This document shows positions 1 to 64,000 of a stretch of DNA of 64,000 nucleotides, piece by piece. The notes under the pieces are model-generated. The model did not search any database. It was given only the letters and a program-made list of their open reading frames with translations, and was not told the origin of the DNA. How positions within the stretch are numbered: position 1 is the first letter of the stretch; each line of letters begins with the position of its first letter. The position numbers were made by a program, and so were the translations under genes. Source of the stretch: Ceratodon purpureus (lineage: Eukaryota > Streptophyta > Bryopsida > Pseudoditrichales > Ditrichaceae); contig CM026426.1 of NCBI GenBank assembly GCA_014871385.1, positions 1,275,544 through 1,339,543 of the forward strand, written 5' to 3'.

Positions 1-1290
1 TGAGCATGATCGGCGTCCAGGGTCTCACAAGTAGTACGGTACGCTATCTCTGCCTCATGTAGCTGTGCACGAATTCTGGCAAGCATTACACCGTGTCGCT
101 CTTTCTTAAACTCCCACTCAGCAACTCGGTTTCGGGATGCTTGCACTTGGTCGTACCATGAATTAACCAGGGCCTCGCAATTGCGGAGTATGATGTTGTT
201 AGAACGTTTTTCCTCTACGCCATTGCCGGAACCACATTCTCCCATCGCAACGACAAGCACCGTCCGGGAGTGCTCATACTTTCCCATAGCCTGCTCATAC
301 TGCTCACGCTTTTCAGATATCTTCCGAGTAAGTGTTCTAGAACGCTCCTTCTCGGTGCGGAGTATATTTTTCTTCTTGCTCACAGTAGCATACGCGAGGT
401 GGCGAGCCTCTTGGAGTTTCATTTGTTCTGCCTGTACTAATGGAATTATCCCGGAACGAAGCGCACAGAGACCTGGGAGGACTTTGTCGACGTCAACGGG
501 AGTATTCCCAGTAGTCTGGACATGGCGGGTACGAAGATTACGTGTAGATGTCTCTCCAACCTCGACCTGTTTATTCTTCTCCCGAGCATAATTATACTTG
601 ACAGCTGGGGATTTTGTTTCAGGGCTCATCGTATTCAGGGTCGGTTTGGTGTTAGCCATATCCTCGGTGTCTGGCGTAAAGTAACCTGATACGAGGGCTT
701 CTGAATTCGGTTCAGTCGGGTCCAATGGAGGTCCGCTGCGTTTAACGATGTTCACCTGTACACCCACAAAACAAAACTGCATCAGATGATGCCGGTATGG
801 GATGATACGGCCACAACCAGAAGCCAAAACCATAATGATGCAGGGCAACGTGGAAAAATTAACAAATTCAGAGACAGGGGACCGCTATGGTGATATTGTG
901 AGGGTCAGCCAGATTGCTCACCGCATCGGAGAATGGCGGGGGGATAACTTTCGGAATCGCGTGAAGAGGGGTGTCCAGGTTTTCGAAGTCAGGGAAGACA
1001 CGGGGAACATCGGTATGGGACTGGTGTGGATGAGTAACCTTGAAGGCAAACTCCGCCCAATTTACCTCGTATTTTATTTCAAACAGTGGTTTAAGACACC
1101 CTTCCTGTCCGGTAGAGGCCTTCACGGAGTGGAAGAAACACTGGGTGAGTGCAGCAGGTCGCGAAGAGTCCATAAACATGGCGGAGATGAGAAAGGGCAA
1201 AAACAAATCGCAGCGGACAAGTAGCGACCCAATTCCGAATGAGCAGTTAACAGCAACGGGAACACCACGTGCGGTATGTTCAGAACTCAT
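1..1290 (-). CDS. Coiled-coil protein, unknown function, 3' end beyond window (probable two-exon model)
   Basis: I do not recognise this gene. On the minus strand a reading frame stays open from about 755 to the window edge and is highly charged and heptad-like (motifs such as EKERSRTL, EKREQYEQ, EWEFKKERHG), suggesting a long coiled coil after a Pro/Thr/Ser-rich start. A preceding exon can be modelled from ATG at 1290 to about 883 (136 codons), followed by an acceptor (tgtacag) at 756 that keeps phase 0. The donor (GCG/GTCCCC) is poor, so the intron is an inference; translation could instead start at ATG 659 or 629. A TATATA stretch at 1357-1362 lies about 67 bp upstream of ATG 1290. The coiled-coil character resembles the genes at 50.5 and 56-59 kb, but the region where their RING finger would sit is outside the window. 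Confidence 0.45.
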
Positions 1291-1744
1291 GCCATGAATC
1301 TCTGTTCTCGTTTTGGTACCATGATGTAGTCGTTAAAACGGTTTGTAGGCCATGTCTATATACACCTACTCGAACTCCATCGCTTGTTCGATTACTCTAT
1401 TCAGTACTCCATCTAACCTGATCAGGACAACATGTAGTCTGCGGATGGACACGCGTTTCAAGATCCGCCAAGTCGAGTACATTTCACTCCTTCAGCATTT
1501 TTGAGTGACTCGACTGCTAGTTTGAGTAACGACTTCCAGTATAGTACACCTACAGCTGGATACAATCACGTAACGACTTCTGTCTCCATGATGGGACCTC
1601 GTCACGACGACCTCACACCAAGCTTCCCCCGGGTCAGTGCTCGTTTCTTAACGTATATGAGCCAGTGCATGTGCATTGCGGTGCTTTTTCGACATTGTGA
1701 AGACGTTGCCGCCATTTTGTTATACCATCTTATAACGGGATTCG

Positions 1745-2884
1745 TTGGTCACTAAACCACTACAGTTCTGGACGTTGCTGATTTCTTCGTTGGTGATCTC
1801 CCAGAGATCGTGCAGTCCACCTTACGCATTAAGAGACGCAAGTCGGATCAATGAACTCGAGAGCACTGTGAAGAAAATGGCTTGCGACCTGAATAGCAGC
1901 AAGGAGCACATTCGTGAGGTGAAGGAGTTACTTTTAAAGCTTATAAATCCCCCGGCATATCATGCGGCACCTGTCTCAACACCGACGGCGGAGCCGAATA
2001 CCAGCAGACAGATTCATGGACCAGGTACAACGGCTCAACATGTTTTCGTTTCTGGTGTTTCTACAGGGGACACTGTTGTACCGAGAGTGTCACCGAACGC
2101 TCAGAAGGAGGGTCAAACCATAAGTATCCAACACTCACGCTCGGAGACTCGGGTGGGCACCAACGTAGCTTCGCCCGATGACCAAGAGACTGGTCTACAC
2201 TCATGCCCCAGCGGCGACACAGTGCCGGTGACACCTAACACACTTCTGCAGAATTTCCGCAATAGGATGCCCATAGGAGCAGCCGTTTCAACCGAAGTAT
2301 CAGCTTCCATTGGTACCATCTCTCGAGAAGTATCGCCGAGACCTACTCCGGATCACACGTCCCGACCAAGTGTTTCCCGTCCTTCAACTGGCGAATGCGA
2401 TGGCGTTCTCCACACACATGCACTCAGCCTTCCGGATTCCACACAAGACGGCGTAGCAACTAGGAGGATGACAATTACAAGCGATCAGACGACTTCAATC
2501 CGTCGACCGAGGGAGAAATTTGATTTAACATTGCTGCCGAGGATCACAGATGGGGCCATAGCTGCGAACTGCCTATGTTTCATTTTACACCCGGATTTCG
2601 GAAACACGATCGTAGCTGAAGGGAGATCAGGAGGAAGTTGGAAATCGCCGTCCAGCAAGTTTGGGCACTTATGCAGTGAAGGCCAGCAAATGGTGCAAGT
2701 GCACAAGATTCTGGTACCAAACATCCCACTGATTTTTGTAGAAAGTCGACAACATTTTACACTGCTGGACCATGCAGTTGTCAAGCCTAGCGGATCAAGT
2801 GTGTATGTAAAGTGGATTTCGAAATTGCTTACGAAGAAGACGAAATCAATGATCTCAGCCGGCGAACAGAGCTGTCGACGCTGA
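1745..2884 (+). CDS. Hypothetical protein with DUF8039-like C-terminal domain (probably last exon)
   Basis: A 379-codon open frame with no ATG at its 5' end (it opens on TTG), so it is probably an exon entered from an upstream intron; a possible acceptor is gatcgtgcag just before about 1818, and the first in-frame ATG is near 1877. Residues about 35-70 look like a short coiled coil (INELESTVKKMACDL). The middle 200 residues are Ser/Thr/Pro-rich and probably disordered. The last 100 residues form a compact domain with the spaced pattern IVAEG, GGSWKS, KFG, CSEGQQMVQVH, ILVPNIPL, SSVYVKW. That layout recalls DUF8039 of plant transposon-associated proteins, by memory of the pattern only. It is divergent from the minus-strand gene at 1-1290, about 0.5 kb away. 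Function unknown. Confidence 0.5.
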   Translation: MVTKPLQFWTLLISSLVISQRSCSPPYALRDASRINELESTVKKMACDLNSSKEHIREVKELLLKLINPPAYHAAPVSTPTAEPNTSRQIHGPGTTAQHVFVSGVSTGDTVVPRVSPNAQKEGQTISIQHSRSETRVGTNVASPDDQETGLHSCPSGDTVPVTPNTLLQNFRNRMPIGAAVSTEVSASIGTISREVSPRPTPDHTSRPSVSRPSTGECDGVLHTHALSLPDSTQDGVATRRMTITSDQTTSIRRPREKFDLTLLPRITDGAIAANCLCFILHPDFGNTIVAEGRSGGSWKSPSSKFGHLCSEGQQMVQVHKILVPNIPLIFVESRQHFTLLDHAVVKPSGSSVYVKWISKLLTKKTKSMISAGEQSCRR

Positions 2885-4717
2885 AACCTCTATATATCAG
2901 TTTCCCGAAACAGATACTTTCACGTAGCAAATGAATTCCGAAATCAGCCTCGATCATTGCTTGCTGTTAGTTATAACAGTAATCGAAATGTGCACTGTAT
3001 CTATTATGTAATGCCAAATCGCGAGTTTTTTAAATCCAAGAGTTTTACCGCCAGCAGGGCCCCCCTGTTCATGTGAATGACTGTTTGATCATCTAGTCAT
3101 CCATGCATGATCCCCCCATGAATTCCGATGCAGCACTGTATATATTCCAACAAGATTAATCCCCACCCAGACAGAGCCCTAACCCTAAACCCACATCACC
3201 GACCCTAATCCGCGACCACCGAATATTTCATGGAACCTATATGCAGATGGATTAGGTCAAGCCAGGTGTCATCGTCGGCGGATTATCATATCCATCTCAT
3301 ATACCCTCCGGGTATCCAAAAAAAGAATATCAACCACATACACCCGGTATATATCCTCCATCTACGCCGACAACCCGGTCGTAAGCATGGTATAAGAAAG
3401 TCACCTAGGTATGAACATGACCATTGTACCCATCCCGAACGGTTCCCGGTACACGGATATGGAACCCAGTGGACCTGGTATCAATAGTACTCTGTTGGAC
3501 CATGTGAAATGGCTCGAACTATGTTATCAATCAACTCACGGCGGGTATCGAAGTGGGTAAACTCACGGTCAAACTTACCTACGACCAACATCCATTCCCA
3601 TCGTCGTCACAGGACATCATCCACCCTTCCATGATACCAAAAATAAAACCTTCAAATCTCAAATTTACTGCGAAGCTGGCCAGCACAGTAAACGAAGCAA
3701 GTCCCACGTGGGCTGAATTTTTTTGAGACCAGAATCAGTGGGTCCCCACAAGCAAACTCGAGCGTTTCTCCTCCTTCCAGAATAGCTCTGACAGTGGACC
3801 AACTACACCGGAAAGAATTTTCTGAACACCAGAGCGACCACTCCCCAATTAGCCCCCTTTTCGGTGTAAAGTCTGGTGTATTAGACTGCGTTTTCCACTA
3901 GTGAGGACCCATGTTAGTGACTCCATTTAATTGCTGTGTATCATGTATCAATGGTTAAAATGTCTATTAGAGTTTTCTACTTAGATTTCTTCCTGGATGC
4001 CAATATACTTTTGGTTCTTGAATTTAGACTATAGAGTTTTCTTCAATGGGAACCAATGAATTGAATGATAGAGCAGGCTCATCCTTGTGGTTGTTCAAGC
4101 ACATTAATGATCTCAAATGCTTGGCTAGGTTTAAGGGCTTGAATGTGAACACCTTCTCTCTGTATGGTCACACCATGATTTATTGGTTAAACAAGAAATA
4201 AATAGTTATGATGTATATAGGTTAAAAAAATGATCATAACACATATAATGTGAAAACAATGCTTGAAAGCTTTGAAAGTCAATATATGTACATGGAATTA
4301 CCTTCTTTTTCAAAAAATTATAAAAATAGATAGTTAGTAATTAAAAAGGTGAAATGACATTAGAAGTGATTTGACTATTTTTGAATTGAATAACTTGAGA
4401 AATATACCTTTTTAATGACATTATTCAATTTTATATGTATATGATTTTAGTACGTGAAACTTTATTATGTCATGTAAACTTATGTAAAGTTCTATGGTAT
4501 AATGTTATGTTATGTGAATGTCCCTGTCATATATTTAGAATGTTACATTTAGAGACTTCAAAATAAAGGCTTAATATAAAAAAAATAAACCAAGAATAAA
4601 AAACATCAAATATAATTTGTTTAATAATTTAATCCAAGTCTCTTTTTACATTTATAAATGAAAAATACCTTCTATTTTCAAGTGTTAATTACAAAGAAAT
4701 TTATTGTCATAGTATGA

Positions 4718-4761
<44 letters not shown>

Positions 4762-5105
4762 ACATTGACCACTTCATCTAGAAACCCAACATTAACAATT
4801 CAATATAGAAGTCTTAAATTTGTTTAAAATTATTTTTACATTATAAATTCACACAACTTAGCAAAAGAGACCGCGCAATTCACAATTATAAATCATTAGA
4901 AATCATAAATCATTTATGAACAAAGCCCCAACAATGGGCCTAAAGGCTTTACATGCAATGGGACTTCTAATTAGGCCCAAGGAATGGGCCTCAAATGTTT
5001 ACAAGCAAAGGGGCTAGATCCCAAAAGTCAGGCCTGATTAGGGGCTGAAAGGATCCCGAATCCGGACCACCTTTGGCCAGCCCCAGATCAAATATAAACT
5101 GGGCC
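2885..5105. other. AT-rich spacer with (AT)n microsatellite and GGCC-rich direct repeats
   Basis: No convincing gene. About 4721-4757 is a simple (AT)n run. About 4920-5105 holds several imperfect copies of an AATGGGCCT / TTTACAAGCAA type sequence (for example near 4935, 4986 and 4999), ending at the left border of the Harbinger element. A short CCCTAAACCC stretch near 3180 resembles the plant telomere repeat but is only about two units long. Confidence 0.6.
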
Positions 5106-5108
5106 TTA

Positions 5109-6323
5109 AGCCCAGTTCGCACCTGGCATTATGTAATGTGCCTGGGTGTTACATAAGACTGCGAATTCAGAAAAGTAACGACTCGTTCACACTGCATTAG
5201 GTACTGGATGAGGTTCGGGTAAGTTTATCCTGATTATACGTATTGGGTGTTTAATGTACACACTGGTGATACATACTGGGTACGCCACGTAGGCTGTATA
5301 GCCGGTTTTTGGTAGTGGGCGGTCACACCAGGTGACTCATGTAACGTGTTTACATCATTGTCTTTTCCAGATCAATCTCTCAACTCAGCGCCCACTCTTC
5401 CTGTGTCGTCTTCCCACTTTCTTCACCCATCCAGAGTGTTTGTGAACTTCCGGGATTGTTGTGCGTGGGTTTTTGATGGATGCTTCATTCGCCTGCTCTG
5501 TGTCTCTGCGTTCCGTGAAGCGCTCTCCTTGTTGTTATTCCGGCAATCGCTCATGAGGTTTTTAATTTTGTTGAGAGGGGTTGGAGGATATCTGGGTTTT
5601 GCGTGAATGCAATTTTTTGGGATTTTCGAGAGTCGACGGTTTCGTTGATGCTGTCCGCGGTTGAGTGGATCAGCGCCTCCTTACACATCAGGTTCGCATT
5701 CGCTCGTTCTGATTTCGCATTCCACTACGAAACAGCGAGGTTTTGAGAGATTACGTGTTTTTTTGGATGGTTTTGGAATTCCTTCATGTCCAATGTCGTT
5801 TAATTTGTTGCCGTTTTCCTCATGTGCAATTCGTAGTTTGTGTTGGTTAATGCTTTATGCGGTGTATTGGCTATTTTGATTTTTATTTTGAGATTCCATG
5901 TACTGGGTGTCTGAGACCGAAAGACTAGAAGCCGCTGTCGAAAATTCTTTCATAGCATGTTAGGGTTTCCATCAGGAACTCCGTAATTGCATCGCAATGT
6001 TCGCATTTACTGACGCTCTGCCTATTGTGCTCGCATGTCCACGGTGACTGCAGGGTATTCACTTCTACGGTTCAATTGCTGGTATGTTATCTCACCTTCT
6101 CTGATCGAAGCTCCTTCCCTCATATCTGATATTTTAGTGCAGTTCCTTTACTCTCCGACTGTTTCCATCTGAGGACAATAGGTTTTATAAGGCCAACGAT
6201 GCAGGCCTCTTTCTCCGTAACGTTGGATTTTTTTTTCATTTTAATTAACGATGAGGTTATGCTCCATGAGTCTGATGAGACAATTGCGTGCATGGTTTTC
6301 CAGAGTCAGAGTAACGAAATCTG
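5109..6323 (+). other. 5' region of the Harbinger transposase gene
   Basis: About 1.2 kb between the left terminus and the transposase ATG. It contains only short ORFs. T-rich tracts (for example around 5760 and 6230) and stop codons in all frames fit a promoter plus 5' UTR, possibly with an intron. CGCCACGTAGG at 5283-5293 recurs in the same orientation near the right end (11349-11359), so both ends share a short direct motif containing an ACGT core. Confidence 0.5.
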
Positions 6324-7673
6324 ATGGATTTTTTTGTGGACCCCCGTAACCTGTATGCATTCACGGCTTGGTTACTGTTGCAACTCCTGCACGACCAAAA
6401 ACAACCTTCGGGGGCTCTTACCGTCGGTGAAGCAGATGACGATGGTTTCGAGGAGCTCAGTGCAATTACGAATAGTCTCATGGGACCTGTATATGATGCC
6501 AGCGCACTGTTCAATGCAAGCCTCTCCAATTTCAGGTTATGTACTCTGGCTACGGTGTTTGATGAGGATGTCCGTTTCTGGGTTCGTCCTAGGTCAACCA
6601 CCTGGTTCTCCAGATTTTTACTGGAACAATATGACGATGAGAGATGGATGCAAATGTTTAGAATGTCTAAAAGAGCAGTTGTTGCTCTTGCAGACTTGCT
6701 TCGGCCTCATGTTGAACATCAGAATACCAAGTATCGTTTAGCAATCCCTGTCCTAATCCGTGTGGCCTGCACTTTATTTAAACTCACTCATGGTGCCAGT
6801 CTCATAGTCTGCAGTGAGATGTTTGCGGTTGGGAAAAGTACTGTCTCTATCATACTGCGAGATGTTGTAAACGCAATAAACGATGGTATGCAAGAAGAGA
6901 TTAGCTGGCCTACTGGTGAGAGACTTCGGCAGATTCAGTTGGATTTTAAGCGATTATGTGGACTGCCTGCTGTGGTAGGCAGTATCGATGGCACTCACAT
7001 CTCCATATCTAAACCTCAGAATGGTCCAGCGGACTATTATTACTTTAAGTCGGGAGGTTACACGATGAATTGTCAAGCAGTTGTCGATAGTGACAAACGT
7101 TTTCTAGACCTATTTCTTGGAATGCCTGGTTCAACAAATGATGCCAGAATGTTACGACGCTCTTCCTTGCATCATCTGGCGATGCACAACAACCTCTTTG
7201 ACAGGCGTAACTCTATTGATGGATTTCCACCTTTTCTGCTGGGAGACTCTGGGTATCCTTTACTCCCCTGGCTCATGGTCCCAGTAAGAGGTCCAGGGCG
7301 GCTCACAATAGCGGAGGAGCTGTTCAACCGCAGGTTGAGAAGGGACAGGTGTGTAGTTGAAAACGCTTTTGGTATATTAAAGCAGACATTTCGGGAGTTG
7401 CTGGTTAAATCCCAGTTACACGTCACATTTCTACCAGACGTGATCACTGCTTGTGCGATTCTGCATAACGTCCTTTTAGGCCACTCAGTCGATGAGGTCG
7501 AGCAACTGCTACACGTACTGCGCACAGAAGGGTTTGAGGGGGAGGTTCTCGACGACGAAGGAGGGCAGGCTGATGATGGTCAGGCGGGCGGTGAGGATGT
7601 GGTAATTGCTCGTGGTGCAGAGGTTCGGCGTGAGTTGGGTGTATACCTGACCATGCAACGTAATGTGGCCTAA
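6324..7673 (+). CDS. PIF/Harbinger transposase (HARBI1-like, DDE_Tnp_4 family)
   Basis: A 449-residue intact nuclease that would cut and rejoin the element ends at TTA/TAA sites in the nucleus. A helix-turn-helix-like stretch lies at about residues 140-186 (LIRVACTLFKLTHGAS...VGKSTVS). The RNase-H-fold catalytic triad is visible: Asp222 in VVGSIDGTH, Asp308 in LLGDSGYPL and Glu346 in RCVVENAFGILK; the family motif GSTNDARML (residues 269-277) is also present. The length is within the usual range for plant PIF transposases. ATG at 6324 is the natural start, with no stop or frameshift in the domain, so the protein may still be functional. The acidic tail (about 405-430) is low complexity. Its partner is the convergent ORF at 9059-10276. 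Confidence 0.93.
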   Translation: MDFFVDPRNLYAFTAWLLLQLLHDQKQPSGALTVGEADDDGFEELSAITNSLMGPVYDASALFNASLSNFRLCTLATVFDEDVRFWVRPRSTTWFSRFLLEQYDDERWMQMFRMSKRAVVALADLLRPHVEHQNTKYRLAIPVLIRVACTLFKLTHGASLIVCSEMFAVGKSTVSIILRDVVNAINDGMQEEISWPTGERLRQIQLDFKRLCGLPAVVGSIDGTHISISKPQNGPADYYYFKSGGYTMNCQAVVDSDKRFLDLFLGMPGSTNDARMLRRSSLHHLAMHNNLFDRRNSIDGFPPFLLGDSGYPLLPWLMVPVRGPGRLTIAEELFNRRLRRDRCVVENAFGILKQTFRELLVKSQLHVTFLPDVITACAILHNVLLGHSVDEVEQLLHVLRTEGFEGEVLDDEGGQADDGQAGGEDVVIARGAEVRRELGVYLTMQRNVA

Positions 7674-9058
7674 TGGCCGCTCAAGGTAAGGAGAAAACTT
7701 CATGGATCGGTCTCTGGTTTGTGGATGTGAGGATCGTGATGCCGTTTTTGAGTTATCACGTGGTTCCACTTTGGGATCACATGGACTGCGTTCGTTAGGA
7801 CAAATAGTAGGCTTTTTTGTTTCGATTGCCGAGCTGCGTGTGTAGGTTCACATGGTTCTACACCCTGGACGAGGATCAAGCTGCGGCACATGACCCTCTT
7901 CGCAGCTTTTAATGAAAAGATTGTATCGATTTCTTGAGCAGTCGGGTAACCGAGGACCGCGTAGCAGATGATATCCGATCCCTTATGAAAGTGTTGTATA
8001 GTCTAGTCAGAAGACAATCCGTTATCTAATCCTTCTTGCACCAGAATGCGATTGGTTCCTCAAGGTTTTCAGTGCAGGAAGTTGGGCCCAAATGATACTG
8101 TGGCTTTGCACCAAGCTAATCCTGGGGAGTATTTGTATGGAGAATACGATTCTGGTTGCTTCAGGAATGAAGGGGCAGAGGGGTTTTCAGAGGCATTTGC
8201 ATGCTGAGATTAAACGGGCTTGTCCGGAATTTCTATCTTGAGATAACCAGATTTTAGAGCTAGGTCTGCCCGGATGTCGATTGGGTTAACCACAGTGCTT
8301 ACCAGAAGGCATTACGGTAGTTCTGTTGTTTGGATATGGTTGAATCGGACCAGCATATGGACTGTAGGATTCTCGGCTAGGTAAAGTCTAGGAGCTGGAG
8401 AGGGTATATTACAGTGTCTTCTGTAGGTTTGGTTCTTCGTACTATTTCGAATTATTCCTAATCGTTATTTCTAATAAAGAAATAATCGGTTTCACAACCG
8501 GAAAATATAATTTCTGCCTTGTCTGCACACGTTGCATACGCTTCATTGTGAGTAGTAGGAGAAGTTCGAGACAGTAGAGAATATGAATGGAAATTGGATT
8601 TTATTTTTATTTTTTTAAAATTTATGCTTATCAGTTACATATGAATCGTCATGTATACTATGGACTCCCATTCTAAAACACATTCTGTCCTCTTACTGCA
8701 GGTGTGACTCGGAACTGGGCTATGCTTTGTTCGAATGGACTGTACTCAAAACAAGCATGCGACACCGCCTGCTGATCAGTGGGAGTTGGCCGTCGGGTCG
8801 ACATTCTCTTCCGCGGGTAGAGCATAGACCCGGTCCGTCGCTCTCGCAGCAGCGGTGAGTAGTTGTATGCATGGTTTCTTGATTCGGCAGAGCTGCAGTC
8901 ATGTGGTCCTCTGGTCGAAGCCGCATTTCTGTTCCTGTTCTGTCGTTTCCTTCGTGTGTCCTCAGTGTAGACTGCGTACCATACTCTCCTACTCCATAGA
9001 CTCTGTATCCAGTAGAATGCTCTGCCTGCATGTAAGGCGCACCAGCATAGAATGTCGT
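7674..9058. other. Spacer between the two convergent Harbinger genes
   Basis: About 1.4 kb of sequence without a convincing ORF; short frames on both strands have no recognisable motif. It should contain the 3' UTRs of the transposase (plus) and of the trihelix gene (minus). AATAAA-like signals occur (for example around 8474), but I cannot assign the polyadenylation sites. Confidence 0.6.
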
Positions 9059-10276
9059 TCATGTTCCTCTTCTATCTCCATGTACCGCTTCAGGCATACT
9101 AGGCAATGGAAATTCTTTGTTCATGTTTAAAGACTGACTCAAAACCGTGGAGAGTTGAGACAAGCAAGAGACCATTTCACCTTGCTTAAGTATGCTCAGA
9201 CGGGCGTTGTCGTTGGCCACTGTTGCGTTTTCATATAATCTTCTATCCTTCTCGCGCTGGTAAGCCATCTGCTCACTGAAAAGCTTCAGCTGTACTTCAA
9301 TTTCCGACCTCTCCAGTTCTCTCGAAGCGTCTGCGATGTCTTGCATTTGCTGTGCCATCACAACGCCTGATGCCTTTGTCGCATCCGCTATGATTGCATG
9401 CCCTGTCAAATTTTTTCGTTTGTGGCCTGTGTTTCCTGTACGCCGCTGCATTGTTGCATGTGAAGTCTCAGACGAGCTAATGACATGGGGGGTGACTCCA
9501 GGCGGGAGTCCCATGTAAGGTCTAGAGCTCGGGGTTCCTCTAGCATCACTTGGACCAGCTGCATGTGAGGGCGTGGAAGATCGGCGCTGAGGTGACCGTG
9601 GAGGTGTCGAAAACCCTGAGGCTTGGGTGTAATCTGCAGGTGGTATATCGGATGGGTCTTCAGTATCAGGTTCGCTCTCACCCTCTTCTTCATTTCTTGT
9701 CTCAGTTTGGGGCGGTCTATAGTTCACGTCGTTGGGAGATAGCATATCACGAACATGTGGAGGGTTTATCATCGGCCAACTACCATACCACTCGTGGATC
9801 CCTTCATACACATCCTGCAAAAAAACCCTGGGCAGGCCCTCTGATTTCCTCTGTGTAGAATTCATGTCCCAGTAATCTGATACGTTGCGACCTGTCCTGC
9901 TCAAGTAATCCGCAATCCTCTTATACTCTGGCACAATCTGGTTCCATTTGCCTTTGCATGCGGGGCCGTCACGGTAAATGGGTGAGAATCCTGCATTGTT
10001 CACGACAGCAGCCACGCGTATCCACTTACTGGTTTCGGGCACCATTAGGTCCCGTCCGTCGACAGTGTGGAGTTCTTGGAAGAACTGTTCACGCTTGGCT
10101 GCAATCAGGACGGCGATTTCTTGAGGCCCCCAATTGGGACCGCGGTCTTTTCTTGCTCGTTTCGCTGGACTCGGGCCAGGTGGTGCAGGACTCGGTGGAG
10201 GCCCTCCTCTTACGAAGACTGATGGAACGGGTCCGCGGAAAGATGATGCTCGAGCTTGCGGTGTAGCAGACGTCAT
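9059..10276 (-). CDS. Harbinger-associated trihelix/Myb-like DNA-binding protein (ORF2)
   Basis: A 405-residue protein starting at a clear ATG (10276). Residues about 46-145 form a trihelix (Myb/SANT-like) domain, with the spaced tryptophans Trp49 (NWG), Trp85 (SKWIRVA) and Trp111 (KGKWNQIVPEYKRI), followed by SDYWDM. A proline/serine-rich linker (about 165-270) precedes a charged helical segment (about 310-360, ELERSEIEVQLK...) that may oligomerise. In PIF/Harbinger elements the second ORF encodes such a protein; it binds subterminal DNA and helps bring the transposase into the nucleus. The intact frame and the position inside the same termini indicate the cognate partner. Confidence 0.88.
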   Translation of the reverse strand: MTSATPQARASSFRGPVPSVFVRGGPPPSPAPPGPSPAKRARKDRGPNWGPQEIAVLIAAKREQFFQELHTVDGRDLMVPETSKWIRVAAVVNNAGFSPIYRDGPACKGKWNQIVPEYKRIADYLSRTGRNVSDYWDMNSTQRKSEGLPRVFLQDVYEGIHEWYGSWPMINPPHVRDMLSPNDVNYRPPQTETRNEEEGESEPDTEDPSDIPPADYTQASGFSTPPRSPQRRSSTPSHAAGPSDARGTPSSRPYMGLPPGVTPHVISSSETSHATMQRRTGNTGHKRKNLTGHAIIADATKASGVVMAQQMQDIADASRELERSEIEVQLKLFSEQMAYQREKDRRLYENATVANDNARLSILKQGEMVSCLSQLSTVLSQSLNMNKEFPLPSMPEAVHGDRRGT

Positions 10277-11458
10277 GGAACCTGATCGAAAATCATAGTT
10301 GTTAGTGTTTTATTTTTTATCGACTATGAACTAATTGAAGCATCGGAGTGGTAACTTGTGGTGTGCAGGTCCAGTGGCGCATTGACAAATTTATGAATTC
10401 AGCATCCGCATTTTTTTAAACAACTTCTTATAGAAGCATCGGAGTGGTTTTTTTTGTTTTGCAGGTCCTGTTTCAATTACGGTACATTCAAATGTCTACG
10501 TATCTGAGGTTTTACAAATTGCATGAACTGAAGAGTACTCACTGTCTGGAGGGAGAGCCGTGGGTCGAATAGGTGCTCCAAGATTCTGCCGACTCTCCAT
10601 TGCAGCGTAAGCTTTCCTGAAAATCCAAGTCCCTTGTTTAATTTCCCATGTCCATAGTCTATGCTAATACGTGATGCCTAGAATGGAAAACTCTGTGAAA
10701 TGTAGGAAGTTTGCGAGTGTCTACATAGTCAATCAGTTGGGCAGGGTATAACAGTGTTCATGTTTAAATTGTACTGACGACGTTCTTTAGCAGGACAAAT
10801 AGGTTTCCTACGCTGCTAGTACATTAAACAGTGGCTTTTGCTACTACACTCTTCCAAAAATTATCAACTTTCAATTTGACGGACACTGATTCGCATGGAC
10901 TTACAGTTTTTTTTTTTTTAATTCACAAAATAAAAACACAGGTACAATTCCACAGAAGAACAATGCAGGAAGAAGAAAATGGAAAGAGTACCGAACCTGA
11001 TAGAGGGATTCGATGGTATGCGAGTGAGGGGAGACCTCCTTGGCTGTGGTTTATGAAGCCTTCGATGATGAGAAGAAGGCGGCTCTTCCATGTACAGGCC
11101 ACGACTTTCTGCATGGGTTACGATTGGGCAGTGCTTCAAAATAGGCAAATTTGTAGGAAGATATGTGAGAGCGCTCTTTCATAATGTGCCACATTGCGTT
11201 GTACGTCATATAACCCATGCTACATTCGTGAAATCTAGAGAATTCATGAATTCGCAGTTAAGTTAAAGCAGGTAGTAGTGGCTTCGAAATAGCAAAGTGA
11301 GGAACTGCTTTTCAGCTAGTTGCCGTCTTATCCTCGTGCCAACTCCTCCGCCACGTAGGTTCGGTGAATGCAAATGTGCGTTGGTGTGAACACTCTCTCT
11401 TTTAATCAGGTTATTACCCCGCTATGACCTCTGGCTAGAGCCAGCTGCGAACGCACTT
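10277..11458. other. Right-end region of the Harbinger element, 5' of ORF2
   Basis: About 1.2 kb upstream of the minus-strand trihelix ORF. GAAGCATCGGAGTGG occurs twice (near 10338 and 10433), a short direct repeat of about 95 bp spacing that also includes GCAGGTCC. The only ORF of note (10831 onward) is not persuasive. Otherwise I see promoter/UTR-like DNA ending in the inverted terminus. Confidence 0.5.
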
Positions 11459-11648
11459 TTAGAGAAATGGCGGTTGAGGGGAGATGCTGGAAGGAGAGAG
11501 TTAGCTATGTGAGATGCGGTGTGTGTGAGTATGCTTAGGAGATGGACTGAATCTGCTTAGTGAGGGCCGGTAGTTAGTAAGTGTGTACGTTAGTGATAGG
11601 AATAATAACATTTAGTATTAGGGAGCGATTCGGCGGTTTCCGGTGGAG

Positions 11649-12190
11649 GGAGCTTGGTCGATAGCCGGCAGCTCCAGTTGAAGTGAAGTGCGGTTCGGTG
11701 GTGGTGCAGCCGAGCGGTGGAGCCTCGGTTGCTGGTTGCAGCAGCTGAACCTGCAGATAGAGTTGTGAAGGAGGGCTCGACGCCGAAATTCTCAAAAGGT
11801 TGCAGAGAGCTTGGGTTGGTCGACGTCGACGATCAGTTGGAAGCAGCCGCTGTCGGTTGGAGGTTTCGATTTGTTCGAACGGTGAAGAGCTCGGTGGAAC
11901 TGACGGTCTGAGAAACCAGGAGCTTGGTCGATAGCCGGCAGCTCCAGTTGAAGTGAAGTGCGGTTCGGTGGTGGTGCAGCCGAGCGGTGGAGCCTCGGTT
12001 GCTGGTTGCAGCAGCTGAACCTGCAGATAGAGTTGTGAAGGAGGGCTCGACGCCGAAATTCTCAAAAGGTTGCAGAGAGCTTGGGTTGGTCGACGTCGAC
12101 GATCAGTTGGAAGCAGCCGCTGTCGGTTGGAGGTTTCGATTTGTTCGAACGGTGAAGAGCTCGGTGGAACTGACGGTCTGAGAAACCAGG
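11649..12190. repeat. Perfect 270-bp tandem duplication
   Basis: Bases 11651-11920 and 11921-12190 appear identical, each starting AGCTTGGTCGATAGCCGGCA and ending AGAAACCAGG. Because 270 is a multiple of three, a minus-strand frame runs through both copies and repeats a 90-residue Ser/Pro/Gln-rich peptide; I do not regard that frame as a proven gene. Absence of any difference implies a very recent duplication or an assembly artefact. Confidence 0.92.
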
Positions 12191-13920
12191 TTGAGAAGGC
12201 AGTGGTTGTTGTGAGATCCGACAATTCCGGAGCTGGAGTATCGACGTCGGTTACTTTTGGTGGTTGAACTGGTTGTGCATGAGCTGAGGGCGGTGAGCTT
12301 GAGAAGTTTACAGCAGTCGGTGGAGGCTGCGTTGAAATCAAAGGCTGGAAGGTGGATGCTCGTCGAGATCAGACAAGAGAAGAACGTCGACAGGTTGTGG
12401 ATTCCGGGATTTCCGGCGATTGAGAGCTCGAGCAAGCGGCAGGCGGAAGGTCGACAAAGGCGGTGGTTTGGTGATTCAAGGTGGTGACGGTGGGCTGTGA
12501 AGGAATATTGCAAGCTGCGATAGTTGGCTCGGTGGCTGCAAGGGGCCGGTTGTTTTGTTATTATTTTGGTGTACTCATTTGTTGGAGCTCGGCTGGTGAG
12601 GAGGTCGAGGAGATTTGGTGACTACAGGTGGAGTAGCCGGCTGCAGCTGCAGTAGCCGGTTGAATTAGAATTTGCCCGTTTTATTATTAGAGTAATTCGT
12701 TTTGATTACTGTCGGAGGATTGAGTGGTGCACGAATCCTGGAAGTCTCGGTGGAACTCGACATCGACTAAGAACTTGGAAGCTGGTTGACGGTCGCTGTA
12801 TCATTGGCGGCGGTGTTGCAGTGCTGTCGAGGCAAGGAGGAGTCGTCTAAAAATCCAAGCTGAGTATCCGGCTACAGTTTCAGTAGTTGCGATTGGCGAC
12901 TGCAAGTGACGTTGGAGTTTTGGTATTTTTATTTTTATTTTAGTTGTACTGTTCTCGATGTTGCTGTTTGTGGCGAGCCGAGGAGCTGTGAAGCTATTGA
13001 TTGGAAGAAACTCGTTGTGAGTTTCGGAGCTTGATGGCTTCAAGATCAGGAGATTCAGTCAAGAGGGAAGGCCATCTTTGTTGCTTGCTTGATTGAAGCT
13101 GGCTAGTGCTACAGGGGCGCGTGGTTCCTTTGTTTTAATTTATTTCTATTTTATTTAATAACGCTCGGATTTAGTGGTGGTAATTGAGTGAACAAAAATT
13201 GTGCATATCTGTACACCAAAGTAAAATAAAAATATGAATGTTATTGTGGAAAATATGGACATTGCTTAAATTTGAAGTTTACGCTTGTGTGTTGACCCTC
13301 TTGTGTGTTGACCCTCTTGTGTATTGTATGGTAAAAATGGGGTGTTGGATTGTGCATGAATTTTCATAATTAAATAAAAGGGAAGAAATCATTAATTTTG
13401 AGCATTCGACAGTTTTGATTTTGATGTGAATGGATTGAGTTACAGATGAAGAGGGTAAAAATATAAAAATTAAATAAAAACTAAGAGTAAATTAAGAGTT
13501 AAGATAAAAATTAATTAAGTGAAGTAAGTTGTTGGAGTTACTAACTATTTAAGGTTTGTAAGTGTTGGAATGTACTAAATATTTATGATTATTAATTACT
13601 TAGGGTTAGAGTAAAGTCAATTTCTTTCCTTACCTCACATATTTACTTTATGTTAATTTTGGATTTCTATATGAAGTAATTAAAATTTAACCGTATGTCT
13701 GGCAGCCAGAGCCAACTATTTAGGGTTGTGTTTTATGGTCCTACACTTTGACTCCCACAAATTGTTGACTTGAAATGGTTTATAATATTCTAGTATATCT
13801 AGTATTTTTTCTTCTTTTTATATTTTTTTTCTTGGTTTTAATTTTTAGTTTTTTATCTATTCATCTATTTTGTATTCCTTGCTGCTTAAAAAAATTATAT
13901 ACATATATATATATAATTCT
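12191..13920. other. Moderate-GC then AT-rich spacer, no gene recognised
   Basis: About 12,200-13,100 is GGAGTTG/GTAGCCGG-rich, with repeated short phrases such as GTAGCCGG (near 12633 and 12652), and may be the internal or leader part of a non-coding retroelement. About 13292-13324 contains a 16-bp unit, CTTGTGTGTTGACCCT, repeated about twice. From 13,140 onward the DNA is AT-rich with no coding signal. Confidence 0.5.
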
Positions 13921-14793
13921 TTAACCCCTAAAATTCTGAGGGTGTATTTCATCAAAACTACCTCAAAACAGCCCCTCTTCAAAGCAAGGTGAATTTTTAA
14001 ATACTTGGGGTCTTTTTTAGTACATCGAACCGTAAGATCGTTTAGCTAACTTCTATGTCTACATGTCCACCAAATCTTACACACTCATTCTTCACTAATT
14101 GCAAGATCGTTTTGTTCAAAGTTGAAAAACAAGGTTTTTTTCCTTGCGCAAAAAGGGATCAGCAGAGTTTTGAAGGCTCAAAAAACTTCATTTTTGCATT
14201 ATGGATTTTGGGGGTTTTGATGCACGTCAAAGAAGACTGAGTTAGATAATTATTTTTTAAAAAAAATTATATTCAAAAAAGTTGTGGAAGGTTGCCAAAA
14301 AAATCATTTTCCGCTAGGGGGTATACTGAAATTCACAAACAAATGCTGCTTTTGGTCAATAAAAATTGCATATGAAAAAAATTTGGATTAAAAATCCGAA
14401 CGGTGGGAACATGCTCTACTGCCTTCTCTATGCATAGAAATTTTTATTTTTGAAAAATATTAAAATCTCAATTTTTGGTGGAATTTCAAAGTTTCGTCTT
14501 TGGGCAGATTTTGGCAAATTTTCGCAATTTTGGGCAGTTTTGGGCAGAATTTGATGCATTCACAGTGGCTTAGAAAATTTCAGCAGCTGCCCAACGAGTA
14601 GCGTTTGACACTTAAATCTTCATAAGTTTTGATCCCGATGTCGGAATTGAAAAATAAAAATACGCACACGAAGATCTTCAAACGGCCCACCTTCAATAAA
14701 AATTTCAGGAAATCCCGATGTAAATTGCATTCATAGGTACATGCCCAAATTCCAAAAAAGCCCAAATGTGGATGATTGTCCTTTAGGGGTTAA
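13921..14793. mobile_element. Non-autonomous element with TTAACCCCTAAA termini
   Basis: It begins TTAACCCCTAAA (13921-13932) and ends TTTAGGGGTTAA (14782-14793), an exact 12-bp inverted pair, 873 bp apart. The interior is AT-rich without a credible ORF. If TTAA is a target duplication, the terminus is CCCCTAAA. The same left-end sequence (AAATTCTGAGGGTGTATTTC) and right-end sequence (GCCCAAATGTGG, ATTGTCCTTTAGGGG) recur, with changes, in the copy at 62115-62317. Confidence 0.75.
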
Positions 14794-16291
14794 TATTAAA
14801 AAATGAATTATCATGACGTTTGATTTGACGATGTTGTGTCCTTGACCATGTGAAACAATAAGGTGTGTGACTATTCCATTAGTTTTGTCTCTTTTTTTTC
14901 TTTTAATAATTCCTTGCTTCGTAAATTTTTTTTTTCTCTTCATTCATATATGTCTGATTATTTCTTATATATGTTTAAAGAATGAATTATGATTACATTT
15001 GATTTGTTGGTGTCGTATCGTTGACCACATGTGGAAAATTAAGGTGTGTTTTTATGCCATTAGTTTTGTTGAATTTTTATTATAATTCCTAACACTATTC
15101 CTTGCTTTTGAAATATTTAAGTTTTATTCATTCTTATTTGATTAATATCTCCTTAATATTTGATTCCATTATCCAATTTTTGATTTTAACTCTTTTATCA
15201 TTGTCATGGTCTGTTTTAGCAAATCTTTTTCAAATTCTTAAATATTCGCTTGGCACTTTTGTCCTTGCTATTCCCCACTTCTCACTTATTTTTTTTGGGC
15301 AAATGTTGTGCCTGCTAGATACTAACAAATTTGTAATATGTATGTACCCATTCATTAGGCAGTGTTTTAATGTGTTTTATGCTATCCTCTATGCCAAGCG
15401 TAGACTTTGGATGAACATTTCTTTATGGTCTTAGTTCACATGCGAAATGCCCATATCCGCTGAACAAATACCATATTATAAGTAGCAAATCTTACTGAGG
15501 TTATGGGCCTTGTATTTTATTAATCACGCTTCTCTTGTTTGTGATGGAACTTCATCTATTTTAGTATGCACGAGAGACAAATTTCATGTTCCAACTTCTA
15601 ATATAAACTTTTTTGTCTTTGATACTGCATAATGTGACATTTGTTTGTAACATTGAAGTATTAGCTAAGAGACAGATTCTATTGGATAAAGCAACACTTT
15701 ACTACCTATAAAGGCAAGAATTGCATGATGTTGTGGCTCCATTGGACACTCTACAACGTTTTATATTTGCATCAGTTCTTCATTTATAGTTGTACTAGTC
15801 CCCGTCAAAGGTCGGTGCGTCTAATATTTCAGCTGAGGTCATTCTTTAGTCCATAATAGGGGGATTGTGATTGTAGATGTCGGTCTTCTCAATTTTTGCA
15901 TGGACTACATGTACTATTTTAGAATGAAAGGAACATAATCGACGGTTTCAAATTTAGACAAGGAAAATGCAAGCATGTAGATAACCTCCACGATGTGTAT
16001 TGACTTTATTTTTACATGTTTCATGATGATAACGTGATATAGCCGTTTAGGCAAATGAATATAGATTTTCTACAAAGGAGTGTCATTAAACCAAACATGC
16101 AATTTTAGCTTCACGACAATCTACACAATGTTTTCCACATAATGCTAATTTGACTTCATATGAATCAGAATTGTTCAACTATGTGATGGCATGATTAATA
16201 TAGCTTTTCTTAGTCAAAGACTCTCAATTATATAGGGTCAAAAGGGGAAATGGTAGGCATGTCATTGAAGGAACCAAGAAGCATATGAAGG
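14794..16291. other. AT-rich spacer, nothing assigned
   Basis: Short frames such as 15102-15434 are Leu/Ile/Phe-rich translations of AT-rich DNA and show no recognisable domain. AATGAATTATCATGACGTTTGATTTG-type sequence occurs twice (near 14800 and 14984), each followed by TTGACCA and GGTGTGT, showing an old roughly 184-bp direct repeat. Confidence 0.5.
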
Positions 16292-16296
16292 CATGG

Positions 16297-16942
16297 TGTC
16301 ACTGACGTGCCATACCGGACTTCATCCACACCTCACGAGTTTACCGTGAGACCTATACCGATTCCGCATCACGGAAGCTTCTCAAGAGCTTTCCCAAAGA
16401 GCGGTGGCTAAGCGTGCTTAGATGCTATTATTTTCTAGAAGGTTCTACATCCTTCTATTACTTTCTAGAACCTTCCACTAGTTTCTAGAAGCTTCTACAA
16501 GCTTCCTTATAGTTCTAGTAGTTTCCGTAAGCTTCCACAAGCTTTCGGAAGGTTCCATACGGATCTGATTGTTTCCGGAAGCTTCCATAAGCTTCCGGAA
16601 GGTTCCGCTTGACCTTCTTAGATTCCGGAAGCTCCCATAAACTTCCGGAAGGTCCTATGGATGCTTCTCAAGGTCTCTAGAACCTTTCTTCGGAAGTTTC
16701 CTCTAGCCTAGTATAAATAGAGAGCTGAGGGCCATTGCTCCTCATTCTCTTCAACACCAGTTGTACATACTCTTCCAGTTATCAACATCACTTCTAGTTT
16801 TCCCACTTCTAGTTTTCTCACTTCAAGTGTTATTCTGAGTCTTGTGTGAGGAATCCCCTTACTTCTAGTCTATTCTTGTCTCCCTTTGAGGTATCCCCTC
16901 AATTTAGTCCCTTCCTCTATCTTAGAGTTGCCGACCGCATCA
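16297..16942 (+). mobile_element. Probable solo LTR with heat-shock-element array
   Basis: The interval starts TGTCAC, ends ATCA and is bracketed by CATGG (16292-16296) and CATGA (16943-16947), a near-perfect 5-bp duplication. A TATA box (TATAAATAG, 16712-16720) separates a U3-like part from a transcribed-looking CT-rich part. No gag or pol coding flanks it and I found no second copy, so it would be a solo LTR. Its U3 is described separately. Confidence 0.55.
16430..16690 (+). promoter_or_regulatory. Array of heat-shock elements (TTCnnGAAnnTTC) upstream of a TATA box
   Basis: Within about 260 bp there are repeated perfect triplets of the HSF site: TTCTAGAAGGTTC, TTCTAGAACCTTC, TTCTAGAAGCTTC, TTCCGGAAGCTTC and TTCCGGAAGGTTC, plus many TTCnnGAA pairs. 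Trimeric heat-shock factors bind alternating GAA/TTC at 5-bp spacing. The array ends just before the TATA box, so heat-responsive transcription of the LTR is a reasonable inference. Confidence 0.75.
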
Positions 16943-17159
16943 CATGAACAACAATCTTAGTAAATTTCTAACACAGTATGTACAAAAACATAATGTGAGT
17001 TTTTGAGAGACAAATAACATGACTTTGTGGTAGCTCGATGTAGGGATAGGACCTCACCCTGCAATCCGGTAGTCTCAAGTAAAGGGTTAAAGTTTACAGC
17101 TATTCATCGTCGTCATCATCCTACAGCTATGCTAACGCATGCCTCACAACCTCAGCAAA

Positions 17160-19079
17160 TTATGAAGAGATATTGTATACAAGATCCCCACCTTTTAGAA
17201 AGTACGAGGCTAGCTTCATGCGCAATTTGCATGCTAGAACTAGATGCAAGGCCACACTAACTGCCACAGACTTATTCAGATAAGTGCAAGTGAACTCCTC
17301 CCACCCAGACTTACTGTAGTAAGTACCTTCAATGACATAGTCCCCTGCTTCAAACTTAGCACCCGATAGACTCAGAAGGGGAGCTTGCAGTTGATACTTT
17401 TGACCTTGGTACTGCAAGACATACAACTCAACTCCCTCTCCATTTGGTTGCTAAGTTGGAACCACAAAATTGTCACCAATACCAACCACGTCGTCTAGCC
17501 TCTCTCCTTGTTGAACCTGGATAGAAAACGCTACACAAAATTCAAGAAAACAATTTAGAAGAATGCACCAAAGATCCGCAAGGTATAGACTCCAAATAGA
17601 ATTTTAACAACAAATTTACAAGGAAGGTCATAAAATATGGCAGTGCATGCTGTGTAGGATCGTTGTCAATCGTATCCAAGTCTTATGTTGAGGGTTTAGG
17701 CTAAAGTTGCACTGCACGCCACCAAGTTACATAGGCATGTTTCTCACAATTCTTCCAATCCTTCTCTATGCATGTGAATGTCTCTACTGCTGGTCCGTAC
17801 GAGAAGGATTGGTAGATGGTACAAAGGCGTAGTGAAGCTTGCAATACGTAGGGAACAATCTGCTACACTCTTAGAAGTACATAAGTGGAGAAGCTCTACT
17901 CACAGAAGTACATAAGTTTAGAAAATTAAGCACCTTTTCCATGTCCGATTGCATAGTAATTCCAGATCATGGAGCAGCCTTCAGTAAGACTCGGATACCT
18001 AGCAACAAAATGCATAGCCGTTGCACCTTTGAACTGACCTACACTCTCGTCGGTGAATACCCAGTGCTCTACAGGTCTTTCTCCATTAGTAGCCAACCAC
18101 CTCTAAAGTAGAAGAAGACAATGCAAAACAAACAAAATGTCATGCTTTTTATCGTTGGAGATGTAGTAATGGGTATGTTTCAAGGAGACTAATTCACCGT
18201 CTACATCACAAACCCTTTGCACTGTGATATGGACAAGCAAAGACACATACTTAGAAATGTACTACATGGACTGCACCTCATTGTGAATTTGAAATGCGTG
18301 ATTTTCTACAAAATCAATGCGAGATACTAGAACCCCCTCATTGCACTGATGGTCCTGCCAATTGGCAATGAAATTGTGCTTGATGGTTGCAGCAACCTTT
18401 GGTTTCATGTAACTAATGAATTGCAAAGGACTTGTCTCTTGGTATACCTTCGCAACTTTTTTTTGACTTCCATGTCTCTCGGTGAGTCCCAATTGTAACG
18501 TAGGAGAATTGTTTCTATGTGAGCTTTGGCTCCTCCTCCGAAGATAGTTCTTGTAGACAGAGAGGGAGAGTATCTACACCACAGATTTGACAAATACCTA
18601 TTAGACAACTAAGGTTGTGCCATTCAGCAAACGCAGGCTTAGGGCAAAGACACGCTTCCCACAATAGAGTGATCCGCTTGTATAGGTTGTGATGAACATC
18701 ACAGCCTGCACCATCATTTGTGGCACCGTTCACAAAATTAGAAAAAAGAGCACATCCGCAGGAGCAAGCTTGTTGTGCATGCAGCCCCCTATTTTCCTCC
18801 CATAGAGTGTTCAGTTCTACCCTCATGAGATCCATTTGTACATGATAGATACAACAGCAAACATTACGGTCCCTAAGAGATTTAAAAAACCAAGGCTTGA
18901 GATTCTCGAACCTCCGCTCGCCAATCTTGCACTTTGGATGAGCCTCTTTGAATTGCAAGAAGAATGACGTCTACAATTTGCAAGTGAGGAAAAGTATTAT
19001 TAGTACTATGACAGTGAACATTGTAGACCTCTAAGTACACTGCAGAATTGAAGTTCTGATCCAAACTACGGACGATCAC
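17160..19079 (-). pseudogene. Relic of a large DNA-transposon transposase (QFKG/HGK type)
   Basis: Minus-strand coding segments in changing frames read in one order: an N-terminal piece (19079-18882); a Cys-rich piece with FENLKPWF and RNVCCCIYH (18958-18515); segments at 18608-18405 and 18492-18262; then a piece with HWVFTDESVGQFKG (about 18072-18030) and YYAIGHGK (about 17963-17940); then EKDWKNCEKHAYVTWW (about 17790-17710); and a C-terminal piece with FEAGDYVIEG (17426-17160). The D..QFK plus HGK(G) signature and the upstream C-rich region recall a eukaryotic transposon protein type I cannot name securely. In-frame stops and frame changes show it is dead. Confidence 0.55.
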
Positions 19080-19743
19080 TTAGCCATAGCACTACATAAT
19101 ACATCAGCACTTGTTAGTGTAGTTCTAATGAGTATTCTTCATAAAAAGTACTAAATAAAGGTATGGAAGCTACGCCCAAAAAAATATTTTAGCAACGACA
19201 TCAGGAATTGAGTACGTGCAGTATTTTTAGAAGTACGTTTGAATTGTACCTATAGATAATACACATATAATGTACGTAAATTTATCCTATCATAAAGTAT
19301 AAAAATATTACACTTGGAGGAGACCTAATACAAACGCTACTACTGGTAGCGTCTATATTTTCATCAAGCAACATACTTTCTGAACTTGTAAACTAAAATA
19401 TTACTATAGGGGGTCATCCAAGACAATGCAACTACTTCCTTGCTGGTAGTTGAAATACTAACGGTGTGAAAGTACTTTAAAATTGCAAAATAGTGTACAC
19501 TTGAATTGTTCCATACATGCGGTGAAACATGTGTTTTAATGTAATGTACTCAAGTCTTAGCTGCGTGGCTATCAAGTATTGCTGTGGATGTGCCTCTCCT
19601 CTTCTCTTCAAACCACTGCCATTGTTGACCATGTCTTTTATGTTTGGATTAACTCTTGTATGACTGTGCCACCAGGCCTAAAATACGCCATTAGTGTATT
19701 TCAATGATTTATCACTTTGTATTTGCCTGCGAAGGGGTGCAAA

Positions 19744-20162
19744 CATTAGGGGAAAAATCAGGTCTCCTATGGGCCTTGTAAGACAGCCCGGATTAGGTGA
19801 GCTTCCTGCCCGCTGACACTTCTCTTCGAAATCTCATTGGTCGATATCCTGCCCGCTGACAACAAAATTCGCCCCGCTGACAACAGGATTCGGTACTGTC
19901 CAATGGGGTGACAGCAGTGGGCACACGGTCGGTGACAGTGTCATTACTGCTTGTATTTTCCAATGGGGGGGTGGGGTGGGGTGGGGTGGGGAAGGGAAGC
20001 GATTGGCTGGACCCCCCAAATGCCAACTGCTGGCACTGTTGGCAACATTTGGCGACCAACTGGTACAGTTGGTGCCAGCAGGTAAAGTGCACGGGCATGG
20101 CAAAAATTCAAGCACAGAAAATATGGAAAAGGCCCATAGGAGACCCCAATCTTCCCCTAATG
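19744..20162. mobile_element. 419-bp MITE with ~34-bp terminal inverted repeats
   Basis: The left end CATTAGGGGAAAAATCAGG and the inverted right end CATTAGGGGAAGATTGGGG continue into identical TCTCCTATGGGCCTT; about 30 of 34 bases match. If TA is the duplicated target, the terminus is GGGGAA, which would suit a Tc1/mariner-type MITE. The interior has three GCCCGCTGAC-like units (19808-19890) and a GGGGT microsatellite (about 19966-19991). It sits directly against the 3' end of the coding relic at 20180. Confidence 0.8.
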
Positions 20163-20180
20163 CCTTGGAGCTCCTACTTC

Positions 20181-21500
20181 CTATTCTTCTTTCCTTTCCA
20201 AGGCTGCTTGAATATTTTCGGCTTTGTTTCCAACACGAGCAAGCGCCTTAACACCACCCACAGTCCCACTCACAATAGCATCTAGCAATGCACCCTTCCT
20301 AAGTAACATGTTGTTCAAGAATGGTACAGACAAGGACTGTAACCCTGCTTTAAAACTTTGAATCAAATAATGAATATTTTTTGCTTCTATGTGATGAGTA
20401 TAGTAATAAGGTAGAAGTGGCCAAACTTAACTATGGCAAAGAGCTTTCTCTGGTACAATTTGACGAGAGCTTGGTCGAAGACAAAGGTTGAGCTCCTTAG
20501 ATTTACCTTGCACAATTTTTTGCGCAACCCTAGATGCATCTCATGCTAAAATGACGTCTGGAACCTCAAGCGCTATGTCCTTCATCGATGTCTCCCATCC
20601 TTCCAAGCCCAATGAAGATTTCTAACGATGGCATCGCTAGTACAACCGGTTGCATTCCGCCTTCTCTAAGTGTGCAACCTTTGCAGCTTCCATTGATGCA
20701 GTCCTCTCCGCATGACTAGCGCGTTGCGTCCTTGACCTCCGTGTTCGAGCCTTATCGCCCATCCTACACGTGATGAGACCCATGCAATCAAGACAAGTAA
20801 AGACTACGCGGTTAGAGAAGGGGGAACACAGTCTGGATTCTCAACAAGACGCTCGCGTACTTGGAGCATCTAGTTTGTAGTGTGCAGGTACCACCCAATA
20901 TCTCTAAGTTTTGCTGTTGGTGTATTGGCAACGTTGCAGCTGCTTGCAACATCATCTGACATATTGTACCATGAGCAGACGCTAAAATGTTGACCTACAC
21001 TTTCACTCCCTTCATTGACATAGTCATAGACAGGAAAATAATGAATAATTTCTTGTTGCACAAACAGCCGGGGATCCTTAACAACGTAGTAGGACTATAT
21101 CAAGGATTGAACTAGTGCGGGGTTTTGTGGTCTCTCTTCCTTTGACATTGATTCACAGAATCCTTGCAAAGGCTGCGCTGCACCCTACACAACTCTGTAA
21201 CCAAAGAAGGGAGTTTGAGCAATGTTTAAAACCCTTTGCATAGACTATCTCATGTAAGGCATCCAACCAGTAGATGCATAGAGACGTCTCGGATGTAGAC
21301 GTGTGCGGCTGGAATGTAACGACAACAAAATTGGACGGTCTAGATTTGGCAAGAAGTTTTCGAAGTATTTATGTTTTTGGAAAGGAATCTGCAAAGTGCT
21401 GTCAATGGGGGCCACATCAAATCCCAAAGTCAAATAAAACAGCGTATAAGGGTGATTCGTCCATTAGCCAACATGGAGTTAAGGTTAGAAAGGTCATCTA
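20181..21500 (-). pseudogene. Degenerate ORF, probable first protein of the same decayed transposon
   Basis: Minus-strand coding traces: NIQAALERKEE at the end, preceded by LRKGALLDAIVSGTVGG, IHYLIQSFKAGLQ, and farther upstream NLCLRPSSRQIVPEKAL and a segment at 21061-20870 (YFPVYDYVNEGSESVGQHFSV). Stops interrupt the frame. Helical, Ala/Leu/Lys-rich; no catalytic motif seen. It lies upstream of, and on the same strand as, the transposase relic at 17-19 kb with the MITE between, so both may derive from one element. Confidence 0.4.
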
Positions 21501-24354
21501 GGTAGGCAACTAACTATAGACCCTTTTATATTAGGAATTTTTTGCTCCAAAAAAAAAAGCACGAGGTTGCAAATTATTCCATGCATCTTCAGTTTCCCGT
21601 AAATTTTTCAACAGAGGTCCGTAGTAATTGATGAATCAAATACCCTTCAACAATATCACACCAAAATAGGAACTCTATTTAGTATAAAATATATGTACTT
21701 TGTAAAATTTTCTAGAATCTGACGTAGTTCAGATTCTAGAAAAGTACTACCTACGCGACTGTACACCCATGTTTTTGTGATGTGTGCATTTCAACAACAA
21801 TGCATAGCACTGTTCTAAGCATTTTTATAATGTGGAATGCGTTCACACGTTTCCATTTTAAAGAAACAGAGTACTTCATACCATTTACTTCCAGAAAAGT
21901 ACAATTCTGACATACTTTTTGCATAGGCGTAGTGTGCTTCCAACCTTAATAATTAGTTTTACCATTTAATAGCAAAAAAATCATCCATTTGGTACGAGTG
22001 TCCAATGCAAGACTTGCTTAGGAGTAACAATGATGGCAATAACAATCAAAAATTGATGTTATTTAATTGTAGAAATGACATATTAAGGGCACTTATAAGG
22101 ATTGGAACAAACCAATTTCCAAATCCACCTATCAAAGATGGCAAAACTGGGAAAAAAATATTAAAAAAGCGTGAGCTATTCTTTAACACATTATGAAGTT
22201 GATAATTTCTACCAAGAATTTGATTACCATGTCGTATTAATTCCATACAAATTAGTACTGAGATGCATATACCCATGATTCTAACAATGGCACCAAATAT
22301 GCAACATAGAGTTCCTAAATCATTGTGGTTTATTAAAAATAGCCATCATTGTAATAAAAAATATCATGCTAAAATCCCATCTTTCAGTACTGCCATCCTT
22401 TGTTGAACAAAAGTTTAAGTGATGTTTTGCAATTTAGAAAAGATTCTTCACAAATTGTTTTGCAAAATCAAGTGACTGATTTCTCTTGTAAATTCTTGCA
22501 AGATTGCACTTGAATAGCAAACAACGTTTTTTAATTTTGTTTTACTTGTTGGCATAATACAGCTTGCTCTGTCAATCTACACTTGGGTGCCCAACTATAA
22601 GCAAATCAATAATACAAAATTTTCCAATCATTTTTGAACTTAAACGCAAACTCATATTATGTTATTCATGTTATATCTTCAATATAAACAACTAAGCTTC
22701 TTGAATATTTATCAATGCTGTAAATCAAAAGAAAGAGCTTTGCTCCGCTCATCAAAAGTGGCTTTCAAAGTTCTACTATAGGTTTTTTGACTATATATAA
22801 TAAAACTTACAAAAATCAAAGTTACAATAATTTCTTCATCATAAAATAACATTCATTATGAACTTGAAACACTGAAAAGTACAATAAAATATATAATAAA
22901 TTCACGCATTGTATATTTGTTTTTTGTTTTATATGTTCTTAATATTTACAAGAGCGTTCCTTTGCTTGCCAATGTCCTTAACATCAAAGCGTTCCTTGAA
23001 AACCACATCATGTTCAACATTGTAATTGCTTGGCACTGTGCTTATATTTGATGCAAAATAAGTTGCTTTTGAAATTTGAGCATGCAACTTATTTTGAGTA
23101 ATTCATTGTTATATAATAATGCATATAAGCTATACAAAAAACACACAACTAAAAATAGTTTGTTAAATGTGTAAATTTATCTAGTTGAAGGATATTCTTT
23201 ACTTTTTCTTTGCTAAGTTAAATACTTTTATCAAATCATGGGAGAAGAAACCTTGATTTGTTCTTTTAACGCTTAATGTAACAGCTCTTTGAGCAAAACC
23301 TTGCAAATGGGCTCCACATTTTCATAAGAAATTGAAGACGACAAAGTTTTAAATAAAAACTAAAGTTGTAATTTGAGGCTTTTGGCTTAAGCTCTTTAAG
23401 GTACGTTTAGTTATTTGGGTTGTAAGGACCATGGAACCAAGGTGAAAATTTTGTTTTATTTTGATTTCAGTCTTTACATCTTTCTTCTACTATGTGTCTT
23501 TTTTTGGTGTTTTGAAAGTGTTACCGCTTTGCACCTCTAAAATTTACTTGTTTTTGACATCGTTTTTCTGGCAATGATTGTTCAACATCACCAAACTCTT
23601 TTACCTCGGCATTGGCAATTTTAGAGATCCTATTAAAAATGGAGAAGATTCCCTATTGATTATAAGATACATTTTGAATTTTGAAAAGACTATATGAATG
23701 AAAAGTTGTTTAACATGCAATTGCTATTGCATAACCTACTTTGACCAAATTCAAAATAAACCATTAAGTAAAACCTAGTCACTTTGCCCTATTTTCATTA
23801 GTTTAATTCAAATATTTCTTTTCTATTAGTGTTGGCAAAAGCATTCAAACTCCTTCACATCTATAATTATGAAAATAAACCACGTTTGCCTTGTGGTTGC
23901 CATTCATTTCAATTCAAGTGAAAAGCATATAATTTACTAGAATTTTCAGCCATGTATTCATCAAAATCTTTTTTTACTGTTATTTTTTAACATCTTTCTA
24001 TCTTCTTTCCACTACACTTGGGTTTGGATTTCTTTCACAACTTGTTAAAGAATTTCACAACAACATTTTATGGCACTTTCGCATAAGGAATTCAAATTAC
24101 AATTATAGAGATTATTGAAAAAAACTCATTCTTTTATTTTTCTTTTGTACTTACTTTCTAACTCGATTCGTCTACTTATAGAAGGTTTTCAACTACACAA
24201 TGCTCATATAATAAGTTTTATGAGGATTACATTACATAGTAATTGCTAGAGACTGAGATTAAACTTGGGCTACTATTGTTGTGTTTGTTTTTAGTGCCAT
24301 ACATGATAGTTTGTGTCATATCCTTGTTTCTTAACAACAAAGAATAAAAATCGG

Positions 24355-24401
<47 letters not shown>

Positions 24402-26361
24402 TAACTTGTGCTTATATCATCCATTTTTTTGTCAATAATTGGCCTATTTACAAAAAAAACCAGTATATTTTGCCTTGTGAATACACACGTGGCTCTTGAC
24501 TTGTGAGCACACAAGCGTGGATTTTTTACTTTTGAAATATTTGCTAAATTTTTTTAATGTGATTTGATTTTGCCTTGCAATTAAACTGTTTGAAGAGTAA
24601 TGGCTCTTCGAAAAATGGATGATTTCTTAATTTTAATTTAAGTCTTTTTTTTAAAATAGAACGTTTTTAAAATTGCATGTCATTTCGTCCAAAATTGGGC
24701 TACTTATGTTAAAAGATGGGTCAATTTTAACAAAAACAACAGAGTCTTTGTACCAGAAGATTTGCTATATATTTAACAACATCTCAGGGTGCACTATGAC
24801 TTTTATCACATAAACTAGGTTGGAATTGGAATAAAATCTAATAATTTTACTGCAATCAAACTCTTATTGAAGATTAATCCTTCTTTAAAGTAATGTGTTT
24901 ATAATATAGAAGCCTTAACAATTGAAGTTAAAAACATATTCTTAAAAATGAAAGATCTCACAAGAATAAAATACATGTGAGATATTGCTGGGCCTCTTTA
25001 ATTGCATGTTCTTTTTAAGATTGCTACAAATAAGAATTTAACAATGTAAATGAGATAGAAAATTTAATTTATATATGAAAATCCGATTTATAGTTGGTAA
25101 ATAGTTTTAAAATATTGCAATATATGAATAAAGATAGAATTAATAATCAATAACAAAAAATTTACGATAATTTTTTTTAAGTTCATGAGCTTGAATACAC
25201 TTAAATGTTGTCTTCATAGTTTTAAAAATGTCAAAAATATTGGTTTTAGTACACAAACATTGTCATATCAACTTTCATCAGCAAGACTTTTTACTTTATT
25301 TATATTTTATATTAAAATACATTAATTTTTTTACAAAGAAAGCATGCATTAATTCAAGTTTCATAAGTTTATAATATATTTTTTTTCATAAATTTTTCAA
25401 ATATGGATTATTTAGCAATTTTGATTTTTTTTACATACGCCAATACAATTTATGACCGGTTGATATTAAAAAGTCCATTTGACCTACAAAATCTGAAAAA
25501 AATACTTTGCTTTGACGTACAATTTCTTATCATAAGATAAATTTTGAATAGATATTAGTGCAAATTTGGTTTGGGCTTGTTAAAATATGAAATTCCATAT
25601 ATTTCAACATTTACATTTAATGAAGTGTACATTTTACATTTTACTGTGTGTTTAAATGTTGGATGTCCAAATGTTGCATGTCCAAATGTTGGATTGAACA
25701 ATATCTTTCACAAAGTGTTTTGTGGTGAAGAAGCATATAAGAAAAATTGACCTTATAATTTGGAGATTGGCACCAAAAAATCACGCTTTATGAAGGCTTC
25801 TTAAGAAATAAAAGGTCAATGAAGTTTTCTTTTCAACTGACAATCTAAATTGATTCTTTTAAGTAGTCAAATCCAATCCATAAAATATGGCCTTTCATGG
25901 TATTAAATTAGAGTGCTATATTTAGATGAGATATATCCATACTTGCATACGTAGAATCCATAATACTTAAGATTAGAGTTGACTAAAATCTTTGTCTACA
26001 ATTGCATATTTGAATACTATGAAGCAAAATTTTGGTCTTAAATTACCCTTCACATAAAGATCTTCAGCTTTTTATGTACCAGTTTATCAAATTTAACTTT
26101 GGCATAGCAAAAAACCTTTATCTTTTTATAATGACTTATTTGATGGGAAAAATTATCATGATATGAGTTTATAAAATTGAACTTATATTCTGATAGAAAG
26201 AATTTGTTACATATGAAGAAGTTCATTTGATTATTTTGATAACTTGTCATATCAAAAAATCACATAGAAGTTATAAATCACATTTGATCGTAAAAAAGAA
26301 TCCATTCATTTGTATAATTTATATAATATCTAACTAGAATCAAACAATTTCATTTAGTTAC
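21501..26361. other. AT-rich intergenic DNA with a 45-A tract
   Basis: About 4.9 kb without a recognisable gene. A run of 45 A at 24355-24399 follows AATAAAAATCGG, which looks like the polyadenylated 3' end of a retroposed sequence whose body I cannot delimit. Short direct repeats such as TGTCCAAATGTTG occur near 25665-25692. Frames at 22005-22276 and 26050-26250 are low-complexity AT translations. Confidence 0.6.
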
Positions 26362-28727
26362 TTAACCCCTAAACGTCCTCATGTATGTCCAATTTAGGCA
26401 GTTTTGCAAAGATGCATCATAAAATGCAATTAATACGAATATTTAGAACTTGATGTATAAATAAAATTAATACATCTTGAATTTTAGATTGAATTGAATA
26501 CGGTTTGATCTATGATTCTATGACTAATCTTTCTCTAAAAATTTTGAAACATGAAATAAAAAATTATTTTGTATTTCAATTAGGAATAAGATATTGACAA
26601 TAAGTGAATGAATTTTTTATGATGGGTTATAATGTAGCACTTTAGGTGTAGTGATTTTCGGAGATTTTTTGGATGCTTGATTTTAGTAGTTTTTTTCTTC
26701 GAGAACACTTTTAGACCAAAATCTTCAAGATTTTTGGTGAAACACTTCAACACAAAATGAGGCATAATTTTTTACGACCAAAAATTGTCTCCTTTACGAT
26801 CGATTTATACATACATGAAGCTAACTTCCCAAAACAATTCAGTAAAAATTCACATTACAAAAAGTGCATCATGGATGAGAAAATACACATGAAATCTGTA
26901 CATCATGCCAAAAACGCCTGCTTGGGCACTTAGGAAGTAATTCTTGGACCCAAGATTATCACTTGAGATTTCACTAAAAGAGCTAAGATTGCCAAGATGT
27001 AATAACATCCGAATCACATTCTTGGAACTATACTTTCAAAATTGTGTTAAGAAAAAAATTGTGTTAAGAAAATAAAGCTTTTAACCTTAAAAGGGTTGGG
27101 TCTTTTTGCGTAGAAATGTATGGCTTCAAAAATGCTTATAGGTGTTAATAGAAGCCATGTATAGAAATATTGATTGTATAATTATTTACTTGATTTGTTG
27201 TAGATGATATAGATTAAATTCAAACTTTTGAAACTGAGAAAATGATAAGATCATAATCTTTTAATAATAAATAAAAGTCGTAATAGTTTGTTTAACCCCT
27301 AAATTTCCTTATGTTTTTGAGAGCTTGAATCTTCAAAACAACAATTTTTTACTGCTATGCCCTTCCGAGGATGTGAAACAATTTTTAAATTTTTTTTTGG
27401 AATTTCAACTGTACGATCTTGTACCTAATCCTACTTGGAAGAACTGATTTAAATTTCGATCGTTGGATGTTTTTTAATTAGTGAGATCATAGTGTTCAAA
27501 GTTATAGCAAATATGTTTTTGGGCCTTGGCCGAGAGGCATGGTGCAAATGGGCCAAAGAGGGATTTGATGATTATTACTTCATACATTTTGGTCACATTT
27601 TATCCCATGTAGCTAACTAGGTTAGGTATGCTCATGCAAAATTTTAGGGACTCAAAACACTTTTTAGACCTTCATGCAAAATATTTTCAACTTGAAAGTA
27701 TAAAATTGACAAAATAGTAAAACATGCATTACAAAAACAATTTGTAAGCTAAAGAAAAAGTGAATGGTGAGTAGGTACCTTTATAAATTTGTGATTTTTT
27801 GGAAAAAATAATTTTCAAAAAAATTCAAAAATCTTGAATTTTGACAAATTTTTAAATGAAAAATTCAAAAATTACTATACACTTTGAAGCTTGTCTTTGT
27901 AAGTTTTGGAGGCTGCCCCCATAAAATTGGTAAACTTTTTTACTTAGGTCACTATGGAATTTGAGAAGTGATTTGGTTATGAACATATTTTAATTTTTGT
28001 TTTTTTAAAAAGACCTAAAGTTAGATTGCCCATTTTGGACTTGAAACCTAAAATTTATAGATGAAGGTCTTAAAATTGGAATTTGGCTTCAATTTTTTTA
28101 TTACATAGACCTTTCTGTATAGGGAGCATCCAGTAAAAATCTTGAAAAAAAATATTACTTTTAACCTCCCCATCTAGGCTGCCCAAAATTGCAATAACCC
28201 ATTTTGGGTTTTAAGGATAATTAGGGGTTAAAAGATGTTTGAGTCAGAATTTGACCTTAAACCTTTTCTATGAAAAATTACTTTTAACAACAATCCTTTG
28301 AAAAGACCTTTCAAAAACACATTGGTCAAAAATAATCATGGAAAATATCAATGTGTCAAGAATGGCCTTTTTATGTAAGAAAACAACTGGAATATTATGA
28401 AGTAAAAAAATTCAAAACAAGAATCCCTTTGTCATAGATACTTACCAAACCTTCACAAGTTTATAATTGAAGCTAACGTCTTTGAAACAAGACCTAGACT
28501 AGAATTCAAATCCATTTCGATAGATTCCAATTTTGAAATCTGACCTTAGATAAAGGATAAATGACTCTTCAAAGTAATATACGTTTTGGATTAAGAATCC
28601 TACAGCAATTAGGAGTTATGCACGTTTTCAGAACCTGATTTGCCATTTTCACTTAAAATATTTGGTTGAAATACTAAGTTTTGTGTACATGCTGCCTGTA
28701 TTTGGCTCTTGATCATTGAGGGGTTAA
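26362..28727. mobile_element. Outer TTAACCCCTAAA-type element (nested host)
   Basis: The left end TTAACCCCTAAACGTCC begins at 26362 and a right-end sequence TGAGGGGTTAA ends at 28727. A second member of the family (27292-28231) lies inside, so the outer element would be about 1.4 kb before that insertion. AT-rich and non-coding. The right terminus differs by one base from the family (TGAGGGG for TTAGGGG), so pairing of these ends is inferred. Confidence 0.45.
27292..28231. mobile_element. Inner TTAACCCCTAAA-type element
   Basis: Starts TTAACCCCTAAATTTCC (27292) and ends TTAGGGGTTAA (28231), 940 bp. The first 20 bases resemble those of the outer element (TCCTTATG against TCCTCATG). No ORF. 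It contains a CGATCGTTGGATG phrase comparable with AAAAATCCGAACGGTGGGA in the 13.9-kb copy, suggesting diverged members of one family. Confidence 0.6.
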
Positions 28728-28797
28728 GTATCAAATCTGAGAAACTTATTATGAGAAATTTTAGCAAAAGAGATGGAAACATTGGATATTCACTTAC

Positions 28798-31080
28798 CCA
28801 GTGGTGAACACCTTCCCCTTACTTGAGCAGCAAATGGCTTGCACAGTATCATCATGAGCTATTGTGCAATAGTTGAATTCCAAAAACTTAACCTACAGCC
28901 AATCCCACCAAAGGCATTCGATCATGTGTGACATACTAAAATTCCTTACAGATAGTCTGTGGAAATACTGTACTTAAAGGAAATAAATGGAGTTAACTAG
29001 CAGAAATCACCAAACTGACTCTGATTGGAAAGTGATTCAACACTGAAATTTTGTGGGAATCAAAAAGTGGGTATGATTTCAGATAATCATCGAAGCTAAC
29101 ATCAGATCTCAATGAAACAATTCAATCACGATTTGTTACTATAATTGATATTTCATTCAAAAAAAATAAAAATAAAAATAAAAAAATTAAAAAAATAAAA
29201 AAATAAAAAATATATATAACCATTGACTTTCTCTCAGAGTCAGTTTGCATGTAGTTGGTCGAAGGCCGCAACACTTTAAAAACTTGCACTGCACCACGCC
29301 CTCCTGCTAGTAGTTGTCTTTGTTTTCCATCCCACGCAAGACAGTAGACTGGACCACCATACTCTATCACCTATAATTAATGTCCACAATGCAGATTTTA
29401 TATTGAGAAGCCATATTATTATGGTGAAATTATATCAACTTACCTCACAATGTTAGTTCTTGGCATTGACTCCAATTGCTCAACTGAACTCACCTAGAAT
29501 GAATATGGGTTATTTAAAGATTTCAATAGACATAACTCATTTTGCAGCTAACTTTATAAATTTTTAGTAAATTTGTTAATGGATCTTCAAAATAAGTAAA
29601 TCGGTTTCTATCGAATAATAAAAATAATTTTATTTATGGCAGTTCACTCGGCCTGTTCGGGGCCAGTTCACCTAGATAGGTTCTTGTTTTACCCGCCTCT
29701 GGCGGTTAGTTTTTTCCGGCTGTGACTCATCCTCTTCGCTCGCCAACTCGGTCTCGGGTTCGGTTCTAACGATGTGTATTTTGTTGCCACGGCAATGGTA
29801 ATAAAGATACCATTTGTTCCAAAAAAAAAAAAAAAAAAAAAATTTATTTTTCAGAAAATTAAAAAATGATTTTAATTAATACCTTCATAAATAGTATTCA
29901 TCGCATGATTGATTTCAAAAAGTGAAAAATCCATTCTGTTCCAAACGTATTATGTGTTTTGGTTGCTTATTTTTAACAAAACTCAACTGGTGTTCTTCTT
30001 ATCCTGTGTTCTTCTTATCCTGTGTTCTTCTTATCCTGTGTTCTAATGGTCTAATCTATGATGGTCACTACAGGCTTGTACTAGAGATGAGGCAAATCAC
30101 TAAAGCAACGAAGACAATCAAATGTCAAAACTGGATAAAGTTAAATGACAAGACCTGTATCTCCTTAAGTGAATTATGTTGTTATTTGTCGGTTTACTTC
30201 AACCGGAAAAAGAAAAGAGAAATGTATTATTTTGTTAAACAAGTTCAGTACAGCAGTACAATTGAAGAAAAGAAATAAAAAACATATTTAATCCGTCTTC
30301 TTAAAATCAAATCAGAACTATCTTGGATTCCCGTTGATACCCACATCTTTTGGTAGCCCATTTAGGTGAGACTCATACAAAATTTATCAGGACAAAACCT
30401 CATGCAGAGCATGAGCACAATGTTGATCCACTCAATCTGATGCTCAATAACTCCCTAGTATGAATTGTTGGCTTTCTGTAAATATTCATATTTTCAAAAG
30501 AATTGTGGTTGATTATTAGTTTAGCAAAATAGAGCACTTCTCATTAAATCATCCCCGTTAAAGAAGGGAAGAGTTCTGCTGACCTGTAATAATCTTCCCC
30601 TTTCATTCCATACCAGAATGTTACCATCCAGAGAACAAGAGAAGAGCATTTTCACAGGCTCGGAAACATATATCAATCCCATCACCCAGTTTGTATGCTG
30701 CTGCTGCACTCGCAATTGCCTTCCAGATTCTATATCCCAAGCCTTCAAATCAATACAAAACATTTGAGTTTTCCACATGAGTCAGGCTTCAGATATTTTA
30801 TTGCATTACAATAGATGAAGTGCTTAACAAACTGTATCAGTTGCTACACACAAACGGAGCTTAACAACACCAATTCTAGAATGCTAAGTCTACCAAAGGT
30901 AAGAGCAGAAACTTTTATCAAGCAGTCCCGCGAACCCGTAAAGATTTCATTGCGGTCATGGTTGTAACAGCAACATTCCACTTCCAAATGATGTGCATCA
31001 TTTATGCAGAGTGTTGCTTTCATTGCCATATTGCGTGTTTTTGGAATTTTCTTTTCAACAAAATTCACTATTACTAGCAA
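28798..31080 (-). CDS. WD40-repeat protein, four internal exons
   Basis: Minus-strand exons join in phase into consecutive WD40 repeats. Exon A ends at 30913 (ETFTGSRD-type strand: GSRDCLIK); exon B is 30742-30584 (AWDIESGRQLR ... DGNILVWNERGRLLQ, donor CAG/GTCAGC); exon C is 29370-29221 (VIEYGGPVYCLAWD ... GGRGAVQVFKV, acceptor attatag); exon D is 28892-28798 (VKFLEFNYCTIAHDDTVQAICCSS, donor GG/GTAAGT). All internal phases fit. WD40 proteins form beta-propeller scaffolds; the specific family and partners are not recognisable. Exon A's 5' border, and the first and last exons, are not located; the nested elements at 26.4-28.7 kb lie in the next intron. This is the clearest host gene in the window. 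Confidence 0.75.
29637..29842 (+). mobile_element. 3' end of a non-LTR retroelement (LINE or SINE) with poly(A) tail
   Basis: About 185 bp of GC-richer sequence (GGCAGTTCACTCGGCCTG onward) inside an AT-rich WD40 intron ends in TTTGTTCC followed by 22 A (29821-29842). Flanking ATTTTATTTA and AATTTATTT may be an imperfect target duplication. GGGTTCGGTTCTAA near 29757 loosely resembles a pol III B box, but too far from the 5' border to claim a tRNA-derived SINE. Confidence 0.5.
29991..30044. repeat. 16-bp tandem repeat, ~3.4 copies
   Basis: The unit TGTTCTTCTTATCCTG is repeated three times exactly, plus a partial copy, within the WD40 intron. No function apparent. Confidence 0.9.
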
Positions 31081-31211
31081 GGTATCTACACCTCAAAATG
31101 ATTCCCCTTTAAAATTTCTGTCGGAGGTAAGTATTTTTTGTTAAATGCAAAATTGCATGGTATCTCAATTTATATATTAGGTGTCTTTTGAGATTTTAAA
31201 TTCAGATTTGC

Positions 31212-34200
31212 ATAACCCCTAAGTGACCGTTTCTTACTCGAGTAGCTCCTACAATCCTGATATTAAGTATTAATTTTTTGAAACATTTTATAAAAGGTGT
31301 GGGAATGCAAAAACTTTGTGGTGCTATAATTTTTTTCAAATATACATATTAATCACTAAATGGTTAAGAGGTACGGACCAAAACCAAAATGTCTTGTAAT
31401 GTATAGGTTCTACACTTCAAGGGAGGTTAGTTTTGAAAAGAAAATCGGATGTATTTAGTATTTGATTGAGTATGAAAAAAACGATTTCCAATTCACTTAG
31501 CGGAAATCTGATGAATCAGACAATGCATTGAAAGCAAGATCATTTGTGATGCATGTAGGGAATAAAATTGGCGGTTTATACAACTGTGGCACGGAATCAA
31601 CTCAGCATCAGGAGAGGCTGATCTGGACATGTGCAAAGGTGGTGGGTTGTTCACACATCCTGCCAGCAGAAGCGGGACATAACTGCAGACCACACGCTTA
31701 GTGTTGCAAGTAATTAGATTGCTAGCGGTAATTGGGTACCAAGTGAGAATTAGTCTGTGACAAGATTTAGCTTCGTGGCTGGTCCCAAGGAAGTTGGATT
31801 GACAAAATCATAACGGAGAATACTTAATTCCTCATAGCTCAAGAGGTTTAAAAGTGGCTCTTCTTTGGTTAAACTTAGTTTTCACTTTTACAACAATTTT
31901 TTTCATTTGAGTTGGACTGGTAAAGTATAAATAACCGAGACTGGTTTCTATTCCACTTTTTAATTCATCAGAAATTTTAATTATTGAATCTTATATAGTA
32001 TTTACCAATTCAATGAATTAACGGCCAATTTGTTTTTCAACATACAATTTTTATTGAGTTTCTCTATTTTGATATATTTAAATAATATTTAAATATATTA
32101 AAGCATTTTTACTCTCGATTCTCATCCAAGATAAAATTTCATCATTATGAATACTTAGTGTATTTAAGGTGATATTTCAAAGAAATAATAATTTTGAAAA
32201 TCATAATAATGTAGATTTCTAAGAGAAAATCATGTAAAAAACTAAGATGAATAGTAAATGTATAGGACCAATTATGAAAAACATTTTCAAAATATTTTTT
32301 CAAAATTGAAACGAGAAATTGAGTTATTAATCAAAGTTTGACTACATTGAGAGGAGGCTCGGCCTTGAGGTTTAAGGACCACTAACTACTGAGGCTAGTG
32401 GCTAGTCAATGGTAAAAGACGAATTCTGGAAACTTAAATCAAAGCAGTAAGACTTTGATACGACCTTAAAAGTGCTTGTCTAAAGATTGAAGTGATGTAA
32501 GGCTTTGACACGTTTTGAAGCATTGACTATAGTACTCTCCGTGTCTCATGAACTTCATAATTTGTAAAAAAAGGAAACATAAGTCTTTCCACCATATTAT
32601 TTCAATAAGCATTAGGTTGAGAGAGATGTAAGTACAAACATAATTTGATAAAATGTTAGGCTTGATCTGGCTTATTTGATCCTTCTGTCACTCGCTAGTT
32701 TCTTCGTAGTGCTAGAGTGCAAATTTGAAATGAGTCAGCCTACTGGTGGTTTAGGCAATGAGCAAGAGATTCTAATAGGTAGGGCAATAAAAACAGTGCG
32801 GGCGCATATAGGCGAGGATCATTTAGTTTCACTAGAGTTACAATACCATTCGAGACAAGGTGGTCATGACATTGAAGTTCATTTCAGTGAGGCACGCAAA
32901 CGAGTGTAAGTTGCTTCATTTTGACCTCGTAGTCTTAGAAAGAGTGCCAAGAGCATGAAACTACATATATGCTTTATATTGGGAGGACTGGGTGCCTCTT
33001 ATGTCAATTTTAGAGGTAATTTTGGTTTTGCATCGTGAGGTTGGCAAGGCAACCTAAAAAGAAAGAGGCTACAAAGATTTGAAGGCTCACGAGACTTTCT
33101 TTTTGCGAGTAAAGTATGTATCGAGGTCCGAGAACAAATTGTGTGGCAGCCTAAAGACATTTCCTCTACATGACTCACAGATTCTGAATGGCCCCTCTAT
33201 GACACGCACACTTTAGAGGTTGATTTTGTGAAAAGCTGTTTGTTGACATTGCAGCCGCAATTAAAGGATCGACAAGTAGTAGCGATGTCCATGTCCATTG
33301 GTTCATGAATGTCTACGTAATAATAGACTTTTTTACTTGTGCAAATAGCATATAAAAGACAATATCAATGTACATCTTCAATACATGGTGTGAACAACAT
33401 CTCTGTAGCTTGAGGGACGCCGGGTAGGATGCTAAGTACAAAAAAAGACAAGATGTCTTGAAGAGTGTAGTGAGTTGCAATAGCATGAAGTTTTGAATCA
33501 TCTAGGTTATCAAATGTTGTATGCAAAATACTGGTACGTGAGATGTAGATGTGTAGAAGGACAAGCGTGGACTGTTGTTGGTGAAGCTGCTTTAGTAGAG
33601 ATGGTTAGAACCATACAAATATTTGGAGATTCATGTTGCCAACCATTGAAGTGGGACAAACATGGCTTGTGTTGCACTTCTATGATGAAATTTCTATCAT
33701 CCCCTCTAATGACTCTCTTCCATAGAAGTATGACCTTGTCATACATTGGTCCAACTATCTTAATACCAAGGTATTTACTTTAGAAGATCATTATTGTTTG
33801 ATATAGCAGCATTGATAAGACATCTGAAGTAAATGGACCAAAGTCAAATTTAACGTTGTGTTTCTTGATTTTGCAAATGAATGGTCGGCATTACAAAATT
33901 ACACATTTCAATGCAGTGTTCGGTGCCAATGAACAATTTAAAATTGTTTCAGTATAGAAAACATGCTACACAGGATTTTAGCCATGCTTCAGCAAAGTAG
34001 TGCTCTAATTCTAGTCCCGTAGTTGTTTAATTGCGGACCAATGGTGGCCAAAGTTGACATGGTACATCATGATAGTAAAGGCCAACAATGACTTTACTTT
34101 TTTGTAAGACCTTTATCTTGCTATTATTGAAAAATAAATACTACAACTGTAATTGTTGTTTTGAATTCGTTCAATGTCTTCAGCCATGGTGAATAGTCAG

Positions 34201-34800
34201 GCTTTTCTAGGTTAGAGCATTTATAGCACTATGTTTGCGTATGTGTTTTGCTGGAAAAAACATGAACTCAACGTCTTTATAGCTTGCATGTCGCATGTGT
34301 AATAGTTGGGTTGCTTCTCCCTTCAGTGCATATCCAACATTCATGAGAAGGGTGATCTTTTAGATACCGGTATACGTGGCTAAAGTGAGTTTCTTACTCT
34401 CTAGTCATACCATTGGCTCAGCTATATTAAAGGGTCGCATTCTGTGGTCCGCTTGCGTTTATGCGTTGAATATGCAAAAATTCAATGTGAAGCTGATAAT
34501 AGTTTGTGTGTTATTGGCATACGGTTCTAAAGATTAATGTTAGACACTTGATGTATAAGAGAATCGTCACTCATTAATATATCATATTTAGAGTGAGTAA
34601 CGTACTCTTGGTTGTACAGTTGTTACACAAAGTTTAAATTTGAACTTTGAATGAAATTATGAAAGGAGCTAAGTCTAAAAGCGCTGTGGCTAAAGCACAG
34701 TCCCCTACCTTACACGCTAGTATGCCTAAACTCTGACACAAATAAAAATTACATAAGGAAGTCTAGAAAATTTGGGAGGATTCTGAGCGTTAGTTTATTG
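31212..34800. other. Spacer with a TAACCCCTAA terminus and weak coding traces
   Basis: TAACCCCTAA at 31212-31221 is a left-end-like motif of the 13.9-kb family without a clear partner. A short frame from ATG at 32730 (MSQPTGGLGNEQEI ... SEARKRV) has plausible amino-acid composition but no recognisable domain, and 33493-33783 is similar. I see no confident gene. Confidence 0.4.
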
Positions 34801-34899
34801 AGAAAATGTCTATTAAATAACATTTGTTGAAAAACTCTAAATGCAATGCATGCAACAATATGTCTAAGAGTATGGCAGCACCATTATGGAGGTCAACTG

Positions 34900-36400
34900 T
34901 ATTTTTTACATTTTCCATCGTGGCTTCAACTTTTCTCCTCTAAATCTTGTCAAGTTGACCATCAAATTGCGCCATCCGCGCTGGATCAAGGTCATTGCAC
35001 ACTAAGTACCAATAGGTCTTGGATTCAATCATCCGTGTCATACAAATATTGTAGAAGAGATAACCGCACAAACCAAGGATCGCTGCATTAGCAAAAAATC
35101 CATGGTTGCAATTTGAGCAAATCTCCGTCATGCAAGATTATATAGGTGGTACAGACATACTAGTCTTGTACAAAGATGCAACGCATTGGCGCAAGGTTAG
35201 ATTGCCTTGCTTTGCCTTCAGCAGTTTTGCGCCTGCTGCAGCAACATTCGCAATGACTTGGTCATGGGCTCCACTGGCATTAGCATGGGGACTTGACTGC
35301 AACTCTTGTATAGTGACCCATGCCGTCATGAGCTCTTCCTCCATCAACAATTGCTTCTGAAAAGGAAGCCTCGATGTTTGACCATGAGCCTTGTATTTGC
35401 TTTATATTCCTTCACAAAAGAGTTGTCTCTACTTTACAACCGCTAAGATGCATTTGAGTTTGAGTGCTATGCACTCTACACGTGTGCGTGCATTCACAAT
35501 GGCCGTCGCCAATGCATGGTCGTCCTCCAACTCTTCCATTGTCTTCAAAATAACAATTGTGGCTGCCTTGGCAGCATCTACTTCTCTCAGAGCGCCATGT
35601 ACACTTAGAGGCATTCTTCATCGAGTAGGAGTCCCTGTCGCAATGCACGCCATGAGCTAGCACAAATCTTCTACTTGTTGGCCACAAACTTCACCTTCTT
35701 CTCCTTAGGCATGGCTATATCCACCTGCACAAGCAAAGGCCCAATTAAGATGTTTGCCTACAGTTGTGCCCTTGCTCAAGGCGCATGGTTGTTGTTTGAA
35801 GAAGTGGATTCGACCTTGGCCATTTACTTCCAAGACTTCATGGCGCTTTGTTTCTTCACCAATGCCCTCCACTTTCTTTCCCAATCAACGGAGTAAATTG
35901 AGATAAGGAAAAATTCCTTTGTATCAATTGGATACATGGCCTCCACACAACCCTCTTCATATCCGCCATAAAAATTTATAGATAAAAAAGATAGACAATG
36001 CCCAATGCCTTTTGTGACCCCAACCTAACAAAATTACGTTTTTTTAGAATATGGAGGATAGTAGAACACTATTAGAGCTTACGTACCTACGCTTGAATAG
36101 CTTGACCTTGTTCAAATTGTGCATTCTCACAATAGATGCAAATACACTATCTGCATGCTTCAGAGGACTTCAATTGTTTCATCCACTGCGTTGCAATCTC
36201 AATCATCAGCTCCTTCATGCGCTCTTGACTAACATAGTTGACATTGTAGACACGATCATAAATTTTGACAAGTACTGTTATAGTATGCGGATCTATCATG
36301 TCTGCTGTGTATTTGCGACGCCGCAACTACAATATGGAACAACATCGAGAATAGATCTAAACTTATTCATCAACTCAATAGGGCTTTGATACCTTTCACT
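34900..36400 (-). pseudogene. Degenerate coiled-coil/unknown coding relic
   Basis: Minus-strand segments with real-protein composition but broken frames: near 36250-36100 (ERMKELMIEIATQWMKQLKS), a short run MPKEKKVKFVANK (about 35714-35676), 35614-35429 (ILKTMEELEDDHALATAIVNARTRVE), 35350-35138 and 35131-34940 (hydrophobic ILGLCGYLFYN). Stops separate them. The pattern of helical Ala/Glu-rich blocks resembles the relics at 20.2-21.5 kb and suggests an old transposon gene. Confidence 0.35.
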
Positions 36401-38870
36401 GATACAGTGCATTATCTTATAGAATCAGTGTTCCTCTAGAATGTCCACTTGGTCTCCACAGCAGAAGAAACAATCAAATAGATCAAGCAACAGTGGTACA
36501 TTGCGAGTGCAGTATTATAGAGCATCAACTATCTATGTAGCATGTTTGAAGAATAAAAAAAAATTAGTGAACCTAAACCTAAAAATTATACGCACATAGC
36601 CTATCTCACAAGTGAGTCGGGGAGTCAATGTTAACTATTGTGAATATAAACTGTTTGACATTCAAAATACCTTGACGGGGATAGGGGATATGCAAGGGAA
36701 CCCAAACAGACTTTCAAAAAATCCAAGCCAAGGAATTTATGTTGAGCCACCTTAGAAGTACATGGAGGAGGCTAATATGGACACTTCTCTATCACTTCAA
36801 ACTAGAACCCTATGCATGTGTGTCTTTTGAAAGAATCCGATTAATATCACAGCTTATTAGATGAGAGCTTGGTAACAATGAGGCAAAATACTAAAACAAT
36901 ACACAGAGCCAACTTTGGCTTCCCAAATCAATGGAGAGAAGAATCATAGAGTAGAAAATAATAATTGACTACCACAAACCTCGTGCTGTACCTTGGTATT
37001 GCCCAATGTGGAGAGCGACAAGAAGAGCGTGGGAAACCCCTAAAGTGACATAGACCAATATCATCTTCTAATAGTTGTAATTCACCCTTGACATCGACTT
37101 CAAATGCTCAGGACCTATTGGAATGCATCGGAATTGAGGGGGGGAAAATTACCAAGTTTAGAAAGACATCGTTGAAGCGCTCTCATATATTGACCCTAAT
37201 TAGACCTACAAATTTTAAGCTTCATGAATGTGCAGCTCCACTCGCGTGCACAAGGATGCTATGTCCAAAGTGCCATGATTGAATGTGTGCTCTTAGACGC
37301 CTAATCAGGCAATGATGCCCCCCCCCCCCCCATTCTTTGTCTGAATTTCTAAGCCCGATCAGTCTGCAACTCCTCATATCTCTACCTTGAAGTTCAAGAA
37401 CAACTTCTTCGTCACGCAATCCAATTCAAGCGCTCAACAAATCTACTCTAGCAAATACTAGTCGCGAACAACCAAGAACCACAAGTAGAACATTGACACA
37501 AATAGAATGGCTGTAACTCAACGTGAAGGAGGTGTTGATGTTATCGCTCACGTCAAGCTATCCCATGACCATATGGATGGTGGGCCGGCGGCAAAGGCCA
37601 GGGACCTAAGAGCGTGACATTAGGGGTGTTCAAAGCCTAGGGGGCACTTGACACCCCACTTGATCACACTTGTGGTTTCTAATCACATGATGTTCTTCCA
37701 ATGCTTCAAACTCATCGAGGAGGGTAGAGGCTTCTATAATGAGTTTTATAGGAGGCTTTTTGGCCTCGTCAGCGTCCTTTGCAAAGATAACTTGGAAAAT
37801 AAACGTAATGCCCACTTAGGTAAAATGATCAGGGTTTCAAGGGGACAAAGGCTCTGTTTATTACTATGGCTATTGGATTGTACTCTATGAAGACGGTGAG
37901 GGTTTCATGTCCATAGTGCGATTGCAATTTTCAATATTCAGTTGCAAAATCAGAGCATAACCCCCCTTCCCCTCCGTTACTCAAGTTATTTCTGATGATG
38001 CCATCTTTGGCCTGGTGTTCCAATAGAATACGGAGAATCCGTGGAGTTTCACCAAGTAGACAGGTTTTGAGTGCATACAATTTTTTTGTAAGAGCGATAG
38101 GAACGAAATACATTAGACTTTTAGTACTTCGAGGTGGCATATGCAATGCTGATTCCGTTAAGCTGTATTTTGAGATGGCAGTGTGCAATGCTGATTTTGT
38201 CAAGACATTCTGATTTTGATATCAATCTCTAGGGAATTCACACAATGTTCTGCTCATTAGCTGCTAACTCACTGCTCAAATTTACCCACTAAAATTTACC
38301 CATCAATTGGGTTGACGGAAATGAAGTCAATAATCAAGTGATAGCAAAATCATGTGTATCCAAAACAGTAGCTCACGCCACTTAGTGGCTTCCTTGAATA
38401 CTATTGGATGAAAGATTTGATTCTAGTGAATTTGCAAGTGGCCTCATCTCCCACTTTGAACACCCCTTTTGCGTAGTATTATGAAAGGGAATTTACAGGG
38501 TTGCTATGATGGCAGCGGAGGAGATGGCTATTTCCCCGTAGTGGGAGCTTAGGTGGCCAGCTCGCCTATTGAACCGAGCACTAGACCCGTCCTCCTCGCC
38601 CCACTTTTACCATGCCGCTCGCAGCGGAGGTAATCTACCCTCCACTTTAATGCCTGCTCGTCAAAACACTGGCGGGTTCGAGAGGGCATGTGTTGCCCCC
38701 CTCCCGAGACACTCGACATGCTATGGCCATGATGGCACATATGGCATCTCCATGGCTGTAGCCTCTTAAAACCCCATACCCCACCTCCATGACACAAACC
38801 TGTGACCTACGTAGGTCTAGGTGGTCTATGACACAGGTTAGGGTTTGGTTTTCAGTTTTGAGTTTTAGCG

Positions 38871-40648
38871 GTGGCATTCAGAGCGCTAGGACTGCGCCGA
38901 AGCCTTGCCACATCATTGTCGCCATCTCCCACCAACACCCTCAACTGCAACAAATTCCCTGAAGGTAGCATCTACAATGAGGACGACGTCAAGGTAGAGA
39001 GAGAACAAAGGTTGAGGAGGTTTGTGCAACCTAGAGGCCATGTCTTCAAACTCCATCATTGCTACCTACGGTGACTTCAATGCTCCCAAGGAAATTTTGG
39101 TGGATGTGACGTTTTGGAGAGGGGAGTTGCAATTGAGCCACGACCGAGAACATACACCAACTGCGAGACCACGCTAGTGGTGAGCTCTAAAACCTTTGGA
39201 GATGACGGTGGTGGATAGCGTATGCAAGGGGGTAAAGAGTTGCACCGTGACACTGAGAGCACTTTGATTCAGAGTGTCAAACCTGTGAGGAAGAAGAAAA
39301 AAACAAAGGCCATGGCGCATTCTGAAGGTAGGACCTTCCGAGTTGTCACTCCCTCGAGGGATATCTTCTATGGCCGTGCACCGTGTAGGGTAGAGGGGAA
39401 GAGTGTGCAGGAAGGGCAAACATTGGGAGATGGCATTGCCTCCGCAACTCCATGCAAGGATCACAAGCTTTCTGACATTGCAACAATGGTTAAAAAACAC
39501 CAGCTCAAGGCAGGGGCATCTAGGAGAATTGTGCAGCAACGCATTGTTGCCGTGGAGGACCTGTTCGGAAAATTCAACATTCATGGGGCAGGAGAGGGGA
39601 CGAGCAAGAGGGAGAGCTTCTATCCATGCAATGGGGTAGTCTATAGGTAAAGAAGACACATTTGCGCCATGCACAGATCGAGGGGAGATCAGGCTTCCAA
39701 CAACTGAAAACAAGAGAAAACGGAAAGGAAAGGGGAGGGTTGCTAATGTTCCACCTGCTCTCGACTTGGAGCTAGCTATGGAGGATGACTTCTCTACCTG
39801 CAGCGTAGATCTTGTGACACCAAGCGCTGATGAGAGCCAGCTGCAGCCACAGATGGCGCATTCTGGAATACACGTGTCCAAAGGAAGCTCACTACTGATG
39901 AAGGATGGGTTTGCCTCCTCTTTGAAGTATAAGTCTGGATTAAAGGTTACTATCCGGGAGTGAACTGGTGACCCAATATTGGTGCATCAAAAAGCTCGTA
40001 AAAGTGTGGAAGATGAGTTTGTCATCACTAAGTGTTTGGGCGCTGACTAGACCTTGGAAGAGAAATACCACAGATATCAAGAGCCCAAAGCTGTGGCGGA
40101 GTAGTTGAAGGAGCAAACTGACCATGTCGATGACGTAGGAGATGAGGACGTTGCGGCTATCCAAGAGGGGCACTCCTGCGTTGCTAGACGGAGAGGAGGT
40201 GGACACGGTGGTGTAGGCGTTAGATCAGCATTGTGACAACATAGACGATATCGAAGATGGAGCCCACATGGTTGTTGAAGGTGAGGTCGACGGTACTCAT
40301 GACACTTTTGACTCTCTAGATGGACTAGAAACCTTGGATCCATGACCAATTCGGAGAGAGCGCGCGATTGATTCCGGTGACTACGACAGCGGCTTCCTTG
40401 ATGTTGTCGCAGCCGTGACAATGTGGGAGAAAGATTGCGGCTCAGAGTTACGGATGCACATGTGGTGGGCCCAAGGAGAGGGTACCCCCATCCAAGGTAT
40501 CCTAGATGCTAGAAGGAAAGAAGTGCACGGATTTAAGGAGAGGCATGTAGCAATGGCGCGAGCTGCCTTTGAAGATGACATTAGCAACTTCCACCTCCCA
40601 CCTCCCCCCTCCTCCGAGAGGTTGTCAAAGCCAGGTTTATTGTCGTAG
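38871..40648 (+). pseudogene. Decayed ORF, left part of a split relic
   Basis: Plus-strand coding traces: 39222-39650 (Lys-rich start VRKKKKTKAMAHSEGRTFRVV, then IATMVKKHQLKAGASRRIVQQRIVAVEDLFGKFN), 39766-39963 (acidic) and 40415-40648 (WEKDCGSELRMHMWWAQGEG). Frames and stops alternate, so it is not expressed as one protein. It ends where the GC-rich insertion begins (about 40646) and may continue at 44886. Confidence 0.35.
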
Positions 40649-43600
40649 CACGGTGGTAACGTATTCAGTTAAATAACCTAAATAACGCGTAACACGCTAA
40701 AACCGCGCCAAGTTCGTTCCCACGAAGAACCTGCGGCTGTAAACACAACTGAGAGAAGAGATAATCTAAAAGAAACACATAAAAATCCCAAACACAAACC
40801 CAAGAAACACCCAAGGCCACAAAATCTAAGGGATAGAGAAATCCCAGATACTACCTAGTACGGAAAATTCCACTATCCAAAGGTGGAAAGTGGAACACTA
40901 TCTACCCCCAAAGACTACAAGAAACCTACCTTATCTTAACACAATCTACAGGTCCAGAATTCCGACCCTAGAGCCCATCACTATGTACACAGAAACATCC
41001 CAGAAGACCCATCGTAGTTAGCTACTCTATGACAGCATCTCCGGGATTACTAGTGGAATCTTTACTGCTGCTCCACTTTTCCGTCACCAACCGACTTCCG
41101 TACCCGGAATAATTCTAGCGGTTTAAGCTAGAATGCTCAAAGAGGCTTTGTAGTTATTTCCGGGGATTTCGCCCACTGATTTGTCAGGGTTTTCTCCCTA
41201 CTTCACGTACTCCTACACTAATACTCCCTCCGCCTGGTGTTTCGATGGGGGCAGCCTTCTCGCGGAAAACTGTCCCACTCAAGTCTCGTACCACTCCCCC
41301 AGAAGGGGTGGAAATGCGGAAGTGGGCCACTACCCTCACAACGGGTACAAATGCTGTGTTCCGCAGGTCACACAGAGTAGGGCCACGTTTCCACGTTTCC
41401 GATGTTGGGGTGGATTGTGGAAATGGTGAAGCTCAAATCCTTGTACCGAAGTACCCCCTTCGAATCCCCAAGTATCCTCGAGCCGGAGTACACCCTCCGC
41501 ACCCAAGTCTGGTATCTGCCACTTCCACTTTCCGCCCTCTCTTCCTTTCCACCCTTAGTGTTCCTCCGTCTAACACCTTCCGCACAGGGGGTGATACCGA
41601 ACCGATTAAGCAAGTACACCAATCCTAAACAGGGGCGGCTGCTAGCTCACCAAGTACCCCCTTGCATGAGAGCAACGGCTTGAATTAGGGATGTTTAAAA
41701 CTTGCTTAATAGAGGCTCACAGCCCGAACTGACCTAACACGGAATACTAGCCTAACTAACCTACACAGCGTTTATGGGGACCGGTGCAAACTCGGAAACA
41801 GCAAGAATGGAAAGGAGGGACCACTCACTTTGCTCATGCACTCAAGAAAACAACTCAAGACAAATGTGGAGTAAAACATAAAGCCTGAATTGCACAAAAG
41901 AACACAAACATCGCAAAATGGTGAGAGAAAACCCCAAGGGTTCTCCCTTTTAAACTACTAAGCCACGGGCCGCGTGATCAGAATCACGGGCCACGTGGCA
42001 GCAGGCTGACTTTCCGCTACCCGAAGAGCCAAGGCCCGAAACTAGGAAAAAGACAAAAACAATAAAGTCTAACTTCACCTAACTACCCTGGTCTACCTAC
42101 CACGACTACTTGCATCTGAAGCTTCCTACCAAAAATATCTCCTAAATAGAGTCCTAAGATCTACCCACTGCCCCTCTTCTTCCTCTCCTTGGCCTCCATC
42201 TTCCTCAGCTTCCGCTTTTCCTTGCGGCCCAGCTTATCTTTCGCGGCCACTGAGGCTAGTGGCGGTCCAACTGTCGCATCGTGGCCAAGTGGGCCTGAGA
42301 TCTCGGCGGCGCGCTCCCTCAGTTCCGAGGAATCCGGCGCAAGTGGGGCTGCCAGCTGACTGACTTCCGGCTGCCGCGGACCACGTGGCTGAGTGGCCGG
42401 TGTCACTTGCTCCTTCTCCGAGAAAAGTGGCGGCGGGTTTCTAGAAACTACCTGGAAAGTCACTGAAGGGCTGGCCGGTGATGCCTCTGCCACGTGGCCG
42501 CTTCTCAGGGTCTCCTTATCGCCGGCGGAAATAGCCGGGGTGGAATTCAGATCCACTGTCACAGGGGCAGAAACAGGGTCCGGGGCAGTAATGTCCGTAA
42601 CATACTCTTCTTCTCCCGCTGCTTCGGTTTCCGCTTCTGCCCTTGTGCCTCCCGGGGTCTTCTCAGCTGAACTCGAGGAAGTCTCCTCATCATCCGAAGA
42701 CTCATCTGATGACGGGAACAGCTGATCCAAAGTAGCCACCAGAGTCCTCATTGCTCTTAGGGCCGCGTCCATCTTGCTCCCCTGATCCATAACAAAGGGA
42801 ACCAACTTGGTCCCGGAGACGTGGCCCGCGTTCTTCAAATCTGCATCGAACATCTTGGCCTTGAGCCATACATCTCCGGGGACTCCCACCGTATCCATGA
42901 CCTATCTTGTGACGCTGGCTGCCTCCCTCATCTGTTTCTGGAGCTCCTTCTTCTCTGCCTCTACCTTCGCAAGCTTCTCCAAGACCTTCCGATTTTCCGC
43001 CGTGAGTTGGTCCACCTTCCCTTCCAGCTTCCGCTGGTGGCGCGGATCCTGTACCGCTTCCCGGACTGCTGTCACTAAGGTATCCCGCGGAGGATTCCCT
43101 ACTATTGCTCCCAACTGCTGGAGCTGAACCTCATTAACCCTCCACCTATCTCTTACCCCCTCCAGGTCGCGGATGATGGCATCCAGTGACACTTCCCCTC
43201 TGGGCTGACTGTCCGTTCCAGCTTCCACTACTCGGGTGGCGGACCTGGTCCGCGTTGCAGGTGTCCCTTCCGTCGTTTTCCTCTTCTTTGCCGCTGGCTG
43301 CTCCTCGGTACTGACCTCTATAACCTCCTCTTCCTTTGATTCGTCCGGGCCGAGGTCGGGTTCCGAGTCAGTGGTCTGCAATTCCCTCATGATCTGGTGG
43401 CCCGCCCACTGGACCGTCTCCTCTTCCGTGAGCAGGTTTCCGTGCTCGTACAGGTGGTAGAGGAAAGGCCCAATGTATGAGGGTTGCCCACGCTTGGTGG
43501 CCGTGGCCAGCTTGTGTACCACCTCCCCTATGATACTCCCCCAGTCCACTACCCTCTCCCCCGAGAAGGAGAGAAGAATAGTAGTGGCTAGGGTGAGAGT

Positions 43601-44855
43601 TACATTGTAAGGCTTCTCAGGGCTCAGTATCGGCACTAGGAATGCCAAGACCCTCCTCTCCCTCTTGTCCTTACAGTCCTTCACATAATACCCATACTTC
43701 GCATCCAACTTCTGGGCAAACTTACCTCTGGTACAGTCGTCTTTCTTGGATGCCATGCCCTCACCTCCGGTTGGAAACCCGTAAACTCCTGTCCAGAGCT
43801 CCGCACTCCATCGATCGGGCCGCCCCCGCACAGTAGTCGCGTACCGCGGATCCACCTTCCCGGTAGTTAGTTCCTTCACCATAGCCTCGCTCCGCACCCT
43901 CCAGGACTTCTTCAATAAACCACCGCAGCCCATCCTCTTAAGGTCCTCCTCTAAGTCACGGCCCTCCTCTGCATTGTTGGGGATACCCACGTGGATCTTT
44001 CGGAGACCCACTGTCCCGTCTTGGCTTCGCTTCTTGGGCTGTGCGGCCATGGCGTCCCACTGTCGGTGCGTACTTCTAACCCTCCGGCTCCTCAGTCGCG
44101 GTCGGCGCTCCCAATCCTCCGCTTTCTGCTTGGTGACTGCTCCGCAGTGCCGCGATCCCCCTGTCGGTGCTGTCTACCTTGCTTGGGCGGCGCGGCGGCT
44201 AGGGTTTCCCACCTCAGGCTGCTACCGACTACCACTAACCCGAGCTCCCTTCTAACACTATGCCGCGACCTAGGGTTTCTCCACACGACGTGCTGCCTAC
44301 TGTGGCTGCGTCTCGACTACCGCTACCCCTCTAAGAGATGCCTCAATTCGGCGCTGTCCGCTGTCGGTGCTTCCCGCCTCCAGCGTTATCCGCTACCTGC
44401 CAAAAGTAATTTCTACAGTGCGCTCCGCCTCTCTCGGATCCCACTAGTTTCTATCCCTCACCCTAGGCGGCCGCTACCGACTACTACTCACATCTCTCCT
44501 CTAAACCCTCACCTCAGAAAGATGGAAAGAGAGAACTCCTCTCTCGAAGGAGGGGCTTCTAACCCTAGCCGCCGGTCCGATATCCGGGTCGAAACCCGGG
44601 ATGGGTGAGATCCGGGCTTCTGCATGGGCCGGGTATCACCTTTCCGCTTTCTACCTCTAAGTTTCCACCAAAAGGGCGGAAATCTAACTATCTCTAATTA
44701 CTACTTTTTAACATATTTAACTATTTTTATTTTTCCTTAATTTCTATTTCTATCATTCTAATCTAATGTCTACAATTAATTCTAACTAACTATAACTTCT
44801 ATCCTTTTTAACACTTTTAATCTAAAAACATAGACAAAACAATAATTCATGGAAA
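40647..44855 (-). mobile_element. Probable inserted GC-rich unit carrying a gag-like/accessory ORF
   Basis: GTCGT is found on both sides (40642-40646 and about 44857), consistent with a 5-bp target duplication, and the sequence between differs sharply in GC content from the flanking relics. It carries the minus-strand ORF pair 42161-44050, a palindrome CCGGGTCGAAACCCGG in the leader (44584-44599) and a 2-kb tail without coding signal. I found no LTR pair and no pol domain, so the class (non-autonomous retroelement or other) is open. Confidence 0.35.
42161..44050 (-). CDS. Transposon-type protein interrupted by one in-frame TAG
   Basis: A 382-codon frame from ATG 44050 ends in TAG at 42904-42902; after one codon (GTC) an ATG at 42898 opens a further 245 codons in the same frame. 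The upstream part has a compact N-terminal domain of about 240 residues (GLRKIHVGIPNN, DRWSAELWTGVYGFP, YGYYVKDCKDKRERRVLAFLVP, GPFLYHLYEHG), an acidic linker, and a coiled coil (about 340-375). The downstream part continues helical (MDTVGVPGDVWLKAKMFD) into a disordered acidic region and a basic tail (KEKRKLRKMEAKERKK). The first domain resembles gag-like or accessory proteins of plant retroelements, by pattern only. The continuity suggests one 629-codon gene broken by a nonsense codon, or stop readthrough. Confidence 0.6.
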
Positions 44856-44885
44856 GTCGTGACATGACATTTATATTGCCTACGG

Positions 44886-47880
44886 ATGTATGGAGACGCT
44901 ATCAAGGTGCCTTTGACTTTAGAGGCTGACAATGAAGATGACTTTTGGAGGAGGTGGGAGGAGTACTATTGGAATCCAGAGTTCAAGAGTACATTGAGGG
45001 AGTGTCTTTGGTGGTGGACACTCAAGAAGGTCTGTTCGTCATCGCCTTTCAATACTGTTTATTGTTTAACCTTTTGACTCTGTGTGTGACATTGAATTTG
45101 TGTTTGTGGCACTGCTCTTGGTCTGCATTGCGATGATTGAAGCCACGTACAAGATGTCTCTTGTTGCACCTTTGTAGTTTCACCGCGCTCTGTGACTTTT
45201 GCTATGTCATCGTGTAGGGAAAGCAGACTATGACTGAGGAGGTGAAGGCCATGCGCGACGATGTATCTCTGGAACTAGAGACATTAGTGGCTAGTCGGAC
45301 TGCGATGGAGCCATATCCTATTGTTGAAGGCCACCACAAATTCTTCCAATACAATAGAGATTTAGCTTCCTACGTGTCCTTCAAGTCAAGGCTGTTAGAA
45401 GAGCAGGAGACTAAGAAGCTTGCGTCTTTTGACCAAGCAAGGAAGAACGTCTAGAGGAGTAGTTCATATTTGAGGGAGCTGATTGCATGGGATTGGTCAC
45501 TACTCTGGCAGATCCTTTCTGCCAACGATATCCTTTATAGCTCTCTGCCCAAGCCTCCTTGGTCTCACAACGGTAAGCTCGTATAACTAAACTCCCTACA
45601 GTGAAATGTAGTGTCTGACTGGGTTTAATGAAATTTTAGTTTGTTAATTCATCTTCCTTCTCAATCACCTGCTTCCCATTTTTTTAGGTCCTTGTAACCT
45701 TTAACGGATGGAAAACCACGTTTGTGTCTTCAATTGCATGAATGGAGTTGAAAATAATAGATTATTTCTGTTTATCCTACTACGAGGTCAGGAATCCCGG
45801 GGAGTGCAACTATGCCTGCTCCATGGTAGAGTGAGTCATATAGAGCCCATCTTTTTGATTTTTGCAATGAAGCTGTTGTTTACTATAGAAGATGGAATAT
45901 TCCAGCCTCTCACCAGCCCAGTGTATGGAATCACTGCCAAGGTGATCCGGAGTGTTTGCATGGACGAAGCAAAAATGGCCAGGATTCTCTATCTACTTGT
46001 TATCCAAATTCCTTATTGTTGCGCTACTCTAGGGGGGTTTGATCAAGTTGATCTCCTTCCGCGGCTACAAGTACAAGCAGCTCTTGTAAGGCAAGGATAT
46101 GGTGATGACCTCCTCCAAGGGATGATGGGGTGGGTGACAGCAATACAATCAAGGGCATTACTGGACTATGCTGCAGATAGCCCTAGCGACTTTGAGCAGG
46201 CTTGGATGACAATAGACTAGCATGCATGGGCTACACAAGCAAGGCAGTGGACAACTACTTTGGTAAGGAGGGAGGATTGGGACTTGGAATGGATTGTCAG
46301 TCGAGTGACACAATCAACCAGTCCTGAAGTGTGACCCCTACGGAAGTTAATGTGTGACACTCTCGAGAAAATTGCGGGGGCAATATGGGAGGCGAGATCC
46401 GCCTTGACGGAGGCAATGTTAGTGGAGGTACCAAGGAGCATGACAGTAGACATGGAGCAAGACTACTATTGGAAACTGACATCAAGGTTGATGCCATGAC
46501 TGCAATTCTAGGTGGGATCTGTGTGACGGTAATTGACCCCCCTCCAAGCATCACAGCAATGTTGTCGCTCATGGATGTCAGTGGAATGCAGACAGGTGGC
46601 ATAGATATGGGAATTAGCGGAGGGATAACAGAAGGATCCTCCATCGAATTCCCCTTGGTTGCGCACGGCTGCATATCAGATGATGAGTGTGTCAGGGGAG
46701 TGTCAATTTTGAGGCAGAATGTTGAAGCTGAAGAATGTCGTGGACGTGACAGTGGACATAGAGAGGGATCAGACGGTGTCAAGGAAAAAGGCCTGATGGA
46801 CGTGCCTGTAAAGGACATCAATCTAGCGGGGTGGATGGAGGGGCAGATGTCTCCAAGGGCGGAGACGTACACATTCAGGTTTAACATCATAGTCGACATA
46901 AGTGTCAATGTCACAGCAAAAGAGGAGTCACGGGGCAAAGATGACATAAGTGTCAGTTTCACAACAAAGGAAGAGTCATGAGGCAAAAAAGACGGGGGCT
47001 TTATGGAAGTATATGAGTACGTACTTGCAATAAAAGAAGCAATTTTTGGATTTTCCAGGTAAAGGAGAAGGTACCATTCGGAAACTGGAAATTGTATTCT
47101 ATATTCACTTACAGAAGGAGATAAAGGTCATGCATGATGCATTTTAAGGATTAAAGAGGGTGAAGTCCCGCCTAGAGAACGATGTTGTGTACTTTGTCAT
47201 GTCGCGGGTATATCTTACATACCCAAGTAAGAAACGTCACGAAATACACATTGTGAGCTCGGGGATTACTACATATCCTCGACAACTGATAAACCATCAA
47301 GCAGATCTGCAGAAGTTTGCTACAACATGGTTACAGCCGCCTCCAAGTGTAGATGTCTTACAGGTTAAGGATCTTATTGTACCTTGGGTTTGCGAGGGAC
47401 ATCGGTCTGTTCTCGTGTTCTGGCCGACGGCTGTCCTGCATATGGACTCGGCTGGCGGTACTTGCTACCATCCCAATAAAGAACATGCGGAGTTTGTGAG
47501 GTGGATTTTGGCTCTGTGGGAGAGCCTTCAAGGCGTGGAGGTGGACTCTGTGGAGAAAGTCGTTTCTGTACAAGTGTTCTAGCAACAAAGGACTACGAGT
47601 GCAAATATTTCAGCATCCGCAACGTCATTATCTACCTAAAGGTCGGGAACTAGTACCTTCTTGCGTCCCTACCTATTTTCAAATAGAAACAAACATATTA
47701 ACATCCGTGGAAGGGTACGAGGCGGTGGTAAAACCAACCAATGCGAGGGAGATTAATATTAAGATATTAGTGTTGTTATCAAAGGAGCTGCGTCTCAGCT
47801 GCGTGATAAGCGCCGACCGCGTTCCTTCTGCCTGCTTATGTTTGCAGATCCCCGTTTTGGAGAAGACCCAGTGCTCTTAA
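44886..47880 (+). pseudogene. Decayed ORF with Ulp1-like (C48) protease signature
   Basis: Plus-strand traces: 44886-45033 (LTLEADNEDDFWRRWEEYYW), 45230-45454 (helical, RLLEEQETKKLASFDQARK), 45708-46220, 46385-46981, and 47160-47582. In the last, CEGHRSVLVFWPTAVLHMDSAGG resembles the His ... Asp part of Ulp1/C48 cysteine proteases (GHW-SLLV ... LDS); His in EGHRS and Asp in HMDS would be catalytic. I do not find the catalytic Cys segment afterwards. Ulp1-like domains are common passengers of plant MULE and CACTA transposons, so this is probably TE-derived. Stops and frame changes indicate decay. Confidence 0.4.
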
Positions 47881-48024
47881 TGGATGGGACAGAGTCACCA
47901 TCTCCAAGTGGCAAGACCAAAGGCTGTGATACTGTTGTGTTTATCATAAACTAGTTAGTATATGTAAATCAGCTTACATATTTTGTTCTACAGTCACTAG
48001 AGCAGAACAGTGTCCAAAGTGACG

Positions 48025-48780
48025 TTGTTTAACGCGGTTTTTAACGCGGTTTAACGCAGTTTAATGTGGACAGTTTTTTTGACGCAAAAATGGCAAAAAG
48101 GTCACGGACGTTGCATTGGTTTGACGTGCTGCGTCAACCTTATGTTAAACCGTTTAACAGGAGTTGACGTTATGTTAAAAGTGACGCAAACACAGATTAT
48201 GGAAGTTACCCAGGGTAAGTAACTTTGAGAGTAAGTTTTTTGCCACGTGAGCAGTTCCTTCCTTTTTGCATTCCACGTTGCATGTGACATGGACATTTCC
48301 CAATGTTAATTAATTCCAGGTCAGATATGACGTGGGCAAGGCTCCGTAGTCCTGATGGATGAAAAAAATTCTGATGTGGCATGGAAATCTGACGTGTCAT
48401 TTAGGTTTTCAATGGCCTAGATTGTGACAAGTGGAGTGATCGTGGATTGAAGATATATTTTTGCATCAAATTTGGGATTTGTATTATTTTGTGTTTATGT
48501 AAACGCAGTGTGAGGTGTTTTGGAAGTGCGTCTTGGACGTTAACTTTGACACTGTTTGATGCTGATAAACACATGTACCATTTATTTTAACGCGTTTACG
48601 GAAACGTCTTTAGACGTAGGATGATGTTTGCCATGTCAATAGTGACGCATTCAATTTGAATTTTTTGTCAAAAGAAACACAATGTAGTGTTCAACTTGAC
48701 GCTGATAAACACATATGTCACATATTTTAACGCGTTTCGGAAAACGTTTTTAGACGTAGGATGACGTAATGTAAGGGGTT
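48025..48780. repeat. TTAACGCG/GACGC-rich degenerate repeats with a 140-bp direct repeat
   Basis: TTAACGCGGTT-type units occur in tandem near 48025-48065; a palindrome TTGACG-TGCTG-CGTCAA lies near 48120-48137. The phrase GCTGATAAACACAT, then ATTTTAACGCGTTT and TTTAGACGTAGGATGA, occurs at about 48561-48630 and again at 48701-48765, a spacing of 140 bp. No ORF. Possibly subterminal DNA of an unidentified transposon. Confidence 0.65.
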
Positions 48781-48799
48781 GCTCATGCTGGATCCTCCT

Positions 48800-49600
48800 T
48801 AATCTACACACCCCACATCACTGTGCTCACGGTGAGTTCATAGCAACACATCATTCAAGGAACAAGGGAAGAATGGAGACAAGAAGAAGATGGAGAACAA
48901 AAATAAAGTTAGGAGAAACCCCAACCCCCCTTCCCCCCCGGATTTTATTGAAGTACCTTTCAGTTTATAGGTCGCCATTACTCCATCCTTAATTGGATTA
49001 AGGCGTGCCTTAGCTTTTTGGAAAGCTAATTTGATTGTGCATCTACCCTCAAAATCTCAAGATCATAAGATCAAAATTCAAAGACTGATTGCTAAAAATC
49101 CGAGACCCTTCCTCCAGCCGCACTCCTTTGACAACCCCAACTTCGGTAGGCGATATCTCACTCCCTATAACTTAGAATTGGACGTGCTTACTACCATTGG
49201 AAAGCTCTACAAGAGATCTACAACTCTTTCAAATCTCAATCTACTTGAACAAGAAACGAGGGATTGATAGGGAAAACAATGGGAGACACTCTATGGAGTA
49301 AGAAGAAAACACAAAAAGCTTGAAAACAAGCTCTCAAGTACAAGATAAGAAGCTGCCGAAGTGGCGGCTCACCCTAACCCTAAACCTAGGCTTAAAGCCC
49401 TTATCAGGGTTTTCTATGCCGTCGGGTCGTGACTTTTCCGTCGCAACGTCCGAATGGATCGTGACGGGGGTCCTCCGACGTCACAATAGGGGTCAGCGTA
49501 GGGTCCTTTAGGTCCTGCGAGTAGCGTGGGTAAAAGAGTTACTCGGCCCCGTTACGTGGCGTCCTACTTGGAATTGCAGTGGCCCCAGACGGTGACGTGG
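48800..49600. other. Spacer, no gene recognised
   Basis: A purine-rich AAGAAGATGG stretch and a poly-C run (about 48920-48940) precede sequence with short ORFs only (49031-49267, 49320-49511). CACCCTAACCCTAAACC near 49370 is a two-unit telomere-like stretch. From about 49,400 GC content rises toward the CGGAC-rich interval. Confidence 0.45.
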
Positions 49601-49619
49601 ATGTGCGGAGGAGTTCCGA

Positions 49620-49895
49620 CGGCGGAGTCGGGCGGACAGAGACGGGCAACCGATTTAGGGTTCAGGGGCGGACGTGTTTAGGCCTGGCGGACGATTGAGG
49701 AGGAACACGACCGTTGATTGCCGGGGAAGTCCGCGAGTGGGCCGGACTGGTAGGCGGACATGGCTCGGACGGGCCTGTAGGCGGGCATAATGCGTATCCG
49801 GGTGGGCGGACTTGATGCCGATCGTATTGCGGACGGAGGCTTTCGGACCGGGCGGACGCGATGTGAACAAACACATACAGGGTGGTCCGCGATGC
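49620..49895. repeat. CGGAC-rich interval 1
   Basis: About ten CGGAC (plus strand) and two GTCCG within 275 bp, mostly as GCGGAC or TCGGAC. The phrases CGGACGATTGAGG, GGACTGGTAGGCGG and GTGGGCGGACTTGATG have close counterparts in interval 2. It lies 3' of the RING gene A. Counts are by eye. Confidence 0.8.
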
Positions 49896-50288
49896 TGTGG
49901 TTGGGAACATATTGTCTTCAATTTTCACACAGCTCAACTGCTTCACGAGCAAATATGAAATTCGAACCATCCGACACTACTGAAGTGACACACTGACCAA
50001 CTACTTCTCATACCGATATTGAATTCCATCAGATTATATATTGTAATCGAGATGTATCCATTAAAACATGGCTGTCTTGGTAGAAGTTTAGTCAGTGAAA
50101 GAGTATAGCTCTGAAAGTTCCTTATAAAAAACAGGACTTCCTTGATAGTAGCTTAGTTATCAAACGAGTATAGGTCCGAAAATTCCTTACAAACAGTCTC
50201 TGATCAAAGTTTTCCTGGTTCAGATGCACAGTTGGGAGTTTAAAAAAGGTAAAGTGTCTAAGCTACTGTAAGAAAATTCACTGCGTAG

Positions 50289-50567
50289 TCACAATGCAAT
50301 CCATTCCGTCGCTGAGATACAGTCGCAGTCTTCCAAGAAATCGGAGGTGGAAAACACTATTTTGATTTCCGGCGGCATGTAGAGGTCGACTTGTCCTTGC
50401 GCGCATAATTCCACCCTCCAATGTCCAAGTTCAAATGCTTGCGCCTCTTTTCTCCCTCTCCAGTATCCCTCAAAAAAAAATTGCTTATCAGATGCAAGAT
50501 ACCGACGCATAAGTCGGAAGTATTTCATATTCGGTTCCATAACGGATTCAGCAATACTGGAAATCAA
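50289..50567 (-). CDS. Second ORF overlapping the end of RING gene A
   Basis: A 92-codon frame overlapping the end of gene A by 20 bp in another frame. Its translation (FFFEGYWRGRKEAQAFELGHWRVEL ... YMPPEIKIVFSTSDFLEDCDCIS) has real-protein composition, and follows the RING finger where the related gene at 56-59 kb has a long conserved tail. It is therefore probably the C-terminal tail of gene A, reached by an unrecognised intron or a frameshift. Its own start codon is an ATG within the overlap. Confidence 0.4.
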   Translation of the reverse strand: MISSIAESVMEPNMKYFRLMRRYLASDKQFFFEGYWRGRKEAQAFELGHWRVELCAQGQVDLYMPPEIKIVFSTSDFLEDCDCISATEWIAL

Positions 50568-51678
50568 TGCACATGCGCGACATTGACGTACCTTTGCACT
50601 TGAAAAAGCCGAAGCTGTTCAACCAGTTCTCTGCAAAATGCTCCCCGCATCTTGCACAGTTCTGACCAAGCGAAGTCCGCACTGCAGCGCACCACGGGTG
50701 GTATGGGCAAGCGCACGACGCAGTCACGAGGTCCATCGCCGGAAACCCTTGGTTACAAAGGGAGCAACCTTGCACTGTAAGGGTAATTGAGTCGATGTTC
50801 TGAGTGGGCGCTGCGATTCGAGGACTGGGGGCACGGAACATTGATGAAGACGACCATATCTGAAGCTGGCGGAGATTTTCTTTCAAGCCCCTCACCTTGT
50901 CCCTTGCATCCTGCTTTGCTGAAGACAGGCGTTTCTCATCCTCGATGGCCACCGCAAGATCCCTCTCCGACGTTTCACTTAAATCCTCCTTCATACGTTG
51001 CACTTCCTCCCCAGCCTCCAAGATTCTCTGTTCTTCGCCGTGGATTTCGTCCTCGAAGAACCTCAGGAATGTTTCATCAGCAGAGCCTTCGACGACGGAC
51101 TTCATCGCCCCCCACTTCTGCAGTTTCGCCTCGGAGGAGTCCATAGTCTCCTCAATGCACCTCAGCTTGATCTGAAGCTTGTACCTGTCCATATCCGTGA
51201 GCGGTGGCTTGGCCGTCTGCCTCAGAAGCGCAGCCCGTTCGTGTGCAACACTATGGGCTGCCACGGCTGTCTCGAAGTCCTTCTCAGCGTCCGCAATCTC
51301 GGCTTCCAGGCCCTTGCAGACGATTTCGACGTAGGTGGCATTCCGGTCAGGGGTGCGATACAGGACTGTGAGTTCGTCTCCGCTCTTGATTTTCTTACCC
51401 CTCCAGCGATCCTCCGCATACTTTGCCCAGTTCATTGGGTAGCGATGGCAAACCTCCGAAACGACCGCTCTCGCGAAGCTCTCCGGGAGGAACAAACCAG
51501 CAGGAAGCTCGGGAATTTGAGAGATTGCTGGGTACAGCTCCAACACTCTCGCCTTGACCTCTCCTGATTTCGCTCCGTCGAAGAGATATCCCTTCCCAGG
51601 AACCCTCTCTCCGAATATGGACCTTAGGCTCCTCATTGCTGACATGGTTGCAGTCGAAGGCGGGGTCCAAACCTGCAT
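50548..51678 (-). CDS. Coiled-coil protein with C-terminal RING-like zinc finger (gene A)
   Basis: About 376 residues from the first in-frame ATG (51678; MSAM at 51645 is an alternative). The N-terminal 130 residues form a mixed domain (IFGERVPGKGYLFDG, PESFARAVVSEVCHRYP). Residues about 130-275 are charged and heptad-like, with 'EEQRILEAGEEVQRMKEDL', and probably coiled. The C-terminus has CSLC, then SCACPYHPWC, then CARC: a RING-like ligand order with Cys where RING-H2 has His in the fourth position. RING fingers usually recruit E2 ubiquitin-conjugating enzymes, so an E3 ligase role is possible but not shown. The finger and following NSFGFF align by eye with gene C (CIVC ... HGFHPYC ... CPIC ... 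LTFGLRDFMP). A CAAAG/GTACGT splice-like site at 50592 lies at the end of the finger region. Confidence 0.7.
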   Translation of the reverse strand: MQVWTPPSTATMSAMRSLRSIFGERVPGKGYLFDGAKSGEVKARVLELYPAISQIPELPAGLFLPESFARAVVSEVCHRYPMNWAKYAEDRWRGKKIKSGDELTVLYRTPDRNATYVEIVCKGLEAEIADAEKDFETAVAAHSVAHERAALLRQTAKPPLTDMDRYKLQIKLRCIEETMDSSEAKLQKWGAMKSVVEGSADETFLRFFEDEIHGEEQRILEAGEEVQRMKEDLSETSERDLAVAIEDEKRLSSAKQDARDKVRGLKENLRQLQIWSSSSMFRAPSPRIAAPTQNIDSITLTVQGCSLCNQGFPAMDLVTASCACPYHPWCAAVRTSLGQNCARCGEHFAENWLNSFGFFKCKGTSMSRMCIDFQYC

Positions 51679-52384
51679 TTGGCAACCCAACCTTCACGTG
51701 AAAGTAATTCTCCTTCCTAACTTCTCCCATTCTGACCCCTCTCACTCGCAACAGGTATATCCCTCCTCTTTGATCGGACCCTTGCAACCTCAGACCAGCG
51801 AACTACAAGTTGGAACCAGAATGCAATGGCGACTCCACCTAAAACTCTCAGCGATGGCGTGGATTGAATGGAACTGCCCTGGCCATGGCTACCCCTACAG
51901 GCAGCCGCCATATTTAACGCCAAGGTGGTCATCTCATTATGGTGATTTGAGGGGTTGAGTTCGGATTGGCGACTGTGACTTGACAACATACCTTTCAGGA
52001 CTTCCTGTCTTCATACTCCTCCTTCAACACTCAGTGTATCCAAGTAGGCTCCATCATTGCAACATGAATATGGTGTTTCAAATGTCCTGTAGGCTGTGGG
52101 TAATAGACGGTTTAATAGATGGATCAACACGAAATTCATTGCATTCAAAAAAATCTATGCACCTTGTAATTCTACTGAAGTGTCACACCGATCAACTCTC
52201 GTGTTTGTAAGTTCTATTGGGAATTTTCGTTCATGAGTTGGTCACAGTTTGAATTTCACGTTGTTGAAGAGGATTTGTGACATTGTCTCTGCCTAAGCAC
52301 GGGACACGAGCCGTATTTCTCGGCCAGTCGTCCGGTCTTTCCGACATTCCTCGTCGCCAGGTTTGAAGATCGAAGTGGTTTAAT

Positions 52385-52670
52385 GTAGCGGACGATTGAG
52401 GCCGGACAGGCGGATGCGGATCGGGGTTTAGAGTCGAAAGGCAATGATATGCGGACGCGGCTGGGGCGGACTGGTAAGCGGGCATGATTCGGACGCCAAT
52501 AAGACGGATCGGAGAGCGGGCACAACGAGTACGCGGAGTGGGCGGACTAGATGTCGGACAGTGGTCACTGCGGGAGGGTGTCGGATCGCACGGATTCGAG
52601 GTGAACGGGCACCATCCGCGGGTGCAGTGGGCAAGGGGGTGGTCCGCGTCGCCGGACCATTTTCAGAGGG
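52385..52670. repeat. CGGAC-rich interval 2
   Basis: About eight CGGAC and two GTCCG in 285 bp, about 0.7 kb upstream of gene A. Several phrases match interval 1: CGGACGATTGAGG, GGACTGGTAAGCGGGCATGA and GTGGGCGGACTAGATGTCGG. The two intervals therefore look homologous, not merely similar in composition. Confidence 0.8.
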
Positions 52671-52959
52671 TCCGGCGTGGAATAGACGTTGGGTGTTTAG
52701 GGCTCTGGTCCCAATATTGTGGAATTACAATCACTCTATCATGGCTTCGGGGTCAGGAATGTGACAAACAAACTCTATTTACAAATTGATCTGTTCAGAG
52801 TCGGTACATGACCTCCTATGCGCCTAACCTGGGCAAATGCAAACTCGGACCCTGGTGTTCAGAATGATATAGTTATATTCAAATTGTCAGACCACTAAGA
52901 AGCGGTACCTGTGCGTTGGACAAAACGTTTCTAAGGAGTTTTGCATACTCACATGTGAT

Positions 52960-54770
52960 TTATGAATGGGTGTCCCGGAAACACATATTCGGTGTTTGCA
53001 GATTGTAAGGTGGTAACTTCAACGTCTTCACGACGTGTGTGACGGTTTGTCTAGCAGCCGGGTTGATCTGGGTCATTTCGTCTAAACCCTGCTCAAAGCG
53101 CATCTTAACCCCGTTAGGATCGCAGTTCTGCTTAAATAGAACCAATGTCGAGTCGGAGTTGTAAATCTGCCTTGCGAGTACTCCAACGCTATAGGACTCT
53201 GATTTGTACGTGTGAGGGTGCTGCTTTGCCATGCGACGTGGGGATTGGGATGAGCATCTAGAGCCATGCATATGGAACAACTCCGGAGCGGCACAACTGT
53301 ACATTTCCATGTGCTTCTTTATCGCGTCTTCGCTCTGTACTCCGTAGTACGAAGGGGCCGATTCGGGCATGAAAGAAGCCATTCCCCAGTCACATATACC
53401 TATGAAAATAGCTCCGTCGCGGTTTGTTGGAAAGTGGAGCATGACATTGTTAGGGTGTAGGTCGCAGTGTAGCACTTCCTCGCCGTGTACCACATCCACA
53501 ATGCACATGAGAGCCAAGGCCAAGTGAGCTCGATTTTTTCGGTAAACGACCAGCTTCTTCCGGGCCTCGAAGTCCAGACCTGCGTCTTTGAGGAGTTCCA
53601 TTTCATGGGTTTCCCTAAATTTCAAATCGAACGCACGCATGTTCTTCAACGAGCCTCCGTTCCACCATAGCGAGTACGACTCTAACGTCTTCCGGTTTAG
53701 GTATTGCAGCTTAATCACACCAGGGTGATCAACTGGACATGACATTGCCTCGATAGAGCGTTGATCGCGACTTGTCTTGAAGTCAGTCACCTTCATCGTC
53801 TTCCCTGCAAAATGAAGCCACTCCGAGATGAAACATGCCTCTGCAATTCGCACCCTTCGCACGATTCCAAACGAACCCTGAAAACTATTTTCGTCTACGG
53901 GGATGGCGTAAGAACCCTTTGGTAGCCACTTCAGACCGTTTCTGTCCCGAGAAGCGATGTCGTCGGCCAGAGCTCTCCCGACAAACTTCGGCAGTGTAGT
54001 CCTTCCCTTCCCCTTCGCGAGGATAGCACCTCTTTTCCAATTCTCCAGCTTCTGTAGGAGCTCGGAGTTTCCCCCACTACGTCCCGAACCAGGTCCACAC
54101 AACATTTAAATGGCACTGTCGAATTGAACAATGCCTCCTGCACCTGTTCCTTGATCCACTGTCCCCAATTGCTCTTCCCTCTATCCTCCTGGAACTCATC
54201 CCCCGCCATGCCCTCCTGCAGTAGTAACCTCAGAGCATTCGAAGCTTTCTCGAGTCCCGCCGGACCATCATTCAAGAATGTACTCTCCAAGTATGGCATG
54301 TCGTGGCTTGCAAACCAGTCCAGGATTATCTTTCTACAGCAAAGCCTAGCCTCCGTGGAATGCTGGTCACACGCGGCTACCTTCTTCCGATGCTTGTGCT
54401 TCCTAACCTCAGAACCGGACGCGGTCGACACTGACTCCGTTCCTTGCGACCCCCCTGCCCGCTTACTTCCCCTACGCTCTTCAGTAGACGGCGGACACTC
54501 GTCGGACGGTGCCGATGTCCACAATACCCTAGGTAGTGGTTTAGGTGGCGGGACGATTTCCATGGCGGGTGCTTGTACTCCGCTAGAACTTCCCGAGTTC
54601 GCTGGACCAGACCTAGTGCCTTGGCTGCCGATGTTTTCCGCGGCGTGGCTCCCTATCGCACCGTGTCGCCCCCCAGATCCATGGGTTGCACGAGAGCCGT
54701 GACTCCGGGAACCATGGCCACCCCGCGTTCCCCGCGCTCTCTGCAAGTGGCCTCCTCCGAGGTTTTCCAT
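52960..54770 (-). CDS. Protein kinase with N-terminal disordered region; apparent frameshift (gene B)
   Basis: The 381-codon frame ending at 52960 is a protein kinase: Gly-rich loop SFQGSFGIV (ORF residues 74-82), ATP lysine in AGKTMKV (Lys102), catalytic loop HCDLHPNNV (Asp215, Asn220), metal-binding DWG in place of DFG (Asp239) and the CAAPE motif (273-275). All catalytic residues are present, so activity is plausible. It has no membrane segment. Upstream, in another frame, 54770-54070 encodes a Gly/Arg/Ser-rich region, a basic stretch (RKHKHRKK) and a helical domain (RLCCRKIILDWFASHDMPYLES ... WGQWIKEQVQEALF). The two frames meet at a run of five G (complement of 54071-54075); one extra base there would make a single protein. 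Start uncertain: ATG 54770 or an upstream exon near 54888. Confidence 0.72.
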
Positions 54771-55239
54771 CGGGGTGAATTCTTGATTAAACCTGGTTCT
54801 CTCTCCGCCACGCCCCCCGCCCACCCCGAGTGCTCCGGTGGGGCTCCCGTCAGATCGCCATTCCTGATGTATTCATCCACTCTCGTTTGCCATGGTACCC
54901 TGGAAAAGAAGAAAACAGAACAATCAGCAATTGGTTTTTCGGTAGGCGAGTCAGTTCAGAACCCTGATATAAATTAGCAAGGGTTTGTCTCTGAAATCGG
55001 TCCCGTGCTCTACTGACCCTCCGGACCCGCGCACTGCCGCTGTCCCGACGGACGCAACAGAGTCTCGGATCCCAACAAGAGGCCTAGAGAGGATGGGAAA
55101 GTGAGCGGAAAATAAAGGGACACCTTTATATAGGAGACGAGGAAGATCATTGATCTGGGAAGATAACTGATTGCTTGGCGATCACCCTTGGAAGGGATCG
55201 GTCGGGTGGCAGACGTAGGATCTAGGCCTGTGAGCGAAT

Positions 55240-55495
55240 TAGAGTTAGCGGGTTGGTCGGATTGCACAGTCGGACTTGGCGGACTGTGAATGCGGACGAG
55301 GCGGGTCGTCGGACGGGGGGGTTGCTATGTCCGCATGGGATCGCGATCTTATGATGCGAGCGGATGGGTCGATCGGTGATTGCACCACGCGTACTCGGAT
55401 GCATGGGCGGACTCGGACCCGGATGCACGGGCGGATTCGGACTCGGACGCATGGGCGGACTCAGACTCGGTCGCATGCGCGGACTGAAGGGATGA
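55240..55495. repeat. CGGAC-rich interval 3
   Basis: About ten CGGAC and one GTCCG in 255 bp, about 0.4 kb upstream of gene B. The 3' half is a degenerate 20-25-bp tandem array of GGATGCATGGGCGGACTC-type units (about 55395-55480). Confidence 0.85.
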
Positions 55496-55663
55496 TACTC
55501 TTTATACTCTTTATATCCAGACTTACGCGTTGGTGACTCTAGGTGAGTCTTCGGGAAAGGAAAAAGCCAAATGAAGTTATGTTTATGCAATGGTTACTAT
55601 ACTTATGAAAGAAAATAAAACATTGTTCATGGTTATCACTCTATACAGTTCTAGGAGTTTATC

Positions 55664-56197
55664 TCACTCCGAATCGTCTAATTGCAATGTATCACCTAAT
55701 CCGGACGCTGCACTATTGTGGCCAGGTTGCGTTGGGCCCTCGGACGGCGGAATCGGCGGTGTCGGGACTCTGGAGGGAGGTGCCGACTGGCTTGGGTTCA
55801 AACGGGTTCGTGACGCGTTCCTCGTGGAAGTCCCCGGCGGTGTCGCGCTCCTTGGTGTGGCCCTTGAAGTTCCTGAAGTCGAAGCACCACTCGATAACAA
55901 GCGTTGACGACATGATGGCTCCTTCGGCTTGGGCCTCGGTCCTTTCTTATTCAGCCACTTCTTGGTAGCGGGGAGAATTTTGCATAACAATTCTTCTAAA
56001 GCGAGAATCTCTAGCCGCATCGTGTGGTAACCCTGTTCGTAAACCATCTCCTGCGTACTGTTAGCATCCCTATTCCAGTTCGGAAATCCTGCCAATACGT
56101 CGGAAGGTGTCGCAGGCAATCCTTGTGAATTCACTGGATTTGGATTCTCCCCTGGAACTAGCTGGCCCTTTCTACGGTCCCAGTAGTGTTTGCACAT
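55664..56197 (-). CDS. C-terminal continuation of gene C in another frame
   Basis: A 177-codon frame beginning at ATG 56197, overlapping the last 40 bases of gene C. It starts MCKHYWDRRKGQLVPGE, continues with a helical segment (YEQGYHTMRLEILALEELLCKI) and ends in a Ser/Pro/Thr-rich tail with LDDSE. It directly follows the GIRQYFTR of gene C and reads like its natural extension (FTR then MCKHYW), requiring a shift of one base or a splice. It could also be an independent small gene. Confidence 0.45.
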   Translation of the reverse strand: MCKHYWDRRKGQLVPGENPNPVNSQGLPATPSDVLAGFPNWNRDANSTQEMVYEQGYHTMRLEILALEELLCKILPATKKWLNKKGPRPKPKEPSCRQRLLSSGASTSGTSRATPRSATPPGTSTRNASRTRLNPSQSAPPSRVPTPPIPPSEGPTQPGHNSAASGLGDTLQLDDSE

Positions 56198-58983
56198 CTG
56201 GTAAAGTATTGCCTGATTCCATCATCGACAGGCTTCCTTGGGTACAACAAATCGGCCGCTTGCATAATGGTCTTCGGTCTCCTTAGCAAGTCCGTAGGCT
56301 GAAATTGGTACCACATCTCGAGCTGCGACGTGTGTAGTTGCCAGACCCACTCCATTGGTTTATCCTTGAAATTCCCGAGCGGAAAGTTCTCTGGGAACTC
56401 TCTTGGATCGTACGCCCAGCCCCTGGGCATGAAATCCCTCAATCCGAATGTCAAATACAGGCGAGGATGGAGAGGGGCTGAGCAGATTGGACACGCACGT
56501 CTTCTTATCATCATCGGGATTAAACAATATGGGTGAAATCCATGTTTGCACGTCTCGAGTTGGTAGCACCCCTCCTGGCCAAAAGGATTAAAGCACACGA
56601 TGCAATTGGATCCGTCCTTTGTCATTTCGTGCGGGACGGGCCAAGTCAGCGCCTCCAGCTGCTCTTTGGTCTTGCCCATCCCCCACATCTGAACCCGCTT
56701 CCAGTGATGATCAATCTCAGCAACATTCTCCCACTGAATGCTGCCCGTGCCGGACCGCATCCCTGGACTGTCCTCCCATTCCGGAGGGTACATCGTCTGT
56801 AAAGGCGGCCAGGAGGTGAGGAGCAAGTGTCGCAATCGTCCATTCTCCGTCCACTCTTTCTGAATTGCCTCGAATTCCTTCTCGTACTGAAGTCGCCCCG
56901 CTATTGCAAGTATAGCGATCATGTACATATCCTCCGTTTTTTGGAGCGCACCCACGAGTAATGCCTTCTGCTCCTGAGTTAATGACTCGGACCAGCCCAG
57001 GATTGGATCATCGTTGGCACCACCTTCATTCACAGGGCCAGTGGCCTTCCCAAGCCGTGTTACCTCCTCTAGTAGTCGCAGGTTCTCTGTCTCCAATTCC
57101 ACCACCTTCGCATTGTTTGCTTCTTTCTCCGCCTCTGCCTCCGCACGTATCAAGTTGTCGCTCGTCGTAGCGACTTCCCGGAGCTCGTTTAGTTCTTCTT
57201 GTGTTTTCTTTGCCAAAGCTATTGCGTCCGAAGCCTTATTCTTATGATCTTCCAGTTTGGACGCCAATGAGAGGATGATCTCTCCTTGCTTCGATGTGTT
57301 CTTCTTCTCCTCCTCCAGTTGGCGAGACAGTCTCCGACATTCGTCTTCCATTGCCTTGGCACGTATCTCGGATTCCTCTAGTCGGACAACCCGCTCCGTG
57401 GATGTGGCTTCCGCCGCTATTGCTCGCTTTTCCGCATCTTCGAATCGGACGCTCATCTCCCTCATTTCCGTTTCCAACGCAATTATGCGTTCCTCAGCGT
57501 CCGTGAGTTGGCCATTTAACTCCGTGGTCAGGTCCTCGGCCGTTTTCGCTGCGTACATGGAGGCTTTCATATCCTTTTCCCATGCATTAGCCCGTGCCTC
57601 TACTCTCTCAGCGCATCTCAACGCCTCGTCCCTTTCTCGCATCAACTCTGTGTCCGATGTTCCTGCCATCTGGTCCCCGCTGTCGGACACGCGAAGAACC
57701 TCTATCTTCAGTTCCAAACCACCTATTGTTGCTTTTAACTCCCGAACGTCCGCGTCATGTTTGGCAAAAACTTCCTCTAGCAGACGCCGCATTACCGGGT
57801 CTGCTCCCAATACAACGTTTGCTGCACCTCTCGGCTGAGGAGGATCGTGATGGGCAGTGCTAGTTGTCGCACCTCGTCCGAATAACCCGTGTTCCGAGCC
57901 GGGCATCCGCCAATCCCGTGAGGTCGTCGGAGCGATTCTCCCATCGAATCTGTGGTCCGACCCACCTAAACCCTCGTCCGACGCACCCAGACCCTCGTCC
58001 GACGCACCCAAACCCTCGTCCGACCTACCTAAACCCGGGTTCGCGTTCTCGATCCCATCGTGCGCCATGTCAAGGTCTATGTCAGCTCCAGAAAAGGAGG
58101 CTACTGTCGCGTTGACGACTTCTTCCAATCCGACCATAGCCACATCTGGCCCGGAACTCTCCTCACCTGCCTCGGATGGTCCCCATGCCGATCCCGTCCG
58201 ATCGTTCCCCCCGTCCCTCGCATGGGATGCAGTCGCCGCGCCCGACCCTTCTCCCGCACTCCCGCCAATGATGGGGTCCGACCCACTTCCCTGCCAATCG
58301 GATCCGAGCATACCAGCCATCTGATCCTCGTACGTGGCATTCTGTATTGTGCGTTGCCGTGGTCTCCCGGCCCTCGACGGTTCCCTGTCTGTCGGTATCG
58401 GACCCCCTGGATCTTCAACGAGGGAAGGATTACGCTTGAACCATTCGGGCACATCTATATAAGGTATGTGCACCGGCTTCTTCGCTGTCAATTTCTCTCC
58501 TAGACCTCCGAAAGTGGAGCCTGGAGTCTTTAAGGTAGACCAGTCGACCTTCTTCTTCAACACATGCTCGGCATACATCAGGGAAAGAATAGCCTTCGGG
58601 ATCTCGTTCTTGGGCCACTTCAATTCATTGGAAATTGCCCGAAAAATGCAGAGGAATCTCCACTTCACGTCCACGTCTGTCAAGGATGCATATTTCGCGT
58701 TCTTCGACTTACAGTGTTGTGCGTGCGAACTATCTGGCCAAAGCCAATCGAAATGAGGAAAGTCGACAAAATGCATAGCCGTCGCAGCGTCCCAAGGCTC
58801 TGGCACTTCCTCCCAGCCATTAGCAGCCAGTATCGCTCTATTGTGGAAAACGTCCAGCTGCAAATCCAGTTCTTTGCGGGCTCTCTTCCCGGAACCACTG
58901 GCGGACTGCGATCCGCCGGCGGACTCATCTCCGCCCGGTCTGCTCGGCCTCCTCCTAGAGGGAGTGCCCGATCCGGTGGACAT
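56158..58983 (-). CDS. Large coiled-coil RING-H2 protein (gene C)
   Basis: About 941 residues from ATG 58983 (the frame extends 10 codons further on GTG). Order: basic Ser/Arg/Gly-rich start; a globular N-terminal domain about 40-190 (FHNRAILAANGWEEVPEPW, DVKWRFLCIFRAISNEL, WSTLKTPGSTFGG); an acidic disordered region with a DEGLGAS tandem repeat near residue 320-345; a long coiled coil about 390-665 (ERVEARANAWEKDM, EESEIRAKAMEDECRRLSRQ); a conserved block (WEDSPGMRSGTGSIQW); and a RING-H2 finger about 794-834 (CIVC, CKHGFHPYC, CPIC), followed by a long tail (LTFGLRDFMPRGW ... EMWYQFQPTDLLRRP). An E3-type scaffold is possible from the RING; no substrate is apparent. Gene A shares the coil-RING-tail order. 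Confidence 0.8.
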   Translation of the reverse strand: MSTGSGTPSRRRPSRPGGDESAGGSQSASGSGKRARKELDLQLDVFHNRAILAANGWEEVPEPWDAATAMHFVDFPHFDWLWPDSSHAQHCKSKNAKYASLTDVDVKWRFLCIFRAISNELKWPKNEIPKAILSLMYAEHVLKKKVDWSTLKTPGSTFGGLGEKLTAKKPVHIPYIDVPEWFKRNPSLVEDPGGPIPTDREPSRAGRPRQRTIQNATYEDQMAGMLGSDWQGSGSDPIIGGSAGEGSGAATASHARDGGNDRTGSAWGPSEAGEESSGPDVAMVGLEEVVNATVASFSGADIDLDMAHDGIENANPGLGRSDEGLGASDEGLGASDEGLGGSDHRFDGRIAPTTSRDWRMPGSEHGLFGRGATTSTAHHDPPQPRGAANVVLGADPVMRRLLEEVFAKHDADVRELKATIGGLELKIEVLRVSDSGDQMAGTSDTELMRERDEALRCAERVEARANAWEKDMKASMYAAKTAEDLTTELNGQLTDAEERIIALETEMREMSVRFEDAEKRAIAAEATSTERVVRLEESEIRAKAMEDECRRLSRQLEEEKKNTSKQGEIILSLASKLEDHKNKASDAIALAKKTQEELNELREVATTSDNLIRAEAEAEKEANNAKVVELETENLRLLEEVTRLGKATGPVNEGGANDDPILGWSESLTQEQKALLVGALQKTEDMYMIAILAIAGRLQYEKEFEAIQKEWTENGRLRHLLLTSWPPLQTMYPPEWEDSPGMRSGTGSIQWENVAEIDHHWKRVQMWGMGKTKEQLEALTWPVPHEMTKDGSNCIVCFNPFGQEGCYQLETCKHGFHPYCLIPMMIRRRACPICSAPLHPRLYLTFGLRDFMPRGWAYDPREFPENFPLGNFKDKPMEWVWQLHTSQLEMWYQFQPTDLLRRPKTIMQAADLLYPRKPVDDGIRQYFTRCANTTGTVERAS
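57955..58030 (-). repeat. In-frame tandem repeat inside gene C
   Basis: Three near-identical 24-bp units carrying GTCCGACG(C)ACCCA on the plus strand encode repeated SDEGLGA in gene C. Each unit contains the same GTCCG pentamer that fills the intergenic intervals, so the motif is enriched within this coding region as well. Confidence 0.85.
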
Positions 58984-59399
58984 CCTCGTGCTGCGAACTT
59001 TGGACCTACTCACAGTATCTTGGTTAGATCCTGATACGATTACTCTTAAACCCTAAACGGACACTTCGCATATGCTGGGTTCAGGGGAAAAAATTAACAT
59101 TAAGTATATAATGTGACAGAGCACACGAATAGGGTCAATTTAAGTACTTACAGAATATTCAGGTCGTACAAGGACCCCACGCTCACCCCGCACCCCGCGC
59201 GCCCGCACACTCAGAGAGAGGCAAGCGGTCTGGGCGCAAAAGTTGAGAAGTGTGGAGAATGAATGTGCGTCCGAACTTGCATTTATACGAGTCCGCCTCT
59301 CCGTTCCGCACCCGCCCGACCCACTGCCCATCCTGCTCTTGCCCCTTCGCATTCCTCGCTCCCTTCCACATCCCCCGCTCCCTGTCAAGTGCACAACGT

Positions 59400-59600
59400 T
59401 CCCTTTCAGGTCGAGGGCGGTTCGGACCAGGAATCCGACGTCCAGTCCGACTACTGATCCGCATTCCGATTCGGAATTATCAGTCCGACTTGCAGTCCGC
59501 AGTCCGCGCTACAATCGGGATTGTAGTCCGCTGCATCGCGGACACGCGCGAACGTTCCAGAGTGACCTCGTCCGACCTCGTCCGTCGTATCGCTCTTCCA
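59400..59600. repeat. CGGAC/GTCCG-rich interval 4
   Basis: About seven GTCCG and two CGGAC in 200 bp (AGTCCGACT, AGTCCGCAGTCCGCG and others), 0.4-0.6 kb upstream of gene C. Orientation is mostly opposite to intervals 1-3 although the adjacent genes lie on the same strand. Confidence 0.8.
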
Positions 59601-59815
59601 AGCTTTGGTGCTCCCCAATTATCACGCCATCCGGGAACGGGTTCCGCTGCGTCCATCCGGCTTGGTTTTTTATCGATTAAAGTTTTCCTTATTATTTTTT
59701 CATTATCTTTCTTGGATGTTTTTTGTGCCAAAGAGCAAACTTCATCTCAAAGACCCGATTGAGGTCCTCGTCGGACGACTTTTCACATAAAAGATAGGAT
59801 ACTGCAGCATTGTAC

Positions 59816-60091
59816 ATGTACAAAACTAACACTAGTTCGGAGGTAGTCCTGAAGTTTATAGTTACGGATCACGATGAGGATGAGTTCGAATTGCAAGGAC
59901 GTGTCCGACCGGATGTTGGATTAATCGTTACACAAGTTCTCTGTGATGATCAGCTCTACAGTGAGTTCTTACTGAACAGTTGCACATTCAGAATCGTGTT
60001 CGAGAGAAAAAGGAAGGAACCATACAGGTGGAGGTTGCATGCAAGATTTATTTTATTTTTTGACGCAAAGGAATTCCATTGGAAAAGATAG
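59816..60091 (+). CDS. Possible small ORF, unknown
   Basis: A 91-codon plus-strand frame from ATG 59816 whose translation (VVLKFIVTDHDEDEFELQGRVRPD ... CTFRIVFERKRKEPYRW) has balanced composition unlike random AT translation. No domain recognised. It would be the only plus-strand gene in the 49.6-64 kb island, which argues for caution. Confidence 0.25.
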   Translation: MYKTNTSSEVVLKFIVTDHDEDEFELQGRVRPDVGLIVTQVLCDDQLYSEFLLNSCTFRIVFERKRKEPYRWRLHARFILFFDAKEFHWKR

Positions 60092-60756
60092 ATTACAAGC
60101 CCGCATGCAAGAGTCTATCACGCATTGCCCTGGCTAGAACACCAGTATCGTACCTGAAGAGGATACACAACATACGCAAAAACTAATTAGGGGTAAGGGA
60201 GGCACATGACAGCCGTCAGAGCCAAATTTCCATAACGCAACGCGGACTCCATATCACGACAATGAATGATCCGAGATTTAATGCACGCCGCCAACTCCAT
60301 TGGACGAGAATCTTACGAAATTGGGACTTTATTGGACGTTGCCAGAGCACTGTTCTATACATAGTAAAAAGGCACATAAACTGATAGTAACAACATGTCT
60401 AGCAAAGGTTCGTGCAGGATTAGAAAAGCCGAGTAATCCAACCCAGGATCACTTTCCGTAAATCAAAAATAGGAACTGCAAAAAAGGGATCTGTGAGACG
60501 TAAGTTACAGTGAAGAAAAGTTCTCAAAATGGAGCTTAAAACTGCAAAGCTCATTATGCACCGCAGCTCCAGCAGACCCTCAAAAGAGGCGGGTTCAAAG
60601 GAAGTTGCATTGCATCGCTGGCGGATTCATACTTCAACAAAATTGTTCGTTCGAATGCAGGTCCACCCCTTCCATTGCGCAAATACCCGCTCCATTCTAA
60701 TAAGCCCGTAAATTGTTCCACTTCATATGGCTCCATAGTGTCCACTTACAAATGGA

Positions 60757-61371
60757 TTAATAGTTACACGTACATTCCGGCTCCGACAGAAGATCCACGA
60801 AATCGGTCTCCGTTCCCTGGTCCGCGAGTGACGCGCCGGGGCGTCGTGGATCCGCAAAAAGCAGGGGGTTGAGGAGGCATACCTTCGTAATCGCGACTAA
60901 GCCGCCGTTCCCGACTTCTGCGATGCCGTGCGACTCGGCCACCTCCGGCGAGAGTCCGAGAGATATCCCCGGTCGGATTGGAGCGGGGATGTCCGTCTCG
61001 CGATGCGCGCTTGTGGGTGATCCGGTCTGCGAGTTCGTGGGAGTTCCGCTCTGCGCGTGAGCCGAGCCGTGTGCAGTTTGATCTCCCGAGTTCGCAGCTC
61101 CGGCTGCGAGTAAATTCCGTCGCACCCAAGTGTAGTTCAACACATTGTTGACGTTGGTGAACTGCTCCTGCATAATGGGCGTCCACTGGAAATCACGAGA
61201 AGTATTCAACAAAGACCTCACAATATCCTGGTGATCTGGTAAATACCGGAAATCTCTAATCTCGTGCATCACGCGGGTTACAAGCAGCCACTGCAAAACA
61301 TCCGTGGCGGTCTCAGGGTGCGGGGAGGACTCTATCGGACTAGGCATTCTAAACGAGGAGCTCCCGGCCAT
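60757..61371 (-). CDS. Small hypothetical protein (gene D)
   Basis: 204 residues from ATG 61371 (MAGSSSFRMPSP). The N-terminal 100 residues look folded and helical (ATDVLQWLLVTRVMHEIRDFRYLPDHQDIVRSLL ... WTPIMQEQFTNVNNVLNYTW); the middle is Ser/Thr/Gly-rich and disordered; the end (LSPEVAESHGIAEVGNGGLVAITKV ... LLSEPECTCNY) is acidic. I do not recognise it. It lies on the same strand as genes A-C, with CGGAC/GTCCG-rich interval 5 about 0.3 kb upstream, so it probably belongs to the same array. Confidence 0.5.
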   Translation of the reverse strand: MAGSSSFRMPSPIESSPHPETATDVLQWLLVTRVMHEIRDFRYLPDHQDIVRSLLNTSRDFQWTPIMQEQFTNVNNVLNYTWVRRNLLAAGAANSGDQTAHGSAHAQSGTPTNSQTGSPTSAHRETDIPAPIRPGISLGLSPEVAESHGIAEVGNGGLVAITKVCLLNPLLFADPRRPGASLADQGTETDFVDLLSEPECTCNY

Positions 61372-61689
61372 GCTACGAGACGATGCGGAAATCAAGAGAG
61401 TCAAGTGGGAGTCTCAAATGACAGTCTCAAAAATACGCACCCTGTTCATTCTAAAACGAGAGTCTCAAGAATAACCAAAATTACTATACGCATATCGTGG
61501 AAGAGCATAGGTAATCTACCGTGTAGACAGTAGACTGCCGTTGTAGAAGAATGAGTGAATAATGACTGAACAATGCATTTGACATGATATCCGAGAGCAG
61601 GGAAAGAGTGACAATGATTAGATCAAGCATGTTAATCATAAGTACTGATGTTTTGGTGGGAGTGGAGACATGTTAGTGCATGACTTAAA

Positions 61690-61895
61690 GAAGAACGTCC
61701 ACTCAAATCCGACATTGCCATCCGTCGTCCGACCTTCGTATCCGCGCTCTCCGCATCCCGTCCGCATGAACCCGGTGCATTTGGATCCGACGAGAGCACG
61801 CTCCCGACCTGTCCGACCCACTGACCGCGTAATTCCCAGTGTTGAACGCAGGTTCCGATGGCTCAATCGCTCCGATTCTCCGATCACAGTGACTG
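61690..61895. repeat. GTCCG/ATCCG-rich interval 5
   Basis: About three GTCCG, several ATCCG(A/C) and one CGGAC in 200 bp, upstream of gene D. Weaker than the others but the same vocabulary (CCGTCCGCATG, TGTCCGACC). Confidence 0.65.
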
Positions 61896-62114
61896 TCACG
61901 GACCACGCAGCCAAGATTAACAAAAATACGAAATTCATGGAGAAAGAAAACGCTATGAATGAAGAAGGATGAATAAGCGTTTAATAGAAAAAAATAAGGG
62001 AAAGTTATAGAGAATTATGAAATAATGTTTAAATAAGGATGATATAGAAACAATCGTGAATGATAAAGGAATGAGGTGGGAGTACAATAGAATACTTAGA
62101 GCTAAATATATATT

Positions 62115-62317
62115 AAGCCCTAAAGTTCTGAGGGTATTTTTCATCAAAACTGCCTGAAAACAGCTCCTCTTCGAAGCAAGGTGGATTCTGAAAACTTGGG
62201 GGTTTTTTTTTTAGCATCTAACCAAAAGATCTTGTAGCTACTTCAATAAATTGCATACATACGTACATGCCCAAATTAAAAAAGGCCCAAATGTGGCAGA
62301 TTGTCCTTTAGGGTTAA
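62115..62317. mobile_element. Short deletion copy of the 13.9-kb TTAACCCCTAAA family
   Basis: Starts TTAAGCCCTAAAGTTCTGAGGG and ends ATTGTCCTTTAGGGTTAA; both ends match the 13921-14793 element over tens of bases (CAAAACTGCCTGAAAACAGC, GAAGCAAGGTG, TACATGCCCAAATT), while about 670 bp of its middle is missing. This proves the two are related mobile copies. Confidence 0.8.
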
Positions 62318-62607
62318 AAACGATAAATACAGAGTGATTACTAACGGAGTATTGGAACGATTTAAAATAAAATTAATTGGTGGCAATGATCAATTAGATG
62401 GCATAAGAGCAAAAGTAGACTAAAAAATAATATAGAAGTCCACTACAATTCCGATGAGGACAATTAAATTTCCTTAAAAATATAACGACCGTATAAATTA
62501 TACTACGATTTAACTAGGTATGACAAAGTTGGTTGGCGTGTAGGCAAAAGGTTTAACATATGTAGGCAAAAAGTTTTGGATATGAAAGGCGTTTCAATTA
62601 AATCTTA

Positions 62608-62697
62608 ACCGCAACTTACCGCAACGTACCGCAACTTACCGCAACGTACCGCAACTTACCGCAACTTACCGCAACGTACCGCAACTTACCGCATTGT
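62608..62697. repeat. 10-bp tandem repeat (CGCAACTTAC/CGCAACGTAC)
   Basis: About nine units alternate between two variants differing by one base. Poly-C (about 62727-62735) follows. No coding. Confidence 0.9.
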
Positions 62698-62769
62698 GAG
62701 GTAGCACTACCCACCGCTGCCCCACCCCCCCCCTTCTGTAACAATGAGGATAATGGGATTTGGGTTTAG

Positions 62770-62880
62770 AGAGCGTATGCACATGTTTCTTATATGCACA
62801 TGTTTCTTATATGCACATGTTTGTTATATGCACATGTTTCTTATATGCACATGTTTGTTATGCACATGTTTGTTATATCA
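62770..62880. repeat. 18-19-bp tandem repeat (TATATGCACATGTTTCTTA type)
   Basis: About six copies with unit ATGCACATGTTTCTTAT or ...TTTGTTAT. Each contains the palindrome-like GCACATG. No function apparent. Confidence 0.88.
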
Positions 62881-63314
62881 ACGTAATTACTATACTCATG
62901 TGTTGGTTGCATAAACAAACATTTAAAAAAAATATAAAAATATATCTCCAAAGATTAGAGATTTTACAGGAATCTTGGAATGTAAATGCTTATATGTAAA
63001 TGATTGTCACACTTTAATAACTTGTTATTTGGGCTTTTATAAAACGGATGCCAAAAAATTCCAATGTTTTCCTTATTCCATTAGTTTTTTATAATACATA
63101 TTCTCACTCTGTTTGTAAATCACGTACAATTACATCCACATGTAGGAATACTATACCAAATGGGACTTCCCACGATGCATGCTCTACGAAATAATGATTT
63201 TTTATTATTCGGAACAGGATAAAATAGACAAAATTGAGGGACCGCGGAGGGTGCACTCTAATACGCACGGAAGGGAAGTGAACTGTACGCAAACGGGGAC
63301 GAAGATTACAATGC

Positions 63315-63705
63315 AACCCGTCCGACCTGCAGCGGACATCCGGCAACGGGATCGACGAGTAGCCTCCGAGATCATCCAATCAGTATAGGCGCCGGACAGT
63401 GAGTCGGACAGTGCCATATCCGGGGTAGCGAAGAGTGCATGTCTGACACAGAAGTGAGGATGGCGCGAAAGGGGAGTGCGAGGAGGGGGAGTGGGAGGGG
63501 CAACACAGAACACTAAGGGATCCACGGCGGACGAGGTCGGAGAGCCACCAAAAGGGGATATTAATCGTGGGCGGACGGAGGTCGCACATCTGTCGCGGAG
63601 CACCGATTCATGCGCGGACGGGTGACGATATTGTCGGACACGGCTCGGATAAGTACGGAATGGAGGTCTCCTCATATCGTAGTATGAAGACTAGGCGAGC
63701 GTTCA
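63315..63705. repeat. CGGAC-rich interval 6
   Basis: About seven CGGAC and one GTCCG in 390 bp (GTGGGCGGACGGAGG, GTCGGACACGGCTCGG), lying just 3' of the partial gene at the right edge. Long frames on both strands here are products of the high GC content. Confidence 0.7.
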
Positions 63706-63757
63706 CTCTCGGATCCGAACAGTTGGGTCGTTGGCTTCGTCGCAACGTCGGTCCTCC

Positions 63758-64000
63758 TCATTCATCTGTGCTCATGTCGTCATCAGACCGCGGACTTCTA
63801 GTGCTTAGCCGCAACTCATCGTCTCTGGTGATAACTAGCTTCTTCGTTGGACGGGATCCTTGAGGGTCGCGTATTCCATTTTCATCGAGTTCTGGTCTAC
63901 CTTCGGAGTTGTCAGGTTCGTACGGGGCGAAACGCGACGCAGTCCCCTGGAACCTTTTCTTTCGCTTTACACCTCTTGTTGTTCGTTGGATAACACTCCC
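63758..64000 (-). CDS. C-terminal fragment of a gene entering from the right edge
   Basis: A minus-strand frame is open for 80 codons from the window end to TGA at 63758-63760. It reads as a hydrophilic tail: basic (TTRGVKRKKRF), then acidic and charged (EPDNSEGRPELDENG), then KLVITRDDELRLSTRSPRSDDDMSTDE. It has the composition of a disordered C-terminus like those of genes A-D, and is probably the last exon of the next member of the array. Confidence 0.5.
   Translation of the reverse strand, partial: GSVIQRTTRGVKRKKRFQGTASRFAPYEPDNSEGRPELDENGIRDPQGSRPTKKLVITRDDELRLSTRSPRSDDDMSTDE

Follow-up and report, generated by a model that had tools for sequence, protein, structure and literature searches.

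Six intervals (blocks) of a gene island at 49.4 to 64 kb of the window, the 64-kb stretch of DNA that was analysed, were found to be densely packed with the word CGGAC/GTCCG. The blocks are best read, at a probability of roughly 0.4, as promoter-proximal homotypic clusters of one [G/T]CGGA[C/T] (KCGGAY-type) site, partly spread by duplication. The direct observations behind this reading comprise the excess of the word, its coherent orientation, retention of CpG, the lack of variant excess at motif positions 1 to 4, the relation of blocks 1 and 2 as copies, and the spacing of blocks from TATA-like boxes at genes B and C (Table 1). A preliminary description had offered a shared regulatory code, transposase binding sites or remnants of duplicated promoters. 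The regulatory code is the best supported of these three options, on the evidence of CpG retention, positions 1 to 4 and TATA placement at B and C, but is still a putative one.

Table 1. Blocks, TATA-like boxes and genes of the island (positions in the window)
Feature	Position	Strand	Description
CGGAC block 1	49600..49900	+	10 CGGAC, 2 GTCCG; downstream of gene A
CGGAC block 2	52320..52690	+	8 CGGAC, 3 GTCCG; between B and A
CGGAC block 3	55240..55490	+	10 CGGAC, 1 GTCCG; upstream of gene B
CGGAC block 4	59260..59660	-	9 GTCCG, 2 CGGAC on + strand; upstream of gene C
CGGAC block 5	61680..61910	-	3 GTCCG, 1 CGGAC on + strand; upstream of D, weak
CGGAC block 6	63290..63720	+	7 CGGAC, 1 GTCCG; downstream of gene E
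TATA-like box, gene B	55125..55132	-	upstream of gene B
TATA-like box, gene C	59282..59287	-	upstream of gene C
Gene A	50548..51690	-	380-aa ORF, RING-like C terminus; coiled coil judged by eye
Gene B	52960..54893	-	protein kinase, serine/glycine-rich N-terminal part; Pkinase E 4.6e-10
Gene C	55664..59013	-	large protein, RING-H2-like match; coiled coil judged by eye
Gene D	60757..61371	-	204-aa ORF from first ATG
Gene E	63758..64000	-	C-terminal end of ORF cut by window edge

Word counts and clustering

The window contained 136 copies of CGGAC/GTCCG (76 CGGAC and 60 GTCCG), of which 101 lay within 49.4–64 kb and 35 below 49.4 kb. The six blocks, 2.0 kb in sum, held 57 of the 101 (12, 11, 11, 11, 4 and 8 for blocks 1 to 6), all block limits having been set after the counts had been seen. 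Dinucleotide shuffles (2,000 per block) were made with slightly different limits, under which the observed counts were 13, 11, 13, 11, 3 and 9 and the shuffle means 2.8, 1.7, 2.2, 1.8, 1.0 and 2.3. For five of the six blocks none of the 2,000 shuffles was as high as the observed count. In block 5 (61.7 kb) the excess was weak (P = 0.07), one copy straddling the block edge being left uncounted in this test. Markov sequences trained on the region (200 runs each) gave means of 33, 45 and 67 copies at orders 1, 2 and 3 and maxima of 56, 64 and 90, against the 101 observed.

Among the 512 strand-merged pentamers, CGGAC was the most clustered within 49.4–64 kb. Non-overlapping 300-bp windows with at least five copies numbered 10 for CGGAC, 9 for TCCGA and 6 for AAAAA. 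The main orientation of the respective block was taken by 47 of the 57 block copies (P = 1e-5), a coherence that fits tandem growth as well as it fits binding.

The dense intervals between genes that had been described by eye were borne out in five of six cases, and weakly near 61.7 kb. The enrichment had also been described as intergenic and confined to the island. Neither point holds fully: gene C is enriched in its coding DNA as well (20 copies against about 10 expected), and a coding stretch outside the island, at 43048–43361, reaches 5 copies per 300 bp.

Variants, composition and placement

Variants of the word were counted in the main orientation across the six blocks. CGGAC itself occurred 47 times, where dinucleotide shuffles gave 6.7, and one-letter variants at motif positions 1, 2, 3 and 4 occurred 4, 5, 6 and 14 times against 16.1, 6.5, 6.9 and 13.0; no variant excess was thus present at these four positions. 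Variants at position 5 alone were in excess (37 against 16.9), with CGGAT at 20 against 6.4. After removal of a 24-bp tandem array in block 3, CGGAC occurred 41 times against 6.1, and variants at positions 1 to 4 occurred 4, 4, 5 and 12 times against 14.5, 5.9, 6.5 and 11.7. The position 4 variant CGGGC was mildly high relative to base composition alone (10 against 5.5), but position 4 variants as a whole showed no excess over dinucleotide shuffles.

The CpG observed/expected ratio was 1.21 to 1.44 in all six blocks, against 0.56 to 0.98 in nine surrounding intergenic stretches. Elsewhere it was 0.86 (1–13 kb), 0.57 (13–42 kb) and 0.70 (44–49.4 kb). The coding DNA of gene D has a ratio of 1.23, so that high CpG is not confined to the blocks. 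Searches against Rfam (gathering scores) and for tRNA genes gave no match.

The dense part of block 3 lies 139–348 bp upstream of the TATA-like box of gene B, and that of block 4 lies 136–293 bp upstream of the TATA-like box of gene C. At genes A and D no TATA-like box was found at a distance matching B and C. TATA-like matches number 12 in the island, others also being near B and C, and 13% of 200-bp stretches in the island contain one. With block 1 (49.6 kb) downstream of gene A and block 6 (63.3 kb) downstream of gene E, not every block directly precedes a visible gene.

Similarity between blocks

Blocks 1 and 2 (49.7–49.9 and 52.4–52.65 kb) aligned with 66% identity over 188 columns (E = 1e-11) and, judged by this alignment, are copies of one another. 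When a profile of the pair was run against the window, the next best places were block 3 (E = 0.054), block 5 (E = 1.5) and block 4 (E = 2.5), each in the expected orientation; the best match in the reversed window had an E of 7.1. These matches are below significance and are suggestive of kinship of blocks 3, 4 and 5 to blocks 1 and 2. Pairwise alignments in the expected orientation gave z values against shuffles of 6.8 (blocks 1/5), 6.1 (blocks 2/3) and 4.6 (blocks 4/5), and block 5 against block 1 gave 6.8 and 8.4 with two kinds of shuffle. Control alignments in the wrong orientation reached up to z 3.5 (blocks 1/2). As remnants of duplicated promoters, blocks 1 and 2 qualify and the blocks at 55.3 and 61.7 kb perhaps do.

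In the alignment of blocks 1 and 2, the one alignable pair, motif columns of block 2 matched at 17/17 positions and other columns at 111/150 (P = 0.008). Taken from the motifs of block 1, the values were 32/37 for motif columns and 96/130 for others (P = 0.08). Whole motifs of block 1 were kept in block 2 in only 3 of 7 cases, against 32 of 152 for other pentamers.

Possible function and alternative explanations

Homotypic clusters of transcription-factor sites are known in promoters and enhancers. The blocks resemble them in holding many copies of a short word within 200–400 bp and, at two genes, in lying upstream of a TATA-like box; they differ in that the copies are strongly co-oriented, the enrichment extends to the coding DNA of gene C and no known factor was matched. 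Under the site-cluster reading, a site of about [G/T]CGGA[C/T] would be recognised by some DNA-binding protein, and clusters would be placed some 130–350 bp upstream of TATA-like boxes. Local duplication would have enlarged the clusters, and one or more whole blocks would have been copied elsewhere within the island. The blocks would drive genes A to D, and blocks 1 and 6 may once have served genes since lost or moved. It is considerably more doubtful that [G/T]CGGA[C/T] is a new cis-regulatory word whose dense co-oriented arrays, 130–350 bp upstream of transcription starts, jointly activate unrelated lineage-specific RING and kinase genes and travel by duplication, recruiting newly placed genes.

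GC-rich minisatellites are known in gene-flanking DNA, and a functionless, since decayed tandem repeat with a unit of about 12 or 24 bp, which would have expanded within gaps of the island and been copied along with them, is a somewhat unlikely source of the blocks. It would account for the co-orientation, for blocks 1 and 2 being copies of one another and for the weak similarity of blocks 3 and 5 to them. The array in block 3 (55393–55485; 3.9 copies, 85% matches) is of this kind, and pooled block autocorrelation with the array included peaked at lags 6 (z 3.8), 38 (z 2.9) and 24 (z 2.8). Without the array the 12-bp phasing was gone, 18 of 156 CGGA spacings being multiples of 12, a number that two other remainders equalled or exceeded; a 12-bp period shared by every block was rejected, having rested on this array. 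Head-to-tail units of fixed length were found in the blocks at 55393–55485 only. The variants at positions 1 to 4 are not in excess, array included or not, and the blocks have not lost CpG, both of which argue against decayed repeats. A second small repeat, with a 10-bp unit in 2.1 copies, was located at 59564–59584.

A regional bias in mutation or composition, through which the GC-rich island DNA would favour TCCGA and CGGAC everywhere, coding and non-coding, is less probable again. In gene C, TCCGA and CGGAC ranked 1 and 2 of 512 pentamers above codon shuffles, and in the pooled coding DNA of A to D they ranked 1 and 3. Gene C held 20 CGGAC/GTCCG where 9.7 were expected from codon usage, with up to 6 per 300 bp in a run at 57681–58254. 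It contains 21-bp in-frame repeats with the CGGAC word (57955–58036), after whose removal the count was 16 against 8.6 expected (P = 0.0055). Such coding enrichment is something that promoter sites do not predict. The coding stretch at 43.0–43.4 kb is also dense, but its gene was not clearly above codon shuffles (5 against 2.6). A bias acting everywhere fits poorly with kinase B (0 copies, about 2 expected) and gene A (3 copies, about 2 expected), with the density of about 29 copies per kb in the blocks against about 7 in gene C, and with the order-3 Markov sequences, which fell short of the observed count.

Transposase binding had been suggested too, and found little support. CACTA-type transposons have subterminal repeats, and the arrays flanking gene C (blocks 3 and 4) are likewise short words in 200–400 bp with opposed directions. 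Three imperfect inverted matches (20–24 nt, 75–83%) flank gene A in mirrored order, and the best gapped inverted alignments had P values against shuffles of 0.037 (flanks of A) and 0.033 (flanks of C). These inverted matches are short and weak, however, and no clear terminal inverted repeats were seen. No exact 11-mer inverted match was found between the intervals flanking gene C, and those among other intervals were scattered or part of the motif. The blocks on both sides of A, and of B, point in the same direction, and A to D had no match to any transposase model. It is highly improbable that the blocks are subterminal transposase-binding repeats of DNA transposons carrying the genes.

Of 920 papers on CGGAC as a promoter motif or minisatellite, the 12 listed showed nothing recognisably relevant in title or abstract; none was found on CGGAC as a plant binding site or on subterminal repeats, and two candidate papers came up for GTCCG in plant promoters. 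Clustered control sites before genes are an ordinary kind of thing, as would be a mere minisatellite or word bias. If the word is a true control site, it would offer a simple way to test co-regulation in the island, and one regulator might then be linked to the RING and kinase genes there.

Genes of the island

Gene A had no Pfam match at E 0.1, and gene D had none in Pfam (E 0.1) or NCBIfam (E 0.01). In the Protein Data Bank, kinase B had matches to generic kinases only, all of them weak, the best at E = 0.006. An environmental protein, P0004 (644 aa), is 96% identical to gene B over the kinase part; relative to it, gene B has an in-frame stop early on, shifts frame near 54.1 kb and looks broken. 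Gene C lies in two overlapping ORFs (56158–59013 and 55664–56197), which implies either a break in the frame or an intron that went unrecognised, and it too looks broken from its sequence. Constraint is doubtful for the promoters of B and C, since both genes look broken.

Paralogy of the flanked genes, which could have explained shared intervals, was not found among A to D. Genes A and C share a weak RING match alone (hhalign against the gene C profile: probability 39.5%, E = 3e-4), gene D has no match to C, and B is a kinase. Homology of the gene family at 42.9 kb with the gene C family was likewise rejected (E = 0.09). Searches of viral contigs with kinase B and with the kinase and RING C alignments, and of genome contigs with the kinase alignment, gave no DNA of relatives, records near the window possibly being left out in both cases. 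Nearly all relatives of the RING and kinase genes in these searches were environmental or genome sequences.

Distribution of the pentamer

The pentamer pair CGGAC/GTCCG occurred 136 times in the window (76 CGGAC, 60 GTCCG). Of these copies, 35 were located before 49.4 kb and 101 in the remaining 14.6 kb, referred to here as the island. It was the most clustered of the 512 strand-merged pentamers in the island, and six blocks comprising 1,986 bp contained 57 copies. Five of the six exceeded every one of 2,000 dinucleotide shuffles; enrichment was not clear for the block at 61.68-61.90 kb (P 0.07, one edge copy uncounted). Block limits were drawn after inspection, which makes the per-block P values optimistic; the region-wide comparison is independent of these limits. 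For the island, 200 order-3 Markov sequences trained on it, a null that already captures most of the pentamer, gave a mean of 67 and a maximum of 90 copies against the 101 observed. The dense blocks reported in the preliminary description stand in most respects; the block at 61.7 kb is weak.

These blocks had been described as intervals between genes. Using synonymous codon shuffles as reference, gene C contained 20 copies in 2,853 coding bases against approximately 10 (maximum 19, n = 500), and 16 against 8.6 expected (P 0.0055) once its 21-bp repeats were removed. Corresponding counts were 4 against 1.5 for gene D, 4 against 2.2 for the N-terminal part of gene B, 0 against 2.1 for its kinase part and 3 against 2.2 for gene A. 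The enrichment is therefore not strictly intergenic, although the blocks are approximately four times as dense as gene C.

Copies in their block's main orientation numbered 47 of 57 (35.8 expected at random, P 1e-5). Main orientations are mixed along the window and genes A to E were all modelled on the minus strand; orientation therefore does not track gene direction. In main orientation, blocks 1-6 had a G over C skew of 0.20-0.34, exceeding the contribution of the word itself (two G, two C).

Features of the window, with orientation of the word given for blocks
Feature	Position	Strand or main orientation	Details
Block 1	49600-49900	+	
Block 2	52320-52690	+	
Block 3	55240-55490	+	
Block 4	59260-59660	-	
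Block 5	61680-61910	-	
Block 6	63290-63720	+	
Gene A	50548-51690	-	
Gene B	52960-54893	-	Kinase
Gene C	55664-59013	-	RING
Gene D	60757-61371	-	
Gene E	63758-64000	-	Truncated by window edge
24-bp array	55393-55485		85% matches
PIF/Harbinger-type DDE transposase	6315-7670	+	DDE_Tnp_4, E 4e-33
Nearby Myb/SANT-like protein	9062-10309	-	E 3.4e-7
Perfect tandem duplication	11649-12190		270-bp unit
cox1-like fragment	22049-22345	-	99 residues, AT-rich DNA; COX1 E 1.4e-5, 24.6 bits (cut-off 34.8)
Two adjacent ORFs	42164-44050	-	Joined in one 530-aa environmental protein (P0072)
Dispersed repeat	62092-62327 with 13899-14056, 14721-14802		Pieces 79% and 84% identical
Tandem arrays, units of 10 bp and 17 bp	Within 62608-62878		Beside dispersed repeat
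Imperfect palindrome, ~77 bp	About 60034-60110		C-D gap; z 11.7 vs shuffles
Short inverted match	49502-49532 / 59160-59190		Left of block 1 / next to block 4; z 5.6
Short direct match	49420-49452 / 63720-63750		Left of block 1 / next to block 6; z 5.0

Flanked genes

Gene B matched Pkinase (E 4.6e-10). Of 2,742 candidates, 68 were related to it at E 1e-5, and the environmental protein P0004 came closest, at 96% identity. Clusters in this kinase family are sometimes large, with up to 73 member sequences (P0017). One relative, P0057 (query 52963-54105, minus strand), is catalogued under a lichen (Gyalolechia) metagenome assembly, where it perhaps represents a contaminant or photobiont. Relative to P0004, gene B contains an early in-frame stop and a frame change near 54.1 kb, defects that could be sequencing errors. 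Gene C is divided between two overlapping ORFs. Its RING-H2 match (25.1 bits) is under the Pfam cut-off of 27.3, and its three relatives at E 0.01, scored only among the 7,993 candidates with most words in common with it, are all unnamed. Genes B and C look broken, so selection on their promoters may be over.

Paralogy of the flanked genes was not demonstrated, since A and C share a weak RING match only (profile E 3e-4, probability 39.5%; BLASTP E 0.68), D gave no match in comparison with C, and E is incomplete.

Interpretation of the blocks

The most likely reading, at a probability of roughly 0.4, is that the blocks are promoter-proximal homotypic clusters of candidate sites, some copies of which would have spread through duplication. 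A decayed minisatellite ranks next and is rather doubtful, and a regional bias for the word is less likely again. Minisatellite origin is real for the 24-bp array; however, phasing at 12 bp vanishes outside it. A neutral array diverged like blocks 1 and 2 would be expected to abound in variants at positions 1-4, but these were mostly at or below shuffle levels. In main orientation, CGGAC numbered 47 against 6.7 in shuffles, and one-letter variants at positions 1-4 numbered 4, 5, 6 and 14 against 16.1, 6.5, 6.9 and 13.0. Without the 24-bp array the values were 41 against 6.1, and 4, 4, 5 and 12 against 14.5, 5.9, 6.5 and 11.7. TGGAC and CAGAC, the words that deamination would yield, had a combined count of 4 (5.9 in shuffles). 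Position 5 was variable, mostly T (20 against 6.4). The opposite strand contained 21 position-2 variants, mostly CCGAC; read backwards, this is GTCGG, part of the extended word GTCGGA (19 copies).

Each of the six blocks had a CpG observed/expected ratio within 1.21-1.44, and nine surrounding intergenic stretches had ratios of 0.56-0.98; gene D coding DNA was, however, also high (1.23). Blocks 1 and 2 are the sole clearly alignable pair (66% identity, 188 columns, E 1e-11). In this alignment 17/17 motif columns of block 2 were kept against 111/150 other columns (P 0.008), and 32/37 of block 1 against 96/130 (P 0.08), although whole block 1 motifs survived in block 2 in only 3 of 7 cases, compared with 32 of 152 for other pentamers. 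CpG retention, the variant spectrum and these motif columns favour retained sites over mere decay.

A shared regulatory code, one of the options previously proposed, would draw on the same CpG and variant data and on spacing for B and C. The dense parts of the blocks before these genes are 139-348 bp and 136-293 bp upstream of their respective TATA-like boxes, and one more copy is 4 bp from that of gene C. Any 200-bp island stretch has a 13% chance of such a box, so placement counts as moderate evidence. Against site clusters, the island scan found no TATA-like box at the B/C distance for genes A and D, blocks 1 and 6 are downstream of genes A and E, respectively, B and C are apparently broken, and this reading does not account for the enriched coding DNA of gene C.

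Subterminal transposase sites have little support. Gene A is flanked by three imperfect inverted matches, all short, whose order on one side mirrors that on the other. Aligning the flanks of A and of C in inverted orientation gave P values no better than 0.037 and 0.033. DNA of relatives was not found in the collections of viral and genome contigs scanned.

Other features

The DDE transposase and Myb/SANT-like protein are presumably the usual partner pair of a PIF/Harbinger-type element. The cox1-like fragment, which we take to resemble plant or green-alga sequence, is probably an old mitochondrial insertion. Together with the TATA-like boxes, that fragment and the transposase pair point to a probable streptophyte nuclear origin of the window. 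P0072 was 100% identical over 74% of the 382-aa query from the two adjacent ORFs, which had 55 relatives at E 1e-5 and no Pfam family at E 0.01. The palindrome is perhaps a small foldback element. The dispersed repeat is located between blocks 5 and 6.
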